Part shown: positions 1 through 64,000 of the stretch, piece by piece
How the letters are laid out: the number at the start of each line of letters is the position of its first letter
Position numbering within the stretch: the stretch's first letter is position 1
DNA from: Brevibacillus laterosporus
GTDB lineage: Bacteria > Bacillota > Bacilli > Brevibacillales > Brevibacillaceae
DNA: 64,000 bases
Assembly: GCA_007833815.1 (NCBI GenBank)
Contig: CP033464.1
Span: forward strand, 5,253,501-5,317,500
Reading direction: 5' to 3'
The notes under the pieces: model-generated
Told to the model about the DNA's origin: nothing
What the model saw: the letters and a program-made list of their open reading frames with translations, nothing else
Databases searched by the model: none
Translations under genes and position numbers: made by a program

Positions 1-3000
1 GTGAATTGGTTCTCATGTTTTCGGGAACGGATTTTTTGCAAAATCACATCAATACTTTCCATATTTTTCGAAATATACGGTTCGTCCATCATATCCATAT
101 GCGATCCGTGTCCTTTATATTCTGTAAAGCTAACAGTCGTTGTATCTTTCCACGAAGCTTGTTCAAACCATAATTCGACCTGTTCGGATTGTTGAGCGCG
201 AATGAAATGAATATCTGCATGTATACATTCCGTGTTCGTTAATAGATTAAAATATTTTCTATAGGACTTGTATCTTTGACCAGCTTTATCTTTTAATAAC
301 GTAACGTCCAATTTCTGTTTGACAGCGAATTCGTCAATTACTTGTTGAACTTCTCTATCGATCTCATCATCTGCTTGAATCATGATCTCGTCTTTTCTAA
401 TAGAATCTATCAAAATAAGATCCGAGACTTCATGATCTAAATTCTCCAAGGCTTTCGCCACTTCAAAGGCAACATTCCCTCCCGCCGAGTATCCTACAAG
501 AACAAACGGACCTTCCGGCTGAATTTCCAATATGTGATTGATATAGTGCTCAATCAGGTTTTCCTCATGGACAAAATTAAATGAATATACCGTTGCTTGT
601 TCATTTAATAATTCCGCTATTCTTTTATAAATATAGCCTAATCCAATAATCGGTGGGAAACAGAAGAGATTTGTATGTCCTTCCTGATTCATGACTGTTA
701 CGGATTTTTCAAAATTAGCATTCGTTTCCGATACTAACATTTGTTTGGCCATATCTTTGATCGTTTGGGCTTCAAAAACAAATGGGATTTCGATCGACAA
801 TTCCGCGTAAATTTTACTAATGACTTGAATCATGCGCAGAGAATGTCCGCCGATTTCGTAAAAATTATCGTGAATCCCTACATGCTCCAGACCCAGAACA
901 TCTTGCCAAATGCGTACAAGCTCTGCTTCCATCCTTGTCATCGGAGTCACAATCTCCCTGCCTGTGTCCAAGAGGTTGTCCATCTCCAGTAGCTTTCTGT
1001 AATTCACCTTCCTATTGGATGTAAGCGGCATTTCATCCAAACGAACAAAGTACGAAGGCATCATATAACTTGGTAAATTTTTCGCTAACGCACTCCTTAT
1101 ATCCGTCACGGTCAGCCCATTTTCGATGATAACATAGGCGTAAAGCTCCTTTTGTCCCTCTAGGTTATCCCGGACGACCACCGCCGCTTGCTTCACTCCC
1201 GGATCTTTAAGCAGCTGAGACACAATTTCTCCGGTTTCAATCCGGTGTCCCCTTACTTTCACCTGATTATCGGCCCGGCCCAAATATTCGATGGTCCCAT
1301 CTGGAAGCCATCTCGCAAAATCACCTGTTTTGAACATCCGTTTTCCCAAAGCAAACGAGTTAGCCACGAATTTTTCTGCTGTCAGTTCCGACCGGTTCAA
1401 ATACCCTCTGGCCAGACTGTCGCCTGCGATAAACAGCTCTCCGACTACGCCCACAGGCTGGAGTTGTCTATGTTTGTTCAGGATATACACTGCCGTATTG
1501 GAGATGGGCTTTCCTAAAGATACCCGGGTATGCTCTTCACATTCGCCAGCGATAACTTCGATGGTCGTTTCCGTAGGACCGTAATGATTGTGAAGCTCGT
1601 ATCCTTTTCTCACTATTTTATCTTTTAACGAATCATCGAGCTGTTCGCCCCCGCAAATCAGGATGTTTAAGCAAGCGATTTTATCTTCGTCCGCCAGCAA
1701 CTCTTGCATCAGCACCGGGGAAATATTCAAAACGTTGATTTCGTTTGCAGTGATATAGTCCAACAAATATTGTTTATTCCATATCGTATCTTTCCTGATG
1801 CAGTGCAATGTAGCGCCGTTAAGCAGCGTGCCGAAAATTTGCTCCACACTGGGATCGAACGTATATTCTGCCATCAATATCATTTTATGATTCATTCGTT
1901 CAAAAAACTTGTCGCTGAACCAGCAAACGATATTGACCACGCTTTGGTGTTCGATCATAACCCCTTTAGGCTGACCCGTCGTGCCCGAGGTATATAGGAT
2001 ATAGATTAAATTGTTCGGACAAACGATTGGCTCCAGATTCGAACCGTCTTCAACAGTGGCGTGCGTGTCGTCCAGCACGACGAGCTTGCCGGCAAAAGAG
2101 ACACGTTCCCGCAAATGGCTTTGTAGCAATAACAATTTTGCACCCGAGTCCTCTATCATGTAGCGTATTCGCTCCTCCGGATACTCCGGATTGATCGGTA
2201 CATATGCGCCTCCAGCTTTTAAAATCGCCAGGATACCGACAATCATCTCTAGGGAACGTTCCACTATGATCCCGACCGCCTGATCCGGCCCTACGCCTTC
2301 TGCTCGTAGCGTCCGAGCCAATCGGTTTGCTTTCTCGTTCAGTTCCCGGTACGTCAGCTGTTTGTTTTCAAACACAACAGCCACCTGATGGGGCACCTTC
2401 TCCACCTGCTCTTCGAATAACTGATGAATCGTCTTCTCCCTCGGATAGTTCGCTGCCGTATTGCCCCATACTTCTAAAATCTGAGTCTTCTCTTCCTCAG
2501 TAAGTAGCTCAATTTCTTTTACGGCAATCTGCGGGTTGTTGACGATTTGTTCCATGATATGAACGAGATGCCCACCAATTCGCTTCACGCTCGCTTGATC
2601 ATACACACACGCATTGTATTCCAAACGAATCCCTATCTCTGTGCCGGGCACGACAATTAGGTTAAAGTCATAGTTCGTTTGCTCAACCGTATCTACATTC
2701 ACGATCTCAAAGCTTGTCGAACTGTTGCTTCCCAATTGCTCCATCTGCTGCTGCACAGGGTAGTTTTCAAACACCATAATGTGGTTAATCAAGCTCTGTT
2801 TTTGTTCGGTTTGTGCCTGAATCTCATACAACGGATACGTATCGTATTCATGGGATGCCAAAGCTTGCTTCTGAATCTTTCTCATCACTTCCGCAACGGT
2901 GGCCTCATCCTCACAGCGGATCCGTACCGGAATTGTATTAATAAACAAACCGATGATGTTTTCAATCCCTTGGACTTCTGTTGGTCTTCCTGATACGACG

Positions 3001-3855
3001 CTTCCAAATACGACATCCTGATTGTCGTTATATTTTTGCAACAGAATGCCCCATGCAGTTTGCATCAACGTATTTACTGTCACCTTCTGCTGCTTCGCTA
3101 CCTGATTTATCCGCTGACTAAGTTGCTCGCTAAGAGAGCAGATTCGTTTCTCCAAAACGAACCCGGCCGCCTTTCTCTGAGGCTCCGCTTTCCCCAGAAT
3201 CGTCTGGTGTTCATATCCTTCCAAGTAGTCGTTCCAATACCTTGAAGCCGCTTCGCCATCTTGTTTCTCCAGCCACTCGATATATGAACTATAGGGCCTT
3301 ACCGGGGCAAGTTCAGGTTGGCTTTGTTTCTGATAGGCAAAGTAGATTTCGAACACTTCTTTGGCAACGAGTGACAAGCACCAGCCATCCATCAGGATAT
3401 GGTGGAAACTCCAGAGAAAACGGTAGGTTTCGTCTCCCGTACGCAAAATGAATACCCGCATAAGCGCATCTTGAGCTAACTCAAATCCCCTAGCCTTGTC
3501 TCCGCTCGTCAAGGTCACAATATACGACTCACACTGTTCCCCATTCATCTCGCGAAGGTCTTCATACAAAAATTCAGCACACTTTTTCCGATATACTACT
3601 TGTACCGGTTGTTCTTTCCACCCGCTGTAAAAGTTCGTTCGCAACACTTCATTCCGCTGCACCAATACGTTCAAACTCTTTTCAAATGCTATCGCATCAA
3701 AAGTTCCCTGTAGAGTAAACGTCGTTTGCTCAAAGTAGGCTCCCAACTGAGGATTCACCAGGCTGTGAAACAGCATTCCCTTCTGCATAGGAGTTAAGGT
3801 GTACACATTTTCGATCTCTCCTGCGTGTCTGGTCTGCTCCGTTAACTGCTCCAGT
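1..3855 (-). other. NRPS module 7 (C-A-T-TE), possible basic residue
   Basis: A DCL-type C domain (LTPMQKGMLFHSL) is followed by an A domain with a hand-read code of D-P-E-N-I-G-H-I-E-K. Glu at positions 239 and 331 hints at a basic substrate such as Orn, Lys or Arg, but this is not a code I know. The A10 motif is altered: the usual NGK reads NRK, although the lysine is kept. A thioesterase ends the line. Confidence 0.6.
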
Positions 3856-6800
3856 TCCTCCACGGTCAATCCCTTCAACAAGACATCGCTTGGCGTCAGT
3901 TCTGTCCGCTCTTTCGCCACGCAGTGTACGATCACTTCCTGAAGACTCGCCCTTAGTAACCCCGCCAGTTGCTCGATCGTTTCTCTTCGATATTCTTTGC
4001 CGCTGTAGCTGATCGTCAGGGACAGTTCCCCGCCCGTAATCATGCCGTTCAAATCCAGTACATAGGACCTTGCCTTATTTTTGCTGACGGTTTCGCCGAT
4101 CGAATAAGGCGATATCTGCATCGCATTGTTCCGCAAGTCCTGGTCAAACTGTCCCAAATAATTAAAGCTGATCTCTGGCTCTACTCCGAATCGGATATCC
4201 CGATGTTCGGACAAATACCTTAGGATGCCGTAACCGATTCCTTTTTGCGGGATCTGGCGCAAGTCCTCCTTCACCCTCTTGATCCGGTAAGACATATCCT
4301 TTCCTGCCCTCATCTCCAACACGACAGGGTACTGGCTCGTAAACCATCCCACAGTGCGTGTGATGTCCAGGTTCGGGATGATGGATTCCCTTCCATGCCC
4401 TTCCAGGTTCACTAAGACTTGATCCATACCCGTCCAGGTGTGGATCGCCATGCCCAAGGCAGTTAACAACAGGTCGTTCATTTCTGTGTTATACGCCCAG
4501 TGCGCTTGTTTCAGCAGTTGTTCCGTTTCCTCCCGAGTCCACTGTACCGTAATGCTTTCATTATCCCGAACCCGCGCATCGTCCTGTTCATAATCCCTAG
4601 GAAGCGGATTGTTTTCGATCTGTGCGATGTACTTCCAAAAATCCCGTTCGTTCTCCATCGCTTGGCTGTTGGCATAGGCCGACAACTGCTCCGCCCATGA
4701 TCGGAAGGAATCGGTTTTTTCCGGAAACCGGATGTCTTGCCCGTTCACGGCTTGTTCATAGCCTGCTGCTATATCTTCAAACAAGATTCGCCACGAAACC
4801 CCGTCTACCGCCAAATGGTGAATCGCGATCAGCAGGTGATCCCCTTCGGCGCATTGGAACAAGCCTAGCTTCATCAAGGGTCCTTCACTGATATCGATAC
4901 TACTTTGGATCTCGTTTGCTATGGCTTCAATCTTTTGGGCGCAGTCAATCTCTTCACGAAGGTTAAGCACTTCAAAGTCGAACAGCTCGCCTTCTTCCAT
5001 CCCTCGATTCCATGCCTTATATCCACTTTCGGTCTGGCGAAATACCATACGCAAGGCATCATGATGCACCGTAATCTTCTGCATCACCTTACGCAGCGAG
5101 GTTTCATCGAATCCCTCTTTTCGGTAAAGCATCACAGCTTGGTTAAAATGATGCGGATCGGCGAACTTTTGCTCGAAGAACCAGCTTTGAATTGGCGTAA
5201 GTCTCGCCTCACCTTTCACTTCTCCCTGATCCGCAATTCTACTGACTGGTTGGACATGTTGGCTGAGCTCTGTAACGGTAGGATACTTGAACAAGTCCTT
5301 CAATTCCAGCTTGTAGCCTTCTTGATACAGCCTCGAAGAAATCTGGAGCGATTTGATAGAGTCGCCCCCAAGATCGAAGTAATTATCCAGGACCCCGATC
5401 GGTTGGGATCCCAATACCGCCTGCCAAATCGAAATCAAGGTCTTCTCTACCGACGTTTGGGGTGCCACGTATTCCGTTCCAGTTTGCATGCTTCCTCCCG
5501 GAGCAGGCAGCGCCTTGCGGTCGAGCTTTCCGTTCATCGTTAACGGCATCCGCTCCAATTGTACAAAGTACGATGGAATCATATAGCTCGGCATCTCCTG
5601 AGATAACGCTCCCCTCAGTTCGCTTACCGTAAGCTCCCGATCTGCCACGAAATACGCGCACAGCGCCTTCTGTCCGATTCCGTCCTCCCATGCGACGACG
5701 ACCGCTTCCCGTACGGATTCCGCTTTCAGCAACTGCACTTCCACTTCGCCAAGCTCGATACGATAGCCACGGATTTTCACCTGATGGTCGATCCGCCCCA
5801 GATATTCGATGTTGCCGTCCGACATCCATCTCGCCAAGTCTCCCGTCCGGTACATCCTCTCGCTGGGCAGAAACGGATTGTTCACGAACTTCTCCGCCGT
5901 CAGTTCAGGACGATTCAAATAACCTCTTGCCAGCCCAGCTCCGGCGATGCACAGTTCCCCGGCCACACCGATCGGCTGCTGTTGATTTTGTGGATTAACG
6001 ATATAAATCTGCGTATTGTCAATCGGTTTTCCGATCGGGATGCTCGTAAAAGTTTCTCCTGCCAGACAATCAAAATACGTCACATCCACAGTCGCTTCCG
6101 TCGGTCCGTACAGGTTTATCATTTGCGCTTTGTTCACCGGGGCAATGAACCGGTGGAATCCGGCAACCTGCGAAGTGGTTAACGCTTCACCACTCGCAAA
6201 CACACGCCGTAGCGAAGCGAGTTTGTGCCTCCGTTCCTGGTACGGCCGTTGCTGTGTATATTCCAGAAAAGCATGTAGCATAGACGGAACAAAATGCATT
6301 GTGGTGATGTTTTGTTCCGTAATCGTATCTAAAATGACTGCCGGGTTCTTTTCCCCTCCGACGGGAAGCAAGCATACTTTGGCGCCTGTGAGCGCCCACC
6401 AGAACAGTTCCCACACGGACACGTCAAACGTAATTGCGGTTTTTTGCAAAATCGTATCTGTTTCATCAATCGGATATTTCTTTTGCATCCACAGCAAGCG
6501 ATTGATCACCGAACCGTGTTCTACCATAACTCCTTTGGGTTTGCCCGTTGTTCCCGAAGTATAGATGACATACGCCATGTCTTTGGCCCCGGTGACCGAC
6601 TCTAGGTTAGAGCCGTCTTCGCTGTAGGCCCCGGCATCATCCAGCTCTACGGATTTCCCCGCAAACGACGCTCGTTGCCGCAGATGTCCTTGCAACAAAA
6701 GCAGCTTCGCTCCCGAATCCTCCAGCATGTAGCTGATGCGTTCCTCTGGATATTCCGGATCAATCGGCACATACGCGCCACCGGCTTTCAGGATTCCGAA

Positions 6801-9800
6801 GATCCCGACGATCATCTCCAGGGAACGCTCGACCATGATGCCGACGGGTTCGTCTGCCTGTAATCCTTCCGCCCGTAGCGTTCGCGCCAGCCTGTTAGCT
6901 TGCTCATTCAGCTCGTGGTATGTTAACTGTCCGCCTTCACCAACAACCGCCACTTGCTCCGGCGTACGCTCCGCCTGTTCTTCAAACAGCTCGTGGATCG
7001 TCTTCTCCCGCGGATAGTCCGCCGCCGTATCGCCCCATACCTCTAGAATCTGTACTTTCTCTTGCGGCGTAATGATTTCAACAGACGAGAGTTTTGTCTG
7101 CGGATCGCCCACAATGACGTCGATGAACTGGACGAAATGCTTCGCCATCCGTTCGATGGTCTCACGTTTGTACAGCGCTGTGGCGTATTCCATGCTGCAT
7201 ACGATGGTTTCCGCAACCTCTGCCCCGTTTAAAGTAAGGTCAAATTTAGCCACGGAATATTCGCTTGGATACGGTTTAAGCTGCAAACCCTCGATGTCCA
7301 GTTCCCCCTGCTCCACGTTTTGCAGCACGAACATGGCGTCGAATACCGGATTACGGCTTAAATCGCGCGGCACATCCAGTTTTTCCACCAACTCCTCAAA
7401 CGGGTATTCCGCATGCTCGTACGCCTGTAGCGCCGTTTGTTTCATTTCTTGCAAATACGCCTCGAACGTTTTCTCCCCGTCAGGAAAGGAGCGCAGCGCC
7501 ACGGTGTTCACGAACATCCCCAGCACACGTTCCAAATCGGCGTGTTGCCGGCCCGCTATTGGAGAACCGACAACAATCTCGCTTTGCCCGCTGTACCTGC
7601 TTAAGAAGGCACTGTAGGCGGCCAACAGCACCATGTACAGTGTCGATCCGTGTTCTCTGGCTACTCGGTGCAGTTCTCGGGTCATCTCTGCATCCAATGT
7701 AAAGCCGACCTGCTCCCCTTTGAAGCTCTTCACCGCAGGGCGCGGGTAATCCGTCGGCAGCTCCAATACCGGCAGCTCTCCAGACATCTTCTCCAGCCAG
7801 TACCGCTCCTGTGCTTTGTACCGCCCGCTCTGCATCCAATCTTGCTGCCATACCGCGTAATCCTTATACTGGATCCGCAGTGGCGGTAGCTCCTCTCCTT
7901 CGTAGAGCTTCGCGAATTCTTCCACCAGCACGTTCATCGACACGCCGTCGGAGATGATATGGTGCATATCGAACAGAAGCATATATCGGTCTTCCTTTAT
8001 GCGTAGCAATGCTACGCGCAGCAACGGCGCCCGGGACAAATCGAACGGGCGGACAAACGCACGGATAAACGCCTCTGCTTCGTTCTCATCCGTCTGTAGA
8101 AAGCTTATCTCCGCCTCCGCATGCTGATGAATCCGTTGTACGGGCGCGCCGTTCACGAGCATAAAGGAGGTCCGCAGCGCTTCATGTCGACCGACAAGCT
8201 GCGCTATCGTCTGCTCAAAGCGTTCCCGTTCTAGCGAGCCTTCGACCAGCAGGGCGGCCGGCATGTTGTAGCCTTGTTCGGTTCCTTCCAGTTGCTGAAG
8301 GATGTACAGCCTCTTTTGCGCTGAAGAAACCGGATAGGTGTCCCGATCCCCGGCAGGCTGGATGGAAGCGTGAGCGTTCTTTTCCATTCCCGACATGACG
8401 ATGGCCAAGCCTTCGATCGTCGGGAACTGGAACACTTCCCGTAGCGGCACCTCGATCTGAAGCTGCTGGTGGATGCGGGCGATGAGCGAGGTCGCTTTCA
8501 GCGAGTGGCCTCCAAGCTCGAAGAAGTTGTCTCGCACTCCGATGCGCTCTACGCCCAAAACAGCTTGCCAGATGCCGGTAAGTTGTTCTTCCAGCTGGCT
8601 ACGCGGCGCGATATATTCCCGCCCCGTCTCCAGGCTCCCTTCCGGCTCCGGTAGCGCCTTGCGATCCACTTTCCCGTTTGATGTCAATGGCATGGTTTCC
8701 AGCCGCACGAAATAGGAAGGGACCATGTACTCGGGCAGTGCTTCCGACACATGTTTTCGCAAATCCGCTACTTGTAGCGCTACCCCCGGCGCTACATAAT
8801 AAGCGCACAGTGAGCGTGTTCCGTGGCGATCCTCTCTGTCGACAACGACAGCCTCCTTGATTCCGTTATAAGTTACGAGCCTGTCTTCGATTTCCCACAG
8901 TTCAATGCGGAAGCCCCGGATTTTGACCTGATAGTCGATCCGTCCCAAATACTCAATCTCCCCGTTAGGAAGCCATCTGGCTTGATCACCCGTTCTATAC
9001 ATGTTCTCTCCGGGAATGAATGGATTGGCTACAAATTTTTGTGCTGTTAATTCTGCATCATGTAAGTATCCCCGCGCCAATCCCCGACCCGAAATATAGA
9101 GTTCTCCTGCAATACCCAACGGCTGTATCTCATGATGTTTACCGAGAATGTACACGCTGGTGTTGGCAATCGGCATTCCGATCGTAATCAACTCGGGCGT
9201 GCCCTTTATTTGGAGCGAGCTTGTGATAACGCTATTTTCAGTTGGGCCGTACTCATTTACGATTTCAATATACGGATTGAACGCGCGGATCGTTTCCACC
9301 AATACTTTGCTGACTTTTTCACCGGCGACGACCATATTGCGCACCGACTGCAAATCTTCCGCGGACATACCTTCGAGCAAAGCCGAGTAAAAACTCGGAG
9401 GACTTTGCAAATGGGTGATTTTATTCTCTCGAATGACCCGTTTGATCCAAAGTGGATCTTTCCCTTCTTGTTCTTTTAAAAAGTACACCGTTGCGCCGGA
9501 AACAATAGGGGCAAAAAAGTGTGTGACAAAAGAATCGAATACGAACGGATTCAACATCAAAACCCGAGCGTCCCGATAATCGTATGCCGTTACTTTCCAC
9601 TGAATCGTGTTGAGAATACCCCGATGCTCGATCATGACTCCCTTAGGTTTGCCCGTCGTGCCCGATGTGTAAATCAAATAAGCGAGATTATGTGAATCGG
9701 GATACACATTCACATTATCGATCCTTTGCTGCGCAATGGTTGAATCGTCAAAATATAGGGCAGGCACATCAGTGATTGGACCCAATTGCTTACGGGTAAC

Positions 9801-12800
9801 CACCAGTTCGGCGCCACTGTTCGACAGCATATAGTGAATGCGTTCCTGCGGATATTCTGGGTCTATAGGCAAGTAAGCACCGCCCGCTTTCAAAATACCA
9901 AGAATGCCCACGATCATTTCCAAAGAGCGTTCGACCATCAGCCCGACGACGCTTTCGGGTCGAACAGCTTTGGTGCGAAGCGTTCTTGCCAATTGGTTCG
10001 CCTGTTCGTTCAGTTCTCGGTAAGTGAGCCTTTGATCTTCAAACACGACGGCAATATGATCTGGCGTTTTTTCGGCCTGCTCCTCAAACAGCCGATGGAT
10101 TGTTGTATCTTTCGCATACTCTGATGCAGTATCGTTGAACTGTACCAATAGCTGCCTTTTCTCCGCCTCGCTCAGCATCTCTAGCTTGCTTAACTCCATT
10201 TTAGGGGCTTCCACAATCGCTTTAAGCAACTGGGTAAAATGCCTCGTCCAGCGCTGGATTGTTTCCCTGCTGAACAGTGCCGTACTGTACTCCAGGCTAC
10301 ACTCGATTACGTCCCCCTCTTCCACCGCCTGCAGCGTAAGATCGAACTTGGCCGTAGCCTGGGGCATCGAATACGGAATTACCCATAAATCCTTCGTTTG
10401 CAGCGTTTGCCGTTCCGTATTTTGCAGCACGAACATGGCGTCGAACACTGGATTGCGGCTTAAATCGCGCGGCATATCTAGTTTTTCCACCAACTCCTCA
10501 AACGGGTAGTCCGCATGCTCGTACGCCTGTAGCGCCGTTTGTTTTACCTCTTGTAAATACGCCTCGAACGTTTTCTCTCCGTCAGGGAAGGAGCGCAGCG
10601 CCACGGTGTTCACGAACATCCCCATCACGCGTTCCAAATCTGCGTGCGGCCGGCCAGCTATCGGAGAACCAATCACAATCTCGCTTTGCCCACTGTACCT
10701 GCTTAAGAAGGCACTGTAGGCGGCCAACAGCACCATGTACAGCGTAGATCCGCGTTCTTTGGCCATGCGGTGCAGCCCCCGGGTCATCTCTGCATCCAAT
10801 GTAAAGCCGACCTGCTCCCCTTTGAAGCTCTTCACCGCAGGGCGCGGGTAATCCGTCGGTAGCTCCAGCACCGGCAGCTCCCCCGACATCTGCTCCAGCC
10901 AGTACCGCTCCTGTGCTTTATACCGCCCGCTCTGCATCCAATCTTGTTGCCATACCGCATAATCCTTATACTGAATCCGCAACGGTTGTAGCTCCTCTTC
11001 TTCGTAGAGCTTCGCGAATTCTTCCACTAGCACGTTCATCGACACGCCGTCGGAGATGATATGGTGCATATCAAACAGAAGCATGTGCCGATCTTCCTTT
11101 ATACGTAGCAATGCTACGCGCAGTAGCGGCGCCCGAGACAAATCGAACGAGCGGACAAACGTGCGGATATACACCTCCACTTCGCTCTCATTCGTCTCCA
11201 GAAAGCTCACCTCCGCCTGCGCATGCTGATGAATCCGCTGTACGGGCGCGCCGTTCACGAGCACAAAGGAGGTTCGCAGCGCTTCATGTCGACCGACAAG
11301 CTGCGCTACCGTCTGCTCGAAGCGTTCCCGTTCTAGCTGCCCTTCGACCAGCAGGGCGGCCGGCATGTTGTAGCCTTGTTCGGCTCCTTCTAGTTGCTGG
11401 AGAATGTACAGTCGCTTTTGCGCTGAAGAAACTGGATAGGTGTCCCGCTCTTCCGCAGGATGGATGGATGCGTGGACGTTCTTTTCCATTCCAGCCATGA
11501 CGCGGGCTAAGCCTTCAATCGTCGGGAACTGGAATACTTCTCGTAACGGTACCTCTACCTGAAGCTGCTGGTGGATGCGGGCGACGAGCGCGGTCGCTTT
11601 CAGCGAGTGACCTCCCAGCTCGAAGAAGTTGTCTCGTACGCCGATGCGCTCTACACCCAGAACAGCTTGCCAGATACCGGCAAGTTGTTCTTCCGGCAGG
11701 CTTCGTGGTGCGATATATTCACGTCCCGTCCCCATGCTTCCTTCTGGCTCTGGCAGCGCCTTGCGATCCACTTTCCCGTTTGACGTCAACGGCATGCAAT
11801 CCAGCCGCACGAAATAGGAAGGAATCATATAGCCCGGCAATGTTTGGGACAACTGCTTCCGCACATCTAAAATCTCCAGTTCCTCTTCTGTCACAAAATA
11901 AGCCGACAGATAATAGTTCCCTTCTTGATCCTGACGCGCCATCACCACAGCTTCCTTTAATAAAGGAATTTGAAGCAGTCTAGCCTCAATTTCTCCCAGC
12001 TCGATCCGGTTTCCGCGGATTTTCACCTGATGATCGATCCGGCCCAAATACTCGATGTTTCCATCCGGTAGCCATCTCGCCAAATCTCCCGTCCGGTACA
12101 TACACTCGCCTGGAACGAACGGATTAGCCACAAACTTCTCCTCGGTCAGGTCTGGACGATGCAAATACCCTCTCGCCACGCCGACTCCAGCAATGCACAG
12201 TTCGCCGGGCATACCGATTCCCTGCATTCGGCCTTGCCGATTCACAATATACAACCGGATGTTATCGATCGGCTTGCCGATTGGAATCTGCGTAATCGTC
12301 TCGTCCATCGGACAATCGTAGAAGCTTACATCAACGGTCGCCTCGGTCGGACCGTACAAGTTATGCAACGTCGTGCCATTCACTTGATAAAGTAGCTCTC
12401 TGAACCGCTCCCCATGCTTGGCGTGCAAAGCTTCTCCGCTCGTAAACACGCGCCGCAGACAGCACAAGCGGTTCGCTTCTTGGCGCAGCGCTACCGATTC
12501 GAGAAAAACATGAAGCATGGAAGGCACAAAATGCATCGTCGTTACTTGGTGGCGCTCTATAGCTTGGACGATGGTTCTAGGGTCTTTCTCCCCTCCAGGA
12601 GGCAACAGACATACTTTAGCCCCAGTCCAAGACCACCAAAATAGCTCCCACACAGAAACATCAAAAGAAATTGGCGTTTTTTGTAGGATGACATCTTGTT
12701 CCTCCAATGGATACCGTTTTTGCATCCAGAGAAGACGGTTCACAACGCTGTGATGCTCCACCATGACTCCCTTTGGATTGCCTGTGGAACCGGAAGTGTA

Positions 12801-14624
12801 AATGATGTAAGCCAAATTTCCAGAAAAAGATATAGGCTCTAGGTTACTGCCATCGCCCTCGCACAGTTCCTGTGCGTCCAAACTGAGAGCGGTACCTGAA
12901 AATTCGACACGCTCCTTTAAAGATTGTGAAAGCAGCAGCATGGACGTGCCACTATCTTTTAACAAATACTCGATGCGTTCCTGCGGGTAGCTCGGATCTA
13001 TAGGCAGATAGGCTCCACCTGCTTTTAAAATCCCGAAAATTCCAATCATCATTTCCAGAGAACGTTCAATCATCAAACCAACGATGCTGCCTGCTTGTAC
13101 TCCCTTGGCGCGAAGCACTCTAGCCAGCCGGTTAGCCCGTTCGTTCAGCTCTAGGTACGTTAGCTTCCCATCTTCCGACACAACCGCAATATGATCCGGT
13201 GTTTTCCTCACCTGTTCCTCAAACAGTTGAGGAATTGTTGCATCCTTCGGGTACTCCGCCACAGTGTCGTTAAACTCCACCAATAATTGACGTTCTTCAG
13301 ATTTCGTCATTAAATCGATATCTTCTGCCTTCATATCCGGTTGCTCAAGCACAGCCTTGGCTGCTTGCATCAGTTGGTCTGCTACCCTTTGCATGCTTTC
13401 ATTGTCGTACTGGTTGGCGTTATAGCAAAACTTAATCAGCACTTCTTCGGCAGGTTCTACGATAATCGTCAGATCATAGTTGGTTTTTTCGATGGTAGAA
13501 ACATTTTTTATCGAAAAACCCACGCTTTTTGCCTGTTCCATTTCTCGCTGAAGAGGAAAATTTTCAAATACCATAATGTGATGAATTAGTTCTTGTTTGA
13601 GTCTCGACTCCGCCTGAATTTCATACAACGGGGAGTAACTGTAAGCCTCGGATGCAACGCTTTTCTTTTGAATCTGCCGTACCCATTGAGAGAATGGAAG
13701 CTGTTCTGCTTGAATGCGAACCGGTATCGTGTTGATAAACAACCCGACCATGCTTTCGATTCCATGAATTTCGGCAGGCCTTCCCGAGACAACCGAGCCG
13801 AACACAACATCGTCCGTATCATTGTATCGTTGGAGCAAAAGGCCCCAAAGGGCTTGAAAAACAGTGTTCAAGGTGACATGATTCTCCTTCGCCAGTTGAA
13901 CAAGCCCCTGGGTAACTTCCCGATCCAGCAATAATCGGACTTCCCCCGGCCGATAGCCTTCTTCGGCACCTTTCCTGCCCGAAAATGGAAGCTCCGCTTG
14001 CTGTTCATAATCTTGCAAATGCGTTTTCCAATACTGCAACGCTTCTTTTTTGTCGCGTTTGCCCAGCCACTTGATGTACGAGCTGTAAGGCTGCGTTTTT
14101 TCCAGCAAAATCGGGCGATTGTGCAGCAAAGCCTTGTAACATTCGAATAGAGCGTCAATAATGATACCTCGGCACCAACCGTCCATAATGATATGATGGT
14201 AGCTCCAAACGAATCTGTAGCTTTGCTCGCCTACCCTAAATATTGACATCCGCAGCAAAACATCCTTAGATATATCGAACCCTTTTACCTTATCATCGGC
14301 CTTGAATTGCTCTATAAAAGGGCCGATACCCGACGCTGGCAAATGGGAAATATCCTCAAAATGAATGTGAGAATCTCTTTTCTTTAGTACAACTTGACGG
14401 GGCTTGGCAACGTTCTGATATATAAAAATCGTTCGGAGAATATCGTAGTGAGCGATTACCTTGTTCATAGCCTCTTGCAGACATTCCACATCAACATGGC
14501 CTTCTACCGTAAAATCGAACTGTTCGAAATAAGCGTTAGAATGGTGGTTCATGATGGAGTGAAACAAAATCCCTTCCTGCATAGGAGACAACGGAAAAAT
14601 ATCTTGAATGTCTGCTGTATTCAT
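1..14624 (-). CDS. Non-ribosomal peptide synthetase, modules 4-7 plus thioesterase (3' end outside window)
   Basis: Second-acting NRPS of the line, open for at least 4874 codons with no stop before the left edge. Domain order is C-A-T / C-A-T / C-A-T-E / C-A-T-TE. C-domain HHxxxDG motifs lie near residues 145, 1190, 2225 and 3743. Carrier-protein serines sit in GGHSLKA (about 1005 and 2042), GGDSIKS (3086) and GGHSLRM (4592). The E domain after module 6 keeps HHLAVDG and EGHGRE, so it should be active. The thioesterase has GYSAGG (about 4710) and a GHGSHMD segment near the edge that should hold the catalytic His, so little is missing. The ATG at 14624 follows a good AAGGGGAG ribosome site, 29 bp after the upstream NRPS stop, so the two genes form one operon. 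The N-terminus resembles a COM acceptor (IFPLSPMQEGILFHS). Domain calls are motif-based and secure; substrate calls are inference. Confidence 0.95.
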   Translation of the reverse strand, partial: MNTADIQDIFPLSPMQEGILFHSIMNHHSNAYFEQFDFTVEGHVDVECLQEAMNKVIAHYDILRTIFIYQNVAKPRQVVLKKRDSHIHFEDISHLPASGIGPFIEQFKADDKVKGFDISKDVLLRMSIFRVGEQSYRFVWSYHHIIMDGWCRGIIIDALFECYKALLHNRPILLEKTQPYSSYIKWLGKRDKKEALQYWKTHLQDYEQQAELPFSGRKGAEEGYRPGEVRLLLDREVTQGLVQLAKENHVTLNTVFQALWGLLLQRYNDTDDVVFGSVVSGRPAEIHGIESMVGLFINTIPVRIQAEQLPFSQWVRQIQKKSVASEAYSYSPLYEIQAESRLKQELIHHIMVFENFPLQREMEQAKSVGFSIKNVSTIEKTNYDLTIIVEPAEEVLIKFCYNANQYDNESMQRVADQLMQAAKAVLEQPDMKAEDIDLMTKSEERQLLVEFNDTVAEYPKDATIPQLFEEQVRKTPDHIAVVSEDGKLTYLELNERANRLARVLRAKGVQAGSIVGLMIERSLEMMIGIFGILKAGGAYLPIDPSYPQERIEYLLKDSGTSMLLLSQSLKERVEFSGTALSLDAQELCEGDGSNLEPISFSGNLAYIIYTSGSTGNPKGVMVEHHSVVNRLLWMQKRYPLEEQDVILQKTPISFDVSVWELFWWSWTGAKVCLLPPGGEKDPRTIVQAIERHQVTTMHFVPSMLHVFLESVALRQEANRLCCLRRVFTSGEALHAKHGERFRELLYQVNGTTLHNLYGPTEATVDVSFYDCPMDETITQIPIGKPIDNIRLYIVNRQGRMQGIGMPGELCIAGVGVARGYLHRPDLTEEKFVANPFVPGECMYRTGDLARWLPDGNIEYLGRIDHQVKIRGNRIELGEIEARLLQIPLLKEAVVMARQDQEGNYYLSAYFVTEEELEILDVRKQLSQTLPGYMIPSYFVRLDCMPLTSNGKVDRKALPEPEGSMGTGREYIAPRSLPEEQLAGIWQAVLGVERIGVRDNFFELGGHSLKATALVARIHQQLQVEVPLREVFQFPTIEGLARVMAGMEKNVHASIHPAEERDTYPVSSAQKRLYILQQLEGAEQGYNMPAALLVEGQLERERFEQTVAQLVGRHEALRTSFVLVNGAPVQRIHQHAQAEVSFLETNESEVEVYIRTFVRSFDLSRAPLLRVALLRIKEDRHMLLFDMHHIISDGVSMNVLVEEFAKLYEEEELQPLRIQYKDYAVWQQDWMQSGRYKAQERYWLEQMSGELPVLELPTDYPRPAVKSFKGEQVGFTLDAEMTRGLHRMAKERGSTLYMVLLAAYSAFLSRYSGQSEIVIGSPIAGRPHADLERVMGMFVNTVALRSFPDGEKTFEAYLQEVKQTALQAYEHADYPFEELVEKLDMPRDLSRNPVFDAMFVLQNTERQTLQTKDLWVIPYSMPQATAKFDLTLQAVEEGDVIECSLEYSTALFSRETIQRWTRHFTQLLKAIVEAPKMELSKLEMLSEAEKRQLLVQFNDTASEYAKDTTIHRLFEEQAEKTPDHIAVVFEDQRLTYRELNEQANQLARTLRTKAVRPESVVGLMVERSLEMIVGILGILKAGGAYLPIDPEYPQERIHYMLSNSGAELVVTRKQLGPITDVPALYFDDSTIAQQRIDNVNVYPDSHNLAYLIYTSGTTGKPKGVMIEHRGILNTIQWKVTAYDYRDARVLMLNPFVFDSFVTHFFAPIVSGATVYFLKEQEGKDPLWIKRVIRENKITHLQSPPSFYSALLEGMSAEDLQSVRNMVVAGEKVSKVLVETIRAFNPYIEIVNEYGPTENSVITSSLQIKGTPELITIGMPIANTSVYILGKHHEIQPLGIAGELYISGRGLARGYLHDAELTAQKFVANPFIPGENMYRTGDQARWLPNGEIEYLGRIDYQVKIRGFRIELWEIEDRLVTYNGIKEAVVVDREDRHGTRSLCAYYVAPGVALQVADLRKHVSEALPEYMVPSYFVRLETMPLTSNGKVDRKALPEPEGSLETGREYIAPRSQLEEQLTGIWQAVLGVERIGVRDNFFELGGHSLKATSLIARIHQQLQIEVPLREVFQFPTIEGLAIVMSGMEKNAHASIQPAGDRDTYPVSSAQKRLYILQQLEGTEQGYNMPAALLVEGSLERERFEQTIAQLVGRHEALRTSFMLVNGAPVQRIHQHAEAEISFLQTDENEAEAFIRAFVRPFDLSRAPLLRVALLRIKEDRYMLLFDMHHIISDGVSMNVLVEEFAKLYEGEELPPLRIQYKDYAVWQQDWMQSGRYKAQERYWLEKMSGELPVLELPTDYPRPAVKSFKGEQVGFTLDAEMTRELHRVAREHGSTLYMVLLAAYSAFLSRYSGQSEIVVGSPIAGRQHADLERVLGMFVNTVALRSFPDGEKTFEAYLQEMKQTALQAYEHAEYPFEELVEKLDVPRDLSRNPVFDAMFVLQNVEQGELDIEGLQLKPYPSEYSVAKFDLTLNGAEVAETIVCSMEYATALYKRETIERMAKHFVQFIDVIVGDPQTKLSSVEIITPQEKVQILEVWGDTAADYPREKTIHELFEEQAERTPEQVAVVGEGGQLTYHELNEQANRLARTLRAEGLQADEPVGIMVERSLEMIVGIFGILKAGGAYVPIDPEYPEERISYMLEDSGAKLLLLQGHLRQRASFAGKSVELDDAGAYSEDGSNLESVTGAKDMAYVIYTSGTTGKPKGVMVEHGSVINRLLWMQKKYPIDETDTILQKTAITFDVSVWELFWWALTGAKVCLLPVGGEKNPAVILDTITEQNITTMHFVPSMLHAFLEYTQQRPYQERRHKLASLRRVFASGEALTTSQVAGFHRFIAPVNKAQMINLYGPTEATVDVTYFDCLAGETFTSIPIGKPIDNTQIYIVNPQNQQQPIGVAGELCIAGAGLARGYLNRPELTAEKFVNNPFLPSERMYRTGDLARWMSDGNIEYLGRIDHQVKIRGYRIELGEVEVQLLKAESVREAVVVAWEDGIGQKALCAYFVADRELTVSELRGALSQEMPSYMIPSYFVQLERMPLTMNGKLDRKALPAPGGSMQTGTEYVAPQTSVEKTLISIWQAVLGSQPIGVLDNYFDLGGDSIKSLQISSRLYQEGYKLELKDLFKYPTVTELSQHVQPVSRIADQGEVKGEARLTPIQSWFFEQKFADPHHFNQAVMLYRKEGFDETSLRKVMQKITVHHDALRMVFRQTESGYKAWNRGMEEGELFDFEVLNLREEIDCAQKIEAIANEIQSSIDISEGPLMKLGLFQCAEGDHLLIAIHHLAVDGVSWRILFEDIAAGYEQAVNGQDIRFPEKTDSFRSWAEQLSAYANSQAMENERDFWKYIAQIENNPLPRDYEQDDARVRDNESITVQWTREETEQLLKQAHWAYNTEMNDLLLTALGMAIHTWTGMDQVLVNLEGHGRESIIPNLDITRTVGWFTSQYPVVLEMRAGKDMSYRIKRVKEDLRQIPQKGIGYGILRYLSEHRDIRFGVEPEISFNYLGQFDQDLRNNAMQISPYSIGETVSKNKARSYVLDLNGMITGGELSLTISYSGKEYRRETIEQLAGLLRASLQEVIVHCVAKERTELTPSDVLLKGLTVEELEQLTEQTRHAGEIENVYTLTPMQKGMLFHSLVNPQLGAYFEQTTFTLQGTFDAIAFEKSLNVLVQRNEVLRTNFYSGWKEQPVQVVYRKKCAEFLYEDLREMNGEQCESYIVTLTSGDKARGFELAQDALMRVFILRTGDETYRFLWSFHHILMDGWCLSLVAKEVFEIYFAYQKQSQPELAPVRPYSSYIEWLEKQDGEAASRYWNDYLEGYEHQTILGKAEPQRKAAGFVLEKRICSLSEQLSQRINQVAKQQKVTVNTLMQTAWGILLQKYNDNQDVVFGSVVSGRPTEVQGIENIIGLFINTIPVRIRCEDEATVAEVMRKIQKQALASHEYDTYPLYEIQAQTEQKQSLINHIMVFENYPVQQQMEQLGSNSSTSFEIVNVDTVEQTNYDFNLIVVPGTEIGIRLEYNACVYDQASVKRIGGHLVHIMEQIVNNPQIAVKEIELLTEEEKTQILEVWGNTAANYPREKTIHQLFEEQVEKVPHQVAVVFENKQLTYRELNEKANRLARTLRAEGVGPDQAVGIIVERSLEMIVGILAILKAGGAYVPINPEYPEERIRYMIEDSGAKLLLLQSHLRERVSFAGKLVVLDDTHATVEDGSNLEPIVCPNNLIYILYTSGTTGQPKGVMIEHQSVVNIVCWFSDKFFERMNHKMILMAEYTFDPSVEQIFGTLLNGATLHCIRKDTIWNKQYLLDYITANEINVLNISPVLMQELLADEDKIACLNILICGGEQLDDSLKDKIVRKGYELHNHYGPTETTIEVIAGECEEHTRVSLGKPISNTAVYILNKHRQLQPVGVVGELFIAGDSLARGYLNRSELTAEKFVANSFALGKRMFKTGDFARWLPDGTIEYLGRADNQVKVRGHRIETGEIVSQLLKDPGVKQAAVVVRDNLEGQKELYAYVIIENGLTVTDIRSALAKNLPSYMMPSYFVRLDEMPLTSNRKVNYRKLLEMDNLLDTGREIVTPMTRMEAELVRIWQDVLGLEHVGIHDNFYEIGGHSLRMIQVISKIYAELSIEIPFVFEAQTIKDMAKQMLVSETNANFEKSVTVMNQEGHTNLFCFPPIIGLGYIYKRIAELLNEQATVYSFNFVHEENLIEHYINHILEIQPEGPFVLVGYSAGGNVAFEVAKALENLDHEVSDLILIDSIRKDEIMIQADDEIDREVQQVIDEFAVKQKLDVTLLKDKAGQRYKSYRKYFNLLTNTECIHADIHFIRAQQSEQVELWFEQASWKDTTTVSFTEYKGHGSHMDMMDEPYISKNMESIDVILQKIRSRKHENQF
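3860..8345 (-). other. NRPS module 6 (C-A-T-E), predicted D-Ser
   Basis: The C domain is nearly a copy of the one in module 5. The A-domain code again reads D-V-W-H-F-S-L-V-D-K (Ser). The T domain GGDSIKS is the epimerase-partner type. The E domain keeps HHLAVDG, EGHGRE, VGWFTS and FNYLGQF. D-Ser is predicted, and the next C domain is DCL-like. Confidence 0.75.
7318..8700. repeat. Direct repeat copy 1: T5-C6 didomain of the NRPS
   Basis: About 1.37 kb encoding the T5 carrier and most of C6 is nearly identical at base level to 10420-11790. Long exact stretches can be read by eye, for example around 7600-7650. The repeat stops inside the flanking A domains, as expected from module duplication or gene conversion of a T-C unit. 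Confidence 0.8.
8400..11445 (-). other. NRPS module 5 (C-A-T), substrate not assigned
   Basis: The C domain is LCL-like (YPVSSAQKRLYILQQLEG), matching the absence of an epimerase in module 4. The A-domain code read by hand is about D-S-T-Q-V-A-E-V-I-K. The AEV block and the YGPTENS context resemble A domains for Tyr or His, but the whole code matches none I recall. An aromatic residue is only a weak suggestion. Confidence 0.6.
10420..11790. repeat. Direct repeat copy 2: T4-C5 didomain of the NRPS
   Basis: Partner of 7318-8700, offset by about 3.1 kb (one C-A-T module). Similarity begins near the A10 region of the upstream A domain and ends near the end of the C domain. The intervening A domains differ. 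Confidence 0.8.
11500..14624 (-). other. NRPS module 4 (C-A-T), predicted Ser
   Basis: The C domain has the opening typical of DCL domains (FPLSPMQEGILFH) and an intact HHIIMDG. The A-domain specificity positions read by hand are D-V-W-H-F-S-L-V-D-K, a serine code. The module has no epimerase, so L-Ser is expected. The carrier motif GGHSLKA lies near 11610. Boundaries are approximate. Confidence 0.75.
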
Positions 14625-14653
14625 TATGGAACGCTCCCCTTTATTTACGTTTT

Positions 14654-17600
14654 CTATAAAGTAGATAACAATTCGGAAATATCCTCTAATTCATCTAGTG
14701 TCAATTCTTCATCGCTAAAATCGGTTAACGTCCGCTCTTTTTCTCTCGTTACGCAATGGGCTATGATGGACTGCAAATATTGCTGAAAGCTCGCTATAAA
14801 CCGCTCTATCGTGGCTTTGTTATATTGTTGCCTGTTATAGCCGACCACTAACGTCATAGCTCCTTTCGTTACGAACGCTTTGATGTCAAGCGTGTACTCC
14901 TTGTAACATTCGGAATTCGCCGATCCGGTCGCGGCAAACGAAGAAATCTCGAATACTTCGCTGTTTCTTTCACAGTCAAGTTGACCCAAATAGGTAAGGG
15001 CGATCTCAGGTTTCGAGCAAAATGCGATCTCCTTTTTGTCCTCCGGCACCAAATATTTCAACGCCCCGTAGCCGATGCCTTTGTCCGGAATGCGTCTGAG
15101 ACTGTCTTTGGTCGATTTGATCTGGTGGCTAAGCGCGTCCTCTCCTGCCAAACCGCCTGGAACGTCCATATCTAGCATCACCGGATACGCGGAAGTAAAC
15201 GATCCTACGGTGCGCGATAGGTCGATTCCTCCCAACACATCATCCTCACGTCCGTGTCCTACCATGTTTAGCAGCGCCCGCTTTTCCCCGGTCCACTGCT
15301 GTACGGATAGTCCCAATGCCGTTAGTAACAGAGCTTCAGTATCCGTGCTGTACGCTTCGTGCGCCTCTTGAAGCAGTTGACTGGTCTCCTGCTCGGTTAA
15401 CCTCACGCTCAGTGTGTACTCGTCTCGACTCGTATTACTCGCATTGCTTGCGGTCTCCGCGTCTTTCGGCAACCCCACTACCTGAATATCTTCGATGCTA
15501 CGCCAATACTCCTGTTCCCCCAGTAGCTGAGGTTTGCGCGCATATTCCGCAAGTCTCATCGCATAGTCAAGGTACGACGTTGTTTTCAGCGGGAAGCCGA
15601 TGACCTCACCGGAAGTCCGCTGCTTGTAGCCTGTCGAGAAATCCTCCAGCAAAATTCTCCACGAACCGCCATCGACAACCAGAGGATGGATCGCCACCAC
15701 CAAGTAATCGCCACCAGAAGCTCGGAACAGACCCAGCCTCACCAACGGCCCTTTTTCCAAATCTATACGCTGCTGAATGTTCATCGCCTGTTCGGCGGTT
15801 TTTTCCGCATTGTCCGGCTCGTCGCTGATATCGACAACCTCCAAGCTAAAGCTCGTCCCGTCTACTCCCCGATTATGCTGCTTCCAGGCGCCTTCTTCTT
15901 GGCTATATACCATGCGAAGCGCATCATGGTGTTCCGCCAATCGCTCAAATACTTCGCGCACCGCCTCTTCTTCAAATCTGTTCCTGCGGTAGAGTATGAC
16001 AGATTGGCTAAAGCGGCGGAGTTCTCCCTGGCGCTCCAAAAATTGCCGCTGGACTGGCGTCAGCACCACTTCACCCTCCACCAGCCCTTGGTCGATAGAC
16101 TGTCTGATCCTGCTAACATGAGGAGACAACTCGCCAATCGTCGGATACTGGAACAGGTCTTTGACAGTAATACCGAATCCATACTGGTACAATCTTGACG
16201 ATATTTGCAAGGCTTTGATCGAATCTCCGCCTAGCTCAAAAAAATGATCCTGTATGCCTATTTGCGGTACACCCAATACGTCCCGCCACATGTTCGCAAG
16301 CAGCTCTTCCGTCTCGCTGCGCGGAGCGACATACTCGCCTCTTGCATTTTGGCAGTCCTCCGGCTCTGGCAACGCTTTGCGGTCAAGCTTGCCGCTGGAA
16401 GTCAACGGCAAACGGTCAAGCTGCACAAAATACGAAGGAATCATATAGCTTGGCATAAATGTAGCCAACGCTTCCCGTAGTTTCGATACGACCAGTTCCT
16501 CTTCGGTTACCACATAAGCGCAGAGCTCCTGTTGCCCGTACGTGTTTTCACGGGCAACCACTGCCGTTTCCCGTGCGGAAGCCGCTTGGAGAAGTGCGGT
16601 TTCAATCTCACCCAATTCAATCCGATATCCGCGAATCTTCACCTGATGATCGAGACGGCCCAAATACTCGATGTTCCCGTCCGGCAGCCATCGTGCCAGG
16701 TCGCCTGTTTTGTACAAGGTTCCTTGTCCAATAATTCTGTTACTCACAAACTTTTCTGCGGTTAAATCCGCCCGGTTCAAGTACCCTCTCGCGACACCCG
16801 ATCCAGCAATGCACAACTCACCAGCGACACCCAAAGGCTGTAGCTGATTCATTCTGCTCAAAATGAATATCTGCACATTGGGAAGCGGTTTGCCAATAGG
16901 TACAACCTTTTCTGTGTGGCCTTGAACGGAAAATTTAGTTGCGTATACGGTGGCCTCGGTCGGTCCATACACATTTTCCAGTCGAACGCCTGGCACAGCT
17001 TCACGAATCTTGTTGGCAAGGTCGGGTGCCAGAGCCTCTCCGGCGGCGAATATATATTTCAGTTGACCGATGGCGCCGATTTGTTCGGCGTTACTTACAA
17101 ACCAGCTCAGCATGGACGGCACGAAATTTATATGGGTAACATGATGCCGCTCTATCGCTTGCATAATCAGATGGGGTTCCTTCTCCGCTCCTGGTTCCAG
17201 AATGACCAGACGACCGTCCCCTACGATCCAACCAAAAATTTCAATCATCGAAACGTCGAACGTATAGTTTGTTTTTAGCAGGAACGCATCCTTTTCTTCC
17301 AAAGGATACAAATATTCGTGCACGAATAAGACGTGAAGCAAATTGGCGTGTTCAATCGTCACCCCTTTAGGTAGACCTGTAGAACCTGACGTATATATAA
17401 CATAGGCAAGATCGTTCATCGCATGGACCGGTTCAAGGTTGGCTGTGCTGCCCCCGTAGCTCTCCTCTTGATCTATGAGTACGATATGCCCTGCAAAAGA
17501 CAAATCAGACACCCGTCCGGATTGAGCGAGCAATATATTCGCTTGGCTGTCCCGTAGCATGTACTCGATGCGATCCGCCGGAAAATCAGGATCAATAGGA

Positions 17601-19325
17601 ACATAAGCGCCTCCTGCTTTTAAGACCGCTAAAATTCCAACGATCATATCAAAAGATCGCTCCGTTACGATCCCTACGAGGACATTCGGCATGACCCCTT
17701 TGCTGCGCAGGTGATAAGCTAGTTGATTGGCACGTTGGTTCACTTGCTGGAACGTCATTTGCTGATCCTGGTACTGCAAGGCGATCCGGTCAGGCGTTCG
17801 TTCAGCCGCTTCTTCCAGTAGTTTATGGATAGGCTCTTCTGTCGGAAAACGCACCTGGGTTTGATTGAATGCCGTCAGTAAAGTTTCCTTCTCCTCAGGT
17901 AAAATCATGTTCATTTTATCCGCTCTGCGGTTCACATCCGTCATGATTAGTTCCAAGATGCGAATAAAAGTTTGCGCCATCTCCTCTACGGTTGCCTGAG
18001 GCAGAACGGAACCGATCTTGATCAAATTATGACCCAAAGTGGTCGATACGGAGAAATCAAGTAGCATGTTCGTTCTCTCGTAGCTGTTGTCGATTTCAAA
18101 TAAAACGTTGTCGGTTTCCATGGTACCTTGGGCAATGTTGTTAAACACATGGAAATCGACGTAGTTAAACATGATATCGAAGAACGGATTTTTCCCGAAT
18201 GCCGTCTCCCCAGCGGCTTTGCAAATATCCGGAAGAGGGAGTCTACCGTACTCTTTCAAATCGACATGCTTACGATGGACTTTACGAATCAAATCCGCCC
18301 ATGTCATCTCTTGCTCAAACTGGATACGGAAAGGGACCGTATTCAGGAAACATCCCAAGATTTTTTCGCCGTCTTCGCAAATCGGTCGGGCGTTTTCGAC
18401 CAGCCCTGCCACAACATCCTCCTCGAAGGCATACATCCGAAGCAGGGAAAGGAAAGCGGTAAAACATACGGTCTTGAATGTCGTATCATGCTGCTGCGCT
18501 ATTTGTTTCAATTTCGCAACGAGCTCCGGGTCTAATGGTTTGGTGACCACCGTGTAAGACGCGTTCTCGATCTCCCCGCCCGAACTATGGGGAACCGGAA
18601 GCTCCCAGCGTTTATAATGGGTTAATTCTTCCTGCCAAAATTGCTGAAACTCGTGATTATTCTTTATAGCAAGCTGCTCAATGACATAATCTTTGTAGCT
18701 ACTCTTAAGCGCATGAATTTGGAGCGGCTGCCGTTCTTTCAGACGGTAATATAAAGTAGTCAATTCCGTCATCAGCGATGCCACGCTCCAACCGTCCATA
18801 ATGGCATGATGAAATATCCAAGCCAACAAAACGTATTCTTCATTCAGCGTGTAGACATGCAATCTCCAAAGCGGCTTATTGACGTCTATTGAAAACAGGT
18901 TTTGGCGATCCTTGGCAAGTTGATCAGCAATGAAACGTTCTCTTTCCCCCGCGGATTGATCGGCGAGGTCGAAGAAGTTCACTTCCATCGCAACATGTTG
19001 ATGAATGACCTGAACCGGTTCCGGGAAATCGTGAATATGGAAACTCGATCTCAACATGCTGTGTTTCGCAACCAATTGCTCCAAAGCTTGCCTCAGAATA
19101 TCGTGTTTGTACGAATCATCCTTTAAGCGATATACAATCTGATCGTGGTATATGGCGGCTTCGGGCGTTTTTAGGCTGTGATAGATCATGCCTTTCGAGA
19201 TTTCGCTCATGGGATGCAAATCTTCCGCATCCGTCAAACGTTCCGCGAATCGGACGTCTTCCCTCAAACTCAGCTTGAACGCTTCGGCTGCGGCAGTTGC
19301 GTCTTTAAGCAGCTCTTCATGCTGA
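14654..19325 (-). other. NRPS module 3 (C-A-T-E), substrate not assigned, epimerase apparently inactive
   Basis: The C domain is divergent (LHPMSEISKGMIYHSL, HHAIMDG). The A-domain code reads about D-V-I-N-F-A-V-V-Y-K and matches no code I recall. The E domain (about 16110-14740) reads HPLVVDGGS near 15690, NMVGHGRE near 15270, VGSFTS and LTYLGQL, so several signature residues are altered. Confidence 0.7.
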
Positions 19326-22300
19326 GCGTAAGTTGTCTGACTTTGAATGTGCTCCACAAGCATGCCGATCGTAGGATACAAATACATCTCGCGGATTTGC
19401 ACATGAAACTGGCAGTGGCGATTCATTTTATTAACAAGTCCGATAACTTTAATGGAATCTCCGCCCAAGTCAAAGAAGTTATCGTGGATGCCAACCTGCC
19501 GGACACCAAGCATGTCTTGCCAAATCTCCGCAAGCTGCCACTCCAGTTCACTACGTGGTGCTTCATAGTTCCCAACGTCGCGTAAGCTATCGTCCGGTTT
19601 CGGTAGCGCTTTGCGATCCACTTTCCCGTTGGATGTCAGCGGCATATTTTCCAAATATATAAAGTAAGATGGCAGCATAAAGCTTGGCAATTGTTTCGTC
19701 AGATAGGTTCTAACCTCCGAAACAGGCAGCTCCGAGTCTGCTGTAAAATAGGCGCAAAGCGATTTATGTCCTCCATCTCCCTCTCCGGCCAATACGGCAG
19801 CTTCTTTGATAGAAGGGTGCTCCAAAAGCTTCCGTTCAATCTCTCCTAGCTCAATGCGATGCCCTCTGATCTTGACTTGATGGTCTATCCGGCCCAAATA
19901 CTCCAAGTTTCCGTTCGGCAAACGGCGAACAAGATCCCCGCTTTTGTACAGCCGTTCGCCAGGCTCGTACGGATTCTGAATAAACTTTTCCGAAGTCAAT
20001 TCCGGCTGATGAAGGTATCCCCTTGCCAGCCCTTCTCCGCCTACGTGCAGTTCCCCAGGAACACCTACAGGCACTAGCTTGTTGCGTGGGTCCAATACAT
20101 AGGCCGTCAAAGTCGGAATAGGGTTCCCGATATCGCTACTATTTTGTTCGATCTCATTGGTGGTAATGTCTTTGTACGTAACGTGAACCGTCGTTTCCGT
20201 TATTCCGTACATGTTGATGAGCTTTATATGCTTGTATTTTTCTTTAAAAGACTTCAATTTGGCCGGCGCCAAAGCCTCTCCTCCAAAAATAACCATACGG
20301 AGACAAAGCTCCCGGTCTTCTGTCCGCATTTCTTCATGAATGACTGGATAGAAAGCAGTCGGAGTCTGATTGAGCACTGTAACGCGTTGCTCTTTCAATA
20401 GACCGATGAACCGCTGCGGATCTTGTGTCACTTCCTTTGGAACGATAAGCAGCTTGCCGCCGTAAAGCAAAGCCCCGTACATTTCCCATACCGAGAAATC
20501 GAAGCAATACGAGTGGAATAATGTCCATACGTCGTTTGAGCCGAAATCAAAGAGGGATTTGTCGTTGAACAGCAGTCTTACCACATTGCGATGCTCGATT
20601 AGCACACCTTTAGGCGTTCCCGTAGTGCCAGAGGTATAGATGACGTAGGCCAAATCGTTCGGAGTATTGATCGTCTCCAGATCGGCATGTTCTCCCTGGA
20701 ACAATTCCGGGCAATCGAGCAAAATTTGCTCACCGACAAACCCCGTTTTCGTCACAAGATGGCTTTGCGTCAGCAGAATTTGACATGCACTATTGGCCAA
20801 AATGAAATCAATGCGCTCCTGCGGATAGTCGGGATCAATAGGAACGTAAGCACCGCCGGCTTTTAAAACCCCCAAGATGCTCACGATCATCTCTATTGAA
20901 CGTTCGCACATTATTCCGATCAGCTGATCTGCCTGCACGCCCTTGGCTCTAAGCTCTCTTGCCAACTGATTGGACTTTTCGTTCAGCTCGCGGTAGGTCA
21001 AGCTTGAATCACCCATGGCCACTGCAATGTTGTCTGGGTTGCTCCTTACTTGCTCTTCAAACAGTTGATGAATCGTTTTCTCATGTGGGTAATCCGCCTT
21101 CGTATTGTTGCATTCCACGATTAGATGACTCTTTTCTTGTTCAGTTAAAATATCGACTTCTTCCAACAGGCAATCAGGATTAAAAGTTACATCTGCCATG
21201 GCCTGTTTCATATGGCCTGCTATGTTCTCGACCCATTCTCGTTCATGAACCTGGGCGTTGTAGCTGTAGATCACCTTCATCTCTTTGCCCGGAATGACCG
21301 TGACAGTAAAGTCATAGTTATTGTGCTCCGAAAATTCGATTCCTTCGATCTGTAGCCCCTTCTCTTTCGACCCGCTCAGCGCTTTCATTCCTTGTTCAAT
21401 CGGGTAATTTTCAAAAACGAGCAAATGGTCGAACAAATGTTGACGTAGCTCCGATTTTGCTTGAACCTCATATAAAGGACAATACGTGTGTGGTTCGGTC
21501 TCCAAGGAATTTTGCTGTATTTGGTGGATCAATTCGCGAAATGACATCCTGCCCAATCGTACGCGCACAGGAACCGTGTTAATGAATAAGCCCACCATTT
21601 GCTCGATACCTGGAATTTCCGCAGAGCGTCCCGAGACGACAGAACCGAACACAACGTCATCGGTCCGGTTATACTGCCGCAGTAATATGGCCCAAATCGC
21701 TTGGAAGACGGTATTTACGGTCACTTGATTCGTTTGAGCGAGATGAAGAAGACGTTCTGTCAATGTTTCATCCAAAGTCAGGCTCAATTCCTCATGATGA
21801 TAGGTTCCACTTTCTTCCCTTCGTTCTCCCGCTCTCGGAATCGTTGCCTGTTGGTTGTAATTGTCCAAATAGTTCTGCCAATAAGACAGCGCTTCTTCTC
21901 GATCGTTTCCGTAGAGCCATTCAATATACGTGTTGTAGGCCGGAGCTTTTTCCAGCTGCATCGTCTTCCCTTGCTGCATAGCATCATATATTTGAAAGAC
22001 ATCTTTAAAAATAATGCCGAGGCACCATCCATCCATAATCAAATGGTGGAAACTCCAAATCAGCGTGTGGCTTCTCTCTCCAGTTTTAAGGATAGAGATT
22101 CGGAGCAGCAGGTCACGTTGAATATCGAAGCCTCGCTCTCGATCGTTCGCTTTATACGCTTCGATATACGCTGCTTTCTGATTTTCCTCCATGGCCGACA
22201 GGTCTTCCACATGCACAGTCAATCTTCGCTGTTTCCACACCACCTGCTGCGGGCGGGTTAGGCCTTCGTATATAAACACCGTTCTAAGCACATCATATCG

Positions 22301-25300
22301 ATCAACTAATTCGTTCACGCTTCGTTCAAAAGCAGGGATATGAAGGTCGCCGGATAGCTCAAATTTGGCCTGTTCGAAATAAGCCGTCGTCCCTTCTTCC
22401 TTCAAATAGTGGAACAGCATGCCCTCCTGCATGTATGACAAAGGATAGATGTCTGCTATATTCGCTATGCTTCCGTCCTCTTTCAACCTATCTGCAAGAA
22501 TATCCCACTCTTCTAAGCTCAAGGTATGGCTACTAAAATCGCCGGAAGTCTTCTCCGATTCCGTTTGGGCGGCACAGTGCGCAATGATGTCCCGAATATA
22601 CCGTAAAAAGCTCTGAAGGAATTGGGCAACTGTCGTTTCTTTGTATTCTTCCCAGTGATAGCCTACGGTCAAGGTTAATGAGCCTTCCACAACCATAGCG
22701 TTAATGTCCAAGGCAACCGTGCGCTGCGCTTCCGCACTAACCATGTGTTGACACTGGTAATGGGATCGTTGAAAGACGTCTCTTTGTATGTCATTGTCAA
22801 ACTGTCCTAAATAATTGAAACGAATATCGGGTTCGGTTCGGAAGGCAATTCCTTGCTTATGTTCTTCCGACATCATGTATTTGGAAATTCCGTAGCCTAT
22901 GCCTTTATTGGGTATACGCCGCAGACCGTCCTTGACGCGCTTGATCCGGTAGCCGAGCAGGTTCGATTTCGTTTGAACCTGGTCCGAAGTGCGCAGATCG
23001 AGCAAAACGGGATAGATCGACGTAAACCAGCCAACCGTTCGGGTGATGTCCACTCCGGACAGTATCTCTTCTCTTCCATGTCCTTCGAGGTTAATCAGCA
23101 CCTGTTCTTGCCCCGTCCATTGCTGTACGGATAGAGCGAGCGCGGTCAACAGGATATCGTTGATTTCGGTACGATACGCTTGATGGGTTTCCTTCAGCAG
23201 AAGCCCCGTCTCTTCTTCCGACAGGGTCATCGAAAGCAACCGCTCATCCCTGCGTTTACGCTGAAGGGCTTCGCCGTCTTTGGGCAGCGGAGCGATCGAT
23301 ACGGATTCGATTTCTTTCCAATAATCGAGCTCTTTTTTCAGCTTCCTGCTGACTGCATAGGTCTGAAGCTGACTAGCATAATCTCGATAAGAAGTCGTCT
23401 TCGGCGGGAGCTTCATTTCTTTGTTCGCTTCCAGTTGGCTGTAGAGGTCAGAGAAATCCTCCAAAAGAATCCGCCAGGACACGCCGTCCACCACCAGATG
23501 GTGAATAGCAATCAGCAAGTGATCTCCTTCGGCTGTGCGGAATAAACCGAGCTTTACAAGCGTCGGGTCGGTCTCCAGATTCATGCTCTGCTGAATATTC
23601 CGCTCTTCTTCCGCTATGTGCGCAGTGATGTCGGTTTCCTGTGTCATATCCACTACGTGCAGATGCACCTGCTGTCCTTCGATCCCCCGGTTTTGCTGGA
23701 TCCAACCTCCTTCGTTCGACCGGTATACCCCCATACGCAGAGCATCGTGGTGCTCTGTCAAACGCTCAAAAGCACGACATACGAATGAAATGTCGAAGCC
23801 GTGGCGGCGATACAGCATAACAGATTGATTGTGATGGTGCAGTCCTTCGCCCTCTTGCTCCCGAAATAGCCCGATTTGAATGGGGGTAAAGCTCACTTCG
23901 CCTTCTACCGGACCTTGATCAATGATTTGACGGAATTCCCGTACGGAGGGCGATAATTCAGCAATGGAAGGATGCTGTAGCAAATTTTTGACCGACAGCT
24001 CAAAACCAAGCTTGCGCATTTGAGAGCACACTTGGAGAGCTTTAATCGAGTCCCCTCCCAATTGAAAGAAGTTTTCCGCAATTCCAATCCGGTTCACTCC
24101 CAAAATGTCTTGCCATACAGCGGACAATGTTTCTTCAATCGGATTGCGTGGAGCCGTATACTCGACTCCGCTATAATTATCTCCATCCGGCTCCGGAAGC
24201 GCTTGGCGGTTCAGTTTACCGTTGGGGGTTAGCGGAATGCAATCCAAAGATACGATATAAGAAGGTATCATAAAGCCCGGCAAAACTTGTGCCAGTGCAT
24301 CTCTCGTTTGCTTGATTGTGCATCCGTCCTTCAAAACAACATAAGCGTAAAGAGAACTTTGACCGTGGCGATCCTGTCGGGAAATAACCGCTACGTCCTG
24401 AATCGCTTCCATTTGCAGAAGCTTCGATTCGATCTCGCCAAGCTCGATCCGATGGCCTCTGATTTTAACCTGTTGATCCATCCGTCCTAAGTACTCCATA
24501 TCGCCGTTCGGGAGCCACTTCGCCAAATCTCCCGTCTTGTACATCCTCTTTTCTGGGAAGAACGGACTTTCTACAAATCGTTCCGCCGTCAATTCGGGCC
24601 GGTTTAAATATCCTCTAGCCACTCCTTCTCCCGACACGTACATTTCCCCTACAACCCCAATGGGAACTGGACGGCACTGCTCGTCCAAAATATAGCACGA
24701 CAATGTTGGGATAGGTTTTCCTATATTGCTGGCGGGATGATCCATATTAGCTTGATCGATTTCCTTATACGTGACATGCACAGTCGTTTCTGTAATTCCG
24801 TACATGTTGATAAACTTTACTTCGGGATATTTCTCTTTCCATTGTTTCAATCGCGTCGGAATTAAAGCTTCGCCTCCGAAAATCACTTTACGTAGCTTAC
24901 TTGCCGATTCGGGTCTGCCTAATTCCTCTTGAACTAGCGAATAGAAAGCCGACGGAGTCTGATTTAGGACGGTCACTTGTTCATGCCGGATCACTTCCCA
25001 AAATGCAGTGGGATCTTGAGCGACCGTCTTCGGAATGATGACCAATTTGCCGCCGTACAAAAGAGAGCCGTACATTTCCCATACGGAAAAATCAAAGCAG
25101 AACGAATGAAAGAGCGTCCATACATCCGACTCCCGGAAATCAAACAGCGGTTTACTGTTAAAAAAGAGCCTTACGACGTTTTTATGCTCAATCAAAACGC
25201 CTTTCGGTTTCCCGGTTGTACCGGACGTGTAAATGACATATGCCAAATCCCGAGGCTGTGCAATACTAACTGGATTGGACGTATCTCCCGTATACAAACG

Positions 25301-27055
25301 TTCGTCATCCAGATACATCAGCTCTCCCGCATAAGGCAGCTCAAATGGAAGATGACGCTGAAGAAGCAGCACGTCCACCCGGCTGTCTTCCAGCAAAAAC
25401 TGGATACGCTCTTTGGGATACTCCGGATCAATAGGCACATAAGCGCCCCCTGCTTTCAAAATACCAAGCATGCCTATGATCATTTCACAGGAGCGATCCG
25501 CCATGATGCCGATTAACTGATCTCGCTTTACTCCTTTGGTAAGAAGCTTTCTGGCCAATTGATTTGCTCGTTCATTCAGTTCCCGGTACGTTAGCTGCCG
25601 CTCTTCAAACACTACCGCAATATGGTTCGGCGTTTTTTCCACTTGTTCTTCAAAAAGCACTGAAATCGTTTTGTCCATAGGATATTCTGCATCTGTGTCA
25701 TTAAATGTAAACAAAATGTGGTTCTTTTCTTCTTCTGTGAGTAGATCGATCTGGGAGAGTGGTTGTGAGGGGTTCATGATTACTTGATCCAAAATGTTCA
25801 ATAATCCGTTCATCATGCTTTCAATTTCTTGTTCCGTAAACAATTCGGTACGATAATCCAGATAGAGGATAAGCTCCTCCGTATTCGCCTCTTCTACAAT
25901 ATGGATGTTCACATCGTTAACTTCATGTCCATGCGAAAGGCTTTCCGTTTGGTATGTAATATTCCCGATTTGGTCCCATCTAAGAGGTCGATATTCTAGA
26001 CAAATGCCGAATAATCTGTTCGTTTCCGGGTTATTTTTTCTCAAATGCTGAATCAGCAAATTATAGGGGTATTTTTGGTGTCGTAGAATCGAAGCTTTTT
26101 CTTTATTCACATGCTGAAGAAAGGTGACAAAATCTATGCTCGGATCCAAGCAAGTACGAAGAGGAAATGTGCTAACAAACATGCCAAGCATCTCTTTTTC
26201 TTCTTTGGTCGTACGATTGGCATAAACTGTACCAATCGCAATATCCCGTTGGCCTGTCATTTTATAAACATAGACGTATAAGGTTGTTAGAAATATTGAA
26301 AATATATTCGTAGCATAATTGTTACAAAAATCATGGATTTTGCTACCGAACTCTTTAGGAAGCTGGATCGTTTTCCGTTCGGCTTCCGTACCTATCTGGT
26401 ATGAATTGTAATCTTTGAGGCTTATAAACTCCGGCAAGGTGGAAAATTTTTCATTCCAAAATGTGCGGTCTTTCTCGTATCGAGCCGATGATAGGTATTC
26501 CTGCTCATTCTTAATGAAGTTTAAGTATGACGCACCCGTTTTTTGAAGCTGAGGTTCATTATCCATTAGGTTCGTGTAAGCTTCAAAGATTTGCCTTGCC
26601 ATAAAATCCAAAGACATGCCATCGACCATGATGTGGTGAAATTTACCGAAAATAAGCGTCTCCTGATCACTCAACCGAATCAATGAGAATGCATATAATC
26701 TGGAATTGAATTGCTCGAAGGGGGTCTGAGACTCACGCTTCACCCATCCGTCAAAATCATCGATATCGTGAATATCAAAAAACGGAACATCAAAAAGTTC
26801 ATGATCGGCAAAATACTGTCTCGATTCATCGTCATCGTGCTGAATCAGACGAATTTGAAAAGCGCTATTGTTTGCCGTCACGATATGAATAGCCTTGACT
26901 AATAAGGAATAATCGATATCGCCCTTCACTCTTATAAATCCGGCAAGGTTTGAAAGGCTAGAATTGGAATATAATTGATCGGTATACCAGATTCTTTTCT
27001 GCGGATGAGTTAGCAAGTAAGTGTCGGAATTTGTCCGTTCTGCCTCTTTGTTCAT
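14654..27055 (-). CDS. Non-ribosomal peptide synthetase, initiating subunit, modules 1-3 with starter C domain
   Basis: A 4133-residue synthetase with domain order Cs-A-T-E / C-A-T / C-A-T-E. The N-terminal C domain resembles the lipo-initiating domain of surfactin SrfAA as I remember it: LTHPQKRIWYTDQLY near residue 17, HHIMVDG near 170, an NRT...GMFVSTFPLRT block and HQKYPYNLLI. With no NRPS gene upstream, acyl-chain loading is predicted. Carrier serines are in GGDSIKA (about 1000), GGDSIKV (2528) and GGDSIKA (3609). The first E domain has HHLVVDG (about 1187) and looks active. The last E domain has HP at the catalytic HH and VGHGRE for EGHGRE, so it looks dead. The C-terminus ends with an acidic COM-donor-like helix (ELTLDELEDISELLSTL). 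The ATG follows GGGGAGGAAT. No MbtH, PPTase or transporter gene is visible in the window. Confidence 0.95.
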   Translation of the reverse strand: MNKEAERTNSDTYLLTHPQKRIWYTDQLYSNSSLSNLAGFIRVKGDIDYSLLVKAIHIVTANNSAFQIRLIQHDDDESRQYFADHELFDVPFFDIHDIDDFDGWVKRESQTPFEQFNSRLYAFSLIRLSDQETLIFGKFHHIMVDGMSLDFMARQIFEAYTNLMDNEPQLQKTGASYLNFIKNEQEYLSSARYEKDRTFWNEKFSTLPEFISLKDYNSYQIGTEAERKTIQLPKEFGSKIHDFCNNYATNIFSIFLTTLYVYVYKMTGQRDIAIGTVYANRTTKEEKEMLGMFVSTFPLRTCLDPSIDFVTFLQHVNKEKASILRHQKYPYNLLIQHLRKNNPETNRLFGICLEYRPLRWDQIGNITYQTESLSHGHEVNDVNIHIVEEANTEELILYLDYRTELFTEQEIESMMNGLLNILDQVIMNPSQPLSQIDLLTEEEKNHILFTFNDTDAEYPMDKTISVLFEEQVEKTPNHIAVVFEERQLTYRELNERANQLARKLLTKGVKRDQLIGIMADRSCEMIIGMLGILKAGGAYVPIDPEYPKERIQFLLEDSRVDVLLLQRHLPFELPYAGELMYLDDERLYTGDTSNPVSIAQPRDLAYVIYTSGTTGKPKGVLIEHKNVVRLFFNSKPLFDFRESDVWTLFHSFCFDFSVWEMYGSLLYGGKLVIIPKTVAQDPTAFWEVIRHEQVTVLNQTPSAFYSLVQEELGRPESASKLRKVIFGGEALIPTRLKQWKEKYPEVKFINMYGITETTVHVTYKEIDQANMDHPASNIGKPIPTLSCYILDEQCRPVPIGVVGEMYVSGEGVARGYLNRPELTAERFVESPFFPEKRMYKTGDLAKWLPNGDMEYLGRMDQQVKIRGHRIELGEIESKLLQMEAIQDVAVISRQDRHGQSSLYAYVVLKDGCTIKQTRDALAQVLPGFMIPSYIVSLDCIPLTPNGKLNRQALPEPDGDNYSGVEYTAPRNPIEETLSAVWQDILGVNRIGIAENFFQLGGDSIKALQVCSQMRKLGFELSVKNLLQHPSIAELSPSVREFRQIIDQGPVEGEVSFTPIQIGLFREQEGEGLHHHNQSVMLYRRHGFDISFVCRAFERLTEHHDALRMGVYRSNEGGWIQQNRGIEGQQVHLHVVDMTQETDITAHIAEEERNIQQSMNLETDPTLVKLGLFRTAEGDHLLIAIHHLVVDGVSWRILLEDFSDLYSQLEANKEMKLPPKTTSYRDYASQLQTYAVSRKLKKELDYWKEIESVSIAPLPKDGEALQRKRRDERLLSMTLSEEETGLLLKETHQAYRTEINDILLTALALSVQQWTGQEQVLINLEGHGREEILSGVDITRTVGWFTSIYPVLLDLRTSDQVQTKSNLLGYRIKRVKDGLRRIPNKGIGYGISKYMMSEEHKQGIAFRTEPDIRFNYLGQFDNDIQRDVFQRSHYQCQHMVSAEAQRTVALDINAMVVEGSLTLTVGYHWEEYKETTVAQFLQSFLRYIRDIIAHCAAQTESEKTSGDFSSHTLSLEEWDILADRLKEDGSIANIADIYPLSYMQEGMLFHYLKEEGTTAYFEQAKFELSGDLHIPAFERSVNELVDRYDVLRTVFIYEGLTRPQQVVWKQRRLTVHVEDLSAMEENQKAAYIEAYKANDRERGFDIQRDLLLRISILKTGERSHTLIWSFHHLIMDGWCLGIIFKDVFQIYDAMQQGKTMQLEKAPAYNTYIEWLYGNDREEALSYWQNYLDNYNQQATIPRAGERREESGTYHHEELSLTLDETLTERLLHLAQTNQVTVNTVFQAIWAILLRQYNRTDDVVFGSVVSGRSAEIPGIEQMVGLFINTVPVRVRLGRMSFRELIHQIQQNSLETEPHTYCPLYEVQAKSELRQHLFDHLLVFENYPIEQGMKALSGSKEKGLQIEGIEFSEHNNYDFTVTVIPGKEMKVIYSYNAQVHEREWVENIAGHMKQAMADVTFNPDCLLEEVDILTEQEKSHLIVECNNTKADYPHEKTIHQLFEEQVRSNPDNIAVAMGDSSLTYRELNEKSNQLARELRAKGVQADQLIGIMCERSIEMIVSILGVLKAGGAYVPIDPDYPQERIDFILANSACQILLTQSHLVTKTGFVGEQILLDCPELFQGEHADLETINTPNDLAYVIYTSGTTGTPKGVLIEHRNVVRLLFNDKSLFDFGSNDVWTLFHSYCFDFSVWEMYGALLYGGKLLIVPKEVTQDPQRFIGLLKEQRVTVLNQTPTAFYPVIHEEMRTEDRELCLRMVIFGGEALAPAKLKSFKEKYKHIKLINMYGITETTVHVTYKDITTNEIEQNSSDIGNPIPTLTAYVLDPRNKLVPVGVPGELHVGGEGLARGYLHQPELTSEKFIQNPYEPGERLYKSGDLVRRLPNGNLEYLGRIDHQVKIRGHRIELGEIERKLLEHPSIKEAAVLAGEGDGGHKSLCAYFTADSELPVSEVRTYLTKQLPSFMLPSYFIYLENMPLTSNGKVDRKALPKPDDSLRDVGNYEAPRSELEWQLAEIWQDMLGVRQVGIHDNFFDLGGDSIKVIGLVNKMNRHCQFHVQIREMYLYPTIGMLVEHIQSQTTYAQHEELLKDATAAAEAFKLSLREDVRFAERLTDAEDLHPMSEISKGMIYHSLKTPEAAIYHDQIVYRLKDDSYKHDILRQALEQLVAKHSMLRSSFHIHDFPEPVQVIHQHVAMEVNFFDLADQSAGERERFIADQLAKDRQNLFSIDVNKPLWRLHVYTLNEEYVLLAWIFHHAIMDGWSVASLMTELTTLYYRLKERQPLQIHALKSSYKDYVIEQLAIKNNHEFQQFWQEELTHYKRWELPVPHSSGGEIENASYTVVTKPLDPELVAKLKQIAQQHDTTFKTVCFTAFLSLLRMYAFEEDVVAGLVENARPICEDGEKILGCFLNTVPFRIQFEQEMTWADLIRKVHRKHVDLKEYGRLPLPDICKAAGETAFGKNPFFDIMFNYVDFHVFNNIAQGTMETDNVLFEIDNSYERTNMLLDFSVSTTLGHNLIKIGSVLPQATVEEMAQTFIRILELIMTDVNRRADKMNMILPEEKETLLTAFNQTQVRFPTEEPIHKLLEEAAERTPDRIALQYQDQQMTFQQVNQRANQLAYHLRSKGVMPNVLVGIVTERSFDMIVGILAVLKAGGAYVPIDPDFPADRIEYMLRDSQANILLAQSGRVSDLSFAGHIVLIDQEESYGGSTANLEPVHAMNDLAYVIYTSGSTGLPKGVTIEHANLLHVLFVHEYLYPLEEKDAFLLKTNYTFDVSMIEIFGWIVGDGRLVILEPGAEKEPHLIMQAIERHHVTHINFVPSMLSWFVSNAEQIGAIGQLKYIFAAGEALAPDLANKIREAVPGVRLENVYGPTEATVYATKFSVQGHTEKVVPIGKPLPNVQIFILSRMNQLQPLGVAGELCIAGSGVARGYLNRADLTAEKFVSNRIIGQGTLYKTGDLARWLPDGNIEYLGRLDHQVKIRGYRIELGEIETALLQAASARETAVVARENTYGQQELCAYVVTEEELVVSKLREALATFMPSYMIPSYFVQLDRLPLTSSGKLDRKALPEPEDCQNARGEYVAPRSETEELLANMWRDVLGVPQIGIQDHFFELGGDSIKALQISSRLYQYGFGITVKDLFQYPTIGELSPHVSRIRQSIDQGLVEGEVVLTPVQRQFLERQGELRRFSQSVILYRRNRFEEEAVREVFERLAEHHDALRMVYSQEEGAWKQHNRGVDGTSFSLEVVDISDEPDNAEKTAEQAMNIQQRIDLEKGPLVRLGLFRASGGDYLVVAIHPLVVDGGSWRILLEDFSTGYKQRTSGEVIGFPLKTTSYLDYAMRLAEYARKPQLLGEQEYWRSIEDIQVVGLPKDAETASNASNTSRDEYTLSVRLTEQETSQLLQEAHEAYSTDTEALLLTALGLSVQQWTGEKRALLNMVGHGREDDVLGGIDLSRTVGSFTSAYPVMLDMDVPGGLAGEDALSHQIKSTKDSLRRIPDKGIGYGALKYLVPEDKKEIAFCSKPEIALTYLGQLDCERNSEVFEISSFAATGSANSECYKEYTLDIKAFVTKGAMTLVVGYNRQQYNKATIERFIASFQQYLQSIIAHCVTREKERTLTDFSDEELTLDELEDISELLSTL
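19330..22555 (-). other. NRPS module 2 (C-A-T), predicted Thr
   Basis: The C domain is DCL-like (IYPLSYMQEGMLFHYL), fitting the upstream epimerase. The A-domain code is again D-F-W-N-I-G-M-V-H-K, and the domain is close in sequence to that of module 1, suggesting duplication. No epimerase follows. Confidence 0.8.
22560..27055 (-). other. NRPS module 1 (Cs-A-T-E), predicted acyl-D-Thr
   Basis: The starter C domain is followed by an A domain whose code reads D-F-W-N-I-G-M-V-H-K, the standard threonine code. The E domain keeps HHLVVDG, EGHGRE, VGWFTS and FNYLGQF. The product of the module should be N-acyl-D-Thr (or D-allo-Thr). Confidence 0.8.
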
Positions 27056-27267
27056 AATCTATTCCTCCCCATATCCTGTCGGTACGATTTTGTTGTTTTT
27101 CCATTATTTTTAAAAAATAACACTAATAAACAAGCAATAATTAAGCATCATCAAATATAATATAAACATATTTTTCTATTTATTTCTATTATTTTCTATA
27201 ATATCCAATAAAAATACATATAAAGAAAATGTTAATTTTATGTCGAAATTATGTAATAAATGTAAAT
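27056..27267 (-). promoter_or_regulatory. AT-rich leader and presumed promoter region of the NRPS operon
   Basis: About 210 bp of very AT-rich DNA separate the NRPS start from the intron remnant. A strong ribosome site (GGGGAGGAAT) lies just before the ATG at 27055. I cannot pick one convincing -35/-10 pair, and I see no Fur box here. Confidence 0.4.
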
Positions 27268-27400
27268 GTATAAAGAAAGGAAAACCACTCCCATGGTTTC
27301 CCCTTATCGAACCGTACGTGCCCTACTAAAGCATATGGCTCCTCTATATGTTTACCCTCGCTTGCCCGGATATCAGCAGTGTAGCTCAAACCACCCCTAT
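27268..27400 (-). mobile_element. 3' remnant of a group II intron (domains V and VI)
   Basis: On the minus strand, 27341->27309 starts GAGCCATATGC and ends GCACGTACGGTTC. These are the two arms of group II intron domain V, with the catalytic AGC triad. Next comes a domain-VI-like hairpin (GGGGAAACCA / TGGTTTTCC) and a short pyrimidine-rich stretch ending TATAC near 27268, a plausible 3' splice end. No reverse transcriptase ORF or 5' intron end is visible, so only the 3' tail remains. It lies in the same orientation as the NRPS operon. Confidence 0.6.
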
Positions 27401-27402
27401 AA

Positions 27403-27451
27403 GAAAAGCAGAGAACGGCTCTGTCGCAAACAATGCGAACAGAGCCGTTCT
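27403..27451 (-). terminator. Strong hairpin, probable terminator of the 27.5-27.9 kb gene
   Basis: AGAACGGCTCTG pairs with CAGAGCCGTTCT, extended by a second 5-bp stem (TCGCA/TGCGA) towards the loop. On the minus strand it is followed by CTGCTTTTC. It sits about 55 bp after the stop of the small gene at 27506. The GGCTCTGTCGCAAA arm also resembles IS-element terminal repeats, so a mobile origin is possible. Confidence 0.5.
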
Positions 27452-27505
27452 GCCTTAGCGGAATTTGGATAAATATCGGGATTGAAAATGTATGATTGCC
27501 CCTCC

Positions 27506-27925
27506 TCACCATAAGCTTCCAGCCAGCATGGTAAACCGGAGCAAGACAATCTCATCGCCATCCTCTATCTGTAGTGGAGAATTCAGTTTTGCAACCTCTT
27601 CTTCACGTATAAACACCTTAAATAATCCGTCTTCAAATGCAAGAAGTGCCGCATCAACGGCTTCAGATGGTTCTGGCACATTTTCGTTATAGACTGCATC
27701 CAAGCCCACCTTTCCCGTCTCACCACGTTCTTTAATATCAGCTTCGGTTAGGTAAGTAATCAGCAAAACATCCTGCTGCTTGTCCATCAGCTTCTGGACA
27801 TTCACGGATACCATTTCCATAAGAAGCTCCTTTAACGTTTCTGGAAAAATGGTAAGCTCCATTTGGTGCCGATTTAGCGCATTCTTACGTTTTCCCAAGC
27901 TTTTGACGGTCACATATATTTTCAT
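27506..27925 (-). CDS. Small beta-grasp-like protein of unknown function
   Basis: About 139 residues from the ATG at 27925 (after GGAAGGACGAG); a GTG at 27943 is a weaker alternative. I do not recognise the family. It starts with a strand-like KIYVTVKSLG, then TLKELLMEMV, and ends with LQIEDGDEIVLLRFTMLAGSLW. This DGDEI...LAG ending recalls ThiS/MoaD ubiquitin-like proteins, but there is no terminal Gly-Gly, so a sulfur-carrier role is not supported. Its upstream region is shared with the DUF4132 operon at 40.9 kb, suggesting it is the first gene of a duplicated operon of that type. It is divergent from the ThiF cassette. Confidence 0.7.
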   Translation of the reverse strand: MKIYVTVKSLGKRKNALNRHQMELTIFPETLKELLMEMVSVNVQKLMDKQQDVLLITYLTEADIKERGETGKVGLDAVYNENVPEPSEAVDAALLAFEDGLFKVFIREEEVAKLNSPLQIEDGDEIVLLRFTMLAGSLW

Positions 27926-28003
27926 TAGGTCTCGTCCTTCCACAATCTGTTTTTTTATTTATGTTTTTATTCTTAGGAAAGGAATACATACCAATAATGT
28001 CAT

Positions 28004-28099
28004 GAACTATACATGATATAACTAAAAATTCTTTACCATCTCAAGAGGAAAAAGTCACAATATCCTGTATAAGGAAAAGGAGAGCAATATTATTGGGTG
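28004..28099 (-). promoter_or_regulatory. Promoter block copy A, shared with 40935-41030
   Basis: This block and 40935-41030 share most bases. On the minus strand both have a TTGAGA or TTGTGA -35, an 18-bp spacer and a TATATC -10, with identical ATCATGTATAGTTC beyond. Upstream of the promoter both keep an 11-bp palindrome, CAATATTATTG (28085-28095), a possible operator. Confidence 0.6.
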
Positions 28100-28129
28100 A
28101 TAAATGATATAGGACCCTCTTTCAAAAAA

Positions 28130-28169
28130 TGCATGCAACTGTCTCTGTGACAGGGCATGCGTTTTTTTT
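28130..28169. terminator. Terminator hairpin, copy 1 (left end of the ThiF cassette)
   Basis: The stem GCATGC..CTGTC / GACAG..GCATGC is followed by eight T on the plus strand. Nearly the same hairpin occurs at 33560-33598 at the other end of the cassette. No plus-strand gene ends here, so copy 1 looks orphaned. Confidence 0.7.
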
Positions 28170-28291
28170 GTAAAAACACTCAAATTGTAATCTTCTTAAT
28201 TTTCTAGCCCTTATTAGTCATGTTCAATTTTCTAAATTTGGATATTATTTTGACGAAAAGAAATAATTCCCAACAAAAGGAGATGTGTGAA

Positions 28292-29002
28292 TTGAAACGA
28301 TTTTTTAGGTACATCCTCGTGATAGCAATGGTCATTAGCTCTTTTAGTACAAGTGCATGGGGACAAATAGCATTAGCAGATTCCAATAAGGATTCGCAGG
28401 CAAAAGCAATAAAAAAGGAGTGGACTGTAGGAATTTTGCTTTTTGACGATGTGGAGGTATTAGATTTTGCAGGTCCTTTTGAAGTTTTTGCTGTAACAGG
28501 GCAAGATACATCATTTAGTCCGTTCCATGTAAAAACGGTTTCGCAAGATGGAAAAATGATAGCTGCACGAAATGGATTGAAAGTTCAGCCTGATTACAGT
28601 TTTGAAAATGCCCCTGCTTTTGACATTCTTATTGTTCCAGGAGGACCTGGTAGTCGTAAGGAAATGTACAACAAAAATATGCTCAAATGGTTACAAGAGC
28701 GGATGAAAACCGTTGATATCATGGCTTCCGTATGTACGGGTGCATTAATTTTAGCGGAAGCAGAATTACTAAATGGAAAAACGGTTACAACACATTGGAA
28801 TTCCTATGACCGCCTTGAAAAAGATTATCCCAATCTAAAGGTCAAGAGAGACGTGAAGTTTGTGGATGAAGGAAAAATTGTAACATCAGGTGGTATTTCT
28901 GCTGGTATTAACATGTCGTTCCATCTTGTCAAACGATTGTTAGGTAAAGAAACTGCCGAGCATACAGCGAAGCTTATGGAGTATGACATTGTAATCGAGT
29001 AA
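28292..29002 (+). CDS. Secreted DJ-1/PfpI family protein (class I glutamine-amidotransferase-like)
   Basis: About 236 residues. The best start is TTG at 28292, nine bases after AAAGGAG; the ATG at 28283 is too close to the ribosome site. A signal peptide is clear (RFFRYILVIAMVISSF...ALA), so the protein is exported. The DJ-1/PfpI core has DVEVLDFAGPFEVF, VPGGPGS, the nucleophile elbow SVCTGALIL and GGISAGINM, the layout of isonitrile-hydratase-like and AraC-N-terminal-like members. Substrate unknown. It is the first gene of the 28.3-33.5 kb cassette; export sets it apart from the cytosolic ThiF enzymes that follow. Confidence 0.85.
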   Translation: MKRFFRYILVIAMVISSFSTSAWGQIALADSNKDSQAKAIKKEWTVGILLFDDVEVLDFAGPFEVFAVTGQDTSFSPFHVKTVSQDGKMIAARNGLKVQPDYSFENAPAFDILIVPGGPGSRKEMYNKNMLKWLQERMKTVDIMASVCTGALILAEAELLNGKTVTTHWNSYDRLEKDYPNLKVKRDVKFVDEGKIVTSGGISAGINMSFHLVKRLLGKETAEHTAKLMEYDIVIE

Positions 29003-29051
29003 GTGGCTAGAAAGGTAACTACCGTTTACTCTTACAAAGGTGGGCAAAAAA

Positions 29052-29900
29052 ATGGACGAAAATCAGTATTACTGGGAAATGGTCAAAAAAAATATTGGCG
29101 TATACTCCCAAGAAGAACAGGAACAACTCCGAAATGCTAAAGTAATTATCTTTGGTTTGGGCGGCGTTGGTGGTTATGAAGTCATTTTATGCGCACGTAT
29201 GGGACTGGGACATATCACTGGAGTTGATCCTGACGAATTTGAAGTATCTAATATTAATCGCCAAATGCTGGCTACTTCTAGTGTGATAGGACAATCGAAG
29301 GCAGCCGTAGCTGAAAAAGTAGCAACAGATATACATCCATATATATCCTCAACATTTATCCAAGCAAGTGTGGACGAAGATAACGTAGAGGAGCTAATGA
29401 AAGGACATGACATAGTAATAGAAGCAGTAGACGATATGCCATCTCGTGTTATTATCCATCGAACTGCCCGTGAACTGGGCATCCCAAGTGTAGGTATGTC
29501 TGGTAGTCCTCCTACACGTGGGTTTGTATCTTCCTTCTTCCCTGACGGAATTCCATATGAAGAAGCGTTAAATATTCCAGGTATGGGGCAAAAATTAACG
29601 GATCAAAACTTGCGTCAGCAAGTTGCAGATATAAAAAAAGGCAGGGCCTGGCATTCTGTTGAACAAGGTGCCCCAAAAGAATGGGCTGAAGCCTTTTGCG
29701 AGGGGAAAGCTGGTTGGATTATTACACCAATGCGAGCCCATTTACTTTCTTTGTTCAGTTTTAATGAAGCGGTACAAATTCTGACTGGACGTGAACCTTT
29801 GGCACGTGCCCCAAAAGGAATCCTTATCAACACAGATTGTTTGACACCTGTACAAATCAAAGAAGCTCCCATTGGCGGATGGGATTATACAACATTATAA
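29052..29900 (+). CDS. ThiF/MoeB/HesA (E1-like) adenylyltransferase, first copy
   Basis: About 282 residues; ATG at 29052 after AAAGGTGG (a GTG at 29040 is in frame). The nucleotide-binding features are present: GLGGVGG, then GVDPDEFEVSNINRQ and the GQSKA lysine. The family adenylates a carboxylate, usually the C-terminus of a ubiquitin-like protein. It lacks the CxxC zinc pairs of ThiF/MoeB; its few cysteines (ILCARMG, AFCEGK, TDCLT) are not in an obvious thioester context, so adenylation without sulfur transfer is likely. It lies 10 bp before a second ThiF-like gene with the same length and shared blocks (EVSNINRQML and EASNLNRQML; PSRVIIHR and VARVIIHR), suggesting tandem duplication and perhaps a heterodimer. 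Confidence 0.9.
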   Translation: MDENQYYWEMVKKNIGVYSQEEQEQLRNAKVIIFGLGGVGGYEVILCARMGLGHITGVDPDEFEVSNINRQMLATSSVIGQSKAAVAEKVATDIHPYISSTFIQASVDEDNVEELMKGHDIVIEAVDDMPSRVIIHRTARELGIPSVGMSGSPPTRGFVSSFFPDGIPYEEALNIPGMGQKLTDQNLRQQVADIKKGRAWHSVEQGAPKEWAEAFCEGKAGWIITPMRAHLLSLFSFNEAVQILTGREPLARAPKGILINTDCLTPVQIKEAPIGGWDYTTL

Positions 29901-29910
29901 GGGGGACAGT

Positions 29911-30777
29911 ATGATACACCAAAACGTGAATACGTCTGATTTATATAAAGAAAGCTTCAAACGAAATATCGGGGTTATTTCTACCTTTGAACAAGAGAAA
30001 TTACGAAATGCCCGAGTTACAGTAGTAGGAGCTGGGGGTGTCGGCGGCATCACATTGCTTCAATTGGCACGCATGGGTGCTGGTAACATACACGTAATTG
30101 ATCAGGATGTTTTTGAAGCTAGTAATCTAAATCGCCAAATGCTCAGTTTTGTTAGCCGAATTGGTTCTAACAAGGCAGAAACTGCGGCTGAGCTGTTAAA
30201 AGACATTAATCCATCCATAAATATTCGTGTCACACAAGATTTTGTAACAGAACAAAATGCTACTGACCTTCTAAAAGACACTGATGTGATAGTAGATGCT
30301 ACCGATGATTTGGTTGCACGAGTCATCATTCATCGAGCTGCGGCTACATTAGGTATCCCTTCTATCTGGATTGCAGTGACTCCTCCATTCCGAGGAGGAG
30401 TTATGTCCCTTACTCCTGATTCTGTACCATATGAGATTGCGCTAGGCTATCCATCCTATCAGCAGGAATTGACAGAGAATTTGAAACATAGCATTCATTT
30501 AATGAAGGATGGAAGGGCTCTAAACTCCATTTCCCACGGTGCAGACGAAGAATGGGCACAAAACTACGTAAAAAAAGAAAGCCCTTGGGCGGTGCTGTCA
30601 CCAATAGCAAATATAGTAGGAATCCTGGCAAGCTTTGAAGCGTTTAAGCTAATCGTCAAACGTTCATCACTACCGCCTATTTTAAGTCCTGAGCTTATCC
30701 GTGTAGATTTGGCAAACAGCGACATGGTACAAGTCATGAATCCGCAAAACGGGTCATGGAATTACTCAGAGCTATAG
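29911..30777 (+). CDS. ThiF/MoeB/HesA (E1-like) adenylyltransferase, second copy
   Basis: About 288 residues; the ATG at 29911 follows GGGGGACAGT (a longer in-frame start at 29872 overlaps the previous gene and is unlikely). It has GAGGVGG, VIDQDVFEASNLNRQ and SNKAE, so the ATP site looks intact. It contains no cysteine at all, which excludes a catalytic thioester or cysteine zinc site in this subunit. Its match to the preceding gene runs along the whole length (NIGV near the N-terminus, GRA.NS.SHGADEEWA against GRAWHSVEQGAPKEWA, and W[DN]Y at the C-terminus). The pair probably works together. The substrate is unknown, and no Gly-Gly ubiquitin-like protein is encoded in the cassette. Confidence 0.9.
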   Translation: MIHQNVNTSDLYKESFKRNIGVISTFEQEKLRNARVTVVGAGGVGGITLLQLARMGAGNIHVIDQDVFEASNLNRQMLSFVSRIGSNKAETAAELLKDINPSINIRVTQDFVTEQNATDLLKDTDVIVDATDDLVARVIIHRAAATLGIPSIWIAVTPPFRGGVMSLTPDSVPYEIALGYPSYQQELTENLKHSIHLMKDGRALNSISHGADEEWAQNYVKKESPWAVLSPIANIVGILASFEAFKLIVKRSSLPPILSPELIRVDLANSDMVQVMNPQNGSWNYSEL

Positions 30778-30784
30778 GTTTCTC

Positions 30785-31054
30785 ATGTTATTCCTTCTGT
30801 TACCTTTCGCAAACGGAAAAGCTTCGGTAGACAATATCATGAAAGTCTTTAGCTCTCCTACAGGTATCGGAGCCATATGTGCCGGTTTCGTCATCTCTTA
30901 CATCGGTGGTAAAGGTGTCAGTGTTCTACCTGATGCTCCCGTCCTTTTAATTGGTGTGCTGGTTGGTACGTTAATAGCCGTGCTTTTTGCAAAAGGTTTA
31001 CCTGCTGGTTTGATTATTGCCGCAGGGATTATTGCACTCTTTTCTACCAAATAA
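30785..31054 (+). pseudogene. 5'-truncated DUF441/UPF0756 (YtwI-like) membrane protein
   Basis: The 89 residues match, from memory, the C-terminal half of the YtwI family: a PFANGK segment, SPTGIGAI, an SYIGGKGV loop, a VGTLIAVLF helix and GLPAGLIIAAGI. Full-length members are about 150 residues with further N-terminal helices. Here the coding sequence begins 7 bp after the ThiF stop, so there is no room for the missing part, and no good ribosome site precedes the ATG. It may be translated by coupling but is probably a remnant. It marks a rearrangement junction inside the cassette. Confidence 0.65.
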
Positions 31055-31068
31055 AAGGAGATCGTAGC

Positions 31069-32133
31069 GTGAAAATCAAGTTCGTATCTAAAGCTTTAAT
31101 AAGCCTGGCTTGCTTTACATTACTTACAGCCTGCACTAAGAGTCAGGAACCTGTAAAACAAACAGATTCAGCCACCGTTTTACAAGAAGAATTCAACGTG
31201 CCACAAGGCCAAGAACAACTATATCTCCTACATAAAAGCTTGAGCACAAAAAAAGAGTACACCTCAGATGAAGTCATTTTATTTTTGGAGCCATTCAGTG
31301 TACCGACCGCTAAAGCATTTGATGTCCCACAATATTCCTGGATGGAGGAATATGCAAGTAAAGGCTATGACACGTGGGCTATGGATTTTAGAGGATTCGG
31401 AAACTCGTCGCGTCCAAAAGAAATGTCAGCTCCCGCTTTAGACAACCCTCCTGTTATCCATGTAGACGATGCCACGCAGGATTTGGAAACGGTCGTCAAG
31501 TGGATTCAGACAAAGCGGAATGTAAGCAAAATTCATATCGTAGGCTGGTCTTATGGTGGTGTAGTCGCTGGTAACTATGCAATTAGTCACCCACAAGATA
31601 TTAATAAGCTCGTACTCTATGGTTATATGCATGGTTTCACATTACCTATGATGACAAAACCTTTTGAAAATCCAAAAAAGGCGGGGCAATTTAACCCTAG
31701 TCTACCAGCCTATCAAGTAGTAGATTACGAGAAGGGCATGCATCATTGGCACATGATGATCGGAGACAAAAAAATCGTAGAAAATAATTCCATGACAGCA
31801 GTAAAGGGTGTGTTTCTATCTTCCGATCCGCAAAGTGATCAGAACAAAGGAGCTGTTCGACGTCCGTTCGGTCCATTGGAAGATTTGTTTTCAATTTGGA
31901 GTAACAAACCTTTATATGATGCATCAAAAATTTCCGTACCTACTCTCGTGATTTACGGTAAAGATGACCTGTTTGCAGACCAAGGTATGCTCAATAAGTT
32001 AACAGGTACACAGGAGAAAAAGGAAGTTGTCATTCCAGATGCAACACACTGGGCCATCTACGAAAAAAATCGGGACACATTAATGCAAGAGACACTGAAA
32101 TTTTTGACAGATGAAGAAGGTGGCAAAAAATAA
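31069..32133 (+). CDS. Alpha/beta-hydrolase lipoprotein
   Basis: 354 residues; GTG start at 31069 after AAAAGGAG. The N-terminus is a lipoprotein signal peptide with lipobox LTAC near residue 22, so the enzyme should be anchored outside the membrane. The hydrolase fold shows DFRGFGNS (oxyanion strand region), nucleophile elbow GWSYGG near residue 163, the late acid in YGKDDLF and a final His in ATHWAIY. Substrate unknown; the family includes esterases, lactonases and peptidases. Its stop overlaps the start of the next gene (TAATG), implying translational coupling and a shared role with the HMGL-cupin enzyme. Confidence 0.85.
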   Translation: MKIKFVSKALISLACFTLLTACTKSQEPVKQTDSATVLQEEFNVPQGQEQLYLLHKSLSTKKEYTSDEVILFLEPFSVPTAKAFDVPQYSWMEEYASKGYDTWAMDFRGFGNSSRPKEMSAPALDNPPVIHVDDATQDLETVVKWIQTKRNVSKIHIVGWSYGGVVAGNYAISHPQDINKLVLYGYMHGFTLPMMTKPFENPKKAGQFNPSLPAYQVVDYEKGMHHWHMMIGDKKIVENNSMTAVKGVFLSSDPQSDQNKGAVRRPFGPLEDLFSIWSNKPLYDASKISVPTLVIYGKDDLFADQGMLNKLTGTQEKKEVVIPDATHWAIYEKNRDTLMQETLKFLTDEEGGKK

Positions 32134-33545
32134 TGGCACAGGTCACATTGTTGGATGCGACTCTTCGCGAGGGAGAGCAACAAGACGGTATCCGCTTAGC
32201 AAAAGAAGATAAAATCGCACTTTTACACATGCTAGAAAACTTCGGCGTAACGTTAATTGAGATCGGACATCCGGGAATTTCTCCTGAAGAAGAAAGCATT
32301 TGTAAAGAAGTAGCGGCAACAGCAGAACGAGCGGAGATTCTCATGCATGCTCGAGCAGACATAGAAGAAATTCGTTGTGCTTCTCGTGCCAAAGCTCATT
32401 GGGTTGGGATTTGGGCATCTGTAAATCCAATATCTCTACAAGCAAAATTTACCAATAAGTCCATCGAGGACGTGATGCAAAAGGTAAAATTTTCTATACA
32501 AGAAGCGAAAAGACTTGGTTTAAAAGTACGATTCACTATTGAAGATGCCTCACGCACAGATTGGAACGATATAGAGACGCTGGGGCTGTTTGCTTTAGAA
32601 GCAGGGGCTGATCGTATTAGCTTAGCTGATACAGTTGGCGTCTGGGAGCCTAAAGAATGTGCAAGAATGGTTCAGCTTGCGGTTGATAGATTTCCTTGTG
32701 AAATAGAGGTGCACCTTCATAATGATTTTGGATTGGCCATGGCAAACGCACTTGCTGCCATTGATGCCGGCGCAACTGTGATTGATACCTCTCTATGCGG
32801 GATTGGAGAACGAGCAGGCATCGTTGATTTACTTGCTTTTTCTACCGTGTTACATCAAAAGCGGAATATACATCAATTTAACTTGACACAAATCCCCCAG
32901 CTTGTTCGTATGCTCAGGTTAGCAACAGGTTATCAGATTGATAAACTGAAGCCTATCGTGGGTAAGAATGCTTTTACCCATGCATCAACATACCATATGA
33001 AAGCGGTTCAAAAGAATCCAGCTTCTTATGAGCCTATTCCTCCAGAAAAGCTAGGAAGAAACAGAGTGATAGTAAATAAGCCTACTTCACGAACAAAACC
33101 GAAACTATCTCACTTTCTACGTGTAGGTCAGCCTTTTATAAAAGGAGCATCTGAGCTGTTGTTTCACCGTGACGGTCCAGGTAACCGCTGGGTACAAATG
33201 GACCACCGCACAGACGAACGTGCATCTTTTTATGTAATAAAACGAGTATTTTCCCACCATGCATCTGACGATATTTCAAAATCCCATGTCGATACCCACT
33301 CACATCATTGTGACAGTGCTTTCATTTTCTGGGGAAACGAACCTGATGGATCAGGGTTGCAATGTGAAGTAGAAATAGAAGGAGAAGTGCAGCAAGTAGT
33401 AAGTCCAGCTTCTATTTTTATTCCAGCAGGCTTAGAGCATACGTATAAATATCTATCTGGCAGTGGTACTTATACGAACATTGTTTTGGCTCCAGAGTAC
33501 AATGCTAGTTTGGACATCACAAAACCTTTAGAGGTGGCAAAATAA
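32133..33545 (+). CDS. HMGL/homocitrate synthase-like DRE-TIM enzyme fused to a C-terminal cupin
   Basis: 470 residues. Residues 1 to about 290 form a DRE-TIM metallolyase barrel: DATLREGEQQ near residue 8, EIGHPG, RADIEEIRC, FTIEDASRTD, LADTVGVWEP and the metal motif HLHNDFG near 200, then the GIGERAG loop. This is the layout of homocitrate and 2-isopropylmalate synthases, which condense an acyl-CoA with a 2-oxo acid. After a linker, residues 340 to about 460 look like a cupin (VDTHSHHCDSAFIFWG, then SIFIPAGLEHTYKY). The LeuA regulatory domain is absent, so feedback control by leucine is unlikely. The start overlaps the previous stop. A terminator follows at 33560. This is a specialised condensing enzyme whose reaction cannot be read from sequence. 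Confidence 0.85.
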   Translation: MAQVTLLDATLREGEQQDGIRLAKEDKIALLHMLENFGVTLIEIGHPGISPEEESICKEVAATAERAEILMHARADIEEIRCASRAKAHWVGIWASVNPISLQAKFTNKSIEDVMQKVKFSIQEAKRLGLKVRFTIEDASRTDWNDIETLGLFALEAGADRISLADTVGVWEPKECARMVQLAVDRFPCEIEVHLHNDFGLAMANALAAIDAGATVIDTSLCGIGERAGIVDLLAFSTVLHQKRNIHQFNLTQIPQLVRMLRLATGYQIDKLKPIVGKNAFTHASTYHMKAVQKNPASYEPIPPEKLGRNRVIVNKPTSRTKPKLSHFLRVGQPFIKGASELLFHRDGPGNRWVQMDHRTDERASFYVIKRVFSHHASDDISKSHVDTHSHHCDSAFIFWGNEPDGSGLQCEVEIEGEVQQVVSPASIFIPAGLEHTYKYLSGSGTYTNIVLAPEYNASLDITKPLEVAK

Positions 33546-33559
33546 CTCTATGACTAAAA

Positions 33560-33598
33560 ACGCATGCAAACTGTCTTCTATGACAGAGCATGCGTTTT
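33560..33598. terminator. Terminator hairpin, copy 2 (right end of the ThiF cassette)
   Basis: ACGCATGC..CTGTC pairs with GACAG..GCATGCGT, followed by TTTT on the plus strand and preceded by AAAAA, so it can act on both strands. It ends the plus-strand cassette and the converging esterase gene at 33624. It is nearly identical to the hairpin at 28130. Confidence 0.8.
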
Positions 33599-33623
33599 GT
33601 CGTGTTCCCTTTTTACATATACA

Positions 33624-34442
33624 TTACTCCCTCGCCAGAGCAGAACGGACCACGCGTCCCATATACGGCAGGATAACAGACAGATGATTTTCCTCATCAA
33701 AGCAACGATAATCAACTTGTAACCCAGGAACATTACTGGTGGACAAGCGTTCATACATCTGCTTGGCATTCACGACCATGTCTTGCTCCTGACTGCCTAC
33801 ACCTATGAGCAGACTGGTTTGTAAAGACTCTACTGGCGATTCCTGTTCCGCCTCTGCAAAACGTTCCGCTAATGGAAAAAGAAATTTATTTTTCCACCAA
33901 AGAGACGGACTTCCAGCCGCATAGACCTGAAAAGCCGGACGTTTTGTAAACAAAGTATATAATACAAACAACCCGCCCAATGAATGGCCAAATAGCGTTT
34001 GGCGACTACGGTCAATTAGAATCTCTTGTTCGATCAAAGGCTTCAATTCTTCTTCAATAAATGCCAAAAATAAGTCTGCTCCACCAGTTGCTGGCCATTC
34101 AAAGCCGTCCTTGCGCTCAGGAAACTCGTCTTTGTCCGCATACACGGTGTAATCGTAAAACCGTCGATTTGTTTCAAACGGCTGATCGGTCTCATATCCA
34201 ATGCCAACTACGACAGCCGGCTCCAGCATATGCGGACCGCGAGTATGTAGGCGAACCGTCTCAGCCATCGAACCAAAAGCTGCATTAGCATCCAGCATGT
34301 AAATAACCGGAAAACCAGTTGCGGGTGCAGGCATATCTGGCTTGCACACCATAATTCGGTATTTTGCACCACTATTGCTTGTTACTGTCCACTGCTCTGC
34401 CCCCGGAATGGCGAAGGCTGAACGATTATCTTTGTGTTTCAT
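33624..34442 (-). CDS. Siderophore-esterase-like alpha/beta hydrolase (Fes/IroE/BesA type)
   Basis: About 272 residues from the ATG at 34442 (an in-frame TTG at 34448 is equally placed relative to AAGGAGAGGGG). The fold is that of esterase-D-like siderophore hydrolases: YMLDANAAFG near residue 48, nucleophile elbow GHSLGG near 152, AGSPSLWW, an IGVGSQEQD segment and a late His in ENHLSV. Relatives hydrolyse ferric tri-catecholate lactones such as bacillibactin or enterobactin to release iron. A perfect Fur box lies about 60 bp upstream. No other iron genes are nearby and no signal peptide is seen, so it should be cytosolic. It converges on the ThiF cassette. Confidence 0.85.
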   Translation of the reverse strand: MKHKDNRSAFAIPGAEQWTVTSNSGAKYRIMVCKPDMPAPATGFPVIYMLDANAAFGSMAETVRLHTRGPHMLEPAVVVGIGYETDQPFETNRRFYDYTVYADKDEFPERKDGFEWPATGGADLFLAFIEEELKPLIEQEILIDRSRQTLFGHSLGGLFVLYTLFTKRPAFQVYAAGSPSLWWKNKFLFPLAERFAEAEQESPVESLQTSLLIGVGSQEQDMVVNAKQMYERLSTSNVPGLQVDYRCFDEENHLSVILPYMGRVVRSALARE

Positions 34443-34508
34443 CGCCAAATTCCCCTCTCCTTAAGCTTCAATCGGACTTCGTGTTCTTTTGTCCAATTTT
34501 TCCCTAAT

Positions 34509-34523
34509 TGATAATTATTATCA
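34509..34523. promoter_or_regulatory. Fur box (perfect 7-1-7 palindrome)
   Basis: TGATAAT-T-ATTATCA matches exactly the Bacillus Fur minimal 7-1-7 motif. It lies about 60-80 bp upstream of the esterase start on the minus strand, the right place to block its promoter when iron is plentiful. Confidence 0.85.
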
Positions 34524-34698
34524 CTATTGATCATAGCGAAGTAGCTCTCTTAGTACCATAGACAATATCCAGAACAATTATGGACGATTTACAGCTAGTA
34601 GCTGAGTTATATGATCCGAAATAAATAATAGTTGAGCTGATTGTTTTAAAGCATTTAGCATTTGTATGCATTCTTTATATTCAATACTATCGGGCTTA

Positions 34699-34920
34699 TC
34701 AAAAAGCTTCAGCAAGAGAACGAACAGGTACCACTGTACTACCGTTCACATTTTGAATCGGAGCACTAGTCTTGATTTCCTTCCCATTTACCATTAACTT
34801 GATGTTTGATGAAGCATACCCTATACCTGATACGAGTATAGCTTTGTACTCTTCTCCTTTAAAAGCAACATTACGTACATCGTTTCTAAAGGATACGGAA
34901 AATTTTGTCGTATTGCAAAT
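34699..34920 (-). pseudogene. Fragment of a copper-amine-oxidase-N-like (stalk) domain protein
   Basis: About 73 codons open on the minus strand but without a start codon. The peptide reads KAILVSGIGYASSNIKLMVN, then GKEIKTSAPIQNVNGSTVVPVRSLAEAF before the stop. A VNGK..., Q..NG...VPVR pattern is typical of Cu_amine_oxidN1 repeats in exported or surface proteins of Bacillales. An in-frame stop stands directly upstream. Probably a decayed gene end. Confidence 0.5.
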
Positions 34921-35035
34921 TCACTTCCCTACGCTAGAACAATTGTACACATCCAGAGCAGATTACATGTACAAAAAAGCTCCTTCCAAAACGAAGGAAC
35001 TTCTTACTGCTTCTTCAAGCAATCGGTCGTCAGCT

Positions 35036-35509
35036 TTAATCAATTTCGAAAATCGTGATACTAGCGAAATCAATTCGGAGTAGTGTGCCAGCTGGTAATG
35101 GATTTGGTGCTGACAATACTAGCTGAATCCTATCCCCTCTATGAAAGAATTGTGGTAAAAGGGTGGAAGTTACATAAGTAGTATCAAGACTATTGGAGTT
35201 AAAGCTTGTTTGAGAAGGAATAATCGTTCCCCCATTCTGAAGTAACTCAAATGTTAGAAGAGGGTTAGGATTAGCAGGGGGAGGGGAGGCAATATTAGAG
35301 ACCTGTAGGCTAAATTGAGTTAGATATATTCCGCTTTTTATAATAGTGATAGTGTCAGTTGCTGGATCAAAGATAATGCTGAATGCATTAGATGCACTAT
35401 TCAAGTTGATGACGACAGGTACTATGTTAGTAGGACTAATGAACTGTGGAAGAAAATCATTTGTTACATAAATAATTTTTTCATCAGACTTACATTTGTG
35501 TCCAGACAT
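35036..35509 (-). CDS. Spore-surface (exosporium/BclA C-terminal-like) jelly-roll protein
   Basis: 157 residues from the ATG at 35509, nine bases after AGGAGG; the longer ORF upstream has no such site. After a short Cys/Lys-rich start (MSGHKCKSDEK) the protein is beta-rich with alternating hydrophobics: NAFSIIFDPATDTITIIKSG, YLTQFSLQVS, LLTFELLQNGG, FHRGDRIQLVLS and LRIDFASITIFEID. This resembles the C1q/TNF-like trimeric domain of exosporium glycoproteins, without a collagen-like region. A SigK-like promoter just upstream supports late mother-cell expression and a place on the spore surface. Family assignment is by pattern only. Confidence 0.65.
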   Translation of the reverse strand: MSGHKCKSDEKIIYVTNDFLPQFISPTNIVPVVINLNSASNAFSIIFDPATDTITIIKSGIYLTQFSLQVSNIASPPPANPNPLLTFELLQNGGTIIPSQTSFNSNSLDTTYVTSTLLPQFFHRGDRIQLVLSAPNPLPAGTLLRIDFASITIFEID

Positions 35510-35539
35510 ACATTTACACCTCCTATCAAGCCCTCTATA

Positions 35540-35567
35540 TATAGAATGACAAACGGAAATACATTGT
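35540..35567 (-). promoter_or_regulatory. SigK-like promoter of the spore-surface protein
   Basis: On the minus strand AC, 17 bp, then CATTCTATA. The B. subtilis SigK consensus is AC-N16/17-CATANNNTA; one -10 base differs. It lies about 30 bp before the start codon at 35509. Confidence 0.4.
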
Positions 35568-35597
35568 GCTAGACAAATACCTATTTTCTTAAAATCG

Positions 35598-35937
35598 TTA
35601 TTTATGAAGGACAAGCTGACAAAGATAAAAGTAGCTATGCGTGAGGTCGGCTATATCTGCTCTACTATTACGTATATAATTCCTCCCCTCCATCTCTAGC
35701 TTCTCCAACAATTGAAGCAAAAACTTCATGTCCATCTGCTGCGCATCAAGCATATATTGTTTTACTTCCTCTATATCTTGCTCGTTTATATTACTTGTTT
35801 CTTTTGCTCCTGACTCAGCTCTTTTTCTAAGGCAACCATACTGCACGATTATATAAACCTTTGTTCGCATGTTTAATCAGATATTCTTCTGAGCAAAGTG
35901 CTATAAATTGCTGAAACTGATTTGAAAAGTCTGTCAT
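35598..35937 (-). pseudogene. Frameshifted small protein, N-terminal SWIM-protein-like, last gene of the DUF4132 operon
   Basis: Coding signal runs through three frames. It begins at the ATG at 35937 (MTDFSNQFQQFIALCSEEYL, then IKHANKGLYNRAV), continues in another frame as VALEKELSQEQKK, and ends in a third as NINEQDIEEVKQYML...LCQLVLHK before the stop at 35598. Two one-base shifts are needed, near 35842 and 35800, the second in an A-rich run. The opening resembles the N-terminus of SWIM zinc-finger proteins that accompany MolR/DUF4132 genes, but the zinc-finger part is absent. It is either decayed or mis-sequenced. Confidence 0.5.
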
Positions 35938-36004
35938 ACGCACCTCTTTATTGAGATCAGATACGTTACTGAGGTGAGGTTTCCCCCACCCAGCAATGTA
36001 TCGA

Positions 36005-39000
36005 TTATTTTCCTGTAGCTCGCATGATATCGTAAATCGTCTCACTAAATAGGCGAGGTGAAATGTCGGTAATAGGTAAGGGTTGGCTCTTTTCATAGTA
36101 ATAATAACGATCAAATTTGTTTTGATGAAAAGTCAAGCTATCTAAGCTGATGTCTTCCATTCCTTCATAATAAGAGATACTAGTACCACTGAATGTAAGT
36201 TCCGCAATCATATCGCCATACTCTTTGTAAAACTCATGGTACCAGCCTCCATCCTGCGCCATTCCTTTATACCAGCCGTACTTCTCCAAACTTTTTGGAA
36301 AGGCAGTTGGTGAATATTCTTCTTCAGAGAGGTCTGCAACTCTATTATTTTTTAGATGTTCTTCTGTTGGAAAGTAAAGCTGACGACTCAATTGGAGAAA
36401 AGGTTGCTTTATTTCATAATCCTCCAATTGTATTTTCCACGCTTCCAAATCTTCTTTACCAAGCTCGATCGGATGAACCAAACCAATGAGAGCATCTTCC
36501 TTACATTCAAACTCTTCCTCATCAACCGTATTAAAAGTACCATCGTCCATGTAACGGAAGGTAGCTTTTAGTTTTCCGTCCTCATACGCCCCAGATGAGC
36601 CCGATCGCAAATTTCTGCATCATCACATTTTCTACAAAGAGATTTTCCCAAGATGTCGTGCTCCACAATCTTTGTTTGCAGAGCGATTCTTCAAGGCGTA
36701 AGGATTGGATATTCACAAGGTTTTTTACATCTTTCTTCAGCTGGGTAAACTCCACTTTTGCTTGTTCAGCTAAAGTGGCATCATCCTTTTGAGCAGGAGA
36801 AGGTAGATTTTTAACTACTTTTCCCGTTTCATCATTGGTCACATGTAATTCACGATCATTATTCACTTTAACGGTAAACGTTCTCTGCCCATAGCTAAAG
36901 ATACGCTTACCCCTTTGATCAAATCCCAATGTTGTGACTAACCGATCCTCTAATTCCTCAGGCGATATTTTTAAGTTTTGTGCCGCCATTGCTAAAGCTT
37001 CCATTGACGCCGCCTTCACTTGTCTATTTTTTACAGTCCGCTTCACTTGATCAATTGTAATAAATGCTGCCAGTTCTTGCATAAAGGAAAGAGCTTTGAC
37101 TGCATCAGATGCAAGTGCACCACGTCCTGCTTCAGCCCACTCTTTTATCTTCTGGCTCAACACGTCGATGATTCTACGATCTCCAAGGGAGGTACAAACA
37201 AACATGACCCATTTTTCTTTAGCAGGTGCATTGTTATCGAGCCACATATTGAACAATTCCATCACGAAATCAGCTAATGATTTTGGATGAGCATACTCTT
37301 TTACCTTTAAAACATGAGGGTTAGGTGCTGTCGTAAAATCAACAGATTGCGTCAAAATGTACTCTTTTACTTCTGCATCCAGTTCCCCTCCCTCTAAATC
37401 TAGGAGAGTAGGAAGCTGCTCAATCATGAGCCATTTCAATCGTGCTAGCTTTCTTTTGTCTACCACGTTTCCAAATGTTGCATGAGATTTTTCCGGACTC
37501 TGTGTAGCAGCATCTATTAAACTTTGAAGTAACGCTTTGAACTTACTACTCGTCTCATTTGATAATAGGTCTTGATAGATGCTTTGATAGTTTTCCACAC
37601 CACGTAGGGCATCTAATGCTAACTCCTTTAGTTTAGCTTTCTTCTGTGTCTGATAGATACGCAAATAGAGATCTTTGTTTTTTACATTTGTAAACTCTGC
37701 TTGAGCTATACTGCTTGCCTTTTTTGAGGTATCTTGTAACCCAAGCTGAATGGCTTGATAGTAGTAGTCTTGTTTTAATTCATTCTTTTTCTCAAAAATA
37801 ATTTCTAGAATTGACGTTCTTGCATCTGAACCTAATTGTCCGTACAGTTGTAAGCTTTTTTCGATATTTCCCAAAACGATTTTTTGATAGGAATCCTCTG
37901 AAAGCTCGCTATAATAATCAACAGAACCTTTATAATTAAGAATATGAAGTAGAAAACGATTTATATCCACTTCAGGATCATCTGCATACGTAGCTATCCA
38001 TTTCTCAGGATCAAAGGCAGATGAGGAAAATAGCATATAAATGAGGGACATGTTTTCTTGTTGGGTCCCATAATGGCTCAGAAAGACGACAAATCGTTGA
38101 ATGATCGGATGTTCCACAGGAAGGAACGTAAACAAAAATAGCTGATCTTTTATATCATAGGAATTAAATTTATTATTCGATGAAGATTGCTGCGTAAATT
38201 CGTACAATATTTCTTGTAAAGACAGCTTTCCGGTAAGGTATCGATAGAGCTTATGAGTTTTGTTATTTTCCTGTAAGGAAGCAATCGCAATATCTTCTAA
38301 CGTTATATTTTGATCAGACATATTAACACCGTGGTCTTGCAGTGTTTTGAATATGTAGCCCTTGATCAACCAATCAGAAACAAGCACCATCGCTCTTTTA
38401 GCTCTCTGTGTATCAACAAGCAATCTCTCTTCTACCACCTGCCACGAAATTTGATAACCGCGCAATTCTTTGATTGCACAAACAATCAAATCATACGGCT
38501 CTGTCATAGGCACGATTCCTTTGAGCATTTCGTTCAGATCGGCTTCTTGCTCACGATGTAGGTAAGATAAGGAATTAATTACATCCAGAGGGATCATTTC
38601 ATAGAGCGAACTCATCGCACGTAATAGTTCCTGATCTAATTCATCCTGTTGTTGTAAGAAATTTGCTTTGCTTCCACGTATATTTACTCTGTAGAGAAGA
38701 GCCGATGTAACCAACGTAGCATATAAATTAAACTCAGAGCGGCTGAGTGTTTTTCCTGTTTGTTGTTCAGGACTATAATTGAACTGATTTTGGATAACCT
38801 CTATCTTCTGCTTGCGGATTTGTTTATCTAAGTAACTAGTAGAAGTACAATCTCGTTTCGCCAAGGTAACGGTAGATAAAGCTTCAATAGCAGTCGAAAT
38901 CTCCTGTTTTAGCCCCTCCACATTTTCGGTAATCAGGTAATACATATAGGATTGAACTTGGTCTTTGATTTGCTCAAGATAACTGTTATCAGCAAAAGAC

Positions 39001-39551
39001 AGATAGCTGAGAGTCAGCAGTAACGGAACAGCATGCTCTGTTACGGAATAAGAGTTCAAACTCGATATGTAATTATTAATAAGGGTATCGACATAAAAAG
39101 AAATAGCCGTATCCCCTATATATTTCTTCGTATCACAAAGTTGGCGGATAACCAGCTGTTTTTGTGCCTCTACATCTTTTATTTCTTGCGTAAGTCTGAT
39201 CGTTTTAACAAAATGACCAATACAAATACTCAAAACGTTACTTCTATGGTTTTCATTTGAACTCGTTTTAAAAAGAATAGCTGCCGCTCTAAAAAAAGTT
39301 TCGTCTGTTCCCCTTTTCCCCATTTTTTCTAGCTGAGATATGCAATCATAAGCAAATACTTTTTGATGGACAAGAATACTTGGAAACATGTCCTTCTCAC
39401 CAGACACATAAGCAATAATCTGATTATACTGATTGGAGTCAATGGAATCGTTTTGAGGATTTTGTCTAGAATAGTGTCCAGAATAATCCTTAACAAATTT
39501 ATCAGCAAATTGAGTGATTAAAGGATTACTTGCACTGTTTTTTAAAACCAT
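36005..39551 (-). pseudogene. DUF4132 (MolR-like) protein, split by a one-base frameshift
   Basis: The first 989 codons run from the ATG at 39551 (after GAGGAGGAATTCC) to a stop at 36582, ending FAIGLIWGV. The frame that overlaps there continues YEDGKLKATFRYMDDGTF..., LVHPIELG, DYEIKQPFLQLSRQLY and ends at 36005. Together they give the normal C-terminus of DUF4132 proteins (WG.Y.DG...FR..DDGT, LVHP.EL). A single-base indel near 36587-36592, beside a run of four G, explains the split. The protein would be about 1180 residues, mainly alpha-helical repeats. MolR-type genes occur with MoxR ATPase, VWA and SWIM genes; their role is poorly understood. None of the ATPase genes is in this window. Confidence 0.75.
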
Positions 39552-39583
39552 TGGAATTCCTCCTCATATGCTTTCTCTCTAGG

Positions 39584-40917
39584 TTATGAAGTTATAATCT
39601 TACCAACCCACTGCGCTAACTTATCAGGCGTGATGGCTGCAACATGCGCTCCCATATCTGCCAAGGTACGTGCTGCAAAAAATCCTCATAAGACAGATTT
39701 CCTATCAGATGGTTCAAATCTCCAAGTAACTGTTCATCATGTAAGAATACATCGCGGGCTATGGAAAAGACTCCTTGTAAATAAGTAGCAGTAATAACCC
39801 CTTCGAGCCGAGGTGGAATATCACTAACAGAAAGGAGGCCAGTTAGTTGATCTTTAAAGATATCAACAGATAAACCCCATCTCTCTTTGGACGAAAGCAT
39901 ATAGAGAAATTTCAGGTATTCGACGATGTCATTTATTTCATCAGGGTTAGGCTTTGTTATTTCATAGATTTTCGTTACTGCATGGTAATAGGCTTCCTCA
40001 ATAAGCTTTTCTAATTGATCCGTCTCCTGAAGAGCAAACAATCGTTTTTGTTCACAGAAAATTGTAAGTGTCTGAAGAGTTTGGCAGAGAGAAACAAAGC
40101 TTCCATCTCTCTTCACAGAATCCTCGACCATGTCAAAGAGCCTGGCACTCAACTCCTCTAGCCCCATTAGCATTGTCTTCAAAAGCCATTTAGCTGCTTC
40201 TCTGCTATGATGATCCGGAATATCCTTCATTAATTTCTCTACCTTATTAATTGCCGCTTCTTTAATGCTTCCCCCATAAATCGAATTTTCAATGAGCCTT
40301 GCTTCTACATAGGAAGAATACCTGTAGTTCCAGCTTTCTCTGACTACATTAATATTCTTATTGTCGATCCAATCTGGACCTATTATCTTTTGACAAAACT
40401 CTGTCACTAAAAACTGTACACTGTGAAAAAAATAACTAGTCTCTCTATGTTGTAACGTATCTAATGGTTGTGATGTGGCAATCGACCGCTCTCCCTTCGT
40501 AAAAGCAGAGGTAACCGCATCAAGCAATTCGTAGACTCCGCCCTCTGATTTAGATCGAAAGGTAGCAAGCCCCAGCACTAAATGATATGCCTCAATAGCA
40601 TCTGAAACGGAGCACCCTTTTTCCCTCAAGCTTTTTAACAATTGAGCCAAAAATAGAACAGCACTGTTATTGTAGGGAAAGGATCGCTTCTTCTGGATTG
40701 CCCTCCAGACAGTGTCGTAGTAATTGACAAAGGGCATTCCGCTTGCATATCCATTTACATGATCCGCCTCACGAAAGGTGTACACCATTGGATACACTTT
40801 TTCATTTTTTACTTGCCTTACTTTATACAACGTTTCCATGGGGGCTTCATGGTCTTCATCGACTCCATAGCAAAACGTCCTTTCTGCTATATTCTTTTTA
40901 TCGTCTGAAAGGGATAC
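39584..40917 (-). pseudogene. DUF4132-operon partner protein (possibly DUF6138), 5' truncated and 3' frameshifted
   Basis: A mainly helical protein of about 440 codons, first gene of the DUF4132 operon. The ATG at 40839 is unlikely to be the real start, because coding-like sequence in the same frame (ERTFCYGVDEDHEAP) continues upstream to a stop at 40918 with no start codon, right at the duplicated promoter block. At the 3' end the frame leaves a plausible path near 39683: one more T in the T6 run gives FFAARTLADMGAHVAAITPD and a natural end at 39584. The family name is from memory and uncertain. No catalytic motif was seen. Confidence 0.6.
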
Positions 40918-40934
40918 CTACTTCCTTTGAGGAA

Positions 40935-41030
40935 GAACTATACATGATATAACAGAATATTATTTACCATCACAAGGGCAGAAAGTCACAACGTAAGGAC
41001 TACGAGGGACGAACAGCAATATTATTGGGT
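40935..41030 (-). promoter_or_regulatory. Promoter block copy B, shared with 28004-28099
   Basis: Homologous to the block before the 27.5-kb gene: TTGTGA, 18 bp, TATATC on the minus strand, and the CAATATTATTG palindrome at 41017-41027. It ends abruptly where the truncated partner gene begins (about 40918-40935), which looks like a deletion or recombination junction. The rest of 40918-41145 holds no gene that I can support. Confidence 0.6.
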
Positions 41031-41145
41031 AAAAATGAGAAGATTAGATGAAAAATCGACATATCTTCCTTTGTGTAAACATTCCGTCCATCAGGATGTA
41101 GTGATTTTATTCCTCACCCTTGGACTCTCAATGCTAAAGCAACAT

Positions 41146-41172
41146 AAAAAGACGCTCGAAAGCGCCTTTTCA
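41146..41172. terminator. Rho-independent terminator
   Basis: AAAAGACGCT-CGAA-AGCGCCTTTT hairpin with a 10-bp stem (one mismatch) and A/T runs on both sides. It lies 40 bp after the stop of the small secreted protein on the minus strand. Confidence 0.7.
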
Positions 41173-41212
41173 TAAGTAGACTATATATAGAAAAGAACTT
41201 TTGTCTTTTGTT

Positions 41213-41509
41213 TTATTCATCAGCCTTTTTATAAGTGACTAACCAGTTATCACCTTCATGTTCAACATTTTCCAAAACATATTTCGTATTTGCATAGCAG
41301 CCTCCACCCATTTTTTCGTATGGAATACTTTCTATGGTTGGATACGTTTCTTTTGATAATAAACCTGTTAAATATTCACTTGCGGGAGCAATAGAGTACC
41401 TACTGTGGTCTATTGAGATAGGCGCAGCACTAACCACGGAACCTACTGACAAAACAGCAAGACTCAACATTCCAACAGCCATAACTCTCTTCATTTGGTT
41501 TTTAAACAC
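41213..41509 (-). CDS. Small secreted protein of unknown function
   Basis: 98 residues, GTG start at 41509 after GGGAGGAAACAATT. A clear signal peptide (KRVMAVGMLSLAVLSVGSVVSA) would be cut near residue 28, leaving about 70 residues with one cysteine (GGGCYANTKY) and a GDNWLVTYKK end. I do not recognise the family. It has its own terminator. Confidence 0.7.
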   Translation of the reverse strand: MFKNQMKRVMAVGMLSLAVLSVGSVVSAAPISIDHSRYSIAPASEYLTGLLSKETYPTIESIPYEKMGGGCYANTKYVLENVEHEGDNWLVTYKKADE

Positions 41510-41701
41510 AATTGTTTCCTCCCAATGTTCATTTATTTGTATTGCTTGTATTTAATTTACCATCAAATTAATAAAAATGGATTAAAATGGAATAAAATAT
41601 AGTAATAATTTTATTTATATTTCTAATGTTATTATCTAATAGCAATTAGTAGATTATGTAGCATCTGTACAAGTATGCATTCTCCATAGCTTTTCATCCT
41701 T

Positions 41702-42124
41702 CTATCGAATGATTGCATACAAATAGACGACACAAAGCCACAAACAAAGGGGTGTAAACAAATACGTATCATATTTAGAGAAACGAGAACTCTTCACTCG
41801 CTTAAACAGCCCGACATATTTGAATTCCCCTATGCTTCGAAGGCCAAACACAGCGACACATACCCAGCACCCCCACTTCACAATTGGATAGGAGGGAATA
41901 GACGGGAGAATATCCCCCTGAACCATCAGAAGTAGTGATGCCCCGAATAGTAGAAGCGCAACAATGAGCGTACCTGCTGTGCCTGGGACAAATGTAGGTT
42001 GTTGGGATACGCCTGTAGGCACTGCAACGCCTACTCCCCATTTGCCACCAAACGCCCAATATACATGAATACATCCAATGAAAACTAAGAGCAAAATAGA
42101 TAATCCGATGAGAACATCCATCAT
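41702..42124 (-). CDS. DUF3995 family membrane protein
   Basis: 140 residues with four predicted membrane segments: MDVLIGLSILLLVFIGCIHVYW, a GTLIVALLLFGASLLLMV helix, VKWGCWVCVAVFGLRSIGEF and LFTPLCLWLCVVYLYAI. The HVYWAFGG and RSIGEF pieces are typical of DUF3995. The ATG at 42124 overlaps the TetR stop (ATGA), so the two are translationally coupled. The longer ORF start at 42223 lies inside tetR and is rejected. Function unknown; likely the direct target of the adjacent regulator. Confidence 0.8.
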   Translation of the reverse strand: MMDVLIGLSILLLVFIGCIHVYWAFGGKWGVGVAVPTGVSQQPTFVPGTAGTLIVALLLFGASLLLMVQGDILPSIPSYPIVKWGCWVCVAVFGLRSIGEFKYVGLFKRVKSSRFSKYDTYLFTPLCLWLCVVYLYAIIR

Positions 42125-42735
42125 TTTCCACCCTTCTGTGAACCAATTCCTTCCCAGACAACCTCGAATTGGCGTAGAAAAATCGTTTCTATACTGTTTA
42201 CATCCGTTTCCGACGAAAACCATACCATAAGAGTATTGAAATAAACGCCTACTAGCACGGAAGCAATATCCGCGGAAACCATATGCTCTGAAAGCTGTCC
42301 ATTTCTTTTAGCATCATCGAGCATGGATGTGATAGCCTCTCGAAATTTTTGTACAACGCTTATCTCTTCTTGGATATGTAAGGTGGAGCGCATCAATTCT
42401 AGAATGATTAGCCTAATAATATCGGGATGCTCTGTATAACGTGCAAACAAATCATGAAATAGAAGCGTAAGTTTTCTTTTTAGATTAGGCTCGTCTGCAT
42501 AGCGAAATGCACTTTGATAAACCGATTCTAGCTGAGCCCTGCCCAGATGAAGTAAAATGGCCTCTTTTTTCGAAAAGTAATTGTAAAACGTTCCTTTAGC
42601 GATGCCACATGCTTTTGTGATTTCCTCTACCGTTACATTGTCGAAGCCTTTTTCTTTAAATAATTTCAAAGCCTGCAAGAAAATGTGCTCCTTAAGCTCT
42701 TGTTTCCTTACATCCCTTAACATTTTAGAGATCAC
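42121..42735 (-). CDS. TetR/AcrR family transcriptional regulator
   Basis: 204 residues from a GTG at 42735 (an ATG at 42723 is possible). The N-terminal helix-turn-helix is standard (ALKLFKEKGFDNVTVEEITK, then ACGIAKGTFYNYFSKKEAIL). The C-terminal ligand domain is helical, with RLIILELMRS and a final IFLRQFEVVWEGI. The inducer is unknown. A large palindromic operator stands 8 bp upstream, so autoregulation is likely, and the overlapping DUF3995 gene would be co-controlled. Confidence 0.9.
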   Translation of the reverse strand: MISKMLRDVRKQELKEHIFLQALKLFKEKGFDNVTVEEITKACGIAKGTFYNYFSKKEAILLHLGRAQLESVYQSAFRYADEPNLKRKLTLLFHDLFARYTEHPDIIRLIILELMRSTLHIQEEISVVQKFREAITSMLDDAKRNGQLSEHMVSADIASVLVGVYFNTLMVWFSSETDVNSIETIFLRQFEVVWEGIGSQKGGK

Positions 42736-42742
42736 CAGCCTC

Positions 42743-42789
42743 TTATAATGATGACTATAGTCAATAAATGACTACAGTCATCATTATAA
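42743..42789. promoter_or_regulatory. Palindromic TetR operator
   Basis: Two 21-bp arms (42743-42763 and 42769-42789) are inverted with one mismatch, separated by ATAAA. Each arm holds its own smaller palindrome, TGACTATAGTCA and TGACTACAGTCA, so two repressor dimers may bind side by side. It lies directly upstream of the TetR start. Confidence 0.8.
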
Positions 42790-42873
42790 ACTAAAAAAGT
42801 AATTTTTTTCAATATTTATTTTATTTTCGGATGCAATTTCATTCCCTAGCTTCTATTCATGCTGGGCGCACGA

Positions 42874-42908
42874 ACAAAAACACCCCCACAAATGTGAAGG
42901 TGTTTTGT
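42874..42908. terminator. Terminator after the chemoreceptor gene
   Basis: ACAAAAACACC pairs with GGTGTTTTGT; T-rich tail on the minus strand. It lies 20 bp after the MCP stop and between two minus-strand transcription units. Confidence 0.7.
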
Positions 42909-42927
42909 TTATCTCCATTTTATAGCC

Positions 42928-44670
42928 TTAATAAGTAAAGGAACGGGTGAGCTTTTGCAGCTCTTCAGCCATATGAGAAAGAGACATTGCTAATGCACTT
43001 ACCTCTTCCATGGAAGCAAGCTGTTCCTCTGCAGAAGAAGCAATGTTCTGCGAATGGTCAGTTGCTTGCTGGGCAATATGAGCTACATTTTCTCCACTGG
43101 CCGAAATTTCTTGAAGACTCGCTGAAATTTGTTGGGTGATGCTAGCTAATTCTTCAATCTGCTGAGAAATCTGGCTCGTGGAAGAGAGAATTTTCTTAAA
43201 CTTCTGATCCGTATCGTTTGCAATTTCAATTCCCGTTGCTACTTCCTCTTTAACTTTATCCATCGTCTGAATCGATTGATTCATATCTAGCTGAATCTCT
43301 CCCAGCAACTGGGTAATTTGATTGGAGGATTGTGTGGATTGATCCGCTAGTTTTCTAACTTCTTCCGCAACCACAGCAAAGCCACGTCCGTGCTCACCAG
43401 CTCGTGCTGCCTCAATAGCCGCATTTAAGGCAAGTAAATTGGTTTGAGCTGATATATCCGTAATAACATTTAGCATTCCGGAAATATCACTTGTACGTTT
43501 ATCCAGAAGCTTAATCACAGTATCTGACTCATTGACAGACTTATGGATGGAGTTCATCTGCTGAACTGTTTTTTGTACTGCCATTCCGCCATCTTCTGCT
43601 GTTTCTCTAGTTTCTGTAGATGTTTCTGCAATAGATGACGAGCTCTCCGCAATCCGTTGCATACCAATAGATATTTCCTCGATAGAGCTTGTTGTTTTAT
43701 AGAGAGCGTTTTGTTGCTCTTCTGCCCCACTCGCAGCTTCTTGGATAGCAAGTGTAATGTGCTCATTTGCTTTACTTGTCTCTTCTGCGCTAGCTGTTAA
43801 TTCCTTAGAGGAGCTGGCTACCTGTTGTGCTGATAAATCCACTTCACGAATCAGATGTCGTATATTTTTTAGCATGTAATTAAAATCATTTGCCAAATTA
43901 CCTATTTCATCTTTAGAGGTAATCTTCAATTCTTCTACTGTAAGGTCCCCATCTGCTACCCTGTTCAACTGTTTGGCGACCAATACAATTGGTTTGGTAA
44001 ACAGTTTGGAAAAAAAGCTGACAATGATAATTCCAATAATCGTAGAAATAGAAACAATCAGAACGATCAAAGTCAAAATTTTATTAGCCCCGGTATTAAA
44101 CTCAGTAAGATACGCACCGGATCCCACAATCCATCCCCAATGAGGCTCTAATTGTACATACGAGACTTTGGTCTCCACATCGTCAGAATTAGCTATCTGC
44201 CATTTATAGCTTACATACCCGCCATTGATCGTTCCTTTTTTAATAAATTCCTTTCCTAATAAAATACCGTCTTCGGTTTTAACATCCATTAAATTCTGGC
44301 CTTCATTGGATGGATTCATGACGGACACAGCCTTTTCGTTGACCGCCCAAAGATAACCCGTCTCACCAATCGTATACTCTTTTTTAATCGGACGTTTGTT
44401 ATCCCCATTTATTGGACCTAGGAGTTCTTGACGCACCTTTTCCTGTGCTTCTTCTAATGTTAATTGACCGGCCTCAACCCGTTCGTTCATCAGATTAATC
44501 AGACCAATTACCATTTTCACATTGTTCTTTAGTGCTGTTTGACCAGCCTGATCTAATTCTTTTTTTGTTGATCCATAAGTTGTTATCCCAATTAGCAAAG
44601 TGGGCACTAACAAGATTCCTAAGCATAAAATTGTAAGTTTGGCTCGCAATGAAGCTATTTGAATTTTCAC
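42928..44670 (-). CDS. Methyl-accepting chemotaxis protein with Cache sensor domain
   Basis: 580 residues; GTG start after AAGGAGGAGAG. A first membrane helix ([21 protein letters not shown]) is followed by an extracellular single-Cache domain ([41 protein letters not shown]), a second helix near 200-225, a HAMP domain ([24 protein letters not shown]) and a long cytoplasmic signalling coiled coil. The hairpin tip is typical ([20 protein letters not shown], then [18 protein letters not shown]). It senses a small ligand, often an organic acid in this family, and signals to CheA. Divergent from a CheX-like gene. Confidence 0.95.
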
Positions 44671-44890
44671 ATTCTCTCCTCCTTATAGGTCTTTCTCTTG
44701 TGTGACAAAATGGATGTTTCTTTCATCAATCTCCATCTCATTCTATCTTTATAAATATCGTAGAAAGTGAACCAGATAATGAGAGGAAATAATTACCTCA
44801 CTATCCAATTTTGGGCCTCAGATTGTTCTTCTTGCTGGTAAGATTGAATTGCTGTAAGATGGGTAAGCAATTTTGTTTGGTAAGTAGCTG

Positions 44891-44917
44891 TTAATTATTT
44901 CACAAAAATACCGATAT
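44891..44917 (+). promoter_or_regulatory. SigD-type (motility sigma) promoter
   Basis: TTAA, 15 bp, ACCGATAT; the B. subtilis SigD consensus is TAAA-N15-GCCGATAT. It lies 31 bp upstream of the CheX-like start and fits a chemotaxis gene. Confidence 0.65.
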
Positions 44918-44947
44918 ATAAATAAAGAAATCACAAACCGGAAAAGG

Positions 44948-45418
44948 ATGAGAACTGTGGATGTAAAAATTTTAAACGCTTATCTCAAAGGACTGACAAC
45001 TGTACTAGGTTCATTAGGAATTAATATAGAACGTAAAGACGTACAACTCCAAAGATCCCCTTATACCTATGATCAGTCCCATAGAGTCGTTTCCCAAATA
45101 ACTGGTGTCGTTACGGGTGACATTATTATTGGAATGGAAGAAGATGCTCTTTCTGTTTTACTTCAGTCCTTTAGCATCCCGCTAGACATGGTCGATGACG
45201 AGATGAAAAAAAGTGTACTTGAAGAATTTGCAGATATGGTAAGAGGCCATGCAATCACTAGTTATCAAGCAATCGAGGCTCAAATTGAATTTACAAATGT
45301 TGGTTTACTCAAAAATATTTATTCTGATGATACCTTACCTCAACAAAAACAAAGCTTAAGTGTACATATTCTAGTCAACGAAGAATTCCCAATCCATATC
45401 GATTTTGTTTTACAGTAA
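44948..45418 (+). CDS. CheX-like chemotaxis phosphatase-fold protein
   Basis: 156 residues. It resembles CheX: KILNAYLKGLTTVLGSLGI, a GVVTGDIIIGMEED strand-turn, then EEFADMVRGHAITSYQ, which corresponds to the active-site helix of CheC/CheX proteins (ExxNxxxG), but with Asp where the catalytic Asn is expected. Enzymatic dephosphorylation of CheY-P is therefore doubtful, and the protein may act by binding only. A SigD-type promoter precedes it; the receptor gene is divergent. The ATG follows GGAAAAGG closely, and a GTG at 44957 would have better spacing. Confidence 0.75.
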   Translation: MRTVDVKILNAYLKGLTTVLGSLGINIERKDVQLQRSPYTYDQSHRVVSQITGVVTGDIIIGMEEDALSVLLQSFSIPLDMVDDEMKKSVLEEFADMVRGHAITSYQAIEAQIEFTNVGLLKNIYSDDTLPQQKQSLSVHILVNEEFPIHIDFVLQ

Positions 45419-45431
45419 TAAGGGTACATAT

Positions 45432-45468
45432 GAAGACAAATACCTCCTCCGTGGGGGTATTTGTCTTC
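45432..45468. terminator. Hairpin after the CheX-like gene
   Basis: GAAGACAAATACC pairs perfectly with GGTATTTGTCTTC (13 bp). No long T-run follows, but it lies 14 bp after the stop codon. Confidence 0.6.
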
Positions 45469-45485
45469 TCATCAGCACACAAATG

Positions 45486-45514
45486 AAACCCTCTAAATGT
45501 AATTTAGAGGGTTT
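45486..45514. terminator. Second hairpin, bidirectional terminator-like
   Basis: AAACCCTCTAAAT pairs with ATTTAGAGGGTTT around a three-base loop, with TTTT on one side. It would also end minus-strand transcription coming from 45.8 kb. Confidence 0.6.
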
Positions 45515-45538
45515 TAAACGCAATCAATTTATTTGTAT

Positions 45539-45806
45539 CTATGATCTTTCTGCGCTTACTTTTGAACTTTGCTCCCTTTCCATAAAGACATTTGATTTCC
45601 TTCGATATGAACACGCTCCTTGGACCCCATCCCATATCTTAGCCAGACAATTCGGGCATCTGTATCTTTGACGTTTTACCTCTATCTTCCTTGGCTCGCC
45701 ATCTACAATGTCATCGAATATCTGTATGCGGGTTTCTGTCCTGTGAAACTTTTGGTTTCTACATATGGAGCATCTTTTAGGAGGTTCGGTGTAAATATTT
45801 ATAAGT
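45539..45806 (-). pseudogene. Fragment of a zinc-ribbon, ISL3-transposase-like N-terminus
   Basis: About 89 open codons with no start. The peptide contains PPKRCSICRNQKFHRTETR, FDDIVDGEPRKIEVKRQRYR and CPNCLAKIW: two CxxC pairs, and the D(I)..G....V..RRYRC..C pattern of ISL3-family transposases. The catalytic part is missing. Probably a dead insertion-sequence fragment; a small zinc-ribbon protein is the alternative. Confidence 0.4.
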
Positions 45807-46048
45807 AATCACACTCCTTATCGAAGTTTTTGATTGAAGGATATTATATAATAATCATTTTCAATCTACTACACAAAATAACATGAAACTGTAATTTTGT
45901 CCTTAATATACATTTTGTTAAAAATATGCTCACTAAAAAATCGACTTGAACGAAAAGAGGAATGGTTGCTATCTTACTTTAGGTAGACAAATAAAAAGAG
46001 ACGTGCACGGCACCATTTACCATACACGTCATTACCGTATACCTACTT

Positions 46049-46651
46049 CTATAATTTTTTTGGAGAGTCTAATCTCTCAGGATCTACCATAACAGTAATA
46101 CCACTAGATTCTCTCTTTATAGAAATTTTTACTCCGTCAACTTTCATTTCTTTAAAAGACTCAGCTGTGCTTCCACCTTTAATCAATTGATCTAGCTGAT
46201 CTGACCAAGCGATACCGGTAGCTTGAATCATTGCCTTAATGGTATGTAAATCTGGAGTCCCCTTATACATCAGACCATCAATTGTTTTTCCATCTCGCTT
46301 CAACATAACACTAACCCATTTTGCTTCTTCTTTCGTGTATTTTTCCTTTTTCGGATAATAGAATCTGTAGAAGTTTGTGTTCTTTTCTAATTCAAGAGTA
46401 AAAGGTAAAACTTCAATTCCTTTACTAGCTAACTCTTTTTTCAATTTGTTGTAACGACTAAGATATTCCTCTGTTGTCATATCCTTAAATGCGCCTGTTG
46501 ATTTTACTTCCTCTTGTTTCATTTCAGACTTCGGACTGTCTATGGAAATATCCGTCTTTTCAATGGAAGCGTCTGTCTTTTCATTAGCTCCGAACACCGT
46601 AAGGCCAATTACTACAAACAATGCGACCAATAAAGCCATGTACTTTTTCAA
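46049..46651 (-). CDS. Exported protein of unknown function
   Basis: About 200 residues from a TTG at 46651 preceded by AGGAGGGG; the ATG at 46669 lies upstream of that ribosome site. It has one N-terminal membrane/signal segment (KKYMALLVALFVVIGLTVFGA), a low-complexity Glu/Lys/Asp/Ser linker, then a folded part with MTTEEYLSRYNKLKKELASK, LELEKNTNFYRFYYPKKE, WVSVMLKRDGKTIDGLMYKG and SGITVMVDPERLD. I do not recognise the family. Confidence 0.7.
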   Translation of the reverse strand: MKKYMALLVALFVVIGLTVFGANEKTDASIEKTDISIDSPKSEMKQEEVKSTGAFKDMTTEEYLSRYNKLKKELASKGIEVLPFTLELEKNTNFYRFYYPKKEKYTKEEAKWVSVMLKRDGKTIDGLMYKGTPDLHTIKAMIQATGIAWSDQLDQLIKGGSTAESFKEMKVDGVKISIKRESSGITVMVDPERLDSPKKL

Positions 46652-46741
46652 GAATGCCCCTCCTCGCATGAAATTATAGACAATTTAGATTGTTCTTGTT
46701 TTCATTATAATTTTAGTTCTGTTCAGATGGTACAAAATGTT

Positions 46742-47662
46742 TTACGACCGCTTTTCTATACGCCGTTTAAAAAACGCTGGTTGCCACACCTGCATGATCG
46801 GAGTTCGGGAAAGTGTGTATAGAACAAGCGCTGACCAAATGCAAATAAAGCTTAGCAGATGGCTATGCGTAAACGACTCTTTATACAAAAATATAGCAAT
46901 CGCCAATTGTATCGTAGGGGCGAGGTATTGGATAAAACCTAACGTAGAAAGGGAAATACGCTGTGCTGCTGAAGCAAATGCAAGAAGTGGCATTGCCGTA
47001 GCTATCCCAGAACCTATGAGCAATAGATCCGTTCCCCAATCTGCTATACCAAACGAACCAGCACCTTGGCTCTGTAACCAGAAGATATACACCAGCGAAA
47101 TCAGAGCCACTGGGACCGTCTCTAGAGTCAATGAGGTAATCGAGTCTGTTTGAATCAACTTTTTAACTACACCATAAATACCAAATGACAATGCTAAAGA
47201 AAGAGAAATCCATGGAAGCTGGCCAAAATTAATAGCCATCCAGCATACGCCGACTGCCGCAAAAAGTAACGAAATGAGTTGCCAAAAATCCAACCGTTCT
47301 CGGAAAAATAGCATTCCTAACGCGACATTAAGCAAAGGATTGATATAATAACCGAGACTCGTCTCTACAATATGACCGGAGTTAACTGCCCATATGTAAA
47401 TCATCCAGTTCGCACTAATTAACACGGAAGCAAGTAAAAAGAGCAGTAAACTCTTTGGCTTTTTCATAAAGTCCATAACCCGTTTCCAATTCTTCTTTAG
47501 TCCTACTAATACAATGGCAAAAATAAGTGACCATAAAATACGATGCGCTAAAATTTCGCCTGGAGGTATAAAACTGACACTTTTCCAATAAATCGGTAAG
47601 AATCCCCACATGGTATACGCCGCTATTGCATATAGAACTCCTACCCTATGTTCGCTTTGCAT
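46742..47662 (-). CDS. rarD: EamA-family transporter RarD
   Basis: 306 residues with ten predicted membrane helices in two EamA repeats. RarD hallmarks are clear: the N-terminal YAIAAYTMWGFLPIYWK, ILAHRILWSL, SANWMIYIWAVNSGHIVETSLGYYINPL, FRERL and a second-half FIQYLAPTIQLAIAIFLYKE. The family is annotated as chloramphenicol-sensitive/RarD exporters; the true substrate is unknown. A single gene, ATG after GAAGGAAAGAG. Confidence 0.92.
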   Translation of the reverse strand: MQSEHRVGVLYAIAAYTMWGFLPIYWKSVSFIPPGEILAHRILWSLIFAIVLVGLKKNWKRVMDFMKKPKSLLLFLLASVLISANWMIYIWAVNSGHIVETSLGYYINPLLNVALGMLFFRERLDFWQLISLLFAAVGVCWMAINFGQLPWISLSLALSFGIYGVVKKLIQTDSITSLTLETVPVALISLVYIFWLQSQGAGSFGIADWGTDLLLIGSGIATAMPLLAFASAAQRISLSTLGFIQYLAPTIQLAIAIFLYKESFTHSHLLSFICIWSALVLYTLSRTPIMQVWQPAFFKRRIEKRS

Positions 47663-47810
47663 AATTACCCATCTCTTTCCTTCTCGAATTGTTCCTAATC
47701 ATACAAGAATTATCAGGTCATTACAAAGAAGTTTTGTAGGAAATTACACTTCTCTGTATGCGCTTTTCGAGAAGTTAGTATGGGAAAACTTACACATGAG
47801 AAAACCCTTT

Positions 47811-48645
47811 CTATTTGACGACCGGCCATTTCTCCTTGCGCAATGCATTCAATAGTTCCGAACCGACGTGCAAATTATCCCCAACCAGATCACGAGGAGT
47901 AAGCGCCATCCATTGATTTAATGACATATCGGCAAATCGATCGCTTTTACATATCTCCAAAAACCATAACGTTTGGTTACCTGTATTCTGAATATAGTGT
48001 CCATAAGCAAACGGTACGTACCCGACATCACCAGCTCTATAATCAAATGTACGAGCTGTATTGTTTCCTGCAAACACCGTCATTCTTCCCTGTCCAGCAA
48101 GATAATACTGCCATTCGTCATTATTGGGATGCCAATGCAGTTCTCTCATTGCTCCTGGTTCGACCTCAACCAACGCTACCGCGACCGTTTTTGAGATAGG
48201 AAAATTAGATGAGTCCACGATCCTAACGCTTCCTCCAGGTGTTTTAATCGGTGTTTGAGCTAGCAGTTGATATGTAAAGCTTTGGGGAATGGTACCATAC
48301 GGAGACTGGATTTTCTGACTTTCCAGCGAACCAGGAACATTGTCTTGGTAGATATAGACTTGCTCTGAAGGAATGTATGTAAAAGCATTCTCCGGTACGC
48401 CAAAATTGGCCGACAGCACATCTTTTGGTCGACCGAGGTTATTCGTGTGCCCGCCCTAACAACATATAAGCCCATTCTGCTTGCTGATGCCAATGTAATT
48501 CACGCACCCCGCCCGGCGTCAATCGCATATTCACCCCTGCAAGTGTAGTAATCGGGAATTCTCTAACTGTCGCTCCAGCACCATCTTTTCTTATGGGCTG
48601 CGGCACATTTTTGCACGCAGCTTGAATCATAGGTCGTTTTTCCAT
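47811..48645 (-). pseudogene. Oxalate decarboxylase (bicupin) with internal deletion
   Basis: The N-terminal part starts at the ATG at 48645 (after AGAGGAGC) and reads [38 protein letters not shown]. The C-terminal cupin is complete: [38 protein letters not shown] and a final [15 protein letters not shown]. Between them (about 48420-48460) ITSVDQ jumps directly to [15 protein letters not shown] with frame changes, losing an estimated 50-60 residues, including the second half of the first cupin. Normal OxdC/OxdD is about 385 residues. Because several bases and tens of codons are lost, this is more likely a true pseudogene than a read error. Confidence 0.8.
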
Positions 48646-48768
48646 GAGACATGCTCCTCTCACTTAAGTGGTTACAAGGAGAATTCAATTCCTCACTCAA
48701 GGAATTTATGGCATAAGTTCCATGATTATTACTCTCGTATCTTTACTTCAAAAAGTTGTAAAAAACTC

Positions 48769-49893
48769 TTATTTAAGCGCACCTATATTCTTAATGTCTA
48801 CATGAGCAGAAAAACGAAGGGAAGCCTTCGAAAAGGTAGCTGGCCATATTTCTTGAACGTTTTTCCACTCTTTATATTGATACGCTCTGGCATAAAGTCC
48901 TAGCCCTATTGGATCGACTTGATGACGCTGAAGCTTTGTAAGTAAAGCAGCAACCTGCTTATTTATTTCCTTTTCTATCATGGCTTCTATTTTCTTTTTT
49001 TCCTTTTCGCTTTCTAGATTCAATCGGAAAGTACGTTCTGTTATGGCTGCCGTTAGCTTCATATTAATATCAAACTGAAAAACCCCTTGTTCATACATTG
49101 TGTTTACGGTTTGCTTTTTGAGAGTGGTGGCCAGTGTAATGTTTTTCTTACGGCTATTATCTTCACTGTCGGGAAAATGCACTGGGATGGTGAAAGTGTA
49201 CGGTTCTTTTTGATTATTGCGTAGTAAATCGAGTAAAGCAGATTCTCGAAGGTTAAGGGAGGCACGATAATACCCTCTCTTATCAAGAAGTGCAGTGCCC
49301 AGAACTCTTACTTCCTTTTTTTCTTTTTTTACTTCCGACATAAAAGGAGTCATTCCTTTTTCAGTTGTCATGTAATGAAACTGACGAAGGGTCACTTTTT
49401 GTGTAATGTGTCGATGAACCGCCGTATCGACTAACTGAGCCAAAAAAAGTGAAAGACGCGGTTTATCCACAGGATCAAAATTGATAATATCGCTAACAGG
49501 ACCCTCTACCGCTATCATACGTAAGCTTGTTGCGTTCTTGGGATCCCGGTATAAAACGTCCAAATAAGGAAAAACTCTTTTGTTTTGCAACAAACGCTTA
49601 CTCATTAGAAGACTTTGTGTCTTCCCTCCCTCTGTATAAGCTGTATCGACGGCATCGAAGTTGGTATATGATTGTTGAATGGTGGTGGCAAGTATGCCGT
49701 ATTTTTCTGTTTTTGTCTTTGCTTCCCGGCTAAATACCGGGCTTCGTTGATAGACAAGCAGATTGTTTTTCTGATCTAAATCAAGTCCTACTGTTAAAGC
49801 CAGCGTGACTTTTTCTAATTCGTGCTGGTCATAGCAACCTGTTAGACAAACAAGAAGAAACACGATGATCATTTGCCTTACCCTATGCATCAT
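48769..49893 (-). CDS. Ger(x)C family germination lipoprotein (GerAC-like)
   Basis: 374 residues. The lipoprotein signal VFLLVCLTGC places the anchoring cysteine near residue 20, and YDQHELEK follows, as is usual for GerAC/GerBC/GerKC. The C-terminal Ger(x)C domain is present (NMKLTAAITERTF, then helices ending in VQEIWPATFSKASLRFSAHVDIKNIG). It is the outer-face subunit of a nutrient germinant receptor in the inner spore membrane. Its start overlaps the end of the permease gene (ATGA). Third gene of an A-B-C operon. Confidence 0.92.
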   Translation of the reverse strand: MMHRVRQMIIVFLLVCLTGCYDQHELEKVTLALTVGLDLDQKNNLLVYQRSPVFSREAKTKTEKYGILATTIQQSYTNFDAVDTAYTEGGKTQSLLMSKRLLQNKRVFPYLDVLYRDPKNATSLRMIAVEGPVSDIINFDPVDKPRLSLFLAQLVDTAVHRHITQKVTLRQFHYMTTEKGMTPFMSEVKKEKKEVRVLGTALLDKRGYYRASLNLRESALLDLLRNNQKEPYTFTIPVHFPDSEDNSRKKNITLATTLKKQTVNTMYEQGVFQFDINMKLTAAITERTFRLNLESEKEKKKIEAMIEKEINKQVAALLTKLQRHQVDPIGLGLYARAYQYKEWKNVQEIWPATFSKASLRFSAHVDIKNIGALK

Positions 49894-50996
49894 TTAAGTG
49901 AAATCCTCCTCTGAAAAAAATGGTGGAGTCCCATGTAGAGCCAAAGAACAACAGGGAGTACATAAGCAATTATCGAACCGGCAGCCCCCCACGCTTTTGC
50001 TAATTGAGCGATTTGCGTGTAAGAGGGCTGGAAGAAAAATCCTGTAATAAGTAAAAGAACAAGAAAAACAAGAAGATGCTGTTGATAATGGGCTTCTTTT
50101 TTCAATAATGTACTGCTACCAAAGACGGTAATAAAGGTGTAAGGGAGCCAAGTGGTTGAGAGAACAACCATATAGGAGGATAAAAAAATAATTTCAAATC
50201 TCTCAAGAAAAGGAAATTCGATTTCTTTTAATAGATTCAACGTAGGCCATTGATACTGAATAGACTCGTAAGGGCTATAAAAAAGATACGTAATAAGGGT
50301 AATATGGAGGAATACCAAGAGAGATAATGTATTTGCAATCACAATTCCTTTTGTGGCGTGCTGTTTGCATGTAAGAAAGGGATAAAAGAAAAATGCCATT
50401 TCAAAACCTAAAAAAGAGACTATTGTAGTTTTTACTGCATGAAAAATCGGAAGCCAGCCTTCTTTAATCACAGGCAAGAGATGTAGCGGGTGTGCGTCTT
50501 GTAAGGGAACCAAAAGCAGTATCGGTATCCAAAGAGTCAAGAAAAAAATAATTTCGGAATATCGGCCTAATACTCGTACTCCTTTGTGTCCAATGATATA
50601 AGCGGGAATAAGATACAAAGCCAAAATCATATAGTTAGGGGTTTCCACTAAAACCCAAACATTAATAACAAAGAGGGCTGTAAATAAAACAGTAACAGTC
50701 ACAAACGCTCCGTACAAAATCATAAGGAGATTACCGAAATTTCCAAGCCAGGTTCCAAAGTAATAAGGCAGTAAATCAAACAAGGTTTTTTGAGGATGTT
50801 TTTTCATGATGTACGTAATCAATAAACTTGCACAAATCGACAGCATCCAGCCAAGTAAGATAGATATCCAACCGTCTGTCCCTGCGATTTCTGTAAGCTC
50901 ACGAGGAAGGGTTAGGATGCCAATCCCAACTTGTGTCCCATGAATCAATAAAATATACTGCATTAGGGTAATTTCGTTATTTCTATACTTATTCAT
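49890..50996 (-). CDS. Spore germination permease (GerAB-like)
   Basis: 368 residues, about ten membrane helices, in the amino-acid/polyamine permease superfamily as endospore germination permease. It opens with ITLMQYILLIHGTQVGIGILTLPREL, and internal blocks such as GWLPIFHAVKTTIVSFLGFEM match GerAB proteins. The subunit is thought to bind the germinant. ATG after AAGGAG, 27 bp after the GerAA-like gene. Confidence 0.92.
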   Translation of the reverse strand: MNKYRNNEITLMQYILLIHGTQVGIGILTLPRELTEIAGTDGWISILLGWMLSICASLLITYIMKKHPQKTLFDLLPYYFGTWLGNFGNLLMILYGAFVTVTVLFTALFVINVWVLVETPNYMILALYLIPAYIIGHKGVRVLGRYSEIIFFLTLWIPILLLVPLQDAHPLHLLPVIKEGWLPIFHAVKTTIVSFLGFEMAFFFYPFLTCKQHATKGIVIANTLSLLVFLHITLITYLFYSPYESIQYQWPTLNLLKEIEFPFLERFEIIFLSSYMVVLSTTWLPYTFITVFGSSTLLKKEAHYQQHLLVFLVLLLITGFFFQPSYTQIAQLAKAWGAAGSIIAYVLPVVLWLYMGLHHFFQRRISLK

Positions 50997-51023
50997 ACCT
51001 TACTCCTTATGAGATAAATTCGG

Positions 51024-52532
51024 TCATTTTTTTTCACGCTGAATGGGGCGAGCACCGGTTTGTCGTTTATTTAGATAACGAAGGGGAGCCCGTAAAACGG
51101 AATCCTTCCAATCTGAAAGTCGCAAAGGAGCAATTGGTGCTCCATAAGGTGTACGCATTGTTTCTAATGAGATTAAATGTCCCAAAATTACCATCATTCC
51201 CAAAGCGATCCCAACCATACCGAACATCCAGGCCACTAACATCATAGGAAAACGAAGCAAACGTATTGCGTACGCCATATCAAAAGCCGGTACAATAAAG
51301 GAAGCGATCGCCGTTAACGACACAACGATCACCATGATATCGCTTACCAATCCAGCCTTAACAGCTGCCTGCCCAATGACAATCCCACCAACAATACTTA
51401 CGGTTTGTCCAATATTCGAAGGAAGCCGAACCCCTGCTTCCCGTAGCATTTCAAGCGTTAATTCCATTACAATAGCTTCTAAAAGGGGCGATACTGGGAC
51501 TCGGTCTCTTGATTCACCAATAGATAAAATCAAATTTATAGGGAGGAGTTCATAATGGAAACCAACAACAACAATATATAAAGCAGGTAAAAATACTGCG
51601 ATTAGAAAGCTCGACAGTCGTAATAATCGTATAAAGGTAGCAAGCGGCCATCGTATGCTGTAATCATCGATTGTCTGAAAAAAAGTAAGAAAGTTAACGG
51701 GAGTAATTAACACACGAGGAGAGCGATCGACAATAACCGCTACTCTCCCCTCAAGAATGTGCATGACTGTGACATCTGGCCTTTCCGTAAGAATAAACTG
51801 CGGAAAGGGGGTAAAGGAAGTATCCTCAATGTACTGCTCTAATTCGCCTGTAGTCAGCAATGTGTCTACGGTAATCTGCTTCACGCGATTTTCTAATTCT
51901 TCAATGACTTCGGGGTTGGCAACATCACCTAAATAGACAAGATGAACTTTTGTGCTCCCTCTTTCACCCACTCTGTATTGTTTGATTTTCAATTCCCGGC
52001 TTGGTAGGAAGCGACGGATAAGGGCAATATTCTGGGTATCGGTTTCAAGAAACCCTTCATGCCCACCTTTTAACATGATTTCTGAATCTGGTTCCTCCAC
52101 TGTGCGTTGCGGCCAACCTTGAGAGGCGATGACTAGCGCTTTTTCCTCCCCATCTACAAAGAGAACACTGCTTCCCTCAAGAATGGCGACTTCAATTTCT
52201 GTCCACGATTGGGTGCACGTTATGTGACTAAGAACAACGGTTGAGTCCCAAAGCTGTTGGGCCGATTTTATCTCATAAATAAGGGGGCGAAGAATATTTT
52301 GCCGGATGACATTGTTATCAACCATCCCTTCTAAATAAACAAGGATTGCATCTGTCTGCTCATGGATTTTAATGTGGTGAATTTTTAGATCTGGAGCTTC
52401 ATCAAAAATAGAATTTAGATATTCTTCATTTAGTTGCAAGGTATTGGACAAGGGGGTATTTGAATTTGTAGTATGAACAGTATCTGTAGCTATCTTGTTT
52501 TTGCTTTTTGAAAACCATGTCATATGTTTCAT
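51024..52532 (-). CDS. Spore germination protein A subunit (GerAA-like)
   Basis: About 502 residues from the ATG at 52532 (after TAGGTG; an ATG at 52550 is also in frame). The soluble N-terminal part begins with the typical LNEEYLNSIFDEAPDLKIHHI; the middle has RFLPSRELKIKQYRVGERGSTKV, ILEGRVAVIVDRSPRVL, and the C-terminal part has several helices, including GRD-like GESRDRVPVSPLLEAIVMELTLEMLREAGVRLP and IGQTVSIVGGIVIGQAAVKAG. First gene of the gerABC-type operon. No clear SigG promoter could be picked. Confidence 0.93.
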   Translation of the reverse strand: MKHMTWFSKSKNKIATDTVHTTNSNTPLSNTLQLNEEYLNSIFDEAPDLKIHHIKIHEQTDAILVYLEGMVDNNVIRQNILRPLIYEIKSAQQLWDSTVVLSHITCTQSWTEIEVAILEGSSVLFVDGEEKALVIASQGWPQRTVEEPDSEIMLKGGHEGFLETDTQNIALIRRFLPSRELKIKQYRVGERGSTKVHLVYLGDVANPEVIEELENRVKQITVDTLLTTGELEQYIEDTSFTPFPQFILTERPDVTVMHILEGRVAVIVDRSPRVLITPVNFLTFFQTIDDYSIRWPLATFIRLLRLSSFLIAVFLPALYIVVVGFHYELLPINLILSIGESRDRVPVSPLLEAIVMELTLEMLREAGVRLPSNIGQTVSIVGGIVIGQAAVKAGLVSDIMVIVVSLTAIASFIVPAFDMAYAIRLLRFPMMLVAWMFGMVGIALGMMVILGHLISLETMRTPYGAPIAPLRLSDWKDSVLRAPLRYLNKRQTGARPIQREKK

Positions 52533-52848
52533 ACTTACACCTACATTCATTTCTTGATGTATATCATTCCATATTTTTACCTGTGTTACCTATTCTATAC
52601 ATCTATAAGTAATGAAAACGTCTAGCATTGCGATTTCAATCTGCAAAGAAAGTGGTCATTTTGTTAAAAATCAATTTCGGAATTAATTCAATTGCATGAA
52701 TATTTCTCGTTATATTGACGAACATATTTTCCCAGCATATACTTACCCATATACTTTATTACTTAAAAGCATAACAGCTTAAAAGCAAAAAAGCGAAGTA
52801 ATCCACTCTGTTTGCTGACATAGCAAGGATGGACAGGAGGAAATCAAT

Positions 52849-54273
52849 ATGCAAGCTACTAACCAAACAAATTTAATTATTCCCAAACACCTTCAGCCTT
52901 ACGTCGTAGAGCAGAATTACGATAAATATACAGATGTAGACCAACGAGTTTGGCGCCATGTATTGAATCGGAATTACAATTTTTTAAAAGATGTGGCCCA
53001 TCCAGCTTATGTAGATGGATTACGCAAAACAGGGATAAGTCTAGATCATATTCCCCGTGTAGAAGAAATGAACCAATGCTTGCAGCCATCTGGCTGGGGA
53101 GCTGTTACGATAGATGGGTTTATACCTGCTGTAGTTTTCTTTGATTTTCAGTCACGTGGAATTCTTCCGATCGCTACCGATATTCGTAAGCCTGAACATA
53201 TCGACTATACGCCGGCACCTGATATCATACACGAAGCTGCTGGGCATGCTCCTATCCTAAGCGATAAGTGGTATGCAGATTATGTCAAACGCTTTGGAGA
53301 AATTGGTGCCAAAGCATTTGCTACCAGAGAAGAGCATGAGGTTTTTGAAGCGATTCGTGCATACTCCAAAATCATGGAAGATCCTAAAGCAACTCAAGAG
53401 GAAGTTCTGCTAGCCAAAGAAATTCTTGATGCAAAACAAAGCGCAGTGACTGGAGTATCTGAGGCAGAAGAGATTGCCCGATTATACTGGTGGACGGTTG
53501 AATACGGATTATTTGGTAAAATAAACAATCCATTGCTATACGGTGCTGGTCTACTCTCTTCCATTGAGGAAAGCAGACACTGTTTAACCGATGCTGTAAT
53601 CAAGCGACCATTCTCTTTAGAAGAAACAATCCACACAGCTTTTGACATTACCAAAATGCAGCCTCAACTATTTGTTTGCGAAAGCTTTGACCAGTTGCTT
53701 GATTCTGTTGAGCGTTTCAAAGATCGCATGGCCTATCACACAGGCGGTAAGGAAGCTATGGAAAAAGCACTTCATTCAGGGGTTACCTCCACAGTGGTGT
53801 ACAGCTCTGGTTTACAAGTAACTGGAACAATGGAGTCGATGGTATGCGATGAAAATACTGAGATTGTTTTCTTCCGCATGGAGGGTCCAACTGCTCTTGC
53901 CTGGAACAATCAGGAACTGACTGGACATGGCAATTCCACACACGCTGAAGGTTTTTCTTCTCCAATTGGTCGTCTAAGAGGAGTTTCGCGTCCTCTTGAG
54001 ATGTTTACCGATGGAGACCTAGAAGCGAACGGTGTCAGAATGAAGGAACACGTGAGTCTGGAGTTTGAAGGTGGAATAACAGTGGAAGGAAGATTGGAAG
54101 AAATCGTTCGCCGAGAGGGCAAGATATTGCTTCTGTCTTTCACCCAATGCAAAATCAGTCATCACGGACGCATACTTTTCCAATCAGAACAAGGCTCATA
54201 CGATATGGCTGTTGGCGAGCGAATCATTTCGTCATTCGCAGGTGCCGCAGATCCTGAAAGATTTTTTAAGTAA
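52849..54273 (+). CDS. Biopterin-dependent aromatic amino-acid hydroxylase (phenylalanine 4-monooxygenase-like)
   Basis: 474 residues; ATG after GGACAGGAGG. Residues 1 to about 270 form the hydroxylase domain: WGAVTIDGFIPAVVFFDFQS, the iron-binding HEAAGHAPIL near residue 128, YWWTVEYGLFG with the glutamate ligand, and GAGLLSSIEES. The enzyme hydroxylates Phe (or Trp/Tyr) using O2 and a pterin. The remaining 200 residues are a C-terminal extension rich in beta strands, found in Bacillus-type homologues. Longer homologues that I recall run to about 580 residues, so the stop at 54273, just after a T6 run, may truncate it. No pterin or chorismate genes are adjacent. Confidence 0.88.
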   Translation: MQATNQTNLIIPKHLQPYVVEQNYDKYTDVDQRVWRHVLNRNYNFLKDVAHPAYVDGLRKTGISLDHIPRVEEMNQCLQPSGWGAVTIDGFIPAVVFFDFQSRGILPIATDIRKPEHIDYTPAPDIIHEAAGHAPILSDKWYADYVKRFGEIGAKAFATREEHEVFEAIRAYSKIMEDPKATQEEVLLAKEILDAKQSAVTGVSEAEEIARLYWWTVEYGLFGKINNPLLYGAGLLSSIEESRHCLTDAVIKRPFSLEETIHTAFDITKMQPQLFVCESFDQLLDSVERFKDRMAYHTGGKEAMEKALHSGVTSTVVYSSGLQVTGTMESMVCDENTEIVFFRMEGPTALAWNNQELTGHGNSTHAEGFSSPIGRLRGVSRPLEMFTDGDLEANGVRMKEHVSLEFEGGITVEGRLEEIVRREGKILLLSFTQCKISHHGRILFQSEQGSYDMAVGERIISSFAGAADPERFFK

Positions 54274-54387
54274 AAAGGAAAACCTTTTATAGAAGATGTC
54301 CCGACAGTTGTTGGGGCAGCTAGATATAATCGTAACGATTAATACTGACCACTCTAGGATACTGATAGTCAAAAAAATCGGAATATT

Positions 54388-54569
54388 TCATTCAAACAGA
54401 TCATCTATCAAATTCTTAATTTCTTTTTCTCTATCCTCAGTTGCCCCTTGGTCTATTTCAATAGAGATGCTAATCACTTGTCCAACTTGCACATCATCAA
54501 AAAAAATAGATGTAGGCAGGTCATACGTCTGTCCGTCAATCTCCACAACAACCAAATGTTTTAATGTCG
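54388..54569 (-). pseudogene. 5'-truncated duplicate of the DUF3006 gene
   Basis: The minus strand encodes LKHLVVVEIDGQTYDLPTSI, FFDDVQVGQVISISIEIDQG and ends EIKNLIDDLFE before the stop at 54388. It is a close copy of residues about 14-69 of the intact DUF3006 protein at 54992-55201, at base level too. The start and first strand are missing. Confidence 0.75.
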
Positions 54570-54641
54570 TTCATGAATATAAAAGTCATTAGTAAAGGTA
54601 TATTTTGTATTTTGAATTGAAAAGCAAAATAGTTTGGACAT

Positions 54642-54683
54642 AAAAACCGGTAGAACCTTAAATCATGTTTCTACCGGTTTTTT
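54642..54683. terminator. Bidirectional terminator
   Basis: AAAACCGGTAGAA pairs with TTCTACCGGTTTT, with A and T runs on the outer sides. The stretch around it (54570-54937) includes a plus-strand open frame with a hydrophobic segment near 54770-54850, but I cannot support a gene there. Confidence 0.7.
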
Positions 54684-54937
54684 GTTTTTCCAATTCGTTT
54701 GCAAGTTATCCATGGAAATTACTGGTTAAATACCCCATCAAAGGTTGGAATCTATTTTACATATTTTTTCTCGATGATCTAATAACTTTCTTTGGAATCA
54801 TATGTAATATTTCATTAGTTTTATCTATACCAGTAAGCATCCTTGTAGGATTTGTGGGGAGAAGTGAAAACAGGTTAAAGCTGGCTACTACCCTACCAAG
54901 AAGTCGTGCTATAAAAGAATATATAGGTGTATATAAA

Positions 54938-54975
54938 ATAATCCCTCCAACGTTTTTTAACGAGGGAGGGATTTC
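54938..54975 (-). terminator. Terminator of the MBL-DUF3006 operon
   Basis: AATCCCTCC pairs with GGAGGGATT with a small inner stem (AACGTT / AACG); 17 bp after the DUF3006 stop on the minus strand. Confidence 0.6.
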
Positions 54976-54991
54976 TCATGCTGACAACATT

Positions 54992-55201
54992 TTATTCAAA
55001 CAAATCGTCAATGAAATCATCAACTTCTTTTTCTCTATCCTCAGTTGCTGTTCGGTCTATTTCAATACATATTCTAATCACTTGTCCAACTTGCACATCA
55101 GCCGGAAAAATAGATGTAGGTAGGTCGCAGGTCTGTCCATCAACCTCTACAACAACCAAGTGCTCCTCAAAACGATCAACAATCCCTTTTGTATCTTTCA
55201 T
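54992..55201 (-). CDS. DUF3006 family protein
   Basis: 69 residues from the ATG at 55201, preceded by GAGGTGAGAGA inside the end of the upstream gene. The pattern KGIVDRFEEHLVVVEVDGQ...LPTSIFPADVQVGQVI is typical of DUF3006, small beta-barrel proteins; the end is acidic (EDREKEVDDFIDDLFE). It is coupled 4 bp after a ComEC-like metallo-beta-lactamase, a frequent pairing in Firmicutes. Role unknown. Confidence 0.85.
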   Translation of the reverse strand: MKDTKGIVDRFEEHLVVVEVDGQTCDLPTSIFPADVQVGQVIRICIEIDRTATEDREKEVDDFIDDLFE

Positions 55202-55205
55202 TCTC

Positions 55206-56246
55206 TCACCTCGCAGTCTTCCATGTAATGGTCTTTCCATTGCTTATAACTATAACAGTCCCTTTTTGATCTGTACGGTATGTAGTAATCCCAGCGCCTT
55301 GTAATTTCTTTAAGGTGCCTTGTGTTGGATGCCCGTACCTATTTTCCTTTCCTGAGCTAATAACAGCATATTTAGGGGCGACGGCTTTCAAGAATGCTGG
55401 TGTAGTAGAAGAATCTGAACCATGATGACCGACTTTTAAAACGTCAGCTTTGACCACTTGTTTGATTTTTAGCATATCAGCCTCTGACTTGTGTTCAGCA
55501 TCGCCAGTAAACAAGAATGATGTGGTCCCATAAGCAAGATGTAGTACTGCACTCCATTCGTTAAGTTCTTTGTCGTATGTACTCACAGGAGCAACAAACC
55601 TAGCTGTAACACCCTGTAGAGGTATTGTTGTGCCAGCTACCGTTGCTTTAATTGACAAACCTTGTCCTTTGATTTGTTTCAGCAGATTAACATATGTATC
55701 GGTTGTATGGGCTACTTTTGGTGCATACACAGATTTAACTTTAAAATTCTGCATGACCTTATTTAGTCCGCCAATATGATCGGCATCTGGATGAGTCATG
55801 ATCAGAACTTCAATGTCGTCCACTTTGAGGTCCTTTAGGTACTTCACCATCAAGTCGCCTTTGTCAGTGTTCCCGCCATCAATTAGGATATTGTCACCAT
55901 TAGCAGTTTTTATGTACGTGGCATCACCTTGACCGACATCAAGGAAGTAAACCTTCAGATCGTTTGTGCCTGGCGCTACTGGAACGCTTGGAGCAGGTGC
56001 TTGTTTAGTAGCAGGGACAGCTTGTGGCTTTGGCTGTGATGCAGGTGCTGGCTTAGATTGATTAGGGCGGATTATCTTACCATCTTTATGGATGTGATAC
56101 TCCCCATCTTTTAATCCCCACTTGGCACAGTTTGTTTTACAGATGTGCCCACCGCTAGCATCTGTCTTACCTGGATGCGCTTCGGATAGGCCAATGGGTA
56201 GAATGAACATAGCCATGATGATTACTAGTAATAAACTTCTTTTCAA
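55206..56246 (-). CDS. Secreted ComEC/Rec2-like metallo-beta-lactamase-fold hydrolase with YHYH-type N-terminal region
   Basis: About 346 residues from a TTG at 56246 placed 6 bp after GGAGGTG; the upstream TTG at 56261 overlaps that ribosome site. A signal peptide (LKRSLLLVIIMAMFILPIGLSEA) is followed by a small His/Cys module (HPGKTDASGGHICKTNCAKW, GEYHIH) and a Pro/Ala/Gln linker. The hydrolase domain has FLDVGQGDA, LIDGGNTDKG, the metal motif HPDADHIGG near residue 158, FTGDAEHKSE and VGHHGSDSSTTPAFL. It matches the hydrolase part of ComEC without the channel. It may degrade extracellular nucleic acid or another phosphodiester; this is inference from the family. Confidence 0.88.
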   Translation of the reverse strand: MKRSLLLVIIMAMFILPIGLSEAHPGKTDASGGHICKTNCAKWGLKDGEYHIHKDGKIIRPNQSKPAPASQPKPQAVPATKQAPAPSVPVAPGTNDLKVYFLDVGQGDATYIKTANGDNILIDGGNTDKGDLMVKYLKDLKVDDIEVLIMTHPDADHIGGLNKVMQNFKVKSVYAPKVAHTTDTYVNLLKQIKGQGLSIKATVAGTTIPLQGVTARFVAPVSTYDKELNEWSAVLHLAYGTTSFLFTGDAEHKSEADMLKIKQVVKADVLKVGHHGSDSSTTPAFLKAVAPKYAVISSGKENRYGHPTQGTLKKLQGAGITTYRTDQKGTVIVISNGKTITWKTAR

Positions 56247-56261
56247 AATTGGCACCTCCAA

Positions 56262-57125
56262 ATGTTAGTTAAGCAACTTGGTCCGACACACGTCTGTCAG
56301 AAATGATTGCTTGGTATGTAGTGATATAGTCTTACAAAACTTCAACGATTCTGGATAACTCTTATACTTTTCTCTGTAAAAACTGCCATAAAAAATACAC
56401 CCTTTAAAGTTCATCGGCAACCCTCAAGGATTTTTCCAATGTCTACTTTAAAAAGTGCACTTCAGTGCTAAGGCAAGCTTTATTTAAATTAAAAAATACA
56501 TCTTTTAATCGAAGTAAACGCGTAGGCACTATTTTGTAAAGATAGCCACGCCCAATCTCTCCTATATAAATAGGTCACATAGGAACGTAAGACTTCAAAT
56601 CGACAGAACTAAATGTAACGATACATCTACAATTACCAGGATTAACAACAAAAAGTCCCCAACGGTTCAACCGCTGGAGAGCTTCTTGTAATACATATAG
56701 AGTCTGGCACCTCTATATAGCATGAGTGAAATCACGCCGATTTGTACAAATCGACAGCACCATATGTTCATTCGCTCAGCTAACATTATTTTATTTCAGA
56801 CACTCCGAAAAGGTTCCTTTTACTTTACAAATCAACAACAGCCCATTTACGATTTCCATGTTCCAACACTGGAGACAAGAAACTTCCGTCTCCAAAGCCA
56901 TTAATGAAGCTACGTCAACAGTACATGCACGATACGTGGAGCCATCGGCTAAAGAAAAATAGTTCCCACAAAAAAAATCTCTCTCAAAGGAGGGGACGTA
57001 GCTTGTAGACGACCTTTTTAAAATATCGTTTGAAACACCACAATTTTTGTCTTCTTATCAAAAAACAATAGGCGTGAGAACAAACAAAGAATTTTTTAGA
57101 AATTTCACCTTTAAATAGGCAGAAG
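56262..57125. other. Long intergenic region without a supported gene
   Basis: Nearly 900 bp between the divergent MBL and cupin genes. It contains short open frames without ribosome sites or recognisable products (for example 56726-56962, plus) and is AT-rich. I see no RNA gene, IS end or clear repeat in it apart from the SigK-like promoter at its right end. Confidence 0.5.
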
Positions 57126-57134
57126 CATAACTTA
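57107..57134 (+). promoter_or_regulatory. SigK-like promoter of the cupin gene
   Basis: AC, 17 bp, then CATAACTTA (57126-57134), an exact match to the SigK -10 pattern CATANNNTA with the usual AC in the -35. It lies 40 bp before the ATG at 57175. Confidence 0.5.
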
Positions 57135-57174
57135 CCGTAGGATTTTTAAAATTATTAGAAAGGCAGGTTTTTAC

Positions 57175-57849
57175 ATGGCCATTTCTTACATGGACTATAC
57201 ATCACCATCGACTCAATTTACCTATGATTTGAGCAACAACCCTTTCTTTAGAAAAGATTCCCGAAACTACATCAATGTACTATCCATTATGCAATTGAAT
57301 ACATTAGGAAATGTTTCCTTACTTGACATCTATCTTAGTACTGGAAATGTCGTTGAACCACACATTCATCAAAATGCATCGGAGCTTGTGTACTGTATTT
57401 CCGGGGCAGCCGTGGTGTCATTAATCAATCCATTCACAAATGAACTTCTAAACTTTCCTATCACACCTGGTCAAGTAGCTAACGTGCCTCAAGGTTGGTG
57501 GCATTATGAAGTAGCAACTGTTGATAACACACATTTACTAGCTATCTTTGACGCCCCCATTCCAGAAGTAATTTTTGGATCTGATATTTTAAGATTGACA
57601 CCTCCCAACATACTTGCCCATACCTACTGTCTTAATGAAGCTAAAGTCAAAGATACATTAGCACCTATTCAAAACACTGTCGTAATCGGTCCTCCTAAAG
57701 ACTGTAAATTACGTCAGGTTCGAGGAAAAATGCCTCATCAGCAGCAACAACAGTACCCAAATCCCACTTATGGTTATCCACATCAGGATTATTATAATCA
57801 AGGTCATGGACAGCAACAGACATATATCACCCAACTTCCTCCTGAATGA
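57175..57849 (+). CDS. Cupin-domain protein with Gln/Tyr/Pro-rich tail, probable spore coat protein
   Basis: 224 residues; ATG after AAAGGCAGG. A single cupin: VVEPHIHQNASELVYCISGAA with the first metal motif near residue 63, then ITPGQVANVPQGWWHYEVAT with the second His near 110. After residue 185 the tail is rich in Q, H, Y and P (MPHQQQQQYPNPTYGYPHQD and on), as in coat or crust proteins that aggregate. A SigK-like promoter supports late mother-cell expression. Related to oxalate-decarboxylase-like germin cupins; activity uncertain. Confidence 0.8.
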   Translation: MAISYMDYTSPSTQFTYDLSNNPFFRKDSRNYINVLSIMQLNTLGNVSLLDIYLSTGNVVEPHIHQNASELVYCISGAAVVSLINPFTNELLNFPITPGQVANVPQGWWHYEVATVDNTHLLAIFDAPIPEVIFGSDILRLTPPNILAHTYCLNEAKVKDTLAPIQNTVVIGPPKDCKLRQVRGKMPHQQQQQYPNPTYGYPHQDYYNQGHGQQQTYITQLPPE

Positions 57850-57938
57850 ACATTCCAATAATTCGTAATATAAAATAAAGAATAAACTATTGAGTCCTTA
57901 TTTTATTCCGCTTGGAGTCATTAAGGGCTTTTCCCTTT

Positions 57939-58090
57939 TTAATCCCTTCGTTCTCGTATTTTAGAAAAACCTTCTGATCCAACCAATTTACGGATAAATC
58001 CTTCAAGTGGCTTATTGTTAGCTAAATTTCCTACTATTTCTTTACAGCCATTTACGTCAATCGTGGTTCGGACTTCTGTCTTTTTTCCAT
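57939..58090 (-). pseudogene. Small coding remnant, function unknown
   Basis: Minus-strand frame reading KKTEVRTTIDVNGCKEIVGN, then LANNKPLEGFIRKLVGSEGF and ending RERRD before the stop at 57939. An ATG at 58090 is one base out of frame across an A6 run, so either a base is missing or this is a dead fragment. I do not recognise it. Confidence 0.3.
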
Positions 58091-58340
58091 GAAGGTTCGT
58101 TCAATCATTTTCAGCTATTTTCGATTACATAAACAGTATGAAACAATGAGGAGGTGGAGTAATGTCTTGTTGCTGTCGCCGTCTCTGTTGTCGTTTCTTC
58201 TTCTGGTAGGGTTAACCCGAAATCTACCAATTTGTTTTTTATGTAATGTTACAATTCAAACATTTTGCGGATATATATTTACTGCTTCTCTCATAAAATA
58301 TTAAAAGACCTAGAAATGGTTTAATAGAATATGAGCAAAC

Positions 58341-58368
58341 AAAAAAGCCACCGAAAATGCGGTGACTT
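58341..58368 (-). terminator. Terminator of the TM2-protein gene
   Basis: On the minus strand GTCACCG-CATTTT-CGGTGGC followed by TTTTTTG; 8 bp after the TM2 stop. Confidence 0.7.
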
Positions 58369-58375
58369 CTACGTT

Positions 58376-58720
58376 TTACGCCATCTTGTTATTCCTTTTT
58401 CCTACTAATTTAACCTGCTTAATGATATCAGCTTCTAAACGATCGTTGACTTTATCAATGCGTTTGCCAATCAAGAAAAGATCAATTAAGCACATAATAC
58501 CAGTAGGAATAAAAAGAGTAAAACAGCTAATAACAAAAAGTACTAAATAGAAAATACCTAACCCGATATCTCCTGCATAGAAGCGATGACCACCCACACT
58601 ACCTAAAAAAAACCATAGCAGATACGCTATCCCTACCGACTTCTTCTTTTTGTTCAGTTCTGCATTGACCATTAGTTGCTGATCAGTGTTTAAGTTCTGT
58701 CTTGCAATTAAATTATCCAT
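58376..58720 (-). CDS. TM2 domain membrane protein
   Basis: 114 residues; ATG after AAGGAG. A charged N-terminus is followed by the TM2 domain: KKKSVGIAYLLWFFLGSVGG, HRFYAGDIGLGIFYLVLF, then a second helix ending in a DLFLIGKRI segment. The GG.H.FY.G pattern is diagnostic. Function unknown in bacteria. The downstream end has its own terminator. Confidence 0.88.
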   Translation of the reverse strand: MDNLIARQNLNTDQQLMVNAELNKKKKSVGIAYLLWFFLGSVGGHRFYAGDIGLGIFYLVLFVISCFTLFIPTGIMCLIDLFLIGKRIDKVNDRLEADIIKQVKLVGKRNNKMA

Positions 58721-58831
58721 AAGTCCAACTCCTTGAATTGAATAAAAAATAAAATAAGTATATCTAATGTTAATTCTAGGAAAAACGATAAAGTCCTCTT
58801 AATTTTGATATATTTTTCACAACTTCTGTTA

Positions 58832-59199
58832 TTATTTTCTTTTGTAACATTTGTCAAATAAAGTAGAAAACCCCATAAATTCATACGTATCCCAGGCCAT
58901 CGGTTGCACTTCACTTCTTTTGTCATTGCTAGTATTTTGTTCTTTGACAACAGATTCTTTTGTAAATCCGTTCTGTTCCATAAATTTTTGAGCGCTTTAG
59001 GATCGTCGATATAAATAACGGGTATAGTCTGTCCTTTTTCTTTTTCACTTGTGATGTATTCAATCTTATCTGGTGTAATGCTACCGTTGCTCAATGAATC
59101 AGGTAAATCAATTCCTTGGACATTGGTACTTGTCCAAGGAATTGTGACTCCAAAAGACACTGCTACAATTAAAGATACACCTACTAGCTTCTTAAACAT
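58832..59199 (-). pseudogene. Small secreted protein with a homopolymer frameshift
   Basis: The ATG at 59199 follows TTGGAGG. The signal peptide (FKKLVGVSLIVAVSFGVTIPW) and the segment up to DDPKAL are in one frame. Near 58985 adding one A to an A5 run gives a natural continuation (KKFMEQNGFTKESVVKEQNT, then MAWDTYEFMGFSTLFDKCYK) ending at 58832. The uncorrected frame instead runs into AT-rich DNA and overlaps the TM2 gene. So the gene is either broken by one base or mis-sequenced. Family not recognised. Confidence 0.6.
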
Positions 59200-59259
59200 A
59201 ATTTTTCCTCCAATTAAAGCGACTGAAAACACTTTAGTAGAAATAAAAGTTGTCAAAAG

Positions 59260-59640
59260 GTTGTCAAGTAACAGTTGAAAGGGATCATGTTGTCAGGGTA
59301 GGAATAGATAAAATAAGAGCCTCCCCTTGATTACCAAGGAGTTTCAGCGTTTTATATATGGTGATCTGGACTGGGTTCAAACTATTTTAACCGCCAGGCA
59401 GCACCGATTATATCTATCACGCCTCTCTCGTTAATATTGGCATCTTGAATGCAAACAGGTTTTTAATGACTTACTCGACAGCTTCCAATCTCCTTTCCTG
59501 CATAGACCACTCGGTCAGTCCAAATTATTTTTACTTGAAACTACTTACTGTCAAGCCAACTATCCTGTAAATGGTGCTAATGCCTAAGTCAATTCCCATA
59601 CTCATTCATACAGTGTATTAAACTGGGTAAAGGGGTTTTA
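59260..59640. other. Intergenic region without a supported gene
   Basis: About 380 bp between the divergent small secreted protein and ymaF. No open frame with a ribosome site and no strong hairpin was seen. The promoter of ymaF must lie here; the CATACAGTG near 59611 is only a weak SigK-like -10. Confidence 0.4.
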
Positions 59641-59642
59641 AA

Positions 59643-60029
59643 ATGAGAAAAATACCTGTTACAGGGTTTCTAGTCCAATCGAAGGAATCCTCATCAGAAC
59701 ATTCACATGGATTATATATTACTTCTTGGAATGGTATGCCTTTGCACAGACATCCGTTTTCTGGTACTACATCATTCAATGATGGACATGATCATCAATA
59801 CATTGGTGTTACGGAGCCCGCTCCGACAGGTGTTCCTCATGTTCACCGCTATTATACGGTTACTTCAATAGATAATGGTCATACACATATTATTGAAGGA
59901 GTAACTGGTCCCGCTATCAGTCTACCTAGAGGAGGACATGTTCATTACTTTGAAGGGTATACAACAGTAAACGGAAGACAACCGCATTCTCATCATTACA
60001 AAGGAACCACAGAAAATGAAATTGACTAA
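59643..60029 (+). CDS. ymaF: YmaF family His-rich protein
   Basis: 128 residues; ATG after AAAGGGG. It matches the YmaF family: repeated units ending in His pairs, namely HSHGLYITSW, PLHRHPFSGTTSFNDGHDHQ, GVPHVHRYYTVTSIDNGHTH, GGHVHYFEG and PHSHHYKGTT. The regular HxH spacing suggests metal binding in a repetitive beta fold. Function unknown. Terminator at 60118. Confidence 0.85.
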   Translation: MRKIPVTGFLVQSKESSSEHSHGLYITSWNGMPLHRHPFSGTTSFNDGHDHQYIGVTEPAPTGVPHVHRYYTVTSIDNGHTHIIEGVTGPAISLPRGGHVHYFEGYTTVNGRQPHSHHYKGTTENEID

Positions 60030-60117
60030 ATCGTAGGTATGATAATTTGCAAAGTAGCACGGAAATTTTTCGTGATGTTTCCCATTTATTAATGGTTGGA
60101 ATCGATCAAGAGAAAGT

Positions 60118-60152
60118 AAAAAGAGCTCACATTATTTTGTAAGCTCTTTTCT
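60118..60152. terminator. Terminator between ymaF and the DUF2935 gene
   Basis: AAAAGAGCT pairs with AGCTCTTTT around a 14-base loop; works for both converging genes. Confidence 0.65.
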
Positions 60153-60187
60153 TATTTGAAAATATAAGATCAACGTTTACATCTGGA

Positions 60188-61021
60188 CTAACAATTAGAT
60201 TCAGGATTACTTCTTCTTTGTTTACTACGTTTTTTTGGCCCTTCTAATGCCTCTTCAAAAGCTTCTAGTATTTCAAGAAAATGTGATGCTTCTCTAAAGA
60301 CATGGTCTGCAAGAAGGGGAGGGATAATACTTTTGATGCGACAGGCTTCGATCAAATCACGGGCTGTTTTTTTAAAATCACGGAGTTGGCGAACAGACAC
60401 TCTGTTCTGATCGACAAACTGTGATAGTAAAGGAACAGTTTGGGATTGAGGACTCATGGAATCCAAATCAATCGCTTGGTATAGAAGTTGATCAAAGTCA
60501 TGGCTAAAATCACGAGCCTGTTCCACTAGCTTTCGTTCAGAGGGGTCCAGTAAATGATTAATGAATTTAGCATGATCAGCCATAATCCGAAGAAAGAAAA
60601 CATTTTCATTAATGATGGCATCCGGTAACGGGTCTAAAGTGCCAGTGTTTAGTTGTTCCAGACGTTTGGCAAAATAAGCAGCTTCTCTGCTAACGTGATC
60701 GACCAATAACGGTAGGTTATTCCCTCCAATTTGACAGGTGATAATCAGACCTAATACTTTTCGTTTAAAGGCCCAAATATGTTTAACATGAGGAAGAATC
60801 TGGGCATTAAACTCAAATATATACTGGGGATCAACATCTGCTGATAGCGAAAGTGCCTGAGCTTCTATATTTTCAAATATACTGTAGAAGCGATCTGCTT
60901 CATTTATTAGCTGTGTATCGTCACAATTAAAACCTAGTTTCAAAAAAAGGGAATGTTCTTTCATTATCCTGGACCAAAATCGAACTTCCTCTAGTGATCT
61001 ACTTACAAATACATCCGTCAT
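60188..61021 (-). CDS. DUF2935 family protein (two ferritin-like helical repeats)
   Basis: About 277 residues from the ATG at 61021 (after GAGGGGG). It is made of two related helical halves: EEVRFWSRIMKEHSLFLKLG and NENVFFLRIMADHAKFINHL, with matching DHVSREAAYFAKRLEQL and DHVFREASHFLEILEAF. The conserved E..FW/FL...EH/DH positions suggest metal binding as in ferritin-like proteins. Spread in spore-formers; role unknown. The C-terminus is basic (KKRSKQRR). Confidence 0.85.
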   Translation of the reverse strand: MTDVFVSRSLEEVRFWSRIMKEHSLFLKLGFNCDDTQLINEADRFYSIFENIEAQALSLSADVDPQYIFEFNAQILPHVKHIWAFKRKVLGLIITCQIGGNNLPLLVDHVSREAAYFAKRLEQLNTGTLDPLPDAIINENVFFLRIMADHAKFINHLLDPSERKLVEQARDFSHDFDQLLYQAIDLDSMSPQSQTVPLLSQFVDQNRVSVRQLRDFKKTARDLIEACRIKSIIPPLLADHVFREASHFLEILEAFEEALEGPKKRSKQRRSNPESNC

Positions 61022-61159
61022 CCACTGAGACCCCCTCAAATTATGTACTTTCTCAGTAGTTTATGCAGGAAGGATGCACCAAATGTCTGTCATTCTTTTG
61101 AAAGATTGGAGAGACGATTGAAATAATTGGTCAAACCTTTATATTATTTATTTCTTTTC

Positions 61160-61244
61160 TTATGTGTACTTATTGCATCAAGATGTAGCAGAAACTTATT
61201 AAACAGGGTTATTGCAACATGCTGTAAACAATAAGTACACATAA
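61160..61244. repeat. Inverted repeat pair, MITE-like or cruciform
   Basis: TTATGTGTACTTATTG and its exact reverse complement CAATAAGTACACATAA flank 53 bp, making an 85-bp unit. The inside has a weak repeat (ATTGCATCA and ATTGCAACA). No gene lies inside. Confidence 0.6.
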
Positions 61245-61247
61245 AAA

Positions 61248-61270
61248 AATAGCCACCCAGAGGTGACTAA
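61248..61270 (-). terminator. Terminator of the subtilase gene
   Basis: On the minus strand AGTCACC-TCTG-GGTGGCT followed by ATTTTTTTA. It is 256 bp after the subtilase stop. Confidence 0.5.
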
Positions 61271-61525
61271 TTCTTTATTTCTAATGATATATTAAGCATA
61301 TTATCCATATGGGATGGTCAGATATGAATATCTCCTTTTTGTGACCGAGCCCGATTCATGTTCTATTAGCGCTTCATTGAAGTTGATACTGGACAAGATC
61401 GATCCGTGATAAAGAATATTCGAGAATTCTAATACTTGGAAATTATTATTTTTGTTTAAATAGATTAAAAGGTAAAGGATTTGTAGCTGCAGTTTCCTTT
61501 TTAGATGAATTAGCCATGAAATCGT

Positions 61526-63283
61526 TTAGATTTCTTGTAATACGCCTGCTCCTGTTCTATTCCTATTAAGTGATTCCTGTACAGCACCTAGGGCGTCTAT
61601 CCTTCCATGTCCGAACCAGGGGCTCCACGTCCCGTTAGGATCGCCTGTATCGATGAAATTGCCTCGGTTAAAGGGAGCAATAGGCGATATATCCCAGGAT
61701 GTGTCAGGATTAAAGATAGTGGGCGGAGTACGAGGATAACCTTCAAAGTTCAAATTCTTTGATGCTGTCCGTTTGAGTATGGAAACAACCTCAAGGGCTG
61801 TCAGGTCCTGATTCGCTGAAATCGCCAGGGCTGCGATGCCGGCTACGAGTGGAGTTGCGCTTGAGGTCCCACCAAATTGTTGGGTCACCTGTTCTGGCGA
61901 ACCCGTTACCGTGGTGATACCAAGCCCCCGTAGTTGCAATCGGCGATACTTATGACTGTTATTAGTTGGAGCACATATGGAAATTCCTGTTCCATAATTT
62001 GAGTAGTGACTCCGCTTTGCTGAGCTAGTTAAGGCTGCAACGTGCATCACTCCAGGAATTCTTGTTAAATTGTGCTCGAATCGGCGAGACGTCTCAACTC
62101 CTATCCAAACCGTGCCATCATCAGACCATCCGTTAGTATAAGGAACATCTAAGGAGGCAGTGTACTGGATAGGGCTATTCTCGTTTCCGGCTGCCCAAAG
62201 GAAAACAATTCCTTTGCCTCGCCTTCCCCCGGTTTGAGACAGCTCAGTGATTTTGTTTGTTACCAGAGGTATCCAATTTGTTATAGGGTCACCTCCCCAC
62301 GAATTCGACAAGACGTCTATTTTGTCGGAAATGTAGGTAAGTGCTGTCAATAATTTTGAATCACTGATAGACAAGTAAGGTCCTGAGGATTGCCACTTAA
62401 TTGGCAAAAGTCGGCACCCCGGAGCTGCACCGACGGTGAGCGACGCGTTTACTTCGGCTGCGATAACTCCTGCACACGAGGTTCCATGGTTGTAGTCCGA
62501 TTCATACATCTTGCTTGGATCTGCGCCTATATCAATATTGGTAATAAGCCGATCTCCTTCAAAATACCCCCAACCAGCAAACTTCGCTGTCGCGTTGAAG
62601 TCAGGATGGTTCAGCATGCATCCATCATCTGTGATGCCGACAACCACGTCGGAGCTACCGTAATTACCGAGAAGTTGCCAAGCCTTCTCGCATCGCGTTG
62701 ACGCACGCGGATCGAAATCAGGATGAAAGAATCGAGTATGCAAGTGCCACTGCTGTAAATAAAAAGAATCCGTCGGAAGTAACAAAGCACAGGTACTCAT
62801 ACGTTGGTTAAGGTCATGTTCCGCGGACTTTACGAGAGGCTCCTTTTCAGTTAAATGAACCACAAGTTTCACCGGGTTCATGTCTGTGAGGTTGGTTAGC
62901 CGGAAGAGGTAATCACGATCACCGAAGACCTCTAGCATTACCAAGCCATATCGCTGGGCGAATGCAGAAACCTCTTCAGAGGAAATTGGTTCACAAAATG
63001 TAACAAAGACGCGATCGGTGATTAGGAACTCATCATTGGTATCAGCGATGTAGTAAGCGTGATGGGTAGGTGCGACATCCCTGGCTCTGGTCATTAGGTT
63101 TTCCAAATCTGTTGTCCGGGTAGTTACACGAGAAGAAGCCGACGAAACCTGTTCTGCATCTGTAATTCCCATCTTCTTCTCCAGTTCGTTCGGAAGTGCC
63201 CGAACCACAAATTGATCCGACTGCTTTCTGAGAATAATTTTTTGACCTACTCGATATGTATAGAGCTGCTGGTTCTGTGACAT
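61526..63283 (-). CDS. S8 family serine peptidase (subtilisin fold) with long N-terminal region
   Basis: About 585 residues from the ATG at 63283 (after AAAGGAGGAAG); the ORF can be read further up but without a ribosome site. The subtilase triad is complete: Asp in GITDDGC, His in NHGTSCAGV and Ser in GGTSSATPLVAG; the oxyanion Asn lies in AAGNENS. The first 180 residues are not a signal peptide. They contain FVTFCEPISSEEVSAFAQRYGL, which resembles an inhibitor/propeptide-like fold, so cytoplasmic or non-classical release is likely. The C-terminus has GHGRIDALGAV, typical for the family end. Substrate unknown. Confidence 0.92.
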   Translation of the reverse strand: MSQNQQLYTYRVGQKIILRKQSDQFVVRALPNELEKKMGITDAEQVSSASSRVTTRTTDLENLMTRARDVAPTHHAYYIADTNDEFLITDRVFVTFCEPISSEEVSAFAQRYGLVMLEVFGDRDYLFRLTNLTDMNPVKLVVHLTEKEPLVKSAEHDLNQRMSTCALLLPTDSFYLQQWHLHTRFFHPDFDPRASTRCEKAWQLLGNYGSSDVVVGITDDGCMLNHPDFNATAKFAGWGYFEGDRLITNIDIGADPSKMYESDYNHGTSCAGVIAAEVNASLTVGAAPGCRLLPIKWQSSGPYLSISDSKLLTALTYISDKIDVLSNSWGGDPITNWIPLVTNKITELSQTGGRRGKGIVFLWAAGNENSPIQYTASLDVPYTNGWSDDGTVWIGVETSRRFEHNLTRIPGVMHVAALTSSAKRSHYSNYGTGISICAPTNNSHKYRRLQLRGLGITTVTGSPEQVTQQFGGTSSATPLVAGIAALAISANQDLTALEVVSILKRTASKNLNFEGYPRTPPTIFNPDTSWDISPIAPFNRGNFIDTGDPNGTWSPWFGHGRIDALGAVQESLNRNRTGAGVLQEI

Positions 63284-63545
63284 GTCTTCTTCCTCCTTTA
63301 TTAGGTTATATCTTAGTGAACTCAGCTTTAATGTAACCTCCATAAAACGGAATTATTCGTATTCAGGATGTTCCGGAAGTTTTGATTTTTGGTGGGGAAA
63401 CGCAGGAATTTTTTTGTATAGAGATAGTGATGAGTCAGCTTATCAAATAAAAAAAGAACTAATCAAAGAAATCGGAACACTACAGAAAAACGTTAAACAG
63501 ACCGTATTTGGTGTGTACAAAAACAACGTAATTTTCTAAACGCAA
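63284..63545 (+). other. Region with a possible plus-strand gene remnant
   Basis: From about 63350 to the stop at 63539 a plus-strand frame reads CSGSFDFWWGNAGIFLYRDS, then AYQIKKELIKEIG and ends VFGVYKNNVIF. It looks more protein-like than chance but has no start codon with a ribosome site, and it overlaps the promoter region of the subtilase gene. Not recognised. Confidence 0.25.
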
Positions 63546-63584
63546 AAGAGGGTGTCCCAAAAGTAACTTTTGGGACACCCTCTT
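63546..63584. terminator. Near-perfect 39-bp palindrome, terminator-like
   Basis: AAGAGGGTGTCCCAAAAGT pairs with ACTTTTGGGACACCCTCTT around a single base. It may end transcription from either side. The GAGGGTGTCCCAAAAGT arm resembles terminal repeats of Bacillales IS elements, so it may also be an IS scar. Confidence 0.6.
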
Positions 63585-63790
63585 CATCTAATATAAGCAA
63601 AGTCAAATTCTACACATGTATGGAATGATGGATATTATCAAATGAGGTGTTTTGTGACAGCTCTTTTCTTTTAAGCTCGTTGAGAAGTCACAGGGGTATT
63701 ATCATATCTTTCAATTTCACCACTAGATTTGCATTGTCCTATTGATTAAATTCACCGTTATACGGATTTTGCCATGATTAATTTATTTCT

Positions 63791-64000
63791 TCATTCAAAA
63801 CGAACTTTTTCCTTGAGCATCCAGACTATATAATCGCGTATCATTTCTGTGTCCACGATTCTAACATCTCTATCTAAATCTCGAATGCCCATATACTCTA
63901 TGAAAAATCCGTAGTTTTCCTTATAACTAGCAAGTGTACGATCGCTGACACTTCTCTTTCCGTTATCTAAAATAAAAACGCTCCCTTCCGATATATTACG
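63791..64000 (-). pseudogene. Tyrosine recombinase/integrase N-terminal fragment (5' end outside window)
   Basis: 70 codons open to the right edge. The peptide SVSDRTLASYKENYGFFIEY, MGIRDLDRD, MIRDYIVWMLKEKVRFE matches the SAM-like core-binding domain of phage-type integrases (RT..SY...L..F..Y.G, I.DYI). A stop at 63791 directly after VRFE removes the catalytic domain; 63600-63790 shows no continuation. Probably a truncated integrase of a lost mobile element. Confidence 0.6.

Follow-up and report, generated by a model that had tools for sequence, protein, structure and literature searches.

A candidate mobile biosynthetic cassette joining two ThiF-like enzymes to a homocitrate-synthase-like protein with a cupin domain

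Introduction

Few known cases of E1 chemistry on small molecules came up in our searches, and a gene block of Brevibacillus laterosporus that encodes two E1-like adenylyltransferases beside a homocitrate-synthase-like enzyme raises the question of what these proteins could make together. We analyzed this block within a stretch of 64,000 nucleotides of contig CP033464.1 (hereafter, the window). The two E1-like enzymes are here combined with a metal-dependent epimerase-like domain as well as with the homocitrate-synthase-like enzyme. The first-pass annotation had called the combination unfamiliar, and full-text searches of open-licence papers retrieved no pathway described for such genes; because only such papers were searched, the absence of a match is not proof.

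Results

Gene content of the locus

The block comprises six plus-strand genes across 28292-33545 (Table 1), compared with five in the first-pass annotation. The genes described there are real and the cassette genes form an operon, but the membership had to be revised: the DUF441 gene had been overlooked and the DJ-1 gene wrongly included. The conserved unit consists of five genes, encoding ThiF1, ThiF2, DUF441, the lipoprotein hydrolase, and the HMGL-cupin fusion. The DJ-1 protein, previously thought to act in the pathway, was rejected as a component, having been found linked only in loci of the same genus (L069-L071). The likely start of ThiF2 is ATG 29911, upstream of which the list of open reading frames (ORFs) has TTG 29872.

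Table 1. Features of the window discussed in the text
Feature	Coordinates	Strand	Details
Apparent multi-module non-ribosomal peptide synthetase	14654-27055	-	4133 residues; judged by eye from the translation
Upstream hairpin	28131-28168		GCATGC...CTGTC/GACAG...GCATGC, T-rich tail
DJ-1/PfpI protein	28292-29002	+	signal-like N-terminus; neighbor outside the conserved cassette; Pfam DJ-1_PfpI 1e-26
ThiF1, E1-like adenylyltransferase	29052-29900	+	282 aa; invariant Cys216; ATG 29052, alternative start GTG 29040
ThiF2, second E1-like adenylyltransferase	29911-30777	+	zero cysteines; Pfam ThiF 3.1e-47
DUF441 membrane protein	30785-31054	+	N-terminally truncated; Pfam DUF441 positions 53-138 of 139
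Alpha/beta hydrolase	31069-32133	+	lipoprotein-type signal LLTAC and GWSYGG nucleophile motif, both by eye; Pfam Abhydrolase_1 1.2e-25
HMGL-cupin fusion	32133-33545	+	homocitrate-synthase-like domain, residues 4-314; MarH-like cupin, about 316-460
Downstream hairpin	33562-33598		similar to the upstream hairpin, T-rich tail
989-aa ORF	36005-39551	-	matches the DUF4132 start only (1-76 of 179)

The peptide synthetase gene on the opposite strand was not seen beside the cassette in other genomes, and neither it nor the esterase neighbors are counted as members because the flanking genes differ in other genomes. On the other side, the 989-aa ORF, which shares part of its sequence with a 201-aa ORF read in a different frame, may be a frameshifted DUF4132 gene. 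The two hairpins share the same orientation and bracket the entire block from DJ-1 to HMGL; their core pattern occurs twice in the window versus zero expected and, among 154 loci, only in L004, L009, and L099, all of which overlap the window. A regulatory RNA at the cassette was ruled out at the level of Rfam: the window gave zero matches, and the three in the 15 loci (a cobalamin riboswitch, a SAM riboswitch, and a tRNA) all lie outside cassette genes. In L081, the SAM aptamer is on the opposite strand downstream of HMGL-cupin.

Distribution and gene order

Among 399 Bacilli genomes queried with ThiF2, 10 besides that of the window have a near-full-length match (63-69% identity) and a second ThiF gene adjoining, and a further one, in the genus of the window, has a broken copy. 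The order ThiF1, ThiF2, DUF441, hydrolase, HMGL-cupin is kept in nine of these 10 loci; the exception, a 6,089-base contig (G085), carries the first three genes followed by a different gene. A wider scan of the genome_contigs collection with a ThiF1 alignment yielded 15 loci, six of which (L074, L075, L078, L080, L081, and L083) were counted as already in the Bacilli set. The nine new ones come from Bacillus (two), Croceifilum, Oscillatoria (two), and metagenome-assembled genomes (MAGs) labelled Nitrospirae, Actinomycetes (two), and Deltaproteobacteria, the last assigned to Myxococcota in the tree. Both ThiF genes are thus found in 20 loci, window included, from Bacillota, Cyanobacteria, and MAGs of three further phyla. 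Co-occurrence of the two ThiF genes with HMGL-cupin in a neighborhood search had been set beforehand as the test of the locus, and the linkage held across phyla. That loci of high identity occur across five phyla suggests a portable, useful product.

DUF441 is encoded in all 19 loci where the contig extends to the gene, the truncated window copy counted. HMGL and cupin are fused in 15 of the 20 loci, whereas L082, L084, and L085 encode them in two genes side by side; the L086 contig starts inside a separate cupin gene, so that four distant loci have the cupin as a gene of its own, and the L075 contig ends too early to tell the two forms apart. The hydrolase is present in 15 of 20 loci (divergently oriented in L073) and is not beside the ThiF genes in L072, L075, L082, and L084, with L085 not judgeable. 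The order in the Nitrospirae MAG runs TonB-dependent receptor (L082:5227-7290, directly before ThiF2 and a single case), ThiF2, TusA, HMGL, cupin, ThiF1, a SufS-like enzyme, and DUF441; in L086, TusA follows DUF441.

The cassette is uncommon. With the thresholds used, ThiF1 turned up in one of 245 genomes of the L082 phylum, one of 345 of the L086 phylum, one of 292 of the cyanobacterial phylum, and one of 296 of the L084 phylum, the sole match in each of these four draws being the center genome itself. By family, the counts were 2/193 for L072 and 7/40 for the window, one of the latter broken. Carriage on plasmids or viruses was ruled out by the searches made: among plasmids, there was a single 36% match over 61% of ThiF1 (Rhizobium plasmid) and, with the L082 protein as the query, none at 1e-40, and viral contigs contained no relative.

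The two ThiF-like proteins

ThiF1 and ThiF2 are old paralogues that occur together in all 20 loci. ThiF1 has a fold like that of Escherichia coli ThiF, with an alignment that spans nearly the whole length, and ThiF2 is 48-68% identical among the 11 relatives aligned. The E1 adenylation fold and residues are kept in both proteins with a single exception, Glu replacing D64 in ThiF2 of L081. The invariant Cys216 of ThiF1 lies within the E1 cysteine loop, where ThiF2 has no cysteine. Compared with C184 of ThiF, the loop length differs by two residues by eye, and the automatic alignment put the two cysteines in different columns. The earlier description of tandem E1-like enzymes devoid of cysteine-zinc sites, one of them cysteine-free, was borne out: neither window protein has the CxxC zinc pairs present in E. 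coli ThiF and MoeB. No ThiS/MoaD-like partner appeared among the Pfam matches of the window cassette genes, and no extra cassette ORF of at least 60-70 aa was found in the loci of relatives. TcdA was not among the best 50 matches of either ThiF1 fold list.

The HMGL domain and the cupin

The best solved relatives of the HMGL domain are homocitrate synthases (6ktq, 2e-56; 3ivs, 7e-48; 2ztj, 3e-45), with the isopropylmalate synthase 3rmj ranking behind them (5e-38). The alignment with 3a9i is ungapped over residues 5-100 and places H72 on H72. Ten residues from the metal and substrate sites of solved homocitrate synthases are identical in all 14 cassette HMGL domains aligned (from 18 loci with HMGL), among them R12, E13, H72, R133, E137, T167, H194, and H196. 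Positions 135 (T/S/A) and 165 (A/P) vary, and the substrate may therefore be other than 2-oxoglutarate.

The NCBIfam equivalog model for LysS-type homocitrate synthase (TIGR02146, cut-off 413.55) is reached by two separate HMGL proteins (L082, 438.9; L084, 417.8), whereas L085 falls short at 400.1, as do the three fused forms tested (window, 294.8; L076, 277.2; L073, 286.0). The separate forms score higher in bits (490.3, 482.3, and 458.5) with NF002085, a subfamily model of 2-isopropylmalate synthase, though all three stay below the 517 that this model sets as its cut-off.

The cupin resembles MarH, a metal-dependent epimerase, to judge from a significant profile match, top fold matches to 6j4b, and an HxH ... 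H metal-ligand motif; the identity is about 20%, and the model is of middling quality (mean pLDDT 71.6).

DUF441 and the hydrolase

DUF441, a family of unknown function per Pfam, acquires a context clue from the cassette. The window match widens to positions 43-138 if the translation is extended beyond the ATG in the 5' direction, and the protein has 149 aa in eight of 10 relatives. The genome of the window encodes a second, full-length DUF441 protein (L153:4935-6975) whose gene directly adjoins ComB (2-phosphosulfolactate phosphatase) and ComA (phosphosulfolactate synthase), that is, genes of sulfolactate synthesis, and a third beside a DUF2515 gene; in Bacillus subtilis, the homologue is located near citZ. 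Adjacency to makers of organic acids suggests that DUF441 may be an organic-anion transporter. The hydrolase is 52-56% identical in relatives.

Horizontal transfer and decay

In a tree of 31 ThiF proteins, built with no outgroup, ThiF1 and ThiF2 form two clades with full support, and the duplication thus seems to predate the spread of the cassette. In both clades, the window joins the two sequences from Bacillus (98/92 and 100/99) rather than that of Brevibacillus porteri, and those from Oscillatoria fall among Bacillota. Together with flanking genes that vary between taxonomic groups, these trees indicate that the cassette was apparently transferred horizontally. Correlations of pairwise identity, with DUF441 excluded because its L076 and L077 rows were out of frame, were mixed and not relied on (hydrolase versus HMGL, 0.82; ThiF2 versus hydrolase, 0.84; ThiF2 versus HMGL, 0.78; ThiF1 versus other cassette proteins, only 0.42-0.50).

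Three of five same-genus relatives encode a near-full-length DJ-1 (79-86% identity) beside cassette fragments: a front piece with about the same match to ThiF1 as to ThiF2 (69%) and, after it, the back part of ThiF2 (86%), in G004; pieces of HMGL-cupin in G003; and one ThiF1 piece and one cupin piece in G005. Retention of different fragments next to DJ-1 in L069, L070, and L071 points to separate deletions. Judging from these remnants, the cassette is decaying in this genus, and given the truncated DUF441 gene, the window copy may itself be losing function.

Discussion

A proposed pathway for an activated and exported acid

We propose, with a probability of roughly 45%, that the locus is a mobile five-gene biosynthetic cassette in which an acid made by the HMGL enzyme is activated by the ThiF pair and then exported. 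Taking as established the gene set, its linkage across phyla, the signs of transfer, the fold, and the conserved residues, we infer the reactions, the ThiF pairing, and the product from protein families and residues. The HMGL domain would condense a 2-oxo acid, judged from the active site to be most likely 2-oxoglutarate, with acetyl-CoA to yield a homocitrate-like acid. The fused cupin, as a metal enzyme, probably isomerizes or epimerizes an enolizable acid of the same pathway. ThiF1 and ThiF2 probably adenylate a carboxylate of the homocitrate-like acid as an E1-like pair; Cys216 of ThiF1 would take the acyl group, and the product could be released as a cyclized (lactone-like) or sulfur-bearing acid. 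DUF441 would export this product and the lipoprotein hydrolase would work on it outside the membrane. The first-pass annotation had sketched the same succession of HMGL-made acid, ThiF adenylation, and exported hydrolase, which is compatible with the active-site and E1 residues and with the cross-phylum linkage; only its DJ-1 step is dropped.

Several observations weigh against this proposal: the TIGR02146 scores of the fused HMGL forms (277-295) and of L085, the preference of the separate forms for NF002085, the two variable HMGL positions, the four loci in which the hydrolase is not beside the ThiF genes, the truncation and fragments in the genus of the window, the two-residue offset of Cys216, and the Glu in ThiF2 of L081.

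Alternative explanations

The ThiF pair could instead make a thiocarboxylic acid, with a persulfide from TusA or a cysteine desulfurase attacking the acyl-adenylate via Cys216 to give a thio-acid or thiolactone that perhaps binds metal and is taken up through a TonB receptor. The TusA genes within the cassettes of L082 and L086, the SufS-like pyridoxal phosphate (PLP) enzyme and TonB receptor that abut the L082 genes, and the ThiF-like fold with its cysteine loop agree with such a route, which we nevertheless consider unlikely. TusA is encoded within only two of the 20 cassettes, and the search of 14 cassette genomes did not find it in two (G383 and G392), so that it was rejected as an obligatory partner. 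The L082 enzyme scores 156.3 bits with TIGR01979 (cut-off 475.1) and lacks the segment that bears the catalytic cysteine in CsdA. Moreover, sulfur partners need not imply sulfur in the product: TcdA of E. coli becomes persulfurated and depends on CsdA/CsdE in vivo, yet its product is sulfur-free (PMC4405576). A more far-reaching version, which we regard as a long shot, is that a heterodimeric bacterial E1, one subunit with the loop cysteine and one without, turns a homocitrate-type acid into a thiocarboxylic acid or thiolactone, which the cell would export and, in Gram-negatives, take back up through a TonB receptor; the pathway would be widespread but rare and mobile, and its product a new class of small sulfur-bearing metallophore or signal.

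We find it very improbable that the ThiF proteins modify a small precursor peptide, as ThiF-type enzymes (MccB, PaaA) do in RiPP pathways such as those of microcin C or pantocin. The 700 bases up- and downstream of 11 loci hold 644 candidate frames with lengths of 12-100 aa (alternative starts counted separately; frames of fewer than 12 codons would escape). These gave zero cross-group matches at E 0.01, and no precursor was found in these flanks. Adjacent cassette genes are mostly 0-36 bases apart, the near-full-length alignment of ThiF1 with ThiF leaves no large added domain, and it is not evident what a homocitrate synthase would do in peptide modification.

A protein-conjugation or anti-phage E1 system is scarcely credible: PADLOC E1-E2 models do match both ThiF proteins (best, 77.3 bits for ThiF2), but in the E1 core only, with no match to other cassette genes at 0.001 and no E2, ubiquitin-like, or JAB domain among the cassette Pfam matches, and a defence system was ruled out accordingly. 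Chance adjacency of unrelated metabolic genes, of which DJ-1 is an example, has next to no likelihood, being already contradicted by conservation of the same linked genes in five phyla with differing flanks and with HMGL and cupin fused or separate, and by the window falling with one and the same pair of Bacillus loci in the ThiF1 and ThiF2 clades alike.

Comparison with known systems

For the proposed activation of an acid by the ThiF pair, one of the closest parallels is HcgE of [Fe]-hydrogenase cofactor synthesis, a relative of ThiF and E1 proteins. HcgE is proposed to adenylate a small-molecule carboxylate that is then passed to a protein cysteine (PMC9314073), the succession of steps envisaged here; it differs in its pyridinol substrate, in having the acceptor cysteine on a separate protein, HcgF, and in having no homocitrate synthase. 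TcdA (CsdL), the tRNA ct6A cyclase, is likewise E1-like, activates a carboxylate, and is functionally tied to a cysteine desulfurase relay; its Cys234 lies in the loop preceding the last helix. TcdA is reported to act on tRNA as a homodimer, without HMGL or cupin (PMC4405576). TyzB of tyrazolone synthesis, encoded in a biosynthetic operon, is a ThiF-like enzyme that uses ATP to cyclize a small metabolite; it is reported to have an N-acyl tyrosine substrate, a nitroreductase partner, and no HMGL (PMC12479983).

Unlike ThiF and MoeB of thiamine and molybdopterin synthesis, the cassette enzymes come as two paralogues, with no ThiS/MoaD partner gene seen and no CxxC zinc site. LysS-type homocitrate synthases (6ktq and 2ztj) resemble the cassette enzymes in their HMGL domain and in active-site residues. 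Of the three separate cassette forms, two reach the NCBIfam cut-off, whereas most copies are fused to the cupin after a shortened post-HMGL domain and, where tested, stay below it. The cupin, in turn, shares its profile, fold, and metal-ligand motif with the epimerase MarH, reported to act in maremycin synthesis, and differs from it by low identity and by its fusion to HMGL in most copies.
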